From positions 1,178,001 to 1,242,000 of the forward strand of contig NC_063077.1 of NCBI RefSeq assembly GCF_022605165.1: 64,000 nt of DNA, in the 5' to 3' direction. Origin of the DNA: Purpureocillium takamizusanense (lineage: Eukaryota; Ascomycota; Sordariomycetes; Hypocreales; Ophiocordycipitaceae). The notes below the pieces were generated by a model, which worked only from the letters and a program-made list of their open reading frames with translations, did no database searches and was not told where the DNA came from. Made by a program: the position numbers and the translations under genes. The number at the start of each line of letters is the position of its first letter. Positions within the stretch are counted from its first letter, which is position 1. Below, one piece after another: positions 1 to 64,000 of the stretch.

Positions 1-3000
1 TAGAGACGGACGGCGCTAGGAGGGGGAACTCTCTCCGCCAAGATCATCACATTCGTTGTTGCACACGCAAGGCACGTGCCTGCCCTCATGTCATGTGTTG
101 TACTGGGGCTCCCGCTAGAAGAGTTTCCGGAGAGGCTGCGGTCCGAAAAATCACATACTGTACAGTATACGAAGTACGCCGTTTGGCCTTGAGGGCGGCC
201 GGGCAATAGACCCCCCAGGCTTGGCGCACGTCGAGGCTGTCCCGGCCGTGACGGGAGGTCAGACCGGATTGTGACCCACTAGTCCTGAGTTCCGTTCGGT
301 TTGGCCAGTCTGCCTGATGGCTCCCGGCTGTTATTCATCAGAAACTCTAACGCGCATGTTGCGATGTGATTGCTGGACACGAGTCGTCCGTCTCCCATTC
401 CTGCCCTCCCAGAACGGGCAGTGGCCGCGAGTGGTTCTAGTCTTGGACCGGGCTGCTCTCCGCGTCCATCCTGTGTGCCAGCTTCGACAGGCGAATGAAA
501 CGGAGCACTGCCCCCCTTGTTTGTCTGCCCAAACAGTTGTCGGTGCGGGAAGGAGGACACAGCCACTTCGAGGCCGTTCGGCTCGTCCTAACACCAGCTT
601 GTCTTGCCGCTCGAACTACGTACGTAGGTCTGTGTGTCGCCACGCATCGACGTCTTCACCGCGACTCCTCGGTGGCCCCCGCCCCCTGCTCACAAACCGC
701 ACTACAAGCGCCTTGCCGCTCAGGCTGGAGAGGACGCAGGGGGCTGCGGGCTGTCGACGAACTGAACACAATCGAGGACCAGCGAATGAGACATGCCGCG
801 GGGATGGTTCGACGATGCTGAACAGCGTGTCCCGTGTGTAGTTCTTGGCCTTCATGCCTGCTCCGTGTAGTGTCCGCCTCGTCCCGATGAACCATCGCCG
901 GCCAGATGCCCGTGTCCAAGACTGACGTGTCCCGAAGCTTGAGAGCATAAACCCCGTGTTTGACCGCGGTTGAATGTTTGTCATGTCATTCGTGGGCGAT
1001 CTTAGTTGGCGTTCCGCGCGCCTCGAAATCCAGCTCCTACACCGTCGGGGAAGAAGCTCCTTCCTGGGAAGATGCCACAGAGCTCTCGGAGACGACAAGC
1101 CGCCCAGTTCTTGTGTTCCGGCCGCGAGGCACACACGGCGCCGTGTATCTCGGCGGATGCGACGGCCACCTTGGCCTCGTCATGCCATGTCCTACGTAGG
1201 CGAGCACTTGTATTCAGCGGGCACCTTGTTCGGCGCGGCTCCTGACCGACAAGTCCAAGTGCTGAAAGGAAAAGCAAACACAATCGGATCAGCCTCCCCC
1301 TTGGCACAGCCAGAATTCGTTCTCGAAGCCCCTCTGTGGGCCGCCGCATTATGCCTCGAAATGCGAGTCCCAGCATCCCTGCTGCCCTTGCACGCTCGGC
1401 CGGCGGCGCGGAAAGCGGGAGCGAGCCGGGACGGGTTTCCGTCACGAGGATCATGGGCCAAAACATCCGCGATGCAACGCTTGCAGCCGACTCGAGAGAC
1501 GACCACGCCTCGGCACGTACCAGGTCGTGACCGACGGTCGGTTTGGCCGGGCTCATCAGGCCGTCGAGTGCGGCCCTTGCCAAGGCAGCACCTTCTGATA
1601 GTCCGTTTCGTGTCCTGATGAGGCTCATCTAAATACGGACGCAGACTCCATCGATACTGGTGCTCCGTTTGTCTCTGCGGTCAAGTGGCGCCGCCGATGG
1701 TCGACAGCGACACCGGGAGACACAACAGGGGGGGGGGGCCTGACTCGCCAGGGCCTCGTGCCATCCAGGCTTGAGACGGTGTAATGACCAGGGGGCCAGT
1801 ATCCATCTTGAGTCGGGAGTTGCCGCCCACGGCCATGGGTCAGTCTTTGAGACGCGGCTGCCCGACCTTGCAATCACGGTGCTGCTCCGCCAGACATTCC
1901 CGTGCGCGATTGCGAAAACGGCGTCCTTCCTCACATGGAGGGGGGAAGGCGGCCGCCCGTAGGCTGGTGGTCAAAATGACGACAAGACGTCGCGGCCGTT
2001 CCGTGGAGAAGCACGCGCGCGCAACGGACGGGACGTTGTCGGCTTCCGTCGAGTGGAGCCATTCGCGTTGTCGAATCAAGGACGAGCAAGGCAGATTAAA
2101 TCCATCGGAAAGGTGTGTGTATCATGGTGTCTAGCCTCGAACGCCGCATTGGTGGCCAGCGAATGCTACCGGCTGGCCGAGATTTCTGGTGGAGTAGCTG
2201 AACGAAGCGCCGTCTCTCTTGACCTCCTTCTTTCGTTGACGAAGATTCTGCTGTCTGCCTGTCCAGCGGCGAAGCAGCTTTTCGAGAGTCGACAGCGAAG
2301 TGTCTCTCACATTCGGGAAGGGTGTGACGCGATGGCGTCTTCAGCATCAGCACCTGTGGAAACAGAGGCCACCAGGCCGGACATGGGAAGAAAGGGGACA
2401 CCACCCGTTGGGAGGGGGGCCGCCCCTTGACTGGGCATGGGCCTTGCCGACGATGGCCATGCCCCCCCCCCCACACAACCCGCGCATCCCTGCCCGGTCA
2501 ACGCGTGCCTGGCGGGCACTTGACGAATCCAAAGCCCTTTCCAAGTGTGAGAGGCGCCTGGTCCTTGGCTTGTCCCACGACTGCTGACTGGGACGAGTCG
2601 GGGCTCGAGCGTTCCTCAACCCCATCTCTCTTTGGCACCGAAAATGCAGCTACGAACATACATTCGCATGGAAAGTAGGTCCGTTCGAAGCGTTCGTCAT
2701 CCCACTAGCCCGAGCTGTGTGTGTGTGTGGCCGATGCGAAGAAATTGAAGGTTCGTTGCGTGACGCACGTCGCGGCTTGCCACGCTTTTGGAAATGACGC
2801 TTTTCCGCAACCGACTGCCAACAGGGGCAACAGGGCACCACAACGTGTTGGCACCTTGGTCCTCATGTGAGGCGCGGGCACCGTGCATCGGTAGCCTGGT
2901 GGACGACCGGCACGCGTAGCGAGTTTCTGATGTTTGTTCGTGCCGTGGCTGGCGTGTGAGGGAGACGGCCGAGGCTGCCAACAGTGAGGTACTATCGCGT

Positions 3001-6000
3001 TTGACGCGATATGACAGGGGCGGGTCGCCCTTGTAGAGAGGCGGTCCGCCAGTGCCCATCGCTGTGCCTCACTGGTCGCGAATAGAATAGCGGACGCTGT
3101 CGTCCTGACTGGGCGTGTCCAGAGTGATGATCGCGTCAGTGACGTCTTTGGGGGCGGAACGTGCCACAATGTCCTTCCCGAAAGCGCGGTTGGATATAAA
3201 TAGTAGACTGCGCTGCAACAGTCCAAGACCGGCCAGGCCAACCCTGGCCATGTAATTTGAGACAATTGTTGTGCCCGCCAACGCGCTCGTTCGAGTCCTG
3301 GACTGTGAGCACGGCACCAACAGGAGAGGACGGCTTGCAGTCTTGTCTCAGAGTGAGTAGACTTGGTTGGAAAGTCACCCGAGCCCTGCCGAACGCCTAT
3401 AATCGGTGATGCAGAAAGTTATCGTCCGCCACACAGAGGACTGTCCCGTGCTTCATGGAGCCGTTGGCTCTCCGCCAATGCTGTGGGATGCAGTGAGCGC
3501 TCTCCACGGCCCAAAGCTGATCCCCGCGTCAGCAAGTGCGAACGCAACACACAAAGGCACAAGCACTGGCCCTTGCGGCCCCGAGGTTGTGTCTGTGGTC
3601 GGGGGAGCCCGTTGCACCGCTTCCCGTCAGTGACTGTCGGCAATGTCCACTCGCGTCCGCTTGTTGGCTGTTGCCGTTCAGTTCACTTGGTGCCACGGCG
3701 TAGTACATTGCCTTCTCGCGGCCTGAGATGGAGTCCATGTGCAACATCCCCCGTTCCGGTGGCACAGAGTTATTCCTTGTGCTGTGCTTGGATGTCAACC
3801 CGCGTCCCGGAGCCGGTGCATAAGCTCACACCATTGACTGCAACGGCCAGGGGCCCCAGCTCGGCGCCCGTCTTCCCAGTTGGATGTGCAGGGGCCTCGT
3901 TCGCTCCACTGTGACCCGGGCGAGCGGGTGGCGGGCAAGGCCGCAACCCCCCTTGTTGCACTCCGCACTCTGGCACGCGAACGCTGCGACTTGGTCACGT
4001 TTTCTTTTGGAGGCGGACATGGCTGTGACGATGACCGAACCAGCCCTGGCTCGTGGAACAAGGCGATGTGAGGTTCATCCATCACGACAGTGTGTGGAAC
4101 TCAGCCCTATGGAGCACGACCTCTCCTCGTCTGGGCTGGGCGACAAACCCGCCGTTCCTGGATCGAAGCTCGGACGGCCCTTGGGCTGGCGCCCCCGATG
4201 TGACGCCATCCACCAGCGCATTGCTGGGAACAAATACCATCAATAAAGTGAGAGCAACCGCATTCCTAGCCTCGACACAGCCACGCTCGATCCCGATGCT
4301 GACCGCCACGGTTGGCGGGGTTTTCTCCCCCGTTGTTTCTGCCAATGCGTTTGGCGGCATTCTCGAATGCCGAATTACCCAGAACAACTCATCCTACCCT
4401 GAACACAACGTTTCGACGTTGGCGATCCACGTCAGCAGCCTCTTGTCGTCCGCAGGCCAGGGTGGCTGCGTGTTGCCGATTCGTCACCGGCATCGCGGAT
4501 GGCTCCGACAAGCGCAACAGTCGGATTGTAGCGGCCTCGAGCCAAGACTGATGCATCGCCCACGTCATAGAATGGCGGCAAGACTCATCAAAGCGCGATC
4601 CTTGCACTCACCCACAATCGCTGCCGGCGCTTGACAGGCTTCTGGCGGGCTGCACGCAGGGCGCATTCCACTGGCAGCTACCATCCACGTGCTTGTGGCG
4701 GGTTAGCCGTGCTATCCTGGACCAAGGCGGCCTCACCTTGTCAGAAGGAGCCACGCGATGGAGGCAGGGGGGCCCTGCTTACGTCGTCCTGAACCCATCT
4801 CGACGCCATCTACTCAACCACGACGCGCCAGAGCGGGACCTCTGGGGTGGTGACAAGCTGACACGAGTTGGGCGACTGTCTTTGGCGGGCGGACTCGATG
4901 CTTGTGAGTGATGAGTTGGCTGTGGAAATAAAACAAGGCGGGCGCAGTTCACGCGAGTCGCCCAGTATGGAAATTATCGGTCAATATACAAGATACCTTA
5001 CCTGTACCTACTGTAGGTTAGTATAAGATACTACTAGGTAGGTAGTAAACAGGTACGTACACCCCTCCGTCCTCTGCCTGCCCAGCATCTGCTTGCACTG
5101 GCTCGCGGCGTTGTGGCCGCGGCGCAGGTACCTCGTCCAATGTACCTCACGAGGTCGGGGTGGGCCGTCATGGGTTGCCGGGAGCATGGGTCGCCGGCGA
5201 AGGTACGCGCCACTATGTGTGGAATGGTCCCTGGTACCTTGCCCAGCTTTAGTACTACGTAATACCACCCTGTTGTACGGAGTACGTAGTGCCCGAATCG
5301 CTCCTTCTGTGAGGCGTGCAAGGCAGGCGCTCTGTGCATCGACCGACTAGTAGACTCCTCCGTCAACGGAAGGAGCACGGGAGCTGTGGCTACTTTGGCG
5401 GGTCCGGTGAGTGACTTGCAAATCTCCTTTTTGCTGCAACCGAGATCATCATCTCTCGAGGCGCCGGCAGAAAGGAGGTAAGGTGGCAGGAAGAAAAATT
5501 TGCAGTCGCGACAATCGACAATCTCTCTCCCGCTCCGACGCAAACGCGAGACGCGTTTGGATGCTCATCCAGAACGTCTGTCCGTCCATCTCGCGCACCA
5601 CCCCCTGCCAGCCGCACTGTCCCGCAAGCTTGCAAGGAAATACTGTCGCCAACCAAGGCCCCCCTTCCCATCGACAACGCCTGTTCCTGGCCTCTACCCC
5701 AGATCCGCTGCCATCCCAAGTTCAACATCGTGCGCCACTCACCGTGCAACACCCTCCTGTCCCCCTGGCCGCTGCGCCCAACGGCCCGTCCACCATCACA
5801 GACAACGGGCGAGGCTGTCGTCACTGGCGCCCCGTCGAGTTTTGGGACCCTCCTATTGCGGGTACACGAGTAAGGCACCCACTTTGATGAGGGACGCCTC
5901 CGAGCGTACCTGAGGTACTTTCTGCCGCGTGACGACGGCGCCCTCGTCGTTGCAACTTTTCATTGTGGCTCCCAAGCTCGCGCCTGGACAGTGAGAGAGA

Positions 6001-9000
6001 CAGAGAGAGAGGGTCCTGCATCCTGTGCTGCGCTACTACGATCTACTGCTGTTACCAGCCATTGCATACCATATTCTGCATTCACTTTTAATTTTTCCCC
6101 CCGTTTCCCCAACTCTTTTTGCATCCCATATCCCTTCCCACGTGCAGCTGGACCCTGTCGCCACCGAGGCTCTCAACTGCAGCGAAAGACGTGTCTGACG
6201 TCGTGGCCAGCCCTGCACCAAGGTTCCCGTCAAACGACTGCAACCCCTGCGCTCTCGGCCGTCTGTCAGGTTTTTTTTTTTGCTTGACCACCTTGCTTGC
6301 CCGACGCGCGGGCTGCCGCTTGGCCCTGCCCAGCCCACTCGACGAGAGGACGACCCTGCAGAATCCTGCACATCACCAGTGACGTTCTCCGCAGGAACGC
6401 ACCGCGTCTGCAGAGCCGTTGGAAACGCGAGCCGCCTCCGGACGCCATAAAGCTTGATTGACCAAAACGGCGCCAAACGACTCCCTGTGCCTGACAGCGC
6501 CAGCCTTTGTCTTGCGACTCAAATCGTCATTGGTAACGACCGCGCCCTTGTCGGCCGCGTCCATCGGGGCTGATAAGAACCAAATAGCTGTGTTCGCGCT
6601 GCTTCAAGATCCGGCAAGAGCCGTTCCGGTTTGGTGCCACCAGAAGACGGCCGGCCGGGTCTGACGAGTCCAACCTTTTGGGAGCCAAAATCGCCTTTCT
6701 TTTGCGCAACCCGACGCTCTTGATCAGGTTTCGTCGCAGCACGAATCCCATCATAAACGCCTATCCCCCCCGAGCCCAAGCCCGAGCCCAACCCGCAGCC
6801 ACCCAGCAGGGACGGTTTGCTGCCGTCGCTCCAGGCGTTCTCCCGCACCGACCAGCAGGGTTTAGTGCTGACCGAAAACCGCTGACGGCCACTAACGGTC
6901 GACATTCCCCACCACCCCAAACGAGGTACCCGACGAGCTCCTGGACCAGGCCAAACCCTGTGCTCCGCTCCTTCAGGCGCCAATTTCAAGGTTAGTGGAC
7001 CTATTCCTCACAAGCCACCACTGTCCAGTCCTGTCCTGTCCTGCTCGGGGCGCAACGGGCTGCCCTTTTCGATGCTGCCACTGCGCGCAGCTTGCCGGCC
7101 GGGGGCCACGAGACGTTCGTCGTTCGGCGTCGCGTGCGTCGTTCTTCCGCGCAGCCCGTACCTATCTGGTGCAGCGGCGCACAGCCAGGCCACAGCGCAA
7201 GGTTGCACGAGCAAGCCCACGCCCACGCCCCAGCTGTCGAACCTCGATGTCTGCTTGGCGCCAGCGTGCCGGCTGCTCGGGATTGCGGCGCGTCGACTCG
7301 CACTAGAAAGGGGTAGGCGACCAGGGAAGCGACCAAGGGGGGGGGGGGGTGGTCGGCCAAGTCGCAAAGCATCAATCAGCCTGGGCACTCTGCGCTCTCC
7401 ATGCATGTGTGCGTGCGTGCTCGATCAAGCATGCCTGCCAGGGCAACGGGTCCATGCAGTCGGTGCCTTGTCAAGTTGTCATGCAACTACCGCACCCTGT
7501 TTTGATCCCCGCCGCCAACGACAACCACCAGTTCAAGCGCAGTGTGCTGACTTTTTGCATCTGCCAGCTCCGTCACGGTCGTCGGAACCACAATCCGACA
7601 CTGTATTTCGTACATACCGTTGAGTCAAAGCGTACGTCACATTCTGTCCGTCTCTCCGCGAAACCGTCGCCCGCCCAGCCTCGTCTCCAGCATTAACGGA
7701 TGCGCTCAGTATCGCCCAGTGGTCTTGGCCGTCACTCTAGGTCTGGTAAGCTCCGGCCTGCCACCGCGACATCGCGTCCTGCGCGATATCCCACCCAACG
7801 CGCGCCGCGCCGCGCCGCGCCGCGTTTCTGTAGAACCGAGGCTGATAGCGCTGTGTAGGATCTGGCGAACGACTCTTCGCGCGGCCTCGAGGCTTCCAGT
7901 TGCTGTAAGCCTGGGCAACTCCTCCAAGGTACGTTTTTGCATGAGATGGGGCGAGCTCAACCGCAGACCCGCGCTCCACGCCTTTGCAATTTTCCATGGC
8001 CTTTTGCGCAAGTCGAGCCAGTCGAAGCTGCGTGTCCGTGCTTCCCCGACCGGGATGGCCTGTCTTGAGACCGACTTGGACGTGCCGTTTATGATTTGGT
8101 GCGGATATGTCCTGCTGCCGTGGGGCAGCCTGGGCGGCACCCAGACCATCAACGCATCGTCGCATGAACCGCCACGATCCACATCTCATGAAGCCCGACT
8201 GTACGTGAAGTCAATCGCTGACTCGGAACAGGCGTCAAGTCGACTGCACTATATCGTCCGGGGCAGAAGGCGAGAGCACTCTTGGTCGAAAGCCAAAAGA
8301 CAAAAGAGAGACAGGGATTCGTGTTGGGGCAAAGCCGACGCGACTCGATCGGTACTTCTTCCTTGAACCCGAACGTGCCCAATGTGGCCTACAACACAAT
8401 ACCTCTTGGCCCCGAAAGCCGACTGACAAGAATCGCGATAGGACCACGCACCCTTCCGTGTCCTGCCAGCTTTCATGACTGCGGCAATGGCTACGCACCG
8501 GCAAGTCCGCGGCCATTTCAAAGAGGACCCTGTTTCCGATCCGGTGAGTTATGCCTAATTTTTCTGCGTCTGAGACGTCGTCTCGAAGTCTGTGGCCGAG
8601 TGGCGTCGTTGCGACTGCGAACTTGAATTTCCGGACGCCTCAATCAATGCGCGGCAGCAATGACAATCATTCGGGCAGTGCCCGACGAGTGGTCCGTTGT
8701 CCCCATCGCGCGTCCAGCCAGCGTCGGCGCGTTTGGGCGGCATTGAGTTTGGCACGAAATGCACACCTCCCGCAATTTGCCCTCTGTCGTCGTGAGTTTG
8801 AGGTTGGCTCGGCCTCAGAACTGCACAGCGCAGCACCGCACTGCACAGCAGCACTCACTGCACATCGCGGTCGGAGCTGGCCTGTCGCAACCTTGACCGG
8901 GTCAAGACTGAGCGGTGGTGGGTTTGGCAGGGTGACTCCTGTTTCACCAATGACTAGGGTGCCCGCATACGACAAGGCGAGTGGGTCGTCCCGGCGTGGT
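1..9000. other. gene-free region, no supportable feature
   Basis: Both strands carry open frames up to about 250 codons (for example 7620-8366 plus and 1002-1628 minus). None shows a recognisable domain, consistent codon texture or linked splice sites, and frames on both strands are about equally open, as expected of GC-rich non-coding DNA. No transposon terminal repeats, polyprotein motifs or rRNA were seen. The texture changes near 5.4 kb, from mixed sequence to pyrimidine-rich stretches resembling promoter or leader DNA. A genuine multi-exon gene made of short exons could still have been missed here. Confidence 0.5.
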
Positions 9001-9081
9001 ACGTGCAAGTCGACGTCGAGAGTGGGAGGGGAGGGCTGAGCCGGAAGGCTGCAGCCTCTGCATCAGCTCTCATCACCCGTT

Positions 9082-9118
9082 CACACACGCACACACGCAC
9101 ACACACACACACACACAC
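9082..9118. repeat. (CA)n microsatellite
   Basis: Alternating CA/AC dinucleotides with a few interrupting G bases at the left end. Confidence 0.95.
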
Positions 9119-9382
9119 GAGCGTGCGACACGACGGCAAGGACGTCGGCCCGCACAACGCCTCGAGCTCTCCGCGGCTCAGCTGCAGAATGGCGGTGGAT
9201 GCGACGTTCTCGAATGTGCAGGACGCGGCGGACGGCACGAGGAGATGGACCTCTGCGACATCTGCCAATGGGCCGCGAGGCTGTCGAGACGTCCGGCGCT
9301 CCCCACCCCCCAATTCGCCCCGGCTCAAGGGTGCGCCAACAGCGACGACTGTGGGCCAACTGTCGTTGGGCCTGCCCGGGAG

Positions 9383-9410
9383 GTGTGTGTGTGTGTGTGT
9401 GTGTGTGTGT
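9383..9410. repeat. (GT)n microsatellite
   Basis: Uninterrupted GT dinucleotides, about 265 bp after a CA tract. The two are complementary and could in principle pair in a transcript. Confidence 0.95.
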
Positions 9411-11204
9411 CCGCGTGTGGCGTGGACCGGGGAACGCGCTTATTGTACCCGGGAGGTTGAAGCGACCTGGGCCAGCGCCATGAGTTGGTGGGGGCTGGCG
9501 AATCCAGTGTCAGCCCAAGGCGCTGGACCGCACCGGGTTCGACAGCGCAGCGCAGCGCAGCGAGCCAGCACAGCCAGCCAGCCCAGAGAGGTCCCTAGTG
9601 GGATGCAGAGGGTGGTGGCTACCGTCGAGGACGAGGGCGGGCTGGACAGCAGACGGATGCCGACGATTCACGACCGTGTTTGCCATGTGTGGCGTGACGC
9701 CAGCCGCGACACAAAGCACCCTCTGAGCCGAGCAGCACGCAAGCGTGGTGGACAGGCTTGGGTGTCTTGCCCGCCGGCACCAGCAGCGAGATTGGGAACG
9801 GGGCTTGCTGCAGGACGAAGCGAAGCGACCGGCGCAGCTGCGAGCCAAAGTTGCCTCGCAGCGCGGCGCGGCGTGTGGGGAACGCAGCCAGCGAGCACCT
9901 ACCAGGCGCCGACTCGGCGCCAGCCGGAAGTCTGCGGCGACTGCGTCCTTTGCCTCCCGTCGGCCGACCGTTGTGCGCCTCTTTTTTTTTTTTGATGCTG
10001 AAGCCGCAGCCACCACTGCGACCACCACAACCACTACCACTGGGGCGAGCGCCTCCCCGTTGAACTCTGCCGCGTTGGACCGCCATCGGCAGCGGCAGCG
10101 CGGCCCAGCCCAGCTCAGCCCAGCCAGCCAGCCGTTGACAGCGTCATGTCGAAGCCGACGGCGACAGGGGGCTGCGACGGCGGGATCCATGCCGTGGCGG
10201 GTTCTGGGGGCCGTGTGGCAATGGCTGAAGAGCCACGGCTGCCGCTGCTGTCTGTCTGCTGCTGCCACCACCACGGTTGTCTGTTACCACCACCTCCTGC
10301 TGGGTGGTGATTGGGATGGGTGTGGTGATGCTGGTGGGTGGTTGAGGTGCGCGCGTGGCCGTGCCTTGCCTTGGCTTCGACACCTTCCCTGTCCACACCG
10401 CCTGAGGACCTCTTCCTCATCCCCCATCGCTCCCCTCCCCTGGGCCCATGCCACTCCACCCCACCCCCCCTTCCTCCCAGCGGCGGCGGAGACGAGGAGC
10501 TTGGGAGCATGCAGACGCCTGGATCCCGGTCGAATCCTGGTCCACTGGCTAGCCCCGGCTCTCGAGTGCTCCATTGGGCAGCTGCCCCTTGGAAAACGCA
10601 CACTGTCCCCCCAGGCGGCTTGTCCATTGGTCGTTTAATCAAAAGCGTCCCAACCCCTGTCGCCCGCCTTCCATGCGTTGGCCCTGCCCGGGCGCCCCCG
10701 GCCTCTTCTCTCCTCCCGCCTGCTGGGCCTCTTGGGAGGACCCCCGTCGCTCCCCCGAGGCCCCAACGCACCCCCACCCCTGCGCGGCGTGCGGGCCCCT
10801 GGCTGGCCTTGCTGGTGCCCAAGTCCCCCCCGCCAGGGAAAAAAAAGACACTGGAGCATGGCTTCGCGGCGGGAGCTTCTGCACCTGCCGTGGTATTCTT
10901 CACCGTCCAACTTGTGGCCCGGCTGCAAGGCGGCACAGGCTCCGGCGTTGCGTTGCGGTGCGGTGCGAGCACCTGCATACCGGCATCTTGCCTGCCCTGA
11001 GCTTTTTTGGCCGGCAAGTTGTCGAACAGGCCATGGTAAGCAGAGCCTTGTTGGGGGGGGGGCGAGGGGGAGCTCTAAGCCCGGCGGCACAGCACAGCCA
11101 GCACAAGGAGTGCGATGCGAGGCGGAGAAGCGCAAAGCGCAGCACTGCTCAACACAGCACAGCACGGCAGCGCAGCGCAGCGCAGAGCAGGTGTTGAACA
11201 CAAC

Positions 11205-11241
11205 AGAGCAGAGCAGAGCAGAGCAGAGCAGAGCAGAGCAG
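11205..11241. repeat. (AGAGC)n pentanucleotide repeat
   Basis: Seven near-perfect AGAGC units directly follow a degenerate CAGCA/CAGCG-rich stretch (about 11090-11190). Both lie in the putative leader of the downstream regulator. Confidence 0.95.
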
Positions 11242-11253
11242 CTTTGTCGCGAC

Positions 11254-11279
11254 CCGCCGCCGCCGCCGCCGCCGCCGCC
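11254..11279. repeat. (CCG)n trinucleotide repeat
   Basis: Perfect CCG/GCC run, 12 bp after the AGAGC array. Confidence 0.95.
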
Positions 11280-11950
11280 ATCCTTGCAGTACGGTACATA
11301 CATGCATTGTCAGCCCATTGCTTCCCCACTCGCTACAGATGCCACCTCCCTCCCTCCTATCCATGCCCGTCACCCTGCGTGTTCAAATATACCTCCTCCC
11401 CCTGCCAGTCTTCCATCTGCGCCACCACCCCGATTCGCCTTTTTTTTTCTTCCCCTTGCCCTGCTCTGGCGCGCTTCTGTCATTGTTTCCCGGCCCTGAC
11501 CGCCGCCGTCGTCGCGCTTCAAGACCACGAGGTTTTTTGACTAGGAGGTAGTTGACTCCCGTGATCCTGTCTGCCCGTTGCAGCCCCCCCTCCCCCTCCC
11601 CGTTTGCCTCGTCCGCTTTCACCACTTTTTGCCGGCTGCAGTCGGACGGCAGATGTCTTCTCCCCCCCGTCCGCCCACATCCATGGTGGTGCCCCCCCAT
11701 TGCCTCGCCTGGGGCTCGCTCGAGTAAGCGGGTGCAAGGTTGCTTTATCAGCGTGGACCTTCTGGGCCTAGCACGCCTCACCCGTGCCATCCCAGTCGGT
11801 CCGCCGCCAGGGGACTGGCCCACCCCACTGAGCTTCCCAGACCTGGCCTGCTGCCGTCCAGGGGCCCCCAAATAAAACACCAACGCGTCCTACCTCAGAC
11901 TGATTCTTGCGGAGGCTTTAGCCCTTCTTTTCACTGTCGATGTCTTACTG

Positions 11951-14900
11951 ATGCATCTTGTCTCTATGCAGCATCATCCCCACCACCAACAACAGGGTCC
12001 TCCGCCTTCGCAACACCTTCAACATTCGCGACCGCCGAGCATTGTCCACCAGCAGCATCACCCGCAGGCTCACACGCCGCAGCAGCAGCAGCAGCATCAG
12101 CATCAGCAGCAGCATCAGCATCAGCAGCAGCATCAGCAGCAGCAGCAACACCACCACCAATCTCAGCAGGCGCAGCACCACCAGGGCGCATATTCGGCCA
12201 CGCACTCCCTCCCGCAGGCCTACCAACCAGGCAGCCACGGCGCCAGCTCCCAAGACAACCTGGGCTACTATAGCCATCCGAGTCCCTATAGCACTCCGGG
12301 TGCCAACAGCGGATACACCTCCGCAGGTGAGTTCAGGAGCGAAGCCGTTGACATGACATACCAGGTGCTGACGTCGGCCACTTGCTAGCAGACACCTCCG
12401 ACATGATGGCCGCCGCGCAGATGCCTAGACCACCTTACCCTCCCATGTCCTATCATACGCCGCAGTCCAACTCGCCCGCGTCGGTCGCCTCACCCTCTCA
12501 GCATGACCAGCATCGCAGCATATACGGGCAGCCCCCGTCCCAGCACCTCCAGCAGTCCATGTATTACCAACCGCAACCGCACTACCAGTCGATGCCGCCT
12601 CACCCTGCCGCCTCGCCCTATGCCCAGCACGCGCATCACCCGCAGCAGTCGATGACCTCGCAGCCCAATATGATGATGTCGCACCCAGCACCTCAGAACC
12701 AGATGACGCAGCACGCGGCGCAACACGCTCAGGCGGGCATGACGGGTAGTCCGCGGCCCAAGATTGAGTCCCAGGTTCCCGTGCAGCTCCAGAAGCAGGC
12801 GCAGACGTCCCCGATGCCGCAACCGCAACACCAGCATCAGCATCAGCACCAGCACCAGCAGAGCGCGCCGCAGCTGCAGAGCCCCGGCAATCAAGCTGCT
12901 GGCGTGAATCCCAACGCTGCCCCTGGGCCCATCCCCGCCACGACTCCGCTCGTGGTGAGGCAGGACGGAAACGGCGTGCAGTGGATCGCGTTCGAGTACT
13001 CGCGCGACCGTGTCAAGATGGAATACACGATCCGGTGCGACGTCGAGTCGGTCAACACGGACGAGCTGTCCCCCGAGTTCAAACAGGAGAACTGCGTCTA
13101 CCCCCGGGCCTGCTGCCCCAAGGACCAGTACCGCGGCAATCGCCTCATGTACGAGACGGACTGCAACCGGGTGGGCTGGGCGCTGGCGCAGCTCAACGCT
13201 CCGCTGCGCGGCAAGCGAGGCCTGATCCAAAGGGCGGTGGACAGCTGGCGGAACAGCAACCAGGACCCCAGGCTTCGAAGCCGACGCGTTCGTCGCATGG
13301 CCAAGATGAACACGCGCAAGCAGGTCCCGGGAACCCCCACGCCACACCCCGGCGCGGCGCACATGCCCGGCCCCGGCGGCCCGCCAGGGATGTCGGCCGC
13401 GCCGCCCATGGGACCTGGAGGTGGCCCCGCGATGGGCAAGCCGGGGTTGAGCAGCATGGGACAGCCAATGCACCACCATGCCGGGGCCCATCCCGATGGA
13501 AGCGCCCCCGGCGGAGGAGACGAAGTCGGTATGTTCCACCAGATGTGATTTGAGAGCCTCGCATCTGCCCGCGTTTGCACTGCTTTGATTTGCTCCCTGC
13601 AAGCACCTCGATGCATCGCATTGCACTGCACTGCACTGCACAGCACAGCACAGGGGCCCGACGTCACGAGAGACGTTGTGTTGCTTTGATGATACCAAAC
13701 CTTCTTCCACCCCTGTTCTCGCATTTGTTTCTTTCTCTCCCCCCCACTGTCATTGCAAAAAGAAAAAGGGTTCGCGCACATTTGGTTCTTCGCGTCTTGT
13801 CTCCTATGTCCTCTCGAGTCCCTTCTTCCTGTTGAAGGGGGACGAGCATTTCCTCTCTTGTCGCGACGTCTGGGAATGGGCCTGTATCAAATCTTTCTTG
13901 CTTCACACATTTTCCTGTTATATATAGGCAAGGGTGGGGGGGATTCGCGTGCTGCCGCACCAAGGGGCCCCCCTCCCTCCGTGCCACCCCCGTCACAGCG
14001 ACACAGCAGCCTGCTGCAGAGACGGCGAGTTTCAGAACGAATCTCGGAATGTCACAACCTTCTGTACATTATCATAAAGTCGCACACGGCCGTCGCCGCT
14101 GTCATGTCCTCTTTATCCCTCTGCATTAGCATCGCTGCTGGTTTTCGTGCGACTCATAGACGAGCTCAATCAGCCTCTTGGCTATATTAAGTTGCAACCA
14201 TGTTGGCAGAATCAATTTGTTTGCTTGCTTGTCTCAGGCAGGAACAGAGGATGGGGAGAGTGCGAGGGACGGAGAGAGACAGAGCAAGAGCCAAAAAAAA
14301 AAAGAAAGCAAGGACACATTGAGACAAAACAGCCACACATCCCGGGGTCCCCGACACATCCCTCCACCACACGACACGGCCGCGTCGAGACAGCATGTCA
14401 CTAATGATCTTGGGCTAACATTTCTATTCTGTTGAGGCAACGGCAATTCGTACGAGGATCACCACCACCACCACCAGGGCCCGGCACATCCAGGACATGC
14501 GGGTGGCGGCGATGACGTGAGACAGTCGCACGTCTTCACCGGGTACGGGGCCCACGGCTACCCTGGCGGCGCCCAGGGAGGACCCATGTCTCACATGGCT
14601 CCCCGGGCCGGCGGCGCGATATCAGCCCGAGCTCACAGCAGGACCACGGCCGACGAGCCCGAGGGGCTGTTCCCCGACATTCCTGAGGCCAAGAAGCGCA
14701 AGTTCATCCTCGTCGAGGACAACGTGCGCGGCTCGCGGCTCCGCGTGCGGGTGACGCTGGACGGCGTCGACACCAACGAGATCCCCGATAGCTTCCGCAA
14801 GGGCGCTAGCCTGTATCCCCGCAGTTACTTTCCCCGCGAGATGCAGAGCCCTCCGCCGAGCGCGACGGGCTCGCGCTTCTTTGTGGATGACATGGACGAT

Positions 14901-15352
14901 GACGGGACGCAGGAGACGGAGGGCCGTGAGGCCGGCCGCGGCCGCGGCACCAAGTCGATGGGCGAAACGGTTCGGGTCACCATGGCTGAGGGAGATGACG
15001 GCGAGGCGACGGTCCCGAGAATGAGAAAGTCGATCCGCGGCAGGGAGGTCAAGCTCAACGACCTGGCGTACCGAATGGCGTGGCTGCAGAGCCGCGTGTT
15101 TGCCGGGAGGACCGTCTTCCTCCAGCGCGCCAGTAAGTCTAGATGGAAAACGCGAGTCGGGTCGCGTCGGGGAGCCAGAGAAAGCTAACGCGGTGGGCCA
15201 CAGTGGACTGCTATCGCAACAAGACGCGCGCTGCCATTGAGGCGACCATGCAGGACGTTGCAGCCGTCGCTCCCCACTACGAGACCCGGACGGGCAAGAA
15301 GCGATGGACCGACCGGAGTAAGCGAGGCGAGCAAGATGAGGTGGAGGATTAG
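11951..15352 (+). CDS. Gln/His-rich regulator with tandem conserved fungal domains (candidate Medusa/Acr1/Ren1 family)
   Basis: Four exons are proposed: 11951-12326, 12392-13528, 14437-15132 and 15204-15352. All phases agree and give about 785 residues. The first third is Gln/His-rich low complexity. Exon 2 ends with a well-ordered domain (about 12950-13310) containing FEYSRDRVKMEY, CVYPRACC and NRVGWALAQLN. A second, recognisably related copy (about 14690-15290) has KKRKFILVEDN, YPRSYFPREM, AYRMAWLQSRVF and, after splicing, FLQRAMDCYRNK. I remember this domain type as a fungal-only family of unknown structure (DUF8032-like). The Medusa/Acr1/Ren1 conidiation-regulator assignment rests on the glutamine-rich, two-block layout and memory, so treat it as a candidate. 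A nuclear role is inferred from basic clusters. Start uncertain: ATGs at 11951 and 11966 both have weak context and sit beside an intron-acceptor-like sequence. The end could extend through a possible donor at 15318 and acceptor before 15451. Confidence 0.75.
12060..12185 (+). repeat. CAG/CAT-rich tract encoding poly-Gln/His
   Basis: Runs of CAGCAGCAT inside exon 1 encode alternating Gln and His. A shorter run lies in exon 2 (about 12825-12862). In-frame length variation would be expected between strains. Confidence 0.9.
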
Positions 15353-18300
15353 AGAGTGAGGATTGTGGGGTTTGGGGAGGGGCGGTTCGGGACCGGGAGG
15401 ATTTCTTGCCATTCTTGTCACTCCTTGTCCGTCTTTGGTGCTCTTTACAGATTCCCCGAGCGTTAGCGACTCTTGTGGTAGGTTCTGTAATGGCGGGTCA
15501 TGGCCTCAACGAAAGGTCGACTTTGTGACTTTGGACGTGGAGGAGACGGCGGACGGGTTCATTTATTTCTCCAGCTCATGGCCGCGTGCGGTCTTGGGCC
15601 GCGTCGACACTATTTGTGCGGATATTTTGTATAGCCGATTGAAAAAACATATGTGAATAGACAAAGACCTTTGGCACGCATACATATATGGCTGGACGAG
15701 CAGGCGCGCGAAGACTACATGTTCTGGTGGTGAATAGATTGCCTTTCTGACCGAGGGCAGTGGCCGCCGATTTAGGGGTGTGTGCACACGCGCGCGGGGG
15801 CCCGGGCCCAAGCCAGCGGTTCGTCCCGGTTGGTGGTGCGTCCTGCAAGACGACGGGTAGACGTGCATGCATGCGTCGCTGCAGGACACGATGGGAACCC
15901 TGCCATGCCTGCCTGCCTGGCGAGAGGCGGGGAGGTGGGAGGGGGGAAGGGGGGAGGGCTGACGAAGCGGGCCGGACACGGGAGGGGAGGGGGATGGCTG
16001 CGGTACGGTACGGTGGGCAGGGGAGGCGTCGGAACGGCGGAGAACCTTGAAAGCAGGACGGGAGTGAGTGGAGGGTCCAGGCAGCCAGCCCAGGGGGCCT
16101 GGAGGTGGGGGGGGGGAACGGGGGACCGGGAGGGCCCGGGCGGCGGAGCGCCGTTCGCGGGAGGGGGGTCCCGGGGGTCGGGGGTCGGGGTCCGGGGGTT
16201 GGGCGTTTGAGCAGGCCCAGGGTCCTATCCTGTCTGGATGGACGGATGCGTCGGCTGTTTTGTGTGGATGTGCAGAGCGCTGACGAGATCTGAATTCGCG
16301 GGGTTTGGGGGGGGGGGGGGATAAAGACGCGGGAGGGACAGTACCGAAGGTACGAAGTACATACCAACTTAGGTAGGTAGGCTGGCTGGCATGGACGGGA
16401 GGCAGGGCGGGGTATAAAGTACAGAGTGTGGGGGAAGGGAATTGCTGCTGCGATTTATTACTATTACTGCTAGGGCCTGGCTGGGCAAGGCATAGATAGG
16501 TTACGCATAGGGTGAGGTGAGGCTAGGTGGAGAGTGCCCGGGGGCGGGGCGGCGGATGGAATGGGGGGATGGATGATGGATGGATGGATGGATGGATGGG
16601 GGGATGGGGGGACGGACGAGGTGGTCTTGCGCGAGTAACTAGCGGCCGTGCTGCATGGGAGCGGGCAACCTTGCTGGAGGTGCGCAGCAGCTGCTGCTGC
16701 AGAATGCCAGGCAGGGCAGGGCAGGGCGGGCGGCTCAACTCGACACAACCAACCTTGTAAACCCCGGGCGGGGCAGCAAGCATCAACACTCCCTGGTAAG
16801 CGGGCCGCCGTGACGGACGGAGGACCCCCCCGGGGCCGTGATCGTCGTCAATTTCGGCCTCGAACTGCTTGCGAGCTGGATGTGCGTGACCCCGAGTAAG
16901 GTGACGCATGTATGTACTCTTCCCTCGCCGCAAGGCTACCTAAGATAGGTTTAGAAGAAACAAGGCGGATGGATCCTTCTCCCCTGCTCCCCCGCAAAGC
17001 TGCTGCGCATCCCCCCGCGCTCCTGACCTCCCCTGACCTCTATAATAAGGTCGCCCAGGCTTCGTCTGAACCCCACATCCCCATATATCAAACGGCCCCT
17101 CCTCCTCCTCGTCCGCGGTATAGCAAGGGAATATCTGGTAATGCACTTCGCGCGCAAAGACGGAGGGGGGTGGAGGAGGCGATGGGGGCGATGGCGTCTC
17201 GCCTCCCTTCCTTCGGGTCTGTTCGTGGGAAGGATCTGTGGGTGGGAAATGGGTAGGGACCGAACAAACGAGTCATGAGATCTGCGACATCGTCTGGAGA
17301 CGTGACGTGAACGTGTGCGATTGACAAAGACTACGAATCAGAAGTCCATTATGGTCTGCGCGTGTGTCGTCTTGTTCTCTAGGTGCGTGCTCTCGCGGGT
17401 CGGTCGCAGGCACTGGCGATCCAGAGTGCCTTGCTTGACGCGGGGACACTGCCTTGCAGCATCGCTCCCGTGTCCTGGTGGACATTTTACTAATTGGTAT
17501 TCGGGTATAGACGTGCTCTAGCAGCAGCGTATCAGGCAGTTTCACGCCCAGACTCAAGTCCAAGTGCCTGGCTCAAGAATGACTCTGACGCGCGAAAGCA
17601 CTGAACTCGAGGGGACGGGAATGAAACCCTTGAAGTTCGAGTCCAGCTTGTGCACTCCACGATAGAGCCAAGTGTAGCAGCCAGCGCGAGCCTTGACCAA
17701 AGTTCACCTATGCCTGTACTTGTCTCGAACGCCGACCAGCTCCGATGCTCTGCCCTACTCTCTCGGGGCGCTGCTTGCATCCTCGCCGCGACGGGAACCC
17801 CCTGTGAGGCGGGAGGCCGTAGGGAGTCTGCAATGTCTGGCGAGGGGCGAGGGCTCGCTCGTCGTCTTGGCCATGTTTTGTCTCGAGAGGCTGTACGATT
17901 CGAGGTGGAACTGTATAGACGTGCCGAGAGTCTTGCGCCTACGACGCGGCCCTTGTGCGGTGCGGGTCTGCCTGGCCTCTATGAGGTGTCCTGAACAGCG
18001 TCTGGAGCCAGGCGTTTCTGCCCGGTACCCCCTGGACAGGATGTCGGGAGGGCTCTCCTGAATGTGCCAGGCCGGGTCCCGCTTCGTTGGGCAAGGCGGC
18101 CGACTTGTTCCTGGCTTGGCTTGCACTTCATGGACTGCCTTGCCTGATTCGGCCTCATCGTCGGCACTCTTTCTTCGTTTGGTCTTCGTATAAGTCTTAG
18201 CCTCGGTCATGTCGGACGGCATTAATCCGGCTCCAACGAGAGGGACCTGCCTCAGAACCCACTGTGCCGCGACGGCTTGGCTGGGTACATCTCTCCTTGC

Positions 18301-19435
18301 GTCCACGTAACCAACATGGCCCGGATCGACTTTTGTCACTAGACCGCTACATGGTTCAGTCGACTCTATGATTCCTTTCGCGAACACCACCTTGTTCATG
18401 GCGGCTTGCAGCATTTACTTGCGCTTCTCCTCTGGGCGCTCTGACGGTGAGCATCTTTCTGGGATCGCAGATAGACCCGACGGACTTCTGCTCTGCCTCA
18501 AATGTAGTCTCCCATGCTTGGCCACCTTCATCCTGACGCTGCATCAGGGACGCAGTCGTCCGGATCACATTCCTAGTCGTGTACGGGTTTCGGTATCTGC
18601 CCGTTTCACCAGCGTCCGCCAGCGTTTGTCGTGCTCTGGCTTCAGTCGCACGACTCAAGTCATTGAGCAGCAGCGCCCATCGTCTGCAGCCACAATCCGT
18701 TGTAGCACCGCCTAAGCTATGACGAAAGAGAAGGTATACCGATGGTGCCCGTGCTATTCTGTCCTTGTAGTTGTGTAAGTGGCATTGACTGCTTCAACGA
18801 AGTTGCGAGGACGCAAATAGGTGCCATATGCCGGGTTTTGATGGTGGGGGAGAGGGGAGGGGGGGGGGGGAAGGCTAGATTTAGTTAGTGCCTGCTTAGG
18901 CAGGAATGGAAGGTTCAGCCCATCAGTAGCGTCCGGGGGGGGTTTGGGTTCGGTGCCCGCAAACCCGCATTGGACCCTCCGCTAACGAGAGGGTTGGCAT
19001 CGTTTTTGCCCCCTTCCACCTCAACCCCCTTTTGACGTGCGGTTTGTCGCTCGACACATGCTCGCGACAGCGTCGTCCAGCCTCAAACCGCGTCCCTCCC
19101 TCAAGCGAGCGAGCTACCGGGCGAAAGACAACCCCCCGACGCAGACGGTGAGCGAGCGACGGCTCGGGCGATGCCACTCGGGCGTCTTGGCCAGGCTGGC
19201 AACGGCGGCGCGCCCCAGGGCCAAGGCGGCACTTGAGACGGGTCTTGGCTTTGTCTTGCCTGCCTGCCCGCCTGCCTGCCTGCCTGCCATCGCGGGGACC
19301 CCTCAGTAGCCCAACCGGCGGGAACACTACCGACGACGACACAGCGGCAGCGACGAGGGTGGCGGATCGAGGACTCTGACCTGCATACGTGCACCCATAC
19401 CCGTGTGCCTATCGAGCCGACGGGTCGGCCCAACC
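15353..19435. other. intergenic, no supportable gene
   Basis: The first 300 bp is probably the 3' flank of the upstream gene. From 15.8 to 16.6 kb the plus strand is strongly G-rich, including an ATGG repeat. From 17.2 to 18.7 kb the composition becomes balanced, and minus-strand frames at 17755-18414 and 18356-18658 look marginally protein-like but match no family I know. 18.9-19.4 kb is probably the promoter of the proline-rich gene, with a CTGC-type repeat near 19260-19290. Confidence 0.5.
16567..16600. repeat. (ATGG)n microsatellite
   Basis: About eight ATGG units flanked by G-runs. Confidence 0.9.
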
Positions 19436-21583
19436 ATGACACGCCACGAGCAGCACGAGAAGCAGCAGCAACTTGCCAGCGGCGGCAGAACGAACCGCGA
19501 GAGCTACCCGCCGCCGCTCTTCGTCGCCGAGCTCGACGCCGCGCCAATGCACGGCACCGTCCCGACGCCCGACGGCGGCCTCGCCTTTGAGATGCCGGGC
19601 GACTCGGCGACTCGGCGGAAGCAGGGCCTCACCCCCGAGCCGATCAAAAGACCGCCGCCGGCCGACGTGGATTCGGCCTCGGTGCAAGCGAACCCGTGGC
19701 CATTTTATCTCGAGGAAACTCCCGCGACCGCGGCGGCGCACAAGTCGGAACACAAGAATGACGACAAGGAGGCGGAAGGGTCCGCGGCGCGGGAGCCCGC
19801 AAATCCGTGGCCGTATCATGGCCCGTCAGGGGAGGGCGATGATGCACCCCGGGCGACAGTGTACCCGCAGGCGCTGACGCCTGGTCCGCGAGAGGCAGGC
19901 GATGGTGATGCCGATGCTGGAGACGAGGGGCAGCACGTGGCGGCTGGCGAGGCTGATGGCGTGGCATATCCGGCGCCGTTGAGGATATCGCGCCCGCAGG
20001 CGATGTCGCCCAAGTCGCCGACGGTGTACCAGCCCTACTCGCCGCCCCCTGAGCGCGAAAATGACGGCCCGGATGCGAATGTGCGTCCACCTGCGGCGTC
20101 CAAGGATGGGACGACAACGACACTCGCATACCGGCCGTATCAGCCGTCAGAGTCTCCGCCGCCGCCCCAGGGCGACCCTGGCCAACGCCCCCCGGCGCCC
20201 ATGGGCGCGGCCCCGCATCACTTCTATATCTCACCGGAGACGAAGCCCGGATCGACGCCGTCTAGCCCCCGACCGCCCCAATCCACGACTCCTATCGCAG
20301 AACCAACCGTAGGAGCAGCAGCAGTCCAGGCCACGCAAAGCCAGGGCAAAACGGTTGAACCGCCTATGTACTCGCCTCAGCCACAGACGTCGAGTCCGCC
20401 TGCGCCGGCCAATGTGTCCTTGGCTGCTGTGCCGTCAGCCACATCGACATCGCTGTCGCCGGGTGCGGTCCAGAGCCAACAGGGGCCGGCGATGGGATCA
20501 GCTCTGCGACCGGCCTCTGCCTCGCCTCGCCCCCCGAGCGCGAGTATCCCGCCCAGCTCCGCCGCCTCCTCTACTTGGGCCTCTGCACCGCACTCTCCCC
20601 TCAACCCCCCATGGCCGGCGGTAGGTTCAGCGCCGCAGCAACCCATCTACGCCCCCCAGCCGTATTCCCACGACGCCCACGCCGCTCTCGCCTCTCCCGT
20701 GCCTGGCATGACACCCATCTCTCCCTTGCCGCAAGGTTATCCTCCTCATCCGATGCACTCGCCGTCCCCTGTCAACTCGACGTACAGCATCCCGCAGCAG
20801 ACATACACTCCCACCACGTCCCCGCCGCTACCCTCACCACATCAGACTCAAGTCCCGGCAACTGCCGAACCACAACCGCAGAGACCGCCCTTCCATCAGG
20901 CCATGCCCGACCCAAGCATGCCTCAGCAGCACACCCCGCAGTCCCCTCCGCCGCCGTATCCGTACGGATCACCTGGTCCCGGGCCTCAGCCGATGCATCA
21001 TCAACCATACATGCCGTCCCCGGGTCCTACGAATGGGCCTGGCGGCTATCCCTCTCCGTACGGACCGTTCCCGCCGTATAATCCTGCCGACGCAAAGCAC
21101 CCACCCCCGCTGCCGCCTCGCCCCATGCCCGGGCCGTACGCCCCCATGGCGCCGATGCCCACGGGCTTCGGGTCCGGGCCTCCAGGCGCCGCCGCGTACC
21201 CACCGCCGCCCAAGACCATGTACCCTCCCAGGCCGCACCTGCCGCCGCCGCTGCCCCCGCGTAACGGGTCCGCCGGCGGCAGCCTGTTCAGCAGCGCGTC
21301 GGCCAAGAAGTGGCTCGACAAGACGAGCCAGGTGCTGGAGAGTAAGCTCGAAGCCGTGTTGCAGGGTCCGCCGGGCCCGCCTCACCGGCCGGCGTATACG
21401 GGCCAACCGCCGCCACAGCAGTACCACCAGTATCACCAACAGCAGCAGCAGCACGGCTCGAGGGGGCCGCCGGGGCCGCAGTACGGGTATGGACCCGGGG
21501 GACCGCCCGGCCCAGGTGGATACGCTGCCGGGCCGTGGGGACCGCCACCACCTGGGCCAGGGGGGCCGGCGCGGTACGCATGA
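19436..21583 (+). CDS. proline-rich protein of unknown function
   Basis: Single uninterrupted frame of 715 residues. The chosen ATG (CAACCATGA context) is the first in frame; the frame opens 33 nt earlier on a GTG. The composition is Pro/Ser/Ala/Gln, predicted disordered for nearly the whole length. Visible features: two NPWP[FY] repeats (residues about 86-90 and 123-127); many YxPYxP and PxxP stretches; a PPPY motif near residue 507, suitable for WW-domain partners such as Rsp5-type ubiquitin ligases; and one predicted helix near residues 622-645 (AKKWLDKTSQVLESKLEAVL) after a Ser/Gly linker. The tail is Gly/Pro/Tyr-rich. The helix is the best candidate for a conserved functional patch. Codon periodicity and length make it a convincing gene. 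No enzymatic domain, signal peptide or membrane segment was seen. Adaptor or scaffold function is inference only. Confidence 0.8.
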   Translation: MTRHEQHEKQQQLASGGRTNRESYPPPLFVAELDAAPMHGTVPTPDGGLAFEMPGDSATRRKQGLTPEPIKRPPPADVDSASVQANPWPFYLEETPATAAAHKSEHKNDDKEAEGSAAREPANPWPYHGPSGEGDDAPRATVYPQALTPGPREAGDGDADAGDEGQHVAAGEADGVAYPAPLRISRPQAMSPKSPTVYQPYSPPPERENDGPDANVRPPAASKDGTTTTLAYRPYQPSESPPPPQGDPGQRPPAPMGAAPHHFYISPETKPGSTPSSPRPPQSTTPIAEPTVGAAAVQATQSQGKTVEPPMYSPQPQTSSPPAPANVSLAAVPSATSTSLSPGAVQSQQGPAMGSALRPASASPRPPSASIPPSSAASSTWASAPHSPLNPPWPAVGSAPQQPIYAPQPYSHDAHAALASPVPGMTPISPLPQGYPPHPMHSPSPVNSTYSIPQQTYTPTTSPPLPSPHQTQVPATAEPQPQRPPFHQAMPDPSMPQQHTPQSPPPPYPYGSPGPGPQPMHHQPYMPSPGPTNGPGGYPSPYGPFPPYNPADAKHPPPLPPRPMPGPYAPMAPMPTGFGSGPPGAAAYPPPPKTMYPPRPHLPPPLPPRNGSAGGSLFSSASAKKWLDKTSQVLESKLEAVLQGPPGPPHRPAYTGQPPPQQYHQYHQQQQQHGSRGPPGPQYGYGPGGPPGPGGYAAGPWGPPPPGPGGPARYA

Positions 21584-22076
21584 GAGAGTCGCATTCGGAA
21601 GTGCATTGGAACAAGGAGACGATGGCACGCTCGTCGTATATGCGGTGTGCCGCCTCACATTCTATTTTCGGGGCAGTCTGCTGTCGGTGTACAGTCAGTC
21701 ACACACGGGAGGTTCTCATGGGTGAGCGGGCTCGCGTAGGCTGGGCCATGCGGCGCACGAGCGTAGGGGACGGAAGGCGTGCTTCTTTCTCAGTGGTCAT
21801 TGCATAGTCCCTGGCGTTGGTTTGCCGGATCGACGGCCTGCATATTAGGGGTATACCAGCCGCATCTATACTTGATATAATACAAGTGCTGTTTGCAACA
21901 AAGCTATTGACGTGAGCGGCCATCTAGAAGATTTTGTCGTGGCTGTTCCTCCTTACCACGGCCTTTTGTTCCCCAATCATACTTTGCGCAACCTCGCTGA
22001 AAGCCCCCAACGTGTCGGGGGTTGGAGAATATACCTCCACGACCCGGTCATGGACGACAGGCTATCGCCGGGAGGG
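21584..22076. other. convergent 3' intergenic region
   Basis: Lies between the plus-strand proline-rich gene and the minus-strand small secreted protein gene, so both 3' untranslated regions fall here. AT content rises near 21.84-21.90 kb. No coding frame. Confidence 0.6.
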
Positions 22077-22692
22077 TTACTTGCACACGACGCCCGTTAC
22101 AAAACCATTCTCGTTGACGATAACATCGCATTTGCCAGTGCTCTCAGAGCACTGCGATGTTTCGGAAGAGGCAGGTTAGCTTTGAATCTTTGATAAGGGG
22201 GGAGGTGATAAGGACAGGGAGGGCCTCTTTTTGTTGCCGGGGAGGGAGGGGGCGGGCGCGTACGGGCGTACGATGCATATGTGTGTCCGTTTGTCTTTTG
22301 CAACAATAGGGGATGGATCCTGGCAACATGGTATTGATGAATAGGGCGTACCTGTGACTCTGAGGGGCAGGGGCGATCGACGACGTTGATGACTTTGTGC
22401 TGTGCCCCGTACATGTCTATCGAGCCAACGCGCTGGATCGCCTTGAAGTAACATTTCTGGTTGACGGCCAGGCAAAACTGTGTAATGGGGAGAAAGCGCA
22501 AGGCGTATTAGCTTAGTACCTTACTACCACCACTACCACCAGGTACTCTCTATTTTTCCAGCATTGCTGCCGTCTCGGGGGACATGTACTCCTAGGGCAA
22601 CTCACTCCTTCTGTGTCGTGGACTTTACGCTTGCGGTCGCGCGCCGCGCCGAGGGCGGCGGCAAAGATGACGATGATGAAGCCGGACTTCAT
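22077..22692 (-). CDS. small secreted cysteine-rich protein, three exons, unknown function
   Basis: Minus-strand exons 22692-22606, 22477-22352 and 22151-22077 splice to a 95-residue protein. Donors are GTGAGT and GTACGC. Acceptors ACACAG and CGCAG are preceded by branch-like GCTAAT and GCTAAC. All three exons are multiples of three. Residues 1-17 (MKSGFIIVIFAAALGAA) form a textbook signal peptide. A basic RDRKRK stretch follows, a possible Kex2-type processing site. The mature part has six cysteines (about residues 31, 38, 66, 72, 79 and 94), consistent with three disulfides, and ends CK-stop. No transmembrane segment or known domain was seen. Size, secretion signal and even cysteine count match the general profile of fungal secreted effectors or antimicrobial peptides, but I do not recognise the family. 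No single exon exceeds 126 nt, so single-frame gene calling would miss it. Confidence 0.8.
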
Positions 22693-25600
22693 TGCCGAGG
22701 CGTGAGACGCGTTCCCGGGGAAAGGGGGGGGGGAGGGGTTTCGAATTGAGGCAGGCCGTTTTCTAGATGAAAGACAGTAGGATGTCTACTTTGATGTGTT
22801 CTTGGTTTTGTTTCATTCTTTCAACGGGACCTGGGGGCGGGGCAGAAAGGGGTCGGCGGCGGCCTGTATTTATTCTCCCAGTCTGGGGAGGGAGATGCGA
22901 AGCCGTAACGGAAACTCGTCATCGCCCGGAGGGCGGACGGGTTCGTGTGTGTGCGTGTGTGTGTGTACACGTGTGATCACGAACGACGGGTGCACATTGC
23001 GCAGTACGGCCCCCTTCCCCCATCCGTGCCAGTCGCAAGCAATGCGCCGTCATGAATTCGTTACGAAATCTACAACGCAACAAGGCGCTGATGCCTTGGC
23101 GCGCGGACAAAGAGGACCACAACAGAGGGGCCATCGGCGTCGTCACAGGATGGCTGAGCGCGGGCCCTTTGGCGGGCGTGTCACGGAAATACACAGCCTG
23201 GGGAGGAGGATATCGCCGCCGTTGTCGTTGTCGTCAATCTCGAGTGCTTTATACAAGTCCCGCACAGGCGGGTCCCTAGTCGAGCATCTCGGGAGACAGC
23301 CGGCCGGCCAACCAGCCATGATATATAAACCACTCGCCGCGTTCGGGACCAACCAACGCATGCATTCTATACACGTACAGAGTATGTACGTACGCAGTAC
23401 TGGGCGCGGGGACAACACGGGAGGTGGAGGTCAAGTCGAAACAGGTTTTTTGGGCTACAGGAAGGGAAGCGAGGACAAATGGGCAAGGCGAGACGAGAGC
23501 CCCCCGAGGTCAGCTGAGGCGTTGGCAACTGCTGCTGGCGGGGAGAAGGGGGAGGGGCTTCGGGTTATTGAAGCGCGATATTAATGGGCGTAATGGCCCT
23601 GTCAGCCGTACGTGCCCTCCGTGCGAGGTGATGACAACGGCCGAGGCGCCTGGTTTTTCTTTTCCCTCACGGGCGATGAGGTGCCGAGTGGATAGGGAGG
23701 GAGGGAGGGAGGAGGCATCGAGCGATATTTGAACGGCGCTCGTCGGCGGAATACCGTGCCGTACGGGGTATACATAGATAGAATCGTACCTATAGTGCTG
23801 TTATTGTACATACATGCAAACGTGGCCGCCTGCTGCTCGGGAAGCATCCGAGATGATGGGCCTTTGCTTCTGCATGCGTCGTCTCAGGCCGATGGGATGG
23901 GCGATGATGCTGCTGCTGGCTGATGATGATGAACTGGGCCGGGGATGTTGCTCCGGACGGGTGACGGGCAGGGATGATCGTCAGCAGCATCAGGCAAGGC
24001 GCCCCCCGTGTGTGGACGGAATGCAACCACCACTTTCCTCCCCCCAAGAAGGCTCTGGATGGATGGTGAAGGAGGTGTGGTGATGGGTGATGGTGGTGAT
24101 GATGGGTGGTGGTATACTGTACTTATTAGCAGCCATTCATAGTGGAAAGCACCACGGATGCACTGCACGACGGAAGCAAGTCCAACAGCCAGCCATGCCC
24201 AGCGTTGAACCCCTGCCTCATCAGCGAGTGGTTGGTGGCCGAGAGACGCAGGAGCCGCGCACGAATCGCGTGCAGTTGCTGGCAATACGTAGGTACGCAC
24301 ATACGGATAGATGCAACGCTGTTGTGGTGATATTATTAGTAGGACTGGAAGATGGGGCAGAGACGAAGAGATGAAGGACCGACCCCCGGCGCACGGGCGT
24401 TGATGCCTCCTGTCGGCTGGCTGACGGGGGGCCGGCTGCGTGCTGTGCGTGCGCTCGTGCAAGGGATTGGCCGCGAACCGTGAGTTGTGCCCGCGTTCTG
24501 CGACTTTGCCTCGCCTCGCCTCGCCTCGCCTCGCCTCGCGCGCGGACCTGGACCTGGAACTGGACCTGGACCTGCGATGGCTGGGCGGAGCGACTCTCAG
24601 CCCGCGTGAGGCGTGGCCACCGCACAACCCCATCAATTCATCTCCTCCCAACGAGCTGGCTGGCAGGCAGGCAGGCAGGCAGCATATTATACGTGCTAGG
24701 TACGGAGTACTAAGGCAAGTAAACGTGCCCCTGCCTACGTACGCCACAACCAGTAGCCGCCCCGGCCCGGCGTGGTGTCTCGTCTGGTGCCGAGACAGTG
24801 CCACGCAGCGGGGGGGGGAGGCCCGAACCAACAGACGCGGCGGCGGTATATGTACTACACCTCAGTACGTGATCGCGCGTCTGCCGCAGCTAGGAGATAA
24901 GAGACAGACAGACACACACGCGCGATCCCTCTCACCTGTTGTTGATGCCCGATCAGCAGAGAGGCAGGGAGGGCGGCGCGAGACACACGACGCGCGGGGG
25001 GCCTCTGGCGAGAGCCTACGCTTGATTAGGTCGGCGTCGGCCACACCGTCAGAGACGGGCGGCTCTTACGTTGCTCCACGTTGCAAACGGGGCCATGGAT
25101 CAAATGCGCCCCCTTCCCCAGTAAATGATGGGGGCGGCGGCGGCGGCGGCGGCGGTCGTCGTTGTTTTGACTCTGCTCACGATGATTGTCTGGCTGGGAG
25201 GCTGGTGAGTGGCGGGGGGAGGATGGCGGTGAGGGCTACCATGTACTTCGTAACTAACGTATATGGCGGTCTGGTTTGCCTTGCCTCGCCTCGCCTCGCT
25301 CATTTGAATGAATGAACCACTCTGACTGACTGAGCAACTCGGTCGTGCGGATGTGGGCTGGGGACATTCATTGATTGTCTGATACTAAACGCAATCTCCG
25401 TACTGTCATCCGGTATCTGTGTACTCCGTAGGAGCCGCCGTGTTGGCCCGTCTTTTGCAGCAGCTGCGGCACCCGTACTACATTACGGTACGTACACATG
25501 GACGTGTGAGAGACGGGTGATGCGGGCATGAATTGCTCGACGCACAAGCGTCCATCCCGACGTTCCAGAACGGCGCAGAGGCATGAATTACGGGGGGAGG

Positions 25601-28600
25601 TTCGGCGCATGGTCCGGACCATCGGGACCCCCGCGGCCGGCAGGCCATCGGCGCCGTGCTGCGCAGTTCCGCGGCGCAGGGTTCACTGCCTCGGTACCGT
25701 GGCGCGGTGGGTAAGGGGCATAGATGTCGTGTAATTCAAGGATGGGAGGGGAGGGGAGGGGGAGCAACGCCGCTTTGCAATGGATTCCCCAACAACGTCC
25801 CTGTTGTGCCGATGGCGCGCGGTGGCATGAAGCAGGCGGCTACTTCGCTCATTACCTGCTAGTCAGCCATTCATTCAATCCATCAATCAGGGTTAAAAGC
25901 GGAAACCGTCGTCGAAAGGGCGAAGAGCAATGCCGAGGTGGCAAAGCCCGAGGAGCGAAAGGAGGAGGTACCTAATAATAAGCAAATCAGCAGGCCGTAC
26001 CAAGCATGTACGTGCTGCAGCGAGTGAGAAACTTGGCCCGTCTCGACTCGGCCATCATCAGCAGGCGTGCATGCGTGCTTGGCCGGAGGAGGGCGTGTCA
26101 TGTCTGCCGTACTGTAGCACAGCAGCCATCGCCGGCCCCATCTTGGCAATCTTGGCTCGTCTCACCCTGCGGGCGCCCTTGGGCCACTGCGGGCGGCTTG
26201 CACCAGTTCAACGGCAGGGCGGGCTGCCTGGCGACGGTGACGTTCCGTGACGACAGGACGGAGTAGGTGGGCGGTGGGTGGCAAAGGCAAAGGCAAAGGC
26301 AAAGGCGCGCGTGTCGTGTCGCAAAAGTCAAGTTCACTAACAACGTTAGTGCTTTCCATTGGTGCTGCCTGTCCGGGTCCGCCAAAACCCATTATGAGGG
26401 GGGCTTGGGAGGAAGTCATGCTGGGATTCCCCAGATCCGGTATCCGTGGCAAAGTCTCTTGCAACCAGTATGAATTTTCAAGTTTTTTTTCCCGGGCCGG
26501 ACACTTTAGTCTTGTTCCAATTTATTGGCCTGGGTCGCCCGCCGACGACGACGACGGATAGATAGTATGTGGACTGTCGGTCGGTCGGTCAGTCGGACGA
26601 CGTGGAGGGCGGTCAAGGACGAGGTGAGAAGCTGTCTCTGGCATTCCGTCATCGTCCCCTCAATCCAACCATCATGTGCTCCTCTCCCGAGCATGCAGCA
26701 GACCACGGCGCCCGGTGCTCGTGACTCGCCCAGGGCGTCCAACCTTGCCAGGAATATCACGAAACACGTGCCCTGCCTCGCTGCACATGAGCTGAGCGGC
26801 TGCAGCGGAGCGACGCAGCTGGGCCCAGCAAGTCGTTTGCAATGGTACTCTACTGTTGTACTTGGTCGTGCATGGGCTGGGATGACAAGGGCGCATTGAT
26901 TGATGAGCATTTGATACGAAGTACATAGTAGGCATGATAACGGCACGCTATACTAATAAGTGACGTGACGTGCCGCGAGACCACGACTACAAGTGCTAGC
27001 TGATGCACTATCCGCGCCCTGGGTTGCCTCGCTCGTGGTTCGCCGAGGTAACGGACGAGTCAGTGGGCGGGCGTAACTACCTTAACTAGTCGGTATCCGA
27101 AGGCGACGGCTACGGCTGACTTGGGGGGGAAATGCGAGAGCGCGTTGCCGTCCGTGGTGGATGGTGACACGGCCGCCGCCAGATGGGGCCCGCTGTCTGA
27201 GCCACCGACTACCTAGGCATGTCCGGAGCAATGGAGCGTACTAGGTACCTAGGTAATCCCAGGTTCCCGTCTGCATCGAAGGCCCTTCCCGCCCGCTTCC
27301 ATGAAGCTTCCTCGTTAGGCAACCCGGAGCGCGTCTTGACCTCCGCGCGCGCGTCAGCTTCGCCGGCCCGTCGCCCGTTTGACGCAACCCCAAAAGAGAG
27401 CACCCTGTACCCCGTTCGTCCGTCCGTATCGGGACCTCGTTTGAATAAAGGTACTAAGTAACTTGGTTGGCAGTAGTAAAGCCATTCGGTCCTCGGTAAT
27501 TCTGGTAGAACCGGGGCCCGTATATGTGGCAACGCACGAATCGAATGCCTCAAGCAGGCATCAATCATAATGCCGCAGCGCTGTATCAGGCACTCACGAA
27601 AACCTTGAAATGGCGCGCCCGAGCCCCCAGAGAGACTGACTGACTGGTTCCGGTCCACTTTGGGCAGCGTTTTCAGGGTCGTTACGGCCCAGAGATGCGA
27701 TGCCCAGCCAGCCAAGCCCGCACGCAGTGGCGTCCACGGCGGCGGATGGGATCCTGCCATGGATGATGACGGGTGGACGCATTGGATTGATGCCCTGGAA
27801 TGCGCCCACTCCCGGCAAGTCGGGTGCTGGTGGTCGGGTCGGGTCCCATGAGGCACTCCATGCGCCCGCGCCGCACCGCAGCGGCAGCACGCTGAGGTGC
27901 GCTGCACAGCGCGCTGGCGTCCAGCCCGGGGGGGCATCCATGGATCCACGTCGTCGGCTGTAGCACTCCATCATCGTCGGGGCAGCCACTGCCTCCGCCG
28001 GCTTAGTACGTACCTGAGGTACCAGCCAGCTGGAGCCCCTGGAGACAATCTTAGTACCGACGAGATGGAGTCACAGCGCGCGCGCCCGTGCCACCCCGCC
28101 AGGTTCAACTGAGGCGGGTTGGCGAGTTCCCGTGTCCCCCTAGGTACCTACGGAGTAGATATGCCTAGGTTAACCTAGGTGGCATCAAGGATCGGTGGAT
28201 CAAATCTCAATCCGAGCGAGGTCACAGGCGCTAGCCTCCGCGCCCGCCCGCCCGCCTGGTCCCGCCAAACAAACGGGCCTGGCCTCGCCTCTCACTGCAA
28301 GCGCCGGGCCAGAAGGTGAAGCCCAGGGCGGTGCCCTCGTCTCGTCCTGAATTGGTGGTTCCTTTTTGCCTGGGCTCCCATCTCTGGCGCCCGGCCCGAG
28401 CGCCTCCCTCCCTTGTGCGGCGCGCGCACTCAGTGACAGGCCCCCCCCTTCCACTCTCCCAGCCCTCCTTCGCCTCTTTCTCTCTCGCCTTCCCCGTCCT
28501 CTCTCCTCCTCCTCTCCTCTCCTCTCACCAAAACCATCCACCAACCCCACCCTCGCCTGACCCCGTCGTCACCCATCATCGCTCAAGGTCAATCCAACCG

Positions 28601-29418
28601 CCGAGCACAAAGACGCGCATTCCCACCGACCGCGTCTCTCTGCCAACAACAAACGTCCCGACTATCGATTTCTGAGCGTCCCTTGACGGCCTCAAAAAGC
28701 CGCCTCCCAAATTCGGTCGGTCAAACCAGCCGCCTGCGTTTTCGCTCTGACGGCCTGCACCCGCGTCGTCCACCCCCGTCCGTCCTCTTTCGTCACCGCC
28801 ACCGGGTCAGAGGCTCTGCGCGCCCCCTCGGGTGTCCTGACCGCCTCCTCACCCACCGCACCGCGACAAGCGCACCACCTCGGTGCAGCAGGTACGTGCA
28901 GCCCAGTGCATCCAAAAATACCCGCCTTTGAACTGCCATGGCATGACGCCTGCCTCTCCTTCTCTCTCCCTCTCTCTTTGCTGCTTTTGCTCCTGTGGCG
29001 GCAGGGCTGCTCGTGCCTCCCTCTCCGCCGCCTGTTTCGTGGATGCCCAGCCGGCTGCAAATCGAGGCCCGACCCTTGTCAGCAGCAAGCAGCACCACCA
29101 CAGCGCTTGTGGGCGGGCCCCGGCCACAGGCTTGCTGGGCCCCTTCTGCACCGAACTTCCCCCGGTGGCGCTGCAGCCCTTCAGAGACTGCACCCGCTCT
29201 CCACATCATGCCAACGCCCTTTGCTCTCTTCTGTCCTCTCCACCACCCTGCCTCCGCACAATCAATCAATCGCCCACGCCTTTTCCATTTCTCCTCTCGC
29301 CATCATCGACCACCACTGACCCCGAGCACAGCGTAAAAATAGGCGTGCACCCGATAATACTTGCCAGCGAGCTCGCTTCATCCCTCGCGGATCGAAGCAC
29401 TCACGCCCGACCGCCAAG
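22693..29418. other. 6.7-kb gene-free region, right part is the casein kinase leader
   Basis: No supportable coding gene. The left part (22.7-25.3 kb) holds many TAC-rich palindromic hexamers and short repeats. The frame at 27209-27949 (minus) is open but featureless. From about 28.2 kb the plus strand becomes pyrimidine-rich (notably 28441-28545 and 28955-28990), which fits the promoter and 5' untranslated region of the kinase gene. Confidence 0.5.
24509..24540. repeat. (CCTCG)n pentanucleotide repeat
   Basis: Six tandem CCTCG units, followed by a degenerate GGACCT repeat to about 24575. A shorter CCTCG run recurs near 25280-25300. Confidence 0.9.
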
Positions 29419-31049
29419 ATGACTACCATGGTATGTTCGCCTAGCCTCCCTCCCCTCTCCCTGTGCATCCCTTCGTCGGGTCCATTTCGACGCCTCTGCC
29501 AAGAGCAGACGTTCGTTGCATGGCAACCCGACTCCTCGGTGCCGGGTATGGCGAGGAACCGGCTCTCGAAGCCAGAGACGCGGCGGCGGTGATGACTTTT
29601 GCGTGCCTGCCGTCGCTCGCACTCGTCGTTTGCCTCGTCCACGGCCACCCATCGTCACCAGTCATACCGCAGTCGGCACTTGTTCATCGGCATCCCGTTT
29701 GGAATTGACAACGCGATGCTAACTGTGCCGCACAGGATCTCCGCGTCGGTAACAAGTACCGTATCGGCCGCAAGATCGGTTCCGGCTCATTCGGCGACAT
29801 CTACCTCGGCACCAACATCATCTCCGGTGAGGAGATTGCCATCAAGCTCGAGTCTGTCAAGGCCAAGCACCCTCAGCTGGAGTATGAGGCTCGCGTCTAC
29901 AAGTCGCTCGCCGGCGGCGTCGGCATTCCCTTCGTCCGCTGGTTCGGCACCGAGTGTGACTACAACGCCATGGTTCTCGACCTCCTCGGCCCCAGCCTGG
30001 AGGACCTCTTCAACTTCTGCAACCGCAAGTTCTCGCTCAAGACGGTGCTCCTCCTCGCGGACCAGCTCATCTCCCGCATCGAGTACATCCACGCCAAGTC
30101 GTTCATCCACCGCGACATCAAGCCCGACAACTTCCTCATGGGCATCGGCAAGCGCGGCAATCAGGTCAACGTTATCGACTTTGGTCTTGCCAAGAAGTAC
30201 CGCGACCCCAAGACGCACTTCCACATCCCCTACCGCGAGAACAAGAACTTGACCGGCACCGCTCGCTATGCCTCCATCAATACCCACCTCGGCGTTGAGC
30301 AGTCCCGCCGTGACGACATGGAGTCTCTTGGCTACGTCATGCTCTACTTCTGCCGTGGCTCTCTCCCCTGGCAGGGTCTCAAGGCGGCCACCAAGAAGCA
30401 AAAGTACGACCGCATCATGGAGAAGAAGATGACGACCCCCACCGAGGTGCTCTGCCGTGGCTTCCCCAACGAGTTTGCCATCTACCTCAACTACACCCGG
30501 TCCCTCCGCTTCGACGACAAGCCCGACTACAGCTACCTGCGCAAGATCTTCCGCGATCTCTTCGTCCGCGAGGGCTTCCAGTACGACTACGTCTTCGACT
30601 GGACCGTCTACAAGTACCAGAAGAACGCTCAGGCCATTGCCCAGGCCGCCGGCGCCGCCAATCCGGATGAGGACGACAAGGCCCGCGCCTCGCGCACCAA
30701 CGCCGCCACGGCCGGCCAGAGCGGTGCCGCCAAGCCCAATGCGATCCCCAGCTCTCGCCGCAAGATGCTCGAACGCGGATCTGGTGCTGGCGTCGACACT
30801 CCGGATACCAACCGCGCCATTGGCGGCAGCGACAGGATGTGAGTGTCTGATCAGCCCAGCCCAAACCAACCGCATCCGTTTCCTTGTAAGGGATCATTTT
30901 TCCTCCGAGAGCGTTTGGTGTGCTTGAGAACCGCTGGCAATGAGGGAAAATGTGCTGACATCTATCGGCTGACTCAGTGGACGATAAACAGGCTTCGCTC
31001 TGCTTCAAAGGGAGCGAACTATGCCACTGGCAGCTACCGACCGAAATGA
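29419..31049 (+). CDS. ck-1a: casein kinase I (CK1 delta/epsilon type)
   Basis: Exons 29419-29430, 29736-30838 and 30992-31049 give 390 residues. Exon 1 encodes only MTTM before a GTATGT donor. The body is a complete CK1 kinase domain: glycine loop GSGSFG (about 19-24), catalytic [16 protein letters not shown], and the CK1-specific activation segment [13 protein letters not shown] replacing the usual APE motif. The C-terminal tail is Ala/Asn-rich. A frame read straight through stops just after SDRM, but a GTGAGT donor overlaps that codon and the only acceptor keeping frame (at 30991) adds [18 protein letters not shown], so I annotate the spliced end. CK1 is an essential Ser/Thr kinase in vesicle traffic, morphogenesis and, in Neurospora, clock-protein FRQ phosphorylation. 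Very strong codon bias suggests high expression. Confidence 0.97.
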
Positions 31050-32304
31050 GTTTGTGAACTGGCCCCACCCCGCTCTCGTGCTTTGGCGCACGTCGGAAGG
31101 GCGGCCGAGACCTGGGGGAAACCGCCCTCCGCTGCATCATTGACAGGGCCTCGAGGCCGAGGTAGCCTGACCGTCGCCCGGCCACGAATCAAGGCCGACC
31201 TACGACGCAGGCATGCTTGCCTCTTGGCCCGCAGACTACACTCGATGCGACGGTTTTCCCTTGCGCGGTCGCAGCTATTTCTTTATTTCCTACGCATTGC
31301 TTCATCTCGTTCTTCGACTCTGGATGCATCTTATGGTTCACTTGACGCATGGCTCGGATGGCTCCGGACGGCACGGACAGGACGCGGCGGCAGGCTCTGC
31401 CTGCCCGTCGTCGACTGCCTTTTGTCTCACCCGGAACTTCATCTGAACGGCATGTCCGGTGACCGACCTCGGTTGGGCCACCGCGCAACCATGGGCGTGG
31501 CGAAGCCGCACACACGGGCGGCCGGCTTTACAGCTCATGGGCCGTTCAGACTTGACCCGCAGCCGCGAGTGCCCAGATGCAACTTGGGATTCCTGGAGGC
31601 GCCCGCACAAGACCTCCTCCTCCAGGCCCGACATCAGTCGTTGCGGTACAGCTGCGTTTCTCTGAGCAGGCTATTTTCTTTACTTTCATCGGCCTAATTA
31701 TGCACGTCGAAACTCGCACTTGTTCGGACTCTTGATTTGGACTTGCCCCCGTCGGGGCCGGCTTCTGGGGAGGTTTTGGGGATGAGAAGCCGAAATCGAG
31801 CTCAGGGTGGCTGCGGAAGCCCCTCGGGGAACTTGTCTCAAATCTGGCAGCACGCGCCTACGGACACCCGAGTGGCCAAGCGACACGCGCCTGTCATCCG
31901 GGCGAGTTATCAGTCACGGTGGATTGGGAGTTTAGCCTAGACGTCCCCGCTTCGGTGGCGATGCTAGTCGTTGCTGAGGTGGCAGACCGTCTGTGGCAAG
32001 TCGGGTCGTTGGTCTCTGCACCCGAGCCGGCTGCCGCGTCAGTGCCTCGACTAGGGATGTTCGTCCCAGGCCCGCCGACAAGGGCAGGCTCATTTGTATC
32101 CACCTCTGCTGGTATGGCTGGAGTCGCAACGATCCCTCAACGGCCGAGGCGACGACCAGTCTGGAGCGGAGCACACGGCAAGGAGCATTCGTCAGGTAGT
32201 CTTTTTTAAATTGATTGTTCATGGCTTCGTCAAAATGTGTGCCAAGGCCCGTGCCAAGGACGATGGTGACGGTGCAAGTAGACATCTCGTGTAAGGCCGT
32301 TGGG

Positions 32305-32339
<35 letters not shown>

Positions 32340-32925
32340 CCCCGGGAGCTGAACTGGCGCCGTGCAGGCACAGCCCGGATGGGTCGCGTGAGGCTTGGTT
32401 GGGTCACCCGTCACGCGGGGTGGCCCCGTCGGCGGTCGTAGGGGCGAGCTAGCATGGGGCACGAGAGTCAGCAGTGATGAAAGTGGACGAACTGGACGAG
32501 GCACCGTTCAGCCCGTCGCGGGGCATCGCAGACGGGGCTGGCAGGTATATAGCCGTGGCTGTGAAGCTATCACCAGCCGACGTGCGACATCGCTGCTCTG
32601 TCACCTCTGAACAGTTAGTTGGTCTGCCAGTTCCCAGCCCATCCGCCGTGCAATAGCCGGCGCCACAGCAAGCTTTGCCCCTCCCTGCTTGGCTTTGTGC
32701 TGTCCGCCTTGAGCTGCCCGTGCGAGCGTCGGGTGCTCTTTGTCCGCTTCAAGCACAACTGAGGTCAGCCACTGGGAAGCCACTGGTGGAGCGGCAAGCC
32801 CACTGACCGAGTGCAGCAACCCCCCCAAGAACCACGTTGACCCCTCCACCACCTCCACCACCACCGTGGACCGGAGACGGGATCCTCCAATCTACACCTC
32901 GAACTGCCGACCGCTCTTCTCGGCC
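31050..32925. other. intergenic between kinase and 5-phosphatase
   Basis: Holds the kinase 3' flank, a long featureless middle part, a GCAG repeat at 32304-32340, and the presumed promoter of the 5-phosphatase gene from about 32.4 kb. The coding frame of the downstream gene stays open upstream to 32740 but has no ATG before 32926. Confidence 0.6.
32304..32340. repeat. (GCAG)n tetranucleotide repeat
   Basis: Nine tandem GCAG/AGGC units, perfect. Confidence 0.95.
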
Positions 32926-33708
32926 ATGACGACGTTGCTGCCCGTCGACCGCGACGACGAGCCGGACAGCGCTTCAACATCGAGCATGTCGCCCTCGACG
33001 CTCGACCTCTTGGTCCTCACGTTCAACTGCGCCAAGAACCTGATTAACCCGGGCGTCTTTGCCACACACCTGGCGTCGGCGTTTGGGCACAACGCGACGG
33101 AGTTGCCCGACTTGGTGGTCTTGTAAGCTGCCTGCTCCCGCGCCGTGACATCGTCTTTGTCCCCTTAGGCAATTGACGTGCTGACCATGGTCTCCATCAA
33201 AGCTCGCTGCAGGAGATTGCCCCTCTGAGCCAGGCTTTCATCGGCGACTACTTCCTCAACCCCTACGTGGCCCGGTTCGACGAGGCCATTAACCTAGCGG
33301 CGGCGCTGCAACAACAGCCGCAACAAGACGTGGTGTCGGTGACGCCGACAGAAGGGGGCACGAGCAACGAGAGACGGTACACGCTCGCACGGGCGCACAA
33401 TGTCGGGTACACGGCGATCCTGCTGTTCGCGAGGGACCCCGCCCGCATTAGGGATCTGCAAGAGGCGGAGGTGGGCTTTGGCGCGGCAGAGATGGGCAAC
33501 AAGGGCGCCGTCGGCCTGCGAGCGCTGTACGACGCCGGCAAGGAGGGCGACGAAGCGCAGACGACGGAGCTGACGTTTGTGGCGACGCACCTGGCCGCCA
33601 TGGAGTGGAACCTGCCGCGGCGCAACGCCAACTGGGCGGCCATCATGAGGGGTCTGACGTTTGACAACCCGGAGGCGGTGGTGCAGCGGATGCGCGGCCG
33701 CGAGGGCA

Positions 33709-33746
<38 letters not shown>

Positions 33747-34625
33747 GCGGGGAGCTCGTCCGAAGACGAGGCCGACGACGAAGGGCAAGGAGAGGAGTCG
33801 GAGCGGCACCGCCTGTTGCACGACCACCACCACCGACGACACCTCGAGCTGCAGCGGCAGCTGCACGACATCTCCGTCTTCAAGCCCTCGTCGCACCTGT
33901 TCGTGGCGGGGGACCTCAACTACCGCATCTCGACGGTGTCGCCGGAGCCCAACGCCGCCTTCCCGAGCCTCGACCCGGCGTCGGAGCACTACTACCCGAC
34001 CTTCTTCCCGCTGGACCAGCTGACGCGCGAGCGCGCCGCGGGGCGGACCATGCATGGCCTGACGGAGCACGAGGTGCGCTTCCCGCCGACGTACAAGTAC
34101 GACATCCAGGGCGGACACCACGACGGCGGCGACGATGAAGACGACGACGCCCCCGTGCCGTGGACGTTTGCGCCGCACCGGTACCCCAGCTGGACGGACC
34201 GCGTGCTGTACCTGGACCTCCCGCCGTGGGTCAAGACCGGCGACGGTGATGCGACGCCGCGGATGCGCGTCCGCGGGTACGATGCGCTGCCCGTGGTGCG
34301 CACCAGCGACCACCGCGCCGTGTTCCTGCGCGTCGACGTGCCGCTCATCCCGCCCTCGCGCCTCGCGCCACCCGAGACGCGGTCCCCGGTGAGGGGCAGC
34401 GAGGACAGTGCGGACGCGGACGCGACCGTGAGGGCGACGGACCCGCGCGTGCGCCTGCCCGTGGAGATTGACCCGGAGGCGTGGGAGCGGCGCAAGGCGG
34501 CGCGGCAGAAGGAGAAGCTGCTCGGCTGGAGCATGTTCCTCTGGAGCACGCGCGAGGGCGCGCTCGTGCTTGCGACGCTGCTGGTCGCCGGCGTGGGCGG
34601 GTACTGGATGTACAAGTGGGCGTAG
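32926..34625 (+). CDS. tail-anchored inositol polyphosphate 5-phosphatase (Inp54-like)
   Basis: Exons 32926-33122 and 33203-34625 give 539 residues. The splice restores VVFSLQEIAP across the junction. Family motifs appear in order: TFNCAKN (about 33-39), SLQEI (67), MGNKGAVG (163-170), THLAAMEWN, GDLNYRI (303), PSWTDRVL (395) and RTSDHRAV (433-440). These are the metal- and phosphate-binding motifs of the endonuclease/exonuclease/phosphatase fold that removes the 5-phosphate from PI(4,5)P2. The last 24 residues form one hydrophobic segment ending YKWA with nothing after it, a tail anchor. This matches yeast Inp54, which is anchored in the ER membrane; orthology is inference. An Ser/Ala/Asp/Glu-rich insert (about residues 235-265) with a His-rich stretch after it separates the THLAA and GDLNYRI motifs. 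It is probably a disordered loop. Confidence 0.92.
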
Positions 34626-36069
34626 GAGGGAGGGCGGTGCCGTTTCTACTTCCCTACGTCTCTCTTCCCCCCTCACTTGGCCGGTCGTGTTTGTCATCGT
34701 GGCTTTTTTTCTTTTTCCCGTCATCATGTTGGTTTTCCGGCGCTCCATATCTGCTACGCGCGCGGCTTTTCAGCGCGGTGCGTTTCGGCGCCGTCTTTTG
34801 CATTCAACCTGCGAGTTAGTTCTTTTTTGTTTCTGCCTCATGGCGGTCACGATGGAGTTCTCGATTGGAAAGACAGATGGCGAATGTGATGTGACGGGGG
34901 TGGAAGCGGTGTGTCTTTGTAATTCCCCCTTGTTTTTGTGGCGTCTACATGCTGGCTATAGCGTAGAGAGGAGAGAGAGGGACACGCACGCTGTCTAGAA
35001 CGAAAGACGAGAAGGAGAAGAGGAGGCAGTTCGCACGAAGGGGAAACCACCGCGGAGGACGGTTATAATTGTAGAGTAGGCGAGCAGACAGACAGACAGA
35101 CAGACGGGTCGTCTCACGTCCCAGGAGAGGAGTCTCGTCGGGGGGTTCAAGTTTAGTATTAGAGGAGAAGGGGGAGGGGATGAGCTACACATGAACGAAA
35201 GCATGGACTTGATACTCTTAGTTTGGGGGTAGAGGTCGGAGCGCAAACATGATAAGACGCCATGATGAGCATGATGAACGGGACGTAGTTCCCTACGTAG
35301 ATAATGTAGAAGACTCCCCCCCCACCCCAAATCTCCCCTCGCCTCTTTCCAGATCTCGTTGCGGAATGCCGCGGACGCTCCTCGTGTTGATGATGTGATG
35401 ATGAATGCGGCGCCGCGTCCCCCGCCCCCGCCACACAGGCGCACGCGCGCGCCCTTTCCGCTCTTCGCATCTCCTGCTCTCCAGCCTGGGGCCGCCCTTG
35501 ACCCTTACTTGGCCTTTGCTCGCTTGCTTGCCTGCTCTGTGAGTGGCGCCTCTCCCCCGGGGGGGTATTGTCATTATACCAACGTCCCATAGGGTGGGTA
35601 ACCCAAGATGGCTGGCCAACGGAATTGGAGCGAGTGAGGTGGTTCGGCCTCCGACGCTCCAAGTCCCGCGGCCCAATAACCTCTCAGCGGGCGGGCTGGT
35701 ATCGGGTGGGGGGAGTAGATGAGCATGCCGGGCTTTGACAGGCGGCCCCTCCCTCGGCACCCGAAACGCCCGCCGCGCCTTGGGGATAACGTATGAATTT
35801 GTATGTTCCAGTGTGAATGTGAGTGTGAGTGTGATAGTGTGTGATAGTGTGAGTGCGAGTGTGTGTGAAGGCCATGGTGAATAGCCCCGCATCAGCAGGA
35901 GGGCAGATGGCGTGAGACGAGATGTGGAAAAACGTATATGGAAAAAGAGCCCCAACACGGCGTCGCAAGGCACGTAGATGGCTCTCAGTCACATTTTAGA
36001 AAACGTAGGCCGACCCAGCGGCCGGCCTTCTCCCCACCCTCTCCCCACGACGAGACACCCAGGTGCCTC
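34626..36069. other. convergent 3' intergenic region
   Basis: Lies between the ends of the 5-phosphatase and PKA-like genes. Contains T-rich sequence just after 34.7 kb, a CAGA tetranucleotide run near 35088-35106, and a GTGA/GTGT-rich purine-pyrimidine stretch near 35815-35870. No gene seen. Confidence 0.6.
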
Positions 36070-37444
36070 TCAAAAGTCCTCAAAGTAGTGGTCGTACCGT
36101 TGCGCCATGTCATCCGTGTACTGGGCGCGGCGGCCGTCGTCCTCGGGGTACGTGTCGAAGCACTGGGCGTCGCCGGGATAGCGCACCGGGGGGATGATGG
36201 GGCCCTGGCCGCGGCGGGCGAGCAGGCCGTCCCAGTCGACGTCGGCGAACCACGGGTGGGCTTTGACGCGGGCGGCGCCGCCGGAGATGTTGCCGAGGCG
36301 GCGGGAGCGGTCCGTGGTGCAAAAGGAGCGGATGAGGTCCTTTGCGTCGGGAGAGATGGGGGGCTCCTGGGGGAAGATGACGGGCTTCTCGACGATTCTG
36401 GCGCAGCGCGAGTCAGCGGGTGCTTGCTTTGGGAGGGAGGGGGGGAGGGGGGGAAAAAAGGCGTACTGCTTATAAATCTCAATGGGGTTCTGGTGCCAAA
36501 AGGGCGGATAGCCCGTGAGGAACTCGTACATGAGGATGCCGAGGGCCCACCAGTCGACGGCGGTGGTGTGGCCCTTGTTGTGGATGACCTCGGGGGCGAG
36601 GTACTCGGGGGTGCCGCAGAGGGTGTAGGTCTCGACGGGGCGGTTGTCGTCCTTGTAGCCGAGGCGCTTGGCGAAGCCAAAGTCGACGAGCTTGATGTGG
36701 CCGTCGCGGTCGAGCAGGAGGTTCTCGGGCTTGAGGTCGCGGTAGGCGACGCCGCCCTGGTGCTCGTGCAGGTACTCGAGGACGAGGACGATCTCGGCGG
36801 CGTAGAAGCGGGCGACGGGCTCGTCGAAGCGGCGCAGGCGGCGCAGGTAGCTGAAGAGCTCGCCGCCGGGGACGTAGTCGAGCAGCATGTAGAGCGAGTC
36901 GCGGTCGGCGAAGGAGGCGAGCAGGTTGGTGATGAAGGGGTGGCCGGCCACGTCGGCGAGGATGGCGCGCTCGTGCCGGACGTGGTCGACCTGCTTGAGC
37001 TTGATGACGTCGGTCTTGCGCAGGATCTTGAGGGCGTACACTTCTTGTTGTTGTTGGTGTTGCGCGTCGCCGTCTTGCTGGTGCTGGTGCTGGTGATGTT
37101 GCTGCCGCTCATCGTGGTCTGCCGACGTCGCGGGTCGGACGAGGCATACGCGGGCAAAGGTGCCTAGTAGACGTCCATTGTTCAGCACACACGCAGGTCA
37201 CTCGTTGATGCGTCGCGCGCGCGCGCGATCTCGCACGGCGGGGTTGGAGTTGCTCACCCGTGCCCAGCGTCCGCACGAGGGAGAAATCGCTGGGTTTGAA
37301 CGTCGGCGCGGGCGGGAGCGGCTCGACAACGGCCGATGGCGACGAGGGCTGCGCCTTGCTTTCGCTGCCCTCGCCGCCGCCGCCGCCTTCACGGCTATAG
37401 ACGCCGAGCTGCGCCTGCGACGAATTTGCGACGGTGGCCGCCAT
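36070..37444 (-). CDS. pkaC2: cAMP-dependent protein kinase catalytic subunit, PKA-C2-like
   Basis: Minus-strand exons 37444-37258, 37163-36467 and 36397-36070 give 403 residues. The first splice rebuilds the glycine loop GTGTFARV (61-68) and the second joins YKQ to IVEKPV. Also visible: catalytic Lys in YALKILRK (about 108), YRDLKPEN, DFGFAKR, TLCGTPEYLAPE with the activation-loop Thr, DWWALGILMYE, and the AGC C-terminal tail ending YDHYFEDF-stop (FxxF). The N-terminus is short and Gly/Ser/Pro-rich. An unusual Gln/His insert of about 30 residues (74-102) lies between the glycine-loop strand and the catalytic-lysine strand. Assignment to the second fungal PKA catalytic subunit rather than the first rests on overall length and divergence and is less certain than the family. 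Confidence 0.92.
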
Positions 37445-38839
37445 TCTCGGAGGGATACACGGACAGAGATGGAGAGAGAAAAGAGAAAGAAGCGCCTGCA
37501 ATGGGGGACGTTTTCCGCCCAGCCGCGCGGGCGGCAACGAGAGAATGGAGGGAGTGAGTGACGACGTCCGGGTCGTTGGGCTGTCGCGCTTGCGCGGGTG
37601 CGTTGTGCGGCTCCTGGTTTGGTTTCAGATGCGGTCCATGATCGGCCGCCGGTCTACGGCGAGGACGAGGAGGGACGGGCAGGAGGAGGACGTGGAGGAG
37701 GAGGCGGAGCGGAGCTGCAGCAGCGCGAGGGCGGACGTCGGGGACATTGGGCGGCGCGAGTGCAGCGAGCTGTGGTGTTGCCTGCCGTCCACCACGGATA
37801 TGAGATGTCGGTGTCGGTGTCGGTGTTGGTGTCGGTATGTTGAGGGTGCGGAGGAGGAAGAGGAGGAGGAGGAGGAGGAGGAGGAGGCGGCGGCGCTGGG
37901 CCAAACAGACGAGGTTCAGCTTACGGTTACATGCGCGTCACTTTCTTTGCCTTGGACACCACCACACCGTCCATATACATACATAGATACCCACCACTAG
38001 ACGACATCCATCAGCTCTGCCTTGACCGGCATGTGGATGCGCTACGTAGCAGCAGCACGAGCGCGCTATTACACTCGCAAGATAGCAGGGCAGCAGCAGC
38101 GGCAGCAGCAGCAATGGGCCGTGATGGATGGATGGATCCCTGGGGAGCGCCAGCCGCCAGCCCATCCGCCATCCGCCGATCCGCCGCGGGGCAGCGGAGA
38201 GCAGCAGCGGGGGGACGCCTGGTCGAGAGTCGACCGTCTGTTGGTGATTGATTCCCTTATGACGCAACGGCGCCTCCATTCGCCATCGGGAGTGGGGGGA
38301 CGGGAGGGGACGAGGAGGGGAGGGAAGAGGGGCAACAGATGGATGTCCCTTGTGTTCCCTTTGCTATGCAAACGGATGGCAGCCTCCCTCTCAGCCATCC
38401 TGCCTTTATAGATGGTCGGCATGAACTGGATTGGGCCAGCCTGGGTGGCATGTAATACCCTTTAATGGCTTGCATGTGCCCATCGCCATGTCCTCCCTTT
38501 TGACAGTCAGTCCCGTCTGCGCCGTCCGGCATCGTCAGCCATCAGCAGCAGCAGCCTGCGCCTGGACCTGGGCCTGGGCCTAGGTCGTCGCCGAGAGGAA
38601 TGCGCACTTGGCCACGTCCATTTCACTCCAGCCCTGTGCAGCGAAGACGACCAAAAGCCAGGACGGGCATCGATCGTGGTTGGCCTGGCCCTCCCCGTAG
38701 CGCCTGGGCAAGGTAAGCTGAGGTAAAAGCCAAGGTTACCCTCGGCCACGGCGCGCAGCGTGGCACTGCATGCCGTATGGTGCATCGCGGTGTGACGCCG
38801 CGTCCAAGTTCCAGCGATTCGGCAACGGCAGTCACCTTT

Positions 38840-38873
<34 letters not shown>

Positions 38874-40191
38874 CCCTGTCCCGTCGCTCTGCTTGCTTGC
38901 TTGCATTCGCCGCCCACTGCTGCCGTCCTCCTCGTCGTCGTCGCCGCCGCGTTAATGTCGCATGCACCAAACAAGCCCCAGATATAATATATCGAACCTA
39001 TTAGGGCACACCGTGGGCTGTCCCGCCGCCCGGTAAAGTGCTCAACGGTCGTGGTCCGTCCCTGCAGCCATGCGCGCGCGGCGCCGCCTCCGTGGCGTAA
39101 GGTACTTGCTGTACTTCGTAGGTTGCTGCTGTCCCTTCTAACACAGCGCTGCAGCAATCCCGCGCGAACACCATCTGGGCAAGACACCTAGGGAGGGAAA
39201 GGACGCGCTGCCAGAGCAAACTCAATGCGACAGGTTGCACCGTCGGTCAGGGTGGAGGTCAGGACGTCAGCCATGCCCCGTCTTGCAGGGTCCATTGATG
39301 GATTGGTGGAGGGATGGGTGGATGGATGGATGGATGGCTTGGATGGATACTGATGAGCCTGGGGGCCCGCTACTGCTGCAGCAGCCTACCTCAGTGACCG
39401 ACCGACTCCCCGGGGGCAACCTATCACTGAACCGCTGCTGCATGAAGTTCCAGCTCCACCAGCCCAGGGCAGACAGACTCCATTGCCGGAGTGGCCGCCG
39501 CTGCAGACGCCGAGCGTGCCCCGCCTCCGCTGCCCGCCCGTGCTGCCGGCGCAGCGTCCACGCCCCGGCTCCAGCCCCTCCAGGGCTCTCGGCGAGGCGC
39601 CCCCCGCCCCGTCACCTCACTGGCCCCCAGCCCAGGGCAGCCCCTCCACCCCCCCCCCCTCCCTTGCGCCAGCTAGAGGGCTGTGAGCTGAGCTGGTTAG
39701 GTGCCCAGGTGAGGTGCACGATGACTTTGATGGGAGGCTTCTGAGGTGCCTGGGCGGAGTCGACGCGAGTCCAGTCCAGTGCGCTCCAGCACAGGAGCTC
39801 GAGCACCCGGGCAGGCACGTCCGCCCGCCCGACTCGTCAGCACCCGTCCGCCGCCAACCACCCAACCACCTTAGTACCAGACCCAGAAGACAGCACTGAG
39901 GTGACAGACGACCGACCCCGACCGTCTAACCCATTCCATCCAGGTCCGCCGTCTGTCCACAACCACCTCCATCGTCAGACCTCTCCTCCCATCCACCTCG
40001 CCCTTGCCCGACATCACCGCCAATTACCGACCGCGAGGCCGCGACCCTCGACACACGACCGCACCCGATCGTCTCGCGCCATCCCTCCGCTCCCCCGCTA
40101 TCTAGCTGCGGCCGTACACCTTCCCCTCTCTCGCCGCCGCGTGTCGGCACCGCCATGCGCCGCCGCTGAACCCCCGGCACCCCGAGTCACC
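37445..40191. other. divergent promoter region between PKA-like and TBC genes
   Basis: No supportable gene. Contains a GAG/AGG run (about 37850-37890), a CAG run (38095-38115), a CA microsatellite (38841-38871), a GGAT run (39315-39340), and from about 39.9 kb a C-rich leader continuous with the TBC gene start. Confidence 0.6.
38841..38871. repeat. (CA)n microsatellite
   Basis: Fifteen perfect CA units. Confidence 0.95.
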
Positions 40192-43100
40192 ATGTTCTCC
40201 AACCTGACCAACATCGTGCAAAAGGCCCAGCAGCTCATCGACCCCACGCAGGGCCTCAACCTCTCGGGCTCCGACCGCAACCCGTCCAAGGCCTCGCTCT
40301 TCCAGAGCCAGTTCCGCCTGCCGCCCTCCCAAACGCCCCTCTACGAGATCAACGCCGAGCTCACCATCCCTCCCTCCAATGCCACCCGCGGCGAACGCGA
40401 CGCCGAGCGCGGATGGCACTATCCCGGCAAGCTGCACCTCTCCGAGGCCTACATGTGCTTCTCGACCACGCCTACCAGCTTCGCCCAGTCCGCCAGCACC
40501 TCCACCTCGGCTGCCTTTACCGGCCAGACTCACGGTGCCGGGCCCAGCGGCAATGGCTTCACATTTCCGCTCTGCGCCATCCGGAGGGTCGAGAGGCTCA
40601 ACAGCCAAAACTTTCAGGTACGCCCCGCCCTTTCGTGCTTTTGTAGACACATTGCGGTCGCCCCTACTGACGCGTCTGTCGTCGTCTAGTTCGCGCTCGC
40701 GATAACCACGTGGAACGGCCTGCTCGCCGACAGCCCCAAGGACAAGGACTCTGCTGCCAAGGATGCCGCCCGGGAACAGCGAATCACCATTCATCTCGCC
40801 GGCACCCGGCACGCGTGCGAGCGCTTCTGCGATGGCCTCAAGCGCGGGCTGAGGGCCGGCGTCGGCAACGTGGCCAAGCTGCGCAAAGTCGTGGCCGAGT
40901 GCTACTCGGAACACCTCCTGCGCACCGAGGAGAGGAAGAACGTGAGCCCCCCCGACGCCGGCCTGGGCATGGTCTTTCGCTATCCTGGCGACCCCAAGAA
41001 GCTGCGAGACCGCGCCAAGATGCGCCTCTGGGCCGAGTACCTGCGAGACAACGGCCGCAACACCACGCTCATCCGCCAGCCCACCTTCCACAAGCTCATC
41101 CGCGTCGGTCTCCCCAACCGACTGCGGGGCGAGATATGGGAGCTCACCTCGGGCTCCATCTACCTGCGCCTCGAGAACCCGACCCAGTACGCCGACACGC
41201 TGGCCAAGTTTGAGGGCCAGGAGTCGCTCGCCATCGACGAGATCGAAAAGGACCTGAACCGAAGCCTGCCCGAGTACCCCGGCTTCCAGAGCGAGGACGG
41301 CATCGGGAGGCTGCGCCGCGTCCTGACGGCGTACAGCTGGGTCAACCCCGACGTCGGCTACTGCCAGGCCATGAATATCGTGGTGGCGGCGCTCCTCATC
41401 TACATGTCCGAGTCGCAGGCCTTTTTCCTCCTCTCCGCCCTGTGCGACCGCCTGGTGCCCGGGTACTACTCGACGACCATGTACGGCACCCTCCTCGACC
41501 AAAAGGTCTTTGAGTCTCTGGTCGAGAGGACGATGCCCATTCTCTGGGAGCACCTGGTCAAGAGCGACGTTCAGCTATCCGTCGTCTCCTTGCCTTGGTT
41601 CCTCTCCCTCTACGTCAACTCCATGCCCCTCATATTTGCTTTCCGGGTCCTCGACGTCTTCTTCGTCGAGGGACCCAAGGTCCTGTTTCAGGTCGGCCTG
41701 GCTATCCTGCGCATCAACGGAGAGGAGCTGCTCGACGCTGCCGACGACGGGGCGTTCATCTCGGTCCTCAAGTCGTACTTTTCACGGCTAGACGAGTCCG
41801 CGCACCCCAAGTCCGAGAACCCCAAGCTGCGCGCCGTCACGCGGTTTCAGGAGCTCATGGTTGTGGCGTTCAAGGAGTTTTCGGGCATCACGCACAGCAC
41901 CATTACGGATCTGCGGCTCAAGAAGAAGGATGCCGTGCTGAGCAACATTGAAAACTTTGCGAAGCGGACCGCGATTCGAAACCTGGGACCCGACAGCAAG
42001 CTCATCAGCACCGACGAGCTCGGCGCGCTGTACGACCGGTTCTACAGCGTGCTTTACGAACGGCAGCAGCGGGACATGATGATTCAGGAGGAGGCCCAGC
42101 GGAGGGCCAAGTCGAGTAGGATGAGAGCCTCCGAGATCTTCGCCTCCGGGCTCCCCCAGGGCGAGGCTGTCGAGAAGGGGCGGGTGGCCCTCGGCCCTAG
42201 CACCAGCCTCATGGATTACGATGCCTTCCGGGAGTTCCTCGCCGGCATGTGCAAGTGGGCCATTTCCGACTCCCCGAATCACTCGAGGCGCGAGACGGGT
42301 GAGATGGACAGGCTATCCAAGAGCGCCAGGAGGCCGGCCGACATCATGTCGCCGTGGGGGACCGGCCCGGCGCCTGCCGAGCACGACTTTTTGCAGCGGC
42401 TGTACAGAAAGTGGGACGTCGATGGCAACTCGGCCCTGACGCTGCAAAACGTCGTGACGGGGCTGGCCGGGATCAAGGGCAAGCGGGACATCATGGGCAC
42501 CATCACGTACTTTTTCGAGCTCTACGACGACGACAACGACGGCAAGGTGGACCGCGAGGGCATCTTGCGGATATCAGAGGCGCTGCTGTTCTTGTCGCGA
42601 CGCGGGCTAGAGGGCACCCTGAGCCCCAACGCCTCGAGCACGGCACTCAACGGCGACGCAGCCAGCGCGCACGACTCGCAGAACAGCCTTCCCTCGGGCA
42701 TTCCGACGAACGAGCGCTTTCTGGGCAGCGTAAGCGCCTTTATCCGTCGGTGCTTTGAGTACGCGGACCCCGACCACCCTCAGCATCAAAGCGATGGCGA
42801 GGCTCCTGTAGCCGGCGGGGCCACCGACAACAGCGCCGCTTTTGCCATCGGGGACGACGACGACGACGAAGACTTGCTGGGCCTGGAAACGCCAGCTGCA
42901 TCTCCGTCCAAGACCAAGAAGCCTGGGGACGTGTCCCCGGCCTCGAGCGGCGACGCCGCCCAGCGCACGGCGTCCAGAGCCAAGTCTGAGGCCGCCAACG
43001 CAGCGCTGGACCCGGCGCACCCGCTGCACATTACGCTCCCGACGTTTAGGATGGTGGTACTAGCCGACGAGCTGTTGGAGCAGTTCTTTGAGTCGTCGTT

Positions 43101-43620
43101 CCCATCGTCTTTCCACATCATCGAGGGCGTCCCGAGTGCGGCGGCGGCGTCGTCGGCGTCATCACTCACCACATTTGCCAGCCTTGGCTTTGGGGTGCGG
43201 CCGCCTCCCGTCCAAGCAGGCCCGCCGGGCGCCGGACGAGGCCTGCGCGGCGTGCTCGACAACATCGTCACGGACGGCATGCGCGTGGCGACCGAGGTGC
43301 GCAGGCGGATGGAGGAGGCGCAAAGGGAGCTGGAGAAGAACGCCTTGCCCGGACAGCGCCCCGAGGATGACGACGAGGATGACGACGACATTGGCGTGGC
43401 CGTCGGGGCCCGGGCCGGACCGGGCGGCACGAGCCAGGACATTGAGCGGCGCTCCGTCAAGAGCACGGACCGCGACCTACTGGACGGGCTCGACGCAGAG
43501 GCGGGCGCGCCGTCCAAGGATCAGGAGCCGAACCTGATGGACATGGACCCGGGCGAGGGGAAGCGTCCCGCGGGGCCGGCAACGACGCAGGGCACGGGCG
43601 TGGTAGAGTTTGAAGGGTGA
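40192..43620 (+). CDS. gyp2: GRAM-TBC-EF-hand Rab GTPase-activating protein (Gyp2/Mdr1-like)
   Basis: Exons 40192-40617 and 40690-43620 give 1118 residues; the GTACGC donor and TCTAG acceptor are in phase 0. Residues 1 to about 220 hold a GRAM-like lipid-binding region (HYPGKLHLSEAYMCFS, FPLCAIRRVERLN, then ITIHLAGTRHACERFCDGL). The TBC domain starts near 280 (GLPNRLRGEIW). It carries both catalytic fingers: the arginine finger in IEKDLNR (about 333) and the glutamine finger in GYCQAMN (about 367). Two EF-hand-like loops follow (WDVDGNSALTL near 717, YDDDNDGKVDREG near 760). The tail is acidic and Ser/Ala-rich. This order matches yeast Gyp2 and animal TBC1D8/9, which stimulate GTP hydrolysis on Rab proteins in Golgi/endosome traffic. 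The start has MFSNLTNIVQKAQQLIDP, a typical amphipathic beginning of the family. Confidence 0.93.
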
Positions 43621-44450
43621 TGAGGTGGCGGGGGGACTGTACGAGTGAGGAGCCGCGCCGCAGTGCGGATGGAGGCCGGCTGGTACGACCCGGCGGAATA
43701 GACGGCATGTACGACGGCGCGAGGGCAGTTTTAGGATCATCTCATGTGCGAGGGAAGGGGGCAGGCAGGCAGGTCGTCTGTATTGGGTATCTGGGACGTG
43801 TATCGATTGGCGCAAGATGGGGCGTGGTGACTACAGTAAGAGCATCTCATACGGCCAACAAGAGCAAAGAACAACAACGCGCGCATCATGTCGAGGACGT
43901 TGCGACCCGGGAGCGGCGTTGGTCACGGGCAAGCGCCCAGGCTCGTGTACATTATTCCAGTCTTTGGGCGGGGGGCGATTTGAAAACAATACGGGGTCTC
44001 TCTGTGTAGCGGTCTGGGTGGGGGTATTATACGCTTGCAACGTCCATGTGCTCTCCTGCGCGCGCCTTGGATGCACATCGTCAACCACAGTTTTGATACT
44101 CACTCTCACTTTCTCGTTGTATGAAGACACTGAAGCGCGAAAACATGGAAGCACAGAACACACGGGGAGACCGGCAGCCAAAGACCATCATTCACGCCCC
44201 CCGCCCCCAGTCACAGGCACGATGTCCCCCATTTTATACCCTACTTCTGGGCTACCACCATAGCGGACGGATTGGGCTCCAGGGCGTCTGTCGGGGTCGT
44301 TGAGCCAAAGAGGGGGGGGGGGAGACAGCGGCAGCTGTGACAAAGGGGGCCGGGGTGTTGTTTGGATCATGTCGTCGTCGTCGTCGTAGTAGTCAGGTGC
44401 TCACCTGGCTGGCGGATGGTCGTCCATCCTGGCCAGAGGCGCCACCAGGC
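43621..44450. other. convergent 3' intergenic region
   Basis: Contains the 3' flanks of the TBC and Nudix genes. No further gene seen. Confidence 0.7.
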
Positions 44451-45299
44451 TCAAATGTCGTAGCCGGAGCGGCGCATGTCGTCGAGGGCCTTCTCGACGA
44501 CGCTGGCGTCGGTCGGGAAAGTCATGCGGCCGGGCGCGTCGCGAGCGTCGACCCACTCGAGGATGTAGTGCGCCTCCCATGCCTCGCGCGTGTCGGCGGC
44601 GTGCGACTCGGCCGTCGAGTCGCCCTCGGCGACGTACCAGAGGACGAGCTTGAGGGCGAGGGTGCCGCGGCAGCGCCTGGTGGTGACTGCGATTGGCTCC
44701 GTGTTGGGCTGCCAGGAGGTGACGTCTTCGAGGTTGTGCCACTGGGCGTCGTCGTCGTCGGCGGCGGTGTCTGCTGTATCAACCTCATGTCCTTGGCCAT
44801 TGCCGCTGCCGCTGCCGTTGGAGGCAGTGGCCGCTGCTGATACCGTCGGTCCCCCTACAGCACCAGCACCACCAGCAGCGGCTTCCGCAGCCGCCGCCGC
44901 CGCAGCGCTAGGCGTCGCAGTGCCAAAGTGCGCGTCGAGCATCTCCGCCGTGGGCGTGGCGCGGGTGGCGACGCGCAGGGGCAGCAGGCGGAAGCCCAGG
45001 AGGCCCGTCTCCTCGCAGGTCTCGCGGAGGGCGGCGCGGGCCACGTCCTCGCCGATGTTCTTGCGACCCTTGGGTAGCTGGGTGATGCCGGTGTGGGGGT
45101 CGTGCAGGAGGGCGATGAGGCGGCGGGCCGGGTCGACGGGCACGCAGCCGCACGAGATCATGAGGTTCTGCGAGGCGTGGAAGGAGGCGGTGAAGTCCGA
45201 GTCGGGGAAGAGGGCGGCGGAGGCGTGGACGGCGGAGACGGGGGGTTGGTGGTGGTGCGCCTGTTGTTGGTGCTGGTGGTGCGGCTTCGTGGGAGACAT
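44451..45299 (-). CDS. Nudix hydrolase family protein
   Basis: One uninterrupted frame of 282 residues starting MSPTKPHHQH. A perfect Nudix box lies at residues 78-100 (G-x5-E-x7-RETCEETGL), the Mg-binding motif of enzymes that cleave nucleoside diphosphates linked to another moiety. Upstream are the expected strand MISCGCVPVDP and IALLHDPHTGITQLPKG. About 60 residues of Ala/Gly/Ser-rich, then acidic sequence (about 125-190) separate the Nudix box from the C-terminal strands and helix (LKLVLWYVAEG, WVDARDAPGRMTF). The first 30 residues are Pro/His/Gln-rich. The substrate cannot be read from the sequence; diadenosine polyphosphates or inositol pyrophosphates are family possibilities only. The gene is divergent from the dehydrogenase gene, with about 1.24 kb between their starts. 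Confidence 0.92.
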   Translation of the reverse strand: MSPTKPHHQHQQQAHHHQPPVSAVHASAALFPDSDFTASFHASQNLMISCGCVPVDPARRLIALLHDPHTGITQLPKGRKNIGEDVARAALRETCEETGLLGFRLLPLRVATRATPTAEMLDAHFGTATPSAAAAAAAEAAAGGAGAVGGPTVSAAATASNGSGSGNGQGHEVDTADTAADDDDAQWHNLEDVTSWQPNTEPIAVTTRRCRGTLALKLVLWYVAEGDSTAESHAADTREAWEAHYILEWVDARDAPGRMTFPTDASVVEKALDDMRRSGYDI

Positions 45300-45464
45300 G
45301 ATCGGCGATGAATGAGAGTGGTAGTGGTGGTGATGGCAGTAGGCGAGGGTGAGTGAGCAGGTCGAGGCTGTGAATCGCCTCGATGATGCTGACGAGTGAA
45401 CGGCGCGGCGAAATGTGGCGACGACGACGACGACGATACTAACTGACTAAGAGACTAACTGAAG

Positions 45465-45500
<36 letters not shown>

Positions 45501-46543
45501 AAAAGACGCTCAAAGACGCATCCCCGCCCAGGAGCCACGATATATCAGCTAAAGCGGAGAGCAGGTCGGTGCGCCGACGCCCTGAGCGTGAGCGCAAGGC
45601 GAGTTGGGCTTGAGTGAAGTGAAGTCCGTGTGAGGTCAAGTGTGGATGCGATGCGATGCGGATGCCGCCCGGCTGGCCGGGGAAAGAGTCACACGGGGCT
45701 CTCTTTCCCCTGTGGCGCCGCCGCCGACGCCGCAATGGGCTCGCCGGAGCAGCAGCTGGCTGGCGTCGGGAGGCGTGTGATTGGGCGGGCGCGGGGAGGG
45801 AAGACGCAGATGCAGCCGATGCAGGTGCAGGCAGATGCAGATGCAAATGCCGAAGTGGCGGCCCTTGCAGGGGCATCGGAATGTACCTACTAACGTTACT
45901 CTGTTTGTGTTGTGCGTGCGGAGTGCGGGACATGGAAGGGGGGCATCGTGAAGAGAGGTACGTCCGCACACGAGTGAAGACGTCCAATGTTGTAGAGCGT
46001 CGCTCCAGCAAGGGGCCAAGACTCTCTTCTCTCTCCGGCCGCCAGATCCATTTGCTCGTCCGCTCGCTGACCTCCCGTATGGGTGCTGGGTGAGTCTCTC
46101 CCGGGCAGAAAGAGAGTGGGGAAGGAGATGCGCGATGCCCAAGACGACAGACACGGCATGTCAAGCTTGTTCCATGGCTGTCAGCGCCCATCCATCGCCC
46201 ATCATCCTCAGCTTCCGCGGCTCGTCCGCGACGCAATCTGTATGGGATCCAAGCAATGCGCATCGAAGATTTGGCTTCGCACGCGCAGCGCGGCGGTGCT
46301 GCACTGCGGTGACGTGATTGTGGCCTCGACCGCCCCGACCGCGACCCTGACCCCGCCCCCCGCTCACTGCGAGCGAACGAACGCCAATGACGCCAGTGAG
46401 GCAGGTTGATATGCCATGCGGCAATCAATCCATTACATCACAGCCTCCTCCTGCCACTGTCCGTCGTCGGTCGCCCTTCACCCTTCACCTCGCGTCTTCC
46501 CCATCTCCACTTGCATCGCCATCTGCCTACGATCCCTGCCGCA
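45300..46543. other. divergent promoter region (Nudix / dehydrogenase)
   Basis: No gene seen. Contains the GAT repeat and balanced sequence. A C-rich stretch (about 46440-46540) precedes the dehydrogenase start and is its likely leader. Confidence 0.7.
45467..45497. repeat. (GAT)n trinucleotide repeat
   Basis: Ten perfect GAT/ATG units upstream of the Nudix gene. Confidence 0.95.
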
Positions 46544-47519
46544 ATGTCCACGTCAACGGTCCTCATCGTCGGCGCCACCCGCGGCCTCGGCGCCAGCCTC
46601 GTCCGCCAGTACGTCGCCCGTGCCGGCGCCACCGTCTTCGCCACCACGCGGTCCAACATCATCCCCAGCGGCTTCCCCGTCCCCGTCAAGTGGCTTCCGG
46701 GCATCGACCTCATGAGCCGCGACGCTGGCGACACGCTCGTCAAGCTCCTCAAGGACCCGCACGCCTCGCCGCCGCTCTCCACCGTGGTACGTCGCTTGGA
46801 CCCCATGACCATTGCGGCACACTGACGCCTCGAGCCTCTCAGATCATCACGGCCGGCCACTTCACCACCGAGGACCTCACAGCCGAAAAGGGCCCCAGCT
46901 GGGACGAGGAGCAGCGCATGTACACCACCAGTTCCATTGCCCCCGTCTTCCTCGTCCACCGCCTCGTCCGCGCCGGCCTGCTCGCCAGCGGTTCCCGCGT
47001 CGTCCTCGTTTCCTCCGAGGCCGGCAGCATCGCCCTACGCCACGATAAGGAGGGCGGCGGCAACTACGCCCATCACGCGAGCAAGGCCGCTCTCAACATG
47101 GTCGGCAAGCTGCTCAGCCTCGACCTCAAGGACAAGGGCGTCGTCGTGAGCATCGTGCACCCAGGCTTTATGCGTACCGAGATGACGGCCGGCGTCGGTT
47201 TCGACAAGTTTTGGGATCAAGGCGGAGGTATGACTGTCTTTGCTTGTCCGTGTCCGTCCCTTGCGCTCTCGTGCTGACCGACGCCTCTGCAACAGCCGTC
47301 ACGCCGGACGAGGCCGCCAAGAGCCTGGTCGAGTGGACCGACGGACTCGACATGTCCAAGTCGGGCGAGTACTGGGCACCCCGAGGCCCGCGTGAGTTGA
47401 ACCCTCACCCATTGCCCAGGCGGCGCGAGCGCTGACCAACTGAAATGACAGGCGATATTGGAACGGCCGAAGTGGTTCTCGGCAAGGATTTGTCGACGCC
47501 GCTACATCTCCCGTGGTGA
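46544..47519 (+). CDS. short-chain dehydrogenase/reductase family protein
   Basis: Exons 46544-46786, 46843-47227, 47296-47391 and 47452-47519 give 263 residues; all junctions keep frame. The cofactor loop is VGATRGLGASL (residues about 9-19), the TGxxxGxG-type Rossmann motif. A conserved VLVSSEAGSI strand carries the catalytic-serine position (about 138-139). The helix with the active-site lysine reads NYAHHASKAALNM (Lys about 162), followed by VVVSIVHPGFMRTEMT, the normal PG-motif region. The usual catalytic tyrosine four residues before the lysine appears to be His (about 158); the nearest Tyr is two residues earlier. The protein resembles cytosolic fungal NAD(P)-dependent SDRs of unknown substrate. 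It ends HLPW. The small final exon (22 codons) is supported by a CAG acceptor and GCTGAC branch point. Confidence 0.9.
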
Positions 47520-50500
47520 TTACACCGCGCCCATTGTATCGAGTAGCGACGAGGCTCGTATCAAGCAGATGCCAGCCTCGCCGTTGACTCAGTAAGCGGC
47601 GCATGGGGAAGTTAAGGGACGGGCACCGTCGGCCACCTCGGCTCATTGGCGCCCTGCCGGTCCACTATAGCAACGTTCCCGCTCCTGGCTCATCAAGGCC
47701 AGTGAACTGGCACTCGACGTAATCAATAGATGGCCGGGGCAAGGGGTTTGGGCCCCGTATCTGGAGCAGGACCCTGGCTGACATAGCTCGACTGTGGATT
47801 GTGTGTAATGAGCCGTGAAGAGAGCTATCCGCCTTGGGGATTAGTCCATTTCGCCGACATCACGGAAAGCCTTGAGATCATGATAGGGAAGCTCGTGCTC
47901 TCGTCGCCGAAAGGCAAGCGCCGATCCTGTAGATTGTAGCTTCGCCCGTTTGTATACAAACCTAGCTCCGCATAAGGTTCAGGACGCGTGATACCGGGGC
48001 CTGACGCGGCGCGCCCGCGGCTGGCATTCCTCTCGAGACGCTTCGTCCGGGTCCCCGTCGCCGACAAGGTTCACAAGAGATTGCCGGGCGAAAGAGGGCC
48101 ATTTGATTATATTAGTATACGTATTAGCTTGCCTGGCAGCGTCGTCCACAGAGGGTCGCGGTGGAGCATGTCGCCGAGGCCCGGCCTGGGCCCGGACACG
48201 AACGGCAAACGGGTTGGATCGAGAGTCAAAGTGGCACCCCCGGGTTTTTGGCTTTCTTGGCTCAGGGGCTGCGGGGCCACAATCCAGGGGTTCGTCTCTC
48301 GGGGTCCGTGGCGGCGCCCGCTGCAAGGCGAGCGTCACTGGAGATCCGGTGGGTTGGCGGGCGGGCCAAGGGAAGCAACGGGATGGAGTCATGGACGGGG
48401 GGCCCGCGCGAGAGCTGCGCTGCCCTTGCCTTTTTGCCTCTGTCATTGCACCCACAATAGAGGGCCCGGCTCGTTGGTTGATGAGTGAGCTGGATATCGG
48501 GAGTGGTACGAAGTAAGGCATGGAAATGCGATGGAGCTGTTGGCCCTGTGATGTGAGATGTCAAGGTTTTCTTCTCTCTTTTTCTTTCAGGCAATTGTTC
48601 CAAGGGGGCAGGAACGGCACCCTCCCGGTCCCGCCTGCTGTGGCGACGTCATCCGCCGGCAAGGCAGGGGCACCCGCCTGAACGAGCACATTCATTATGG
48701 CCTGGGCGAGGAGCGTTGGCATCTTGTTTGCGTTGGAGCTCCACCGGCATGGCATGCCTCTCTGCGGGCGCAGACAAGCAAAAGAAGTGCACCTCGCGCA
48801 TTGCCTGCCTCTCCGCCTCCTCGTTTGGTGCCTGGACGGGGGAATTACATGGTGGGTTTGTGGGCATGGATGCGTGCCCGCATTATTGGTGTGTCTGGTG
48901 GCAGGCCATGCATGGCATGGCGGTGCATGGCGCCCAACCCGGGGAATCCACAGAGTCGCACACCCGGTCGGTCGGTCGGTCGGTCGGTGGCACGTCAAAT
49001 ATGGCATTCTACATTAAATTTGACATTCGTAAACGGGTCCAATCAATCCTGCCATTTTAATGCCCGCCGTCTGTTCTTTTCCTAGCGGCGTCGCCTTTCG
49101 AGGCGGATACCCTCGCCTGCCTGTCCGGCTGAGGCCAGAATCGCCCGCCCGAAGGTCTCCAGCTGCATCGGTGGGCGTAGGTGGGCTGCGCACCTCAGCG
49201 GCGGCACCGACGCCCGGGCGGCCTCGGAGCCCGCCCGCCGGGCAGGCTGCAGGCGGGGTGCTGTGCGGCGGCAGCTGCCACCTGCCTAGGTAGTAGGTAC
49301 GGCACGAGTCACTGGGGCAGCCCGCTGGCACTCACCGCCGCCGCCACATGGAGGCAGCTTCCAGTCGCATCCATCGACCTCCGCTGCCCAACAGACAGAC
49401 AACCTGTGAATGGGGTTTACCAAGTACCAAGTACTGCTTTTACCTAAACGAGGTGCCGGCGTTCGACCTTGGTCTCGTCTCACCTTTCCCACGGCCTCGT
49501 CGCCAACACCACCGCTGGCATCACCGCTGCCCGCATCACACACCCGCATCGCACCGCATCGCTGTTTCTCTCAACAACGCACGCACGCAAGTTTATACCG
49601 GGGCATCAATTCTTTGCACATTCAAAGTACAGACACACGCACACACGCACACGGATTACTGCCAAGGGAGCAGCCGCGGTCCTTGTCTCGCCCGCATTGA
49701 CCGCACGCTTCCGCGGCACCACGACCACCATCCGCCAATCGATCGACGAGACCCCCCCTCCCCCTTTTCGTACGCAACTCTTAGCCCCCTGTCCATCGCA
49801 GCAAAGACCTCGAGCGACGTCGGCCGAGGCCACCTGACCACACCGCCGGCCCAGAGCAGCTCGTGGCATCCGATCGAGCAACAACCACCTCGTCCGTCCG
49901 AGCTCCTCCATCGTCCGCGGCTAGCAACTGCCCCCCCAACGTGCCCTGCCGTTGCCGCCAACCCCTTTCCAGACTGCGTGGCGCGCGCCGTCGAAGCCCA
50001 GGCACTCAAGCAGCCCGTCCGCCCAGCCAGCACCCCGGCAGCCACGGCCCCCCAGTTCGTTCGTCCTGGACGGGTCCAGTATTCCAGGTCGGTTGGCTCC
50101 ACCGTCCATCCCAACCCCGAAGCCCCACTCCATCCCCCCTATCCCTGGCAGTCAAAGTAGCAGCAGCAGCAGCCGCAGCCGCAGACGCAGACACAGACGC
50201 AGACGCAGACGCGGACTCGGACGCGGACGCAGACGCAGACGCAAAAGTAGTAGCAGGAGCGGCAGAAGCAGCAAGAATACATACTGGCACCCCTCCGCCC
50301 ACCCACTGTCCACGGCCACACGACAACAGCCGGGGTTGCGCCAGGGCCCTGCTATTACCGCCTTCCTCTAGCTGCTAGACTTTTGTTCCTTCGTGGTACC
50401 CAGTCGTTCTCTTTAGCTGCTAACAGCCGGCTGGCCCAGTATTAGACCCTGAGCCTCGCCCGTCAAACCGCGCTCCTCGCCACCCCCTTTTGTGCCTGAA

Positions 50501-51362
50501 CCCTCTCTCGTCGACCTTGCGCAGCCAACGACTCCCCACTGACGGCATCACCTCGACAAGCCCCCGTCGACACACAGCCGCCTACCGTTCGACTCGCCTG
50601 CCTCGCCCCCGGGCTGTCCTCCGCGACGACGGAGACGCTGCCGCCGCCAAGTTTGGCCGGCCCGCCCTCAAAACGGAAAAAAGGAGCTGTGGTGGGACAA
50701 CAAATGCCGTCCACCACCGCCGAGCAAACTCCATCAGCCAAACACCGATCGCCAACCCGCTTCCCTGTCCGCCTGCCCGCTCGCCCGCACGCGCCCGGCC
50801 CAGTCGCCTCTTCAGGTTCCGCGAAATCTCCCACGCGTTTCCTCGCCGCCCCTACTCTCACATCCAAACACATCCCAAACCCAAGCGCTGCTCCCCCCGT
50901 CGGCCGCAGATCAACACCCACGACTACCAGTTGTCCATCATCCACCGAGGGAGGCGCCCCTTTTCCTGGTGGTGTTGGCGTCGTCGCCAGTTCCGCCCGC
51001 CCTGGCCGAGGCCAGCCTGCCCCGCTAATAAACCTCCCGTTGCAGTGCAGTGCATCTCAGTAACTGCACTGCGCTGCGCTGCGCTGCGCTGGCTTCGCGT
51101 CGTGCTCCCGCTGCCCGTGGAGCCTATCCATCTGTTTCTCCCCCCTCCCCCCTTTGGTATGACACCGCGCTAGGCCTCGTGCGCCCGCGTCCAAGGAATT
51201 TACCACCTCTCGCTCGAGCCCCGTCGCCCGGTGCACCTGCAACTGCAACAGGCGTCGCCATCGATCGACTGGGTGTCTGGACACCAAACACCCATCGCCT
51301 CGTCGGCCTCTTCGTCGCCGTCTCGTGCCCAATCGTCATTCATCACAGCCGCCGCCGCAGCC
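47520..51362. other. intergenic; right half is the putative Pal1 leader
   Basis: 47.5-49.3 kb has no gene I can support. From about 49.35 kb the plus strand is strongly C-rich and stays so to the Pal1 start, suggesting a long promoter/5' untranslated region. An open frame at 49348-50160 is low complexity and lacks protein features. A CAGACG-type hexamer array lies at about 50157-50250. Confidence 0.55.
50157..50250. repeat. degenerate (CAGACG)n / (CAG)n array
   Basis: CAG trinucleotides grade into about ten CAGACG/CGGACG hexamers. Confidence 0.85.
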
Positions 51363-53605
51363 ATGTCCTTCTCAGACCCCTTTCAGCCAGGTGAGCAGCG
51401 TGTGCCCCTCGATTGTTTGACCCTCATTCCACGCAATCAGAGTTTCTGCACCGCAACCCACCGCATGCGTCTTCCCTCCCTCGCCAAGGGAGCCCTTGCC
51501 GCCCGCCTGCCCGCAGCATCCCAGGCAACCTGGCCAAGGCCGTCGGGCAGGTTGGCCGCCCACGGCCAGCGCTGCAAGCACGGCGAGCACTGCAACCGTT
51601 GCAGGCATTGCCCGCGGTCCACTCATCTAGCTGCCGTCCCTGTTGTGTCATGTGGGCGGGATTGTCGTGTTTCATGTCGTCTGCCTTTGCACGGATACTA
51701 CCCGGTTGCGTATGCGTAAATGCACTCGGCCGCCGGCTAACCTCGTCGTGTGAAGCAGGGCAGCAGCAACACCCGTCCGGCGCACAGTCCTCCTCTGCCG
51801 GCCTAACCATTAACCTCTCCTCAAACAACCCCTTTCGCAATCGCGCCGCCTCCCCTTCGAGCATCGAAGCCGCTTTCGCCTCCCCAGCCTCTCCGTTCGA
51901 CGACCCCCCTCGCCGGCCGCTGTCGCGAAACCCCTTTATCGACCAGGCTGCTCAGCTTCCTCTCCAGTCCCCCGGGGCCATGTCGACTCGTTCCGAAACC
52001 AAGTCTTTGTCTGCCGAGGACATTTTCGTACGTCCCTCCCCACCCGGCAGCCGCTCGGCCATGTTTGCGGCCAAGGACGTCATTGCGCTCCTGGCGTCGC
52101 CGCGCCACATGCCGGCTGGAACGCAACCGGGCCAGCGCATGAGACGCTAACACGCTCGGTAAATAGGACTCGTTGACGCTCGACGACAAGACCGCTGCCT
52201 CCTCCTCCTCCTCCTCTGCTGCCGCTGCCGCCGCCGCCGCCGCCGCGCCTGCCGCAACACGCCAGCCCATGGACCGCCAGTCTGCAACTGAACGAGGCGA
52301 GAGCCAGCCGGCCAACGGCAACCACCGTCCCACGCGATCTCAAGAGGAAGCCCTGAGAGCTCGAAAGCCACCACCCGCTGGTGCTGCTGCTGCGCGACCG
52401 CCCGGCGACTCACCTCAGCGCAAGCCCCAGCGCCGCCCCCGCCGAAATTCGGAGTCGTCCGTCATGGGCATCAACTCCCTCACGGCCGAGGAGATGAAGA
52501 TGATTGAAGCCAAGAGGTTGCGCGACAAGCAACGCCGCGAGCGCGAAGGGCGCTCTTCCGGCCGCGATGGCCAGGAGCCCCGTGAAGCCAAGGACGGTCG
52601 CGATGGCAAGGACAGCAAGGAGACGCGCGAGGGCAAGGACAGGAGCCGGTCGGGCCGACCGAGCCGTCGCCTGGACATCATCGACCAGCTGGACGCCACG
52701 AGCATATACGGAACGGGCCGTACGTCATTTCCCTCATCGCCCGCCACCGGTGCCCCTGCTGACCACATACAGTGTTCCACCACGACGGCCCCTTTGATGC
52801 CCTGAACCCCCATCGGAATCGGAAGAGCAGCCGGCGGGCCCCCATGCACGCGTTCCCCAAGGACTCTCTCAACAACTCACTCGGCGGTGCGGGGCCTCTT
52901 AACGCGAACCCCGATCACGCTGTGTTCATGGGCAATGCCACCGACGAAGCGTTCCGCGACTATGCCGGCGGCGCCAAGAACAAGAACGGCTACACTTACC
53001 CGACGCCTTCCAACGGAGAGACGGCGATATTCGACCCCATCGCTCGCGGGTCCGTCATCCACGGCGACGAGAGCGTCGGGCTCGGCACTTCGACGTTCCT
53101 TGAGGGCGCGCCGGCGGCGAGGGCAGCGATCGCGCGGAGACAGGCAGAGCAGGCGCAGGAGAGCTTCGAGGTGGGCATTCAGCGCAAGAAGTCGCTGGCC
53201 CAGCGCATCCGGCACATCAACAGGGGGCCCCGCGACATCACGCCGTCGGGCCGGCTGACGAACCCCGACGGCACCTATGGAAAACGGTCTCCAGACGGGA
53301 TAGCGACGGGCACCAGCGTCGGGTCCGACAACAACCCCTTCTTCGCTGAGTTCAGCAAGGGCGAGGAGACGCTCAGCGTCAAGGCCCGGGACGGCACCAT
53401 GTCGCCCTCGAGTCCTCCGCCCCCGGTGCCGCGTCGAGGATCGTCGGGCGGGCCGCTGGAGCGGCGGGCGACGACGGACGCCACCATGAGCGAGGAGGCG
53501 CCGCCGGCCAAGCCGATGGGGATCTTGGGCAGGATGAAGAGCCTGAAGGGAGGGCGACGGCCCAAGAACATTGACCATGGTTCATTGCCGGGGGCAGCCA
53601 CGTAG
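51363..53605 (+). CDS. pal1: Pal1-like cell morphogenesis/endocytic protein
   Basis: Exons 51363-51390, 51759-52027, 52167-52719 and 52773-53605 give 560 residues. Exon 1 encodes MSFSDPFQP plus one base, followed by a 368-nt first intron. The signature Pal1 region spans the third splice: LDIIDQLDATSIYGTG, then LFHHDGPFDALNPHRNRK and APMHAFPKDSLNN. A charged, Lys/Arg/Glu-rich coiled-coil-like stretch (AEEMKMIEAKRLRDKQRRERE) precedes it. NPF motifs occur at NNPFRNR, SRNPFID and DNNPFFAEF, plus a DPF near the start. These are ligands for EH-domain endocytic scaffolds such as Ede1/Pan1. In fission yeast Pal1 sits at cell ends and septa and maintains cylindrical shape; in budding yeast it is an early endocytic factor. 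Poly-Ser/Ala after the second splice is low complexity. Confidence 0.92.
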
Positions 53606-54429
53606 GGCAGAGGAAGAACGGCGCGCAGGGCCCGTACCGGCCGGGCTGTGTGACGGAAGCCGCGCCGTTGCGCAAGGGGGACGTATAGAAACCGCGCCGC
53701 GGCAGCCATGAGCGAGCACATGGGCAGCCTCGGAGCCGGGACGTGGGAACACCGCGACGCTCGAGGGCGACATGGAGACGACCGAGCCAGCCAAATGTTG
53801 CTGGCGATGTGGCTTCTTGTTCAATACTTTCAAACAGTGTGATGGAGTATTCTTTTTACATTGGCGCACGGGTCAGGGCTACGAGGGCAGGTCATACGCC
53901 AGAGAATCCCTAGGCAGATTGCTACGAATAACACTTTTGGTCATTCCAGCTGGGTATCGGCCTGATGCGGGTGATTTATTGTCGTGATGATTGCCGGGGG
54001 CCGTCCACCATGCGTGGGTGGTGTCGAGGGAAGCCAGCTGTGTCCCGCTGGCCAACCTAACCGATACGGGTGGGCCCGGATTTCCAACCGCCGTACATGA
54101 ACGTCGCCCAGACATCATCACCACCACCAACAACACACCCCCACCTCACAGAGTCCCAGACCACAAGCACGATCATGCCCGCAGCAGCAGTAGAACCCAT
54201 CCGCCCAAGCCAAGAAGCCGAACGGGAATGGGGCTCGCGGATCATGGGCTCCTTTCTCGCGCAGTGACCTCGACGCTCCGATCACGGTGGGGGGCCAAGG
54301 GCAACAACCAGCAACAACACCTCCCCGGAAAAGGCAACCCCGGACAGAGTGAAAGATAGATAGCCAGACCAGCAAGCAATAATTCCGAGCACACCATCAA
54401 CCAACTACCCGCCCGTCATCCCGAGCGAC
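53606..54429. other. intergenic
   Basis: Pal1 3' flank followed by the short promoter of the next gene. No gene seen. Confidence 0.7.
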
Positions 54430-56280
54430 ATGAAAGCAGCAGTCATGGACGGCGGTGACGGCGACGCTGACGCTGACGTGGACGAGGAGGGGGTTCCTCC
54501 GCAGGCCTCGCAGGCGAGCTCGCACTTTGCGCTCGACCCGGTGCCCGCGACGGTGCTGGCGGCGCGGGAGGCGGCGCGCAGGAACGCGGCGCGCGCGTTG
54601 GGGCCCTGCGGCGTGGGGTGCGCCGAGGTGGATGACGAGGCACTCCTGGGGGCGGGTGGGCTGGAGAGGGGGACCGTGGTGGGCGTGAGCTGTGAGGACG
54701 AGGATGGGTTTGGCCTGACGGTACGTACGTGCGTTTCTTGCTCTATCTTTTGCTCACCGTGGCTCATGCCTCCCCCCGTCCTTCTTGCGTCTTCCTACTC
54801 GCACGGTCAGTGTCCTACTTACTGATGTCTTTGAGGGCGAAAATAGCTGTGCCTCCAAGTGGTGGCCAGGGCGCTGCTCGCGCACGAGCACGACAAGGTG
54901 CTGGTGGTGACGCCTCGGCCGGCGGGCGTCTTGCTGCGTGCTCTGAGAGACGGCATCGCCGCGGAACTGCGCGCGAGGCGGGAAGCCGCTTCGGCGGAGG
55001 AGGCGGCGGTCGCGAGAGGGGTCTCCGGGGCGGAAGACGAAGAAGGTGGTGCTGCCGACAAGGGCGGTGCCGGGCGAGGCGAGGAAGATGCGGCGGCTGC
55101 TGCCGAGGTGCGGGCGTGTCTGGACAGGGTGATGCTGTCGTGCGTCTTTGACGTCGATGGGCTGTGGGAGGTGCTTGCGGAGCTGGACCGTCCGGCCGAG
55201 GGAGAGATGACGACGACGACGACGCCGCCGCCGCCGCCTGAGTCTTTGGTTCATGGACGGGCAGATGAAGTGGAAGGGAAACGACAGCAGCAGGTGGTCG
55301 ACACTGCGGCGGCGGCGCCGCTTTTGGAGATCCAAGACAGCGAGGACGAGGGCCTGACGCCATCACCGCGCTCGACACCGGGAGCACCGCAGCCTCATGC
55401 CACTGCAGAGCCGGACGGGGAGGCGACGACCGCGACTGAGACAGCACTGGGTGAGCACAGAGGAGCCGGCGACGGTCGTGAAAACGAAGGCCCCAGCATC
55501 GTCCTCGTCACGCACTTCTCGGCGCTCCTCACCTCGCTCTTCGCCCACCGCGAAAAGTCGGCCGCCCACTCGTCCCTGCAGCTGCTCGCCTCGCAGGCGC
55601 GCTACCTCTCGCGCAGCCTGCCCTCGCAGCCGCTCTTCATGCTCCTCAACTCGACATCCTCGTCGTCGTCTGCTCACGACGGCTCACGCGAGCCGGGCGC
55701 CACCGGGTCCGGTCCTGCTGCGGCCCCCGGTCCCGGTCCTGCTCCCGTTTCCGCTCCCGCCGGCGGCGGCAGCGCCATCACGACCAACAAACCGCTCGAC
55801 CCGACCCTCCGCTCCGTCTTCAACCCGCTGGCCCTCCCGCTGCCCGCCTACCGCGCCCCCCGCGCTGCCACCCGCCGCAACAAGCCGTCCTTTGGGCTCA
55901 TCTTTAGCCAGATACTCGACACGCACCTCCTCTGTACGCGCATGCCTCGCACGCGCGCCGACGCCGACGCCCTTTACGGCGGAAGCAGCAGCAACAGCAC
56001 GGGCGACGGTAATGCCGAAGACAACGGCTGCCGTCCCTTGCCACCCCAACGCCAGCACCAGCACCAGCAGCCGGGCGCCATCAAGTACGTCACCGTCGTC
56101 GAGGTCCTCCTCGACGAGATGGGCCTGTGGCAGGGCCGCGCGGGACCCCGCCCCAACAGGGAACAGCGATGGGGAGTCGTCGACGTCGTGGGCGGGCGCG
56201 TCGTCGACGCCTTTGCCCGGACGCAGAGGGTGTACGGCGAGATCCGCACGTCGGGCGGCTTCGGCGGCAGAAGGCCGTGA
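54430..56280 (+). CDS. protein of unknown function, possible degenerate RecA/Rad51-like fold
   Basis: Exons 54430-54720 and 54847-56280 give 574 residues. The splice joins LERGTVVGVSCEDEDGFGLT to LCLQVVARALL. That segment looks like the start of a RecA-type ATPase core (strand, loop, helix), but the loop EDEDGFGLT lacks the GKT/GKS of a Walker A motif. A later hydrophobic strand (IVLVTHFSALLTSLF) could be the Walker B position, followed by a Ser/Gln/Arg-rich helix and LPSQPLFMLLNS. Near the C-terminus, FGLIFSQILDTHLLCTRMPR and YVTVVEVLLDEMG resemble the final core strands. Large Gly/Pro/Ser and acidic low-complexity inserts separate these blocks. I think this is a filamentous-fungal Rad51-paralog-like protein that has lost ATP binding, but that is inference from pattern. 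Some inserts may hide further small introns. Confidence 0.7.
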
Positions 56281-57490
56281 CATAAGTTGCTGGCCGTATG
56301 CCTTACCTCGTCGTTGGCTTACTCCCCCCTCTTTCGGTTCGCAATGGGTCTTGCGTCCTCGACTGTTGTCAGGTCAGGTCAGGTCACCACGAGGGATTGA
56401 TGAACAAAGCAGGCATGGCATATGGGGGATACGATGGGTGTATATATACGTGCGGCACCAAGCCCCCAACGACAAGGTAGAACGACAAGGTAGCTTTCGA
56501 ATCGATTTACGTGCAAATTACCATCCCCCCCCCCCCCCCTTCTCCTGACTCTCCTTCTCCTCCCAGGCCCCCCCCCCCCCCCGCGCCCTTCTCTCACCAC
56601 ACAGCCCGCTCTCACACACACACAGATTTCACACACTTTGCCTCGCAATGGTTCACGTATCACAACATTTCGCTAATTCCCTAACCACCATATCCCCCTC
56701 CCCTGCCCTCCTCCCCTTCGCCTTTCGCATTCCCCTCCGCACAACCCACGCCATTCTCCCAACGTACAAAGACACACCATTCCCATCTCCCTTGCTCGCT
56801 CGCTCGCTCACTTGCGCCCATCAGTTCTCCATGCCCCATCACACACGGTTCAACCCATCTCCCGCACCTCCCTTCTTCGTCAGTCCGCCAAGGCCGGCCA
56901 TTCCGTCGTCCCTGGCCTCGGCGTCTCCTGCGTCGCCTTCCCCAACTTCACGCGGATCCCCCCCCACACTGAGGACCGCAAGAAAGGAACATTAAGACCA
57001 CCACCCCTTGCCACAGGCTCGGAAAAAAAAGTGAGGTATGGGTTTTGCCGCAAGACGAGAGAGGATAACGAAAAGAGGAAGAAGAAGAAGAAGAAAATGA
57101 AAAGAAGAGGGCTGGCCGTCGCGGACCGAACCAACCTCCCTTCTGCCTGTTCGCGGCCGGTGCGCGACGCTGCCTACATAGTCAACACACCCCGCCTCGC
57201 CTCTCTTGCCTCCACCCCCGGGCGAAGCATGCCAAAGTGCATCCCGTGACCCCTTCTGTCGCCTCGCTGCAAAGACCGCTTGCCGTATGCGAAAACTGTA
57301 GGCCGCTGGAGCCCCGCGCGCTGTCGGCGATGAGGGGCGGCTTCCAGCAGATGCGGAGGACGCGAAATGGGGCGTGAAAAAACATGGAGCGCAACGCAAA
57401 ACATGCCCTGCCCATGCAGCAAAGAGTTTCCTGGCAAGGAAAATTCTAGTCTATTCAGTGCGGGAGGCCTAACGCAGAGGATGTGGGCTG
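56281..57490. other. convergent 3' intergenic region
   Basis: Contains C homopolymer runs at about 56526-56540 and 56569-56582 and an A/G-rich stretch at 57060-57110. No gene seen. Confidence 0.7.
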
Positions 57491-60400
57491 CTACCGTGGC
57501 GACGACGGATTGCTGAGGTGTGGAGAGGACAGGGAGCCGGGGAGCAGTTCTGACTTTCGCGTATTCTTCCAAAAGTCAATGGCCTCGACGACGTCTTCTC
57601 CTCGCTCGTCCTCGTATGCAAACAAAATCTACACATGGGTCAGCATCTCGTCGACGTCGACGGGGGCGGGGGGCACCATCGCGACTCACCTCGTGGGTGC
57701 TGCTGTGAAGCATGCGAATGTTCTTATGCGGCACGATGTGGACCGCGCCGTTCTCAATGTTGCGCAGCTCGATAAAGTTGGGCTCAAAGGCCAGGATCCA
57801 GGGGTAGCTGAGGGCGAAGCTCTGGGGCGTGCCCTCCCAGTCGATGCGCCACTCTGGCCGGGCTCGCCAGCCGTTCCTATTGACAAAGAACGAAAACTCG
57901 GAGTAGTTGAGGAGGAACTCGCCGTTGAGACGCTCTATGTGGATGGGCCGGACGCCCTCCTTGCGCGCCACAAAGTCGAGCGACGTGTCTGCCTGATCCA
58001 AGAGCGACTGCGTCTCGAGGGTCTCGAGCGACACCACCTCGAAGCCTCTCGCGCACGCCACGCACAGCTTAGACTTGAGGAAATGCACAGAAGAGGACTC
58101 GGTCGGGATGTAGAATTCCTTGAACGGCCGCAGCTCGTCCTGGCCGCCGGCCATGAACTTGCCCAGGCCCTTTTGCTTCTTGGCCTTGGTCATGGCGTCG
58201 TTGGGCTCAAACACCTTGATGGTGGTCGACAGCGCAGACGACTTGACGCAGCAGACGAGGTGCCTGCCCAGGCAGATGCCCGTCTTGAAGAAGCTGCAGT
58301 GGTTCTGGATCTTCTTCGGCCGCTTGGCGAGGGCCGGCTCGTCTGGGTTCAGGGCCGAGAGAGAGTATGACTGCAGCGTCTTGTTAGACAGCACGAGCAG
58401 CAGCTGGTACTCCTCCAGGATGTCAATCTGCGTCACGTTTGTCGTCTCCAGCACTCTCCTCGGGACCTGCTCGCGGTTCTTGCGATCTGCGAGGTAGATG
58501 CCGTTGTCGGTGCCAAACAGGAGCTTGCGCCCGCCGTCTTGGCAGGGGTCAGCGCGATGAAGCGTGCCGTCAGTCTCGGGAGGAAGTTACTTACCAAACG
58601 GCGTGACACAGTTGATCTGGTTGGTGCCCACGAAAAAGTTGCTGGAGATGACGGTGGTGTTGAAGAAATCGGCGCGCGACCGCAGGCGCTGCTGCGCGTT
58701 GTCGATGAACTCGAGCCACTTCTTGCGCGCGGCTTGGTTGGCGGCGAAGAGCATCAGCTCGTAGCCGGCCTTGCCTAAGTGGCGGAACGTGATGGGCCAC
58801 CCCTCTCCCTTCTTGGCGTCGCTCGTGTTGGTCCTGATGGACGGGATCAGGCTCGACGACGACCGCTTGATGCCCTGGACGGGGATGACCTCGTCCATCT
58901 CTCGGATGGAGAGGAGCTCGAGCGGAATGGGCCGGCGGTACGCCTTGATCTCTTCGGTCTTGCCGGTCTGCTTGATGCGCACGAGGAGCACGGCGTGGTC
59001 GAACAGGAACGCCGTGATTTCCGTCGGATCCGTGGGCGACTTCTTGAGCTGGCTCTTGAACACGAGCTCGCGGCCCTCCTCGGTGAGCTTGAGGTCGACG
59101 CGCTCGTTGGGCCGGAACCGCAGCTGGTCGTGCAGCCGCTTCAGGTTGAACCTGTTCTCGGCCTTGCCCGACTCGGCGTTGACCCGGCCGAGCAGGTCTC
59201 GGATCACCGTCAGCACCTTGGGGATGTCCTCCTTGTCGGGGTTGTCGCCCTCGGTGTACTTGAGCACGTTCTCGAGCAGCAGCGGGTAGCGGGCCAGGCG
59301 CGTCGTGGGCTTGGTGAGGTAGCCGTTGAGCTCCAGCTTCCTCGACTCCTTGCGCCGCTCAATCTCGTCCACGAACTTGGTGAACGCCGGGTTGCTAGAC
59401 CGCTCGTTCTCAAACTCAAACTTGCCTTCCAGCTGCCTCGAGCCGTAGTAGATGAAGGGCTCGAACTGCGGCACGAACTCGAGGAAGATGTCGCCAATGT
59501 TGTGCACGATGGGATCCTTTTGCTGACGGCCTGTCAACGACGTCGCGAACCGCGAGCTGACCGTGTGAATGCTGGGGTGGTCGACAATGTTGCTGAAGAT
59601 GTTCTTCACAACCCTCTCCCTGCGCTGCAGGGGGATCGGCGACGCCTTGGACCGCAGGGGCAGGATCCAGAAGTCGCGAAGATACTCGAGGTCCTTGACA
59701 AAGTCTCTCTCGGTGTAGCAGATTTCCGAGATGACCTCCTGCCTCTTCTTCTCCCGCTCGGTGACGGCGTCGGCAATCTCCTTGGGCACCGAGTTGATCC
59801 AGAGCTTCTGCTCGTCCGTCTGGTCGACCTCGTCGTCGTTGACGTTGGCCGAGTCTTCCTTGCGCAGGCCGGGGCCCATCTTGAGGTTGAGCCGGGACAC
59901 CTGCTCCAGACGGCGCGGGCAAGCGATGGAGTAGCAGAGCTGGTCGCGCGTGCAGGTCGGCGAGTAGCACTCCGAGAGCAACACGAAGACGCCGTTGACG
60001 GGAGACTTGTCCTCGGGCTCGTCCATCAGCGTCTCCCTGAGCTGGTACATTTCCGACTGCGAGTCTCGCAGCCGGTGCTCATACGTCACGTCGTGGAAGA
60101 ACTTTTGCGCGTCGAGCGCTCGGCCCAGGAGCAGCGCCAGGTTCCGGTCCGTCGTCCTGATGATGTATGACAGCACGTCCACCGCCTCGGAGCCGCTGAA
60201 GGCGTTCTTGTACGTGAGCTCGTTCTTCGTTCGGTCGCCGATGATGATCTTTCTGCGGAAGCACTCTGCAACCCTGGAGAGGAGTGCCGGGTACACGAGG
60301 GGCGGCCGGATCTTGGTCGCCGTGGCGGGGCGATCGCTCTCGACGGACTTGCTGCGCGACGGACGCTGGACGAGGGTCGAGGAATCCGACTCGGACGGCG

Positions 60401-61415
60401 TTATCGTCGGAGCGATGCTCGACGCCATCGACATGGTCCTGGAATGGTTGGGCCCGGCTGTGGAGGACGACATGCTCGTCGTGCGCGTCTGCGAGCCAGG
60501 CGCGCTCGGATAGCCATTCTGCGCCGGGTAGCCGTTGGAGATGGGCGGCTCAGCGGGAGCCCGACGGTTAGGAATGACCCGGCCGCTCATTGTCTGATGG
60601 GCGTCTCTGTCTTGCGGGTGATAGCCCCCCGTCATGGACATGGTGCGGTCCTCGTGCCTCTCCGGCACGACCCTGCCCTGGGCCGTGGTCCTGGCCGAAT
60701 TCTGGTGGCTATACTGCGCGTGTCGGAAGTGGTTCGCGGGCGACTGCTGTTGATACGAGCTCGGGGGCGGGTGGTACATGGCTGGGCGCGGCGCCGAGGC
60801 GAGAGACTGCGAGCGATACGGGTCGTTGTTCAGCGCCGGCGCGGGACCGGGCCCCCCAGGGTACGGCCTCTGCTGCGGCTGATATCTTGCTCCGGCAGCC
60901 TGCGGAGGCGGGCCGCGAGACTCAAACCGCGGGGGCGGGTTGCCGGGGCCTGTGTAGGGTCGCCGGTTCTGCGGGTGGTGTTGTTGTTGTTGTTGCTGCT
61001 GATGCTGCTGCTGTTGTTGTTGCATATAATGCGCCTGCGAAGAAGGCATCGGCCCCCCGGAGGCGGAGCGCTGGGAAGGATAATAGCCGTTGGGGTGGTC
61101 TGCCGGCCGGCTCCTCCCCGCCATGGGATCGCGGTCGCCATAATTATGATAGCCCTGCGGCGGGCCCTGTGGTGGCGCTCGGGGAGGCGGCGGGCGGTGC
61201 TGGCCCGGGCCGGCCATCGATGACATGGTCTGAGTTCTGCCCGGTTCCATCATGCCCGGGTACGCGCTCGACGAGGTCATGGTTTGGGACCGGCCGGGGG
61301 GCGGAGCGGCGCCAAAGATATTGGAGAAGGCGGCATCTCGCTGATGGTTGTTCGCTTCGGGGTAGCCGCGTGGGCGCTGCGGAGCCGCTCGAGGATCATA
61401 GGGATAATCCGACAT
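57491..61415 (-). CDS. rom2: Rho1 guanine nucleotide exchange factor (Rom2-like): DEP, RhoGEF, PH, CNH
   Basis: Minus-strand exons 61415-58595, 58537-57690 and 57628-57491 give 1268 residues. The disordered N-terminus (1 to about 370) is Pro/Gln/Ser-rich with a poly-Gln run and repeated RTMSM/SQTMTS-type serine sites. A DEP domain follows (about 372-455). The RhoGEF (DH) domain (about 555-770) starts RQEVISEICYTERDFVKDL and includes LNGYLTKPTTRLARYPLLLENVLKYT, the conserved helix contacting Rho. A PH domain lies at about 790-935. A CNH domain (about 945 to the end) starts RKLLFGTDNGIYLAD and finishes ILFAYEDERGEDVVEAIDFW, which only appears after the last splice. This is the Rom1/Rom2 architecture. 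It activates Rho1 at the plasma membrane for beta-glucan synthesis and the cell-wall-integrity MAP kinase cascade. An AAG acceptor is used at the first intron. Confidence 0.95.
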
Positions 61416-63619
61416 TGTGAGGGCTGCGAGGCGCTCCAGTCAGCCGGGACACGGTGCTCACGCGAAACGCAGGCGTGGCGCCGGCCTAGTAGTAGTGTTG
61501 AACACCAGGCACCGGCGAACCAGCGAGGCAAGGGGGAGCGGGCGTTGCAACGAACCGTAGCCAAGCCTCGAGGGCCGCCAGCAGTCAAGAGCCCAAAATC
61601 GCGGCTATCCGGATGGCCGGACAGTCGACGTTCGACGGGGGAGCGCCGCCGCCGGTGTCGACGTGCTCGATCTGCGTTTTGTCTGTTGCGTGTGCGGCAA
61701 AACGTGTGTGACAAGGGGTGCTCGGCCAGGGCCTCAGCGACGCCTCGCTTGCGTGGCTTCGCAGGACGTGGCGGCCGCGGCGACAACGACAAGAACGCAG
61801 ACGAGGCCAAAGAGGGTGGCGGATGCGGCAGTCGTTGGCAGCGCTTCGTCGTCGGCCGGCAGCGGCAGCGGCAGCGGTGGCGGCAGTAAGAAGGGGTGGC
61901 GGCAGCGGCGGCAAGGAAGAGGCCAAGGCCGTGTCGTGGTCCCTGCCCAAGCCCAAGGGTATTCTCGTCCGGCTCACTTCGCACGCTCGGGTGGACGATC
62001 GAGGGGGGGGGGAAGAAGCGCAGGAGCGGAGTCGCAGGGCCTGGCCAGCAGAAACGGGGGGCGAGGAAAAAGGTGTCCAGTGCCCGGGCGATGGCACCCT
62101 CCGGAGACACAGGAATGTTCCGCCGGGGCGGAGCTGGCAATTGGCAGTCAGGGTCGTCGCGGAGCCGAGGGAAGGCGGGCGGGCGTCGGGGTGGCTGTTG
62201 CGAAAAAAGGAGGGAGGTTTGAAGTGAGGTGAGGTGAGGTGAGGTGTGAGGGAGCGGAAACAGGCAGCGAGTGGATCGAGAGGGTTTGCACGTTCAAAAC
62301 GAACTTGGCTCTGCCCGATGCCCAAGTTGGCCGTTTGTGTCGTTGTGCTGAGGCGCAGGTTGCAGCGACTGGGACGCCGCCTGCCACTCCACTGGCTGGC
62401 TGGCCAGCCGGCGAGAGGGGGGGGGGTCTGGGTCGCTGCACTGGGGCGCTACGGTCAGGGTCGGGGGGTGGTGGTGGTGGTGGTGGTGGTGGACTAAGGT
62501 ACGGGCGGTGGTGGTTTGTGTGTGGTTGCGGTGGTCCACCAGCTGTCTGCGCTGCCATCCATCCATCCCTCACCCACCCAAAGCCGTGGCGCCGCCTGCC
62601 CACAGGAATCTGGAAGTCACGGCACGGTACAGTATAGGTGGTCTTGCCGGGTGCTGCACTGCGCCGCGCCAGCCACTCCATGCATGTTCTGGGCTGCCGA
62701 GCCGCCGGCGGTCGATTCGTCGAGTTCATGATACATATCGTCAGGGCCGCCCAGCCTAGAACACGCCGGCGCCTGCGGCAGTCCGACGCCCTTTGTCAGG
62801 GGCTACAAGTTGAGGTGCGCGCGGCGCGGACGGCACCGTATCTCCGCCTGGCGCGGGCGGCCAGCCAGCGCACGCCCGTCCAACCGCGGCCGGCGGCCCT
62901 GGCTCAGCCCACGGACAGAACAGTGCAATTGCAAGCTCATCACACATCCCGCCCGCACCTTGTTGACGGTCGTTGTGTCTGCTGCTACGTAAGTTACTTC
63001 GTACATACATACATGCGTACCACTCCCAACGCGCAGGTGCCCATGGCGGTGCGCGTATTCGTATTTCGAGCCACCCGCGCGCGCCGCCGAGGCATGCACG
63101 CGCTCCCGCCGCCCCTGGGCAGGAAGGGCGAGAACGCACAAACACGAAAAAACCGAGGAGCACACAATGCCAGGGACGGAAGACCCTTTCTTTGGCCGTT
63201 TGCCCCGAATGCAACAAAGGCATTGCGCCTAAACCTAACCTACCCATCGGTCAACTTAGGGCGCCTCCCCAAAGGCGCCCTGGAAGTACCCGTTGGCCCT
63301 TTGGAGAGCCTGCGAGGCTGCTACTAAAACAAACCTCGAGGTACGGGGGTACTTGTGATTACTAGTCGGCGCCGCCTCCAAACGGCTCCCCTCACCTCAT
63401 CAGCGAGCGAGCGAGCGACGAGGGTGCCGAGTCACGTGCTGGATCAGGCGGCCGCCTGCCGCCCCCGTGATTGGCTGCCATGACGCCAGCTCGCTCACCC
63501 GCCTGGGCGACCAGCTTCGCGGCTCCAAGCTCCGTTCCTCGACCTCACGAACCCCAAGTCAACAACCCCCCTCCGGACTGCCGACGCTGACGCCCAGCGC
63601 ACACTCCGCCGTCGCCATC
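61416..63619. other. divergent promoter region (Rom2-like / V-ATPase c-prime)
   Basis: Left part is the Rom2-like gene leader. Purine-rich repeats (TGAGG at 62224-62248, GTG run at 62470-62492) lie in the middle. The final 250 bp is the V-ATPase promoter. No gene seen. Confidence 0.65.
63433..63474 (+). promoter_or_regulatory. E-box (CACGTG) and inverted CCAAT box upstream of V-ATPase c-prime gene
   Basis: CACGTG at 63433-63438 and ATTGG (reverse CCAAT) at 63470-63474 lie about 145-190 bp before the ATG, a plausible spacing for a housekeeping promoter bound by bHLH and HAP/NF-Y factors. Function is inferred from motif and position only. Confidence 0.4.
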
Positions 63620-64000
63620 ATGGAGTCTGAGCTCTCACCCAAGTTCGCCCCCTTCATCGGGATGGTAAGGCCCCGCCCGATGTCACGCACCCTCGGTGCT
63701 CCATCGTTGCTAACGCGGCTCGTCCTCCTCCCAGGCCGGCATCGCCGCCGCCATGGTCTTTGGCTGTACGTCCCCGGCTCGTCCCCCGCGCACCGTATAT
63801 CGCCCCTAGTTTGGTCCGGGCTTCTAACCGTCACTTTCGCAGGCATTGGAGCTGCCTACGGGACCGCCAAGTCGGGCATTGGCATCGCAGGTGTGGGAAC
63901 CTTCCGGCCCGACCTCATCATGAAGGTAAATGCGCCTTCCACCTCCGAATACCGCCTCGCGCCGAGCAATTCCGTCTAACATGTCGCAGTGCCTGATCCC
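63620..64000 (+). CDS. VMA11: V-type ATPase proteolipid subunit c-prime (Vma11-like), 5' part only
   Basis: Exons 63620-63664, 63735-63765, 63843-63925 and 63990 onward; the gene runs off the window. The spliced start reads MESELSPKFAPFIGM, then AGIAAAMVFG, CIGAAYGTAKSGIGIAG and VGTFRPDLIMK, then CLIP. This is the first transmembrane hairpin of the 16-kDa proteolipid that forms the proton-translocating ring of the vacuolar ATPase. GTAKSGIGIAG[VI]GTF is closer to the c-prime subunit (yeast Vma11) than to c (Vma3), whose equivalent carries SGVGI and a different following segment. c-prime is found only in fungi. Small early exons (45, 31 and 83 nt) are typical for these genes in Sordariomycetes. 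The essential glutamate lies downstream, outside the window. Confidence 0.9.

What the first reader, a model, noticed from the sequence alone, without database searches (positions are those of the whole stretch)
22077..22692. Hidden three-exon gene for a 95-residue secreted six-cysteine protein
On the minus strand, three short exons (87, 126 and 75 nt) with good donors, branch points and acceptors join without frame shift. They encode a clear signal peptide, a basic RDRKRK possible Kex2 site, and a mature part with six spaced cysteines. It sits in an otherwise gene-poor stretch beside a 6.7-kb empty region, a typical setting for lineage-specific effectors or antimicrobial peptides. I recognise no family, so it may be undescribed. 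It is invisible to single-frame ORF calling.
Basis: partly seen in the sequence, partly recalled or inferred. Interest (0 to 1): 0.8.

Follow-up and report, generated by a model that had tools for sequence, protein, structure and literature searches.

The report
Unannotated secreted six-cysteine fungal protein
A short, three-piece gene in an insect-infecting mould probably makes a small secreted protein held together by six cysteines; its cysteine layout resembles that of known antifungal proteins, but no relative was found and nothing yet shows that it is expressed.

Summary
Exons of 87, 126 and 75 nt lie on the minus strand exactly where stated, join in frame and encode 95 residues with a signal-peptide-like start, RDRKRK and six cysteines. 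Both introns have branch sites 30 and 24 nt from their ends. A rule-based finder reports this model alone in the window, against 0 of 2510 and 1 of 1450 shuffled windows; rules were set after seeing it, and without branch sites 499 of 1450 shuffles give a model. The host is a Purpureocillium, very probably P. takamizusanense PT3. The gene is single-copy; protein, Pfam and PDB searches found no relative. The cysteine framework C-x6-C-x27-C-x5-C-x6-C-x14-C, a GxC-x6-C gamma-core and two introns recall AFP/PAF antifungal proteins, but Pfam PF11402 does not match and about a quarter of cysteine-fixed shuffles score as well on an AFP profile; anchored tests are suggestive. Best reading: a real, probably unannotated secreted disulfide-rich protein, possibly a divergent, non-cationic AFP-like barrel. 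Expression, conservation and fold are untested.

The parts
22606..22692 (-). Exon 1, 87 nt: start codon, signal-peptide-like stretch (about residues 1-17), RDRKRK (18-23), VHDTEG
   Evidence: translation and coordinates; frame 0 best of six frames in codon score; overlaps the 16-bit coding segment 22630-22740
22478..22605 (-). Intron 1, 128 nt, GTGAGT...ACACAG, branch GCTAAT 30 nt from its end; in-frame stop if retained
22352..22477 (-). Exon 2, 126 nt: cysteines 1-3 (C31, C38, C66); the gamma-core-like GFC-x6-C spans the exon 1/2 junction
22152..22351 (-). Intron 2, 200 nt, GTACGC...TCGCAG, branch GCTAAC 24 nt from its end; reading frame stays open if retained
22077..22151 (-). Exon 3, 75 nt with TAA: cysteines 4-6 (C72, C79, C94)
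22693..22900 (-). Putative upstream region: ATAAATA TATA-like element, CT-rich leader, one upstream ATG at -124 out of frame with the start codon
   Evidence: sequence read; function inferred only

Best explanation
A real, probably unannotated nuclear gene of a Purpureocillium (very probably P. takamizusanense) encodes a 95-residue preproprotein. It enters the secretory pathway by its signal peptide (residues 1 to about 17), may be trimmed at RDRKR/K by a Kex2-like protease, and is secreted as a protein of about 72 residues with three disulfides. The most likely architecture is a small beta-barrel of the AFP/PAF kind, with disulfides C31-C72, C38-C79 and C66-C94 (abcabc) and a longer second loop; the most likely use is antagonism or surface interaction outside the cell against competing microbes. 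Shown by sequence: gene anatomy, signal-peptide-like start, six cysteines, spacing. Inferred: splicing, secretion, trimming, disulfides, fold, role. My separate estimates: real gene 0.85; secreted disulfide protein if real 0.9; AFP-like fold 0.35; antimicrobial role 0.3.
For: Gene: correct frames and lengths, two branch sites, one model in the real window against 0 of 2510 and 1 of 1450 shuffles, codon-position GC 0.54/0.40/0.73, frame 0 best of six in each of the three exons, by 0.01 bits in exon 3. AFP-like: loops 6/27/5/6/14 against 6/12-13/7-8/6/10 in 12 six-cysteine AFP sequences, two of five loops identical; random placement of six cysteines meets a rule drawn around this pattern in 44 of 500000 trials (rule set after seeing the gene). 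Residues near the cysteines score above most cysteine-fixed shuffles: 222 of 20000 reach the observed value, and 15 to 1464 of 20000 over six flank widths. Dextromeric gamma-core GXC-X3-9-C, abcabc disulfides and five strands in PAF-type proteins (PMC11423270 and PMC5788923, passages); two introns in class A/B genes (PMC6182064, passage); 9 of the 11 AFP proteins fetched are 87-95 aa, the other two 58 and 52 aa.
Against: No RNA evidence and no relative to show selection. PF11402 does not match, while two AFP controls do. On an AFP profile built here 1280, 1210, 1350 and 1355 of 5000 cysteine-fixed shuffles, and 421 to 624 of 5000 full shuffles, reach the observed score in the four settings. 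Loop 2 is twice as long as in AFPs and loop 5 longer. Net charge after RDRKRK is -1 (pI 6.1), whereas most AFPs are cationic; 3 of the 14 AFP sequences compared are also slightly negative, counted from about four residues before the first cysteine. Introns of 128 and 200 nt are longer than the 63 and 62 nt of pafB. Codon score below five domain-bearing ORFs.
Confidence: 0.35

Rival explanations
1. A real secreted orphan effector or surface protein of its own fold, acting on an animal host or on the fungal surface, with the AFP-like cysteine spacing a coincidence.
For: No family in Pfam, NCBIfam, PDB sequences or the protein collection; profile test against AFP not significant; not cationic; single copy beside a large noncoding stretch. 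P. takamizusanense is entomopathogenic (PMC9302088, whole text) and nematode activity is reported for it (abstract of PMC13028671 in the listing).
Against: Two loops are identical to AFP loops and the anchored residue tests lean towards AFP. No expression or host-contact data.
Confidence: 0.4
2. Not a gene: a chance assembly of open frames and splice-like words in GC-rich noncoding DNA.
For: Criteria were set after the fact; without the branch rule 499 of 1450 shuffles yield a model. Weak codon score in exons 2 and 3. No relative.
Against: 0 of 2510 and 1 of 1450 shuffles with the full rule set; codon score above all 6868 background windows; codon-position GC pattern only in the exons.
Confidence: 0.13
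3. A real gene with another structure: only intron 1 is spliced and exon 2 reads on through intron 2, giving a longer protein that lacks cysteines 4-6.
For: Intron 2 has no stop in the frame of exon 2, its donor GTACGC is only fair and its length of 200 nt is large.
Against: Intron 2 read in that frame scores -0.76 bits per codon against -0.04 in exon 2, and it has a GCTAAC branch site and a CAG acceptor; the read-on tail looks like noncoding DNA (by eye).
Confidence: 0.07

Closest known systems
AFP/PAF antifungal proteins of ascomycetes (Pfam PF11402; PAF, PAFB, NFAP, A. giganteus AFP)
   Same: Preproprotein of about 92-95 aa, signal peptide, 6-residue loops between cysteines 1-2 and 4-5, gamma-core GXC-X6-C near the N-terminus of the mature part, two introns, last cysteine at or near the C-terminus.
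   Different: Loop 2 of 27 instead of 11-13, loop 5 of 14 instead of 8-10, not cationic after the basic stretch, no PF11402 match, about a quarter of cysteine-fixed shuffles score as well on the profile.
BbAFP1 of Beauveria bassiana and Efe-AfpA of Epichloe festucae (PAF-type proteins of Hypocreales)
   Same: Small secreted six-cysteine proteins of Hypocreales (PMC7200012 and PMC9605492, passages).
   Different: BbAFP1 is basic (pI 9.01 in the paper); sequences of both were not compared here.
Orphan small secreted cysteine-rich proteins of fungi as a general class
   Same: Short, signal-peptide-like start, 6 cysteines in 95 residues, no paralogue, no known domain.
   Different: A descriptive class, not a homologous family.
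Hydrophobins, cerato-platanins and hyphosphere proteins
   Same: Small secreted cysteine-rich fungal proteins.
   Different: Eight, four and eight cysteines with other patterns (PMC8596622, passages).

Membership tests
AFP/PAF antifungal protein family (PF11402) | Match to the curated Pfam profile | tested here: not met
   0 families at E up to 10 for the 95-aa and a 73-aa form; controls P0121 and P0125 match at 1.4e-22 and 2.5e-16
AFP/PAF antifungal protein family (PF11402) | Profile similarity beyond cysteines | tested here: inconclusive
   hmmsearch: 1210-1355 of 5000 cysteine-fixed shuffles reach the score; cysteine-anchored comparison: 222 of 20000, 15-1464 of 20000 over six flank widths
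AFP/PAF antifungal protein family (PF11402) | Cysteine spacing C-x6-C-x12/13-C-x7/8-C-x6-C-x10-C | tested here: inconclusive
   Loops 6/27/5/6/14: loops 1 and 4 equal, loop 3 shorter than in the six-cysteine members but near the 4 of the eight-cysteine A. giganteus type, loops 2 and 5 longer
AFP/PAF antifungal protein family (PF11402) | Dextromeric gamma-core GXC-X3-9-C | tested here: met
   GFC-x6-C at residues 29-38; motif definition from PMC11423270 passages
AFP/PAF antifungal protein family (PF11402) | Two introns (classes A and B) | tested here: met
   Two predicted introns; family statement from PMC6182064 passage. Intron positions could not be compared
AFP/PAF antifungal protein family (PF11402) | Cationic mature protein | tested here: not met
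   Net charge -1 after RDRKRK, 0 after RDRKR, +3 if only 17 residues are removed; not absolute, 3 of 14 AFP sequences are also slightly negative
AFP/PAF antifungal protein family (PF11402) | Five-stranded beta-barrel with abcabc disulfides | not testable with these tools
   By its stated rule the structure tool takes window sequence only as the DNA gives it, so the spliced protein was not sent; a crude propensity plot shows strand-like stretches near both ends and in the middle, but it does poorly on PAF itself
AFP/PAF antifungal protein family (PF11402) | Antifungal activity | not testable with these tools
   Needs the protein
Small secreted cysteine-rich protein (descriptive class) | Under 300 aa, signal peptide, cysteine-enriched (5% or a cysteine pattern) | tested here: met
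   95 aa, 6 Cys of 95, N-terminus passing a home-made signal-peptide rule; SignalP was not available; class criteria from PMC8596622 passages

The most novel reading that the evidence does not exclude
A divergent, near-neutral branch of the AFP/PAF barrel with an enlarged second loop exists in Purpureocillium, overlooked by gene prediction and Pfam, and may have taken on a target other than fungal membranes.
Probability: 0.25. Interest if true: 0.5.

Novelty: new member of a known kind. Interest (0 to 1): 0.33.

Why it matters
If real it adds an overlooked small secreted protein to a fungus studied as a potential bioinsecticide and shows how multi-exon micro-genes escape annotation; if AFP-like it widens the sequence range of that antifungal fold beyond the members that PF11402 detects. 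On present evidence it is one more candidate of a large class.

Tried and rejected
Tried without result: protein search with the spliced product (1 candidate, none at E up to 1); Pfam, NCBIfam and PDB sequence (the two PDB rows at E 1.9 are tankyrase and chance); own-genome search for paralogues (only its own exons); PF11402 in the own genome (no match, but the control genomes rang in 0 of 14, so it does not show absence); viral and prokaryote contig scans (6 and 26 pattern matches, none confirmed); Rfam and tRNA (none); a search with an alignment of the protein plus three AFPs (11 proteins of 23 candidates, all Penicillium or Aspergillus AFPs, no intermediate; by my pairing MAFFT had misplaced the first two cysteines of the query). 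BLASTP against PAF: E 0.065 for that single pair. Using the introns of the RhoGEF gene as a yardstick gave no clear junctions, so intron lengths of this genome were not measured.

Rejected: hydrophobin, cerato-platanin, hyphosphere protein (cysteine patterns differ); repeat origin (single DNA match in the genome; only simple or weak repeats nearby). The bacterial promoter scan does not apply to a fungus.

Dropped before counts: the two eight-cysteine rows (P0125, AFP) were left out of the anchored test and near-identical rows were merged (12 to 7 rows); 12 to 6 or 7 rows.

Full report
OBSERVATION. The minus-strand model is exactly as described. Exon 1 is 22692-22606, exon 2 22477-22352, exon 3 22151-22077; introns of 128 and 200 nt, both phase 0. 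The product is 95 residues with cysteines at 31, 38, 66, 72, 79 and 94. The introns start GTGAGT and GTACGC and end in CAG; RCTRAY branch sites GCTAAT and GCTAAC lie with their A 30 and 24 nt from the intron end. Intron 1 carries an in-frame stop; intron 2 stays open if read through, which gives a rival gene model.

IS IT MORE THAN CHANCE? A finder that asks for a signal-peptide-like start, donor GTRNGY, a branch site, YAG, two introns, 75-130 residues and at least six cysteines (even number) after the signal peptide returns one model in the 64-kb window, both strands, and none in 2510 order-2 shuffled windows. In a second run without the even-number rule there is one start in the window and 1 of 1450 shuffles has any model; with no cysteine rule 10 of 1450; with a looser hydrophobicity threshold 4 of 1450; with no branch rule 499 of 1450, and two distinct starts in the real window. 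These rules were written after seeing the gene, so the figures overstate its rarity, and they show that the branch sites carry much of the argument. Further support: GC by codon position is 0.54/0.40/0.73 in the exons and 0.47/0.53/0.52 and 0.60/0.54/0.47 in the introns; the annotated frame has the best codon score of six in each exon, by only 0.01 bits per codon in exon 3; the CDS total of -3.0 bits exceeds all 6868 overlapping background windows (maximum -13.8). Against: at -0.03 bits per codon the CDS is below five domain-bearing ORFs of the window (0.43 to 0.61), and exon 3 is weak. In a window-wide coding scan with a 15-bit threshold only a segment overlapping exon 1 (22630-22740, 16 bits) passes.

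HOST AND CONTEXT. The window lies in a 35,574,015-base assembly of 14 contigs. The RhoGEF ORF at 58590-61439 is 96% identical to a protein cluster represented by Purpureocillium lavendulum and 91% to a P. lilacinum protein. The published P. takamizusanense PT3 assembly has 35.6 Mb in 14 scaffolds (PMC9302088, whole text). The species identity is an inference from these facts. I scanned 30 ORFs of the window against Pfam: 22 had no match at the thresholds used (E 0.01, 0.1), one only a weak one (FLYWCH_u, E 0.038), and seven had clear domains: protein kinases at 29709 and 36073, an Exo_endo_phos2 protein at 33177, a RabGAP at 40690, a short-chain dehydrogenase at 46351, the RhoGEF at 58590 with a CNH-domain ORF at 57579. 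Between 22740 and 29733 the coding scan lists only one 15-bit segment of 15 codons, so the empty flank is supported. Repeats nearby are few and simple or weak.

RELATIVES. The gene is single-copy. The collection of 5.77 billion proteins, which holds Purpureocillium proteins, gave one candidate sharing words and none at E up to 1. So no close annotated protein is held, which suggests that it is unannotated; I did not verify that the whole P. takamizusanense proteome is in that collection, and the word-based search misses distant relatives. Fungal genomes other than its own could not be searched as DNA, so absence in sister species is not shown. No Pfam, NCBIfam or PDB sequence family matches.

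WHAT IT RESEMBLES. I recalled the AFP/PAF antifungal proteins from the cysteine pattern and then tested the idea. Loops between cysteines are 6/27/5/6/14; 12 six-cysteine AFP sequences have 6/12-13/7-8/6/10, and the two eight-cysteine sequences have a C-x4-C-x6-C stretch. A GXC-X3-9-C gamma-core, described for the PAF, AFP and NFAP2 clades (PMC11423270, passages), is present as GFC-x6-C. Class A and B AFP genes have two introns (PMC6182064, passage); in pafB they are 63 and 62 nt, and disulfides are 6-34, 13-41, 26-52 (PMC5788923, passages). Cysteine-anchored scoring: 222 of 20000 cysteine-fixed shuffles reach the observed score; over flank widths 1 to 6 the counts are 1464, 15, 68, 187, 773 and 802 of 20000. 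Random cysteine placement met a rule drawn around the pattern in 44 of 500000 trials. These are suggestive, post hoc and not corrected for the number of families I could have thought of. Against: PF11402 does not match while two controls do; on HMMs built from 14 AFP sequences about a quarter of cysteine-fixed shuffles (1210-1355 of 5000) and about a tenth of full shuffles (421-624 of 5000) score as well; the part after RDRKRK has net charge -1. I therefore do not file it as an AFP.

MECHANISM. Signal peptide (residues 1 to about 17), possible Kex2-type trimming at RDRKR/K (Kex2 specificity is recalled), oxidative folding with three disulfides, secretion. If AFP-like, pairs would be 31-72, 38-79, 66-94. 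Its lack of positive charge makes direct membrane attack less likely than for PAF; a role in microbial competition or at surfaces is the guess I rank first among roles, at about 0.3. AFP-type proteins can have host-related roles too: Efe-AfpA is discussed as a possible effector in its grass host (PMC7827515, passages).

NOVELTY. I found nothing in print on this protein in four searches of the paper library: Purpureocillium with small secreted, cysteine-rich and genome (6 papers, 6 listed), P. takamizusanense and genome (12 papers, 10 listed), two of Purpureocillium, antifungal protein and PAF (175 papers, 15 listed, none of those 15 naming Purpureocillium), and Purpureocillium with effector, secretome and cysteine (17 papers, 15 listed). 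Of the listed papers I opened only PMC9302088 (whole text) and PMC9605492 (passages); supplements were not available. It is a new member of a broad known kind, the orphan small secreted cysteine-rich proteins, with a modest chance of being a divergent AFP branch.

Noticed in passing
22816-22763, minus strand, upstream of the gene: An upstream ATG at -124, out of frame with the main start, opens a uORF of 17 codons, read by eye, in the presumed leader; an ATAAATA element lies further upstream.
   Followed up: no
19310-21583 +: 757-aa open frame without a Pfam match at E 0.01, only partly coding-like by codon score (34 and 20 bits in two segments); possibly a low-complexity protein gene with introns.
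   Followed up: partly
14436-15188 +: Open frame with a strongly coding-like segment (71 bits, 14643-15131) but no Pfam match at E 0.1.
   Followed up: partly
35985-37197, minus strand: Two long overlapping frames on one strand; 36073-37197 holds a protein kinase domain, 35985-37163 has no match.
   Followed up: partly
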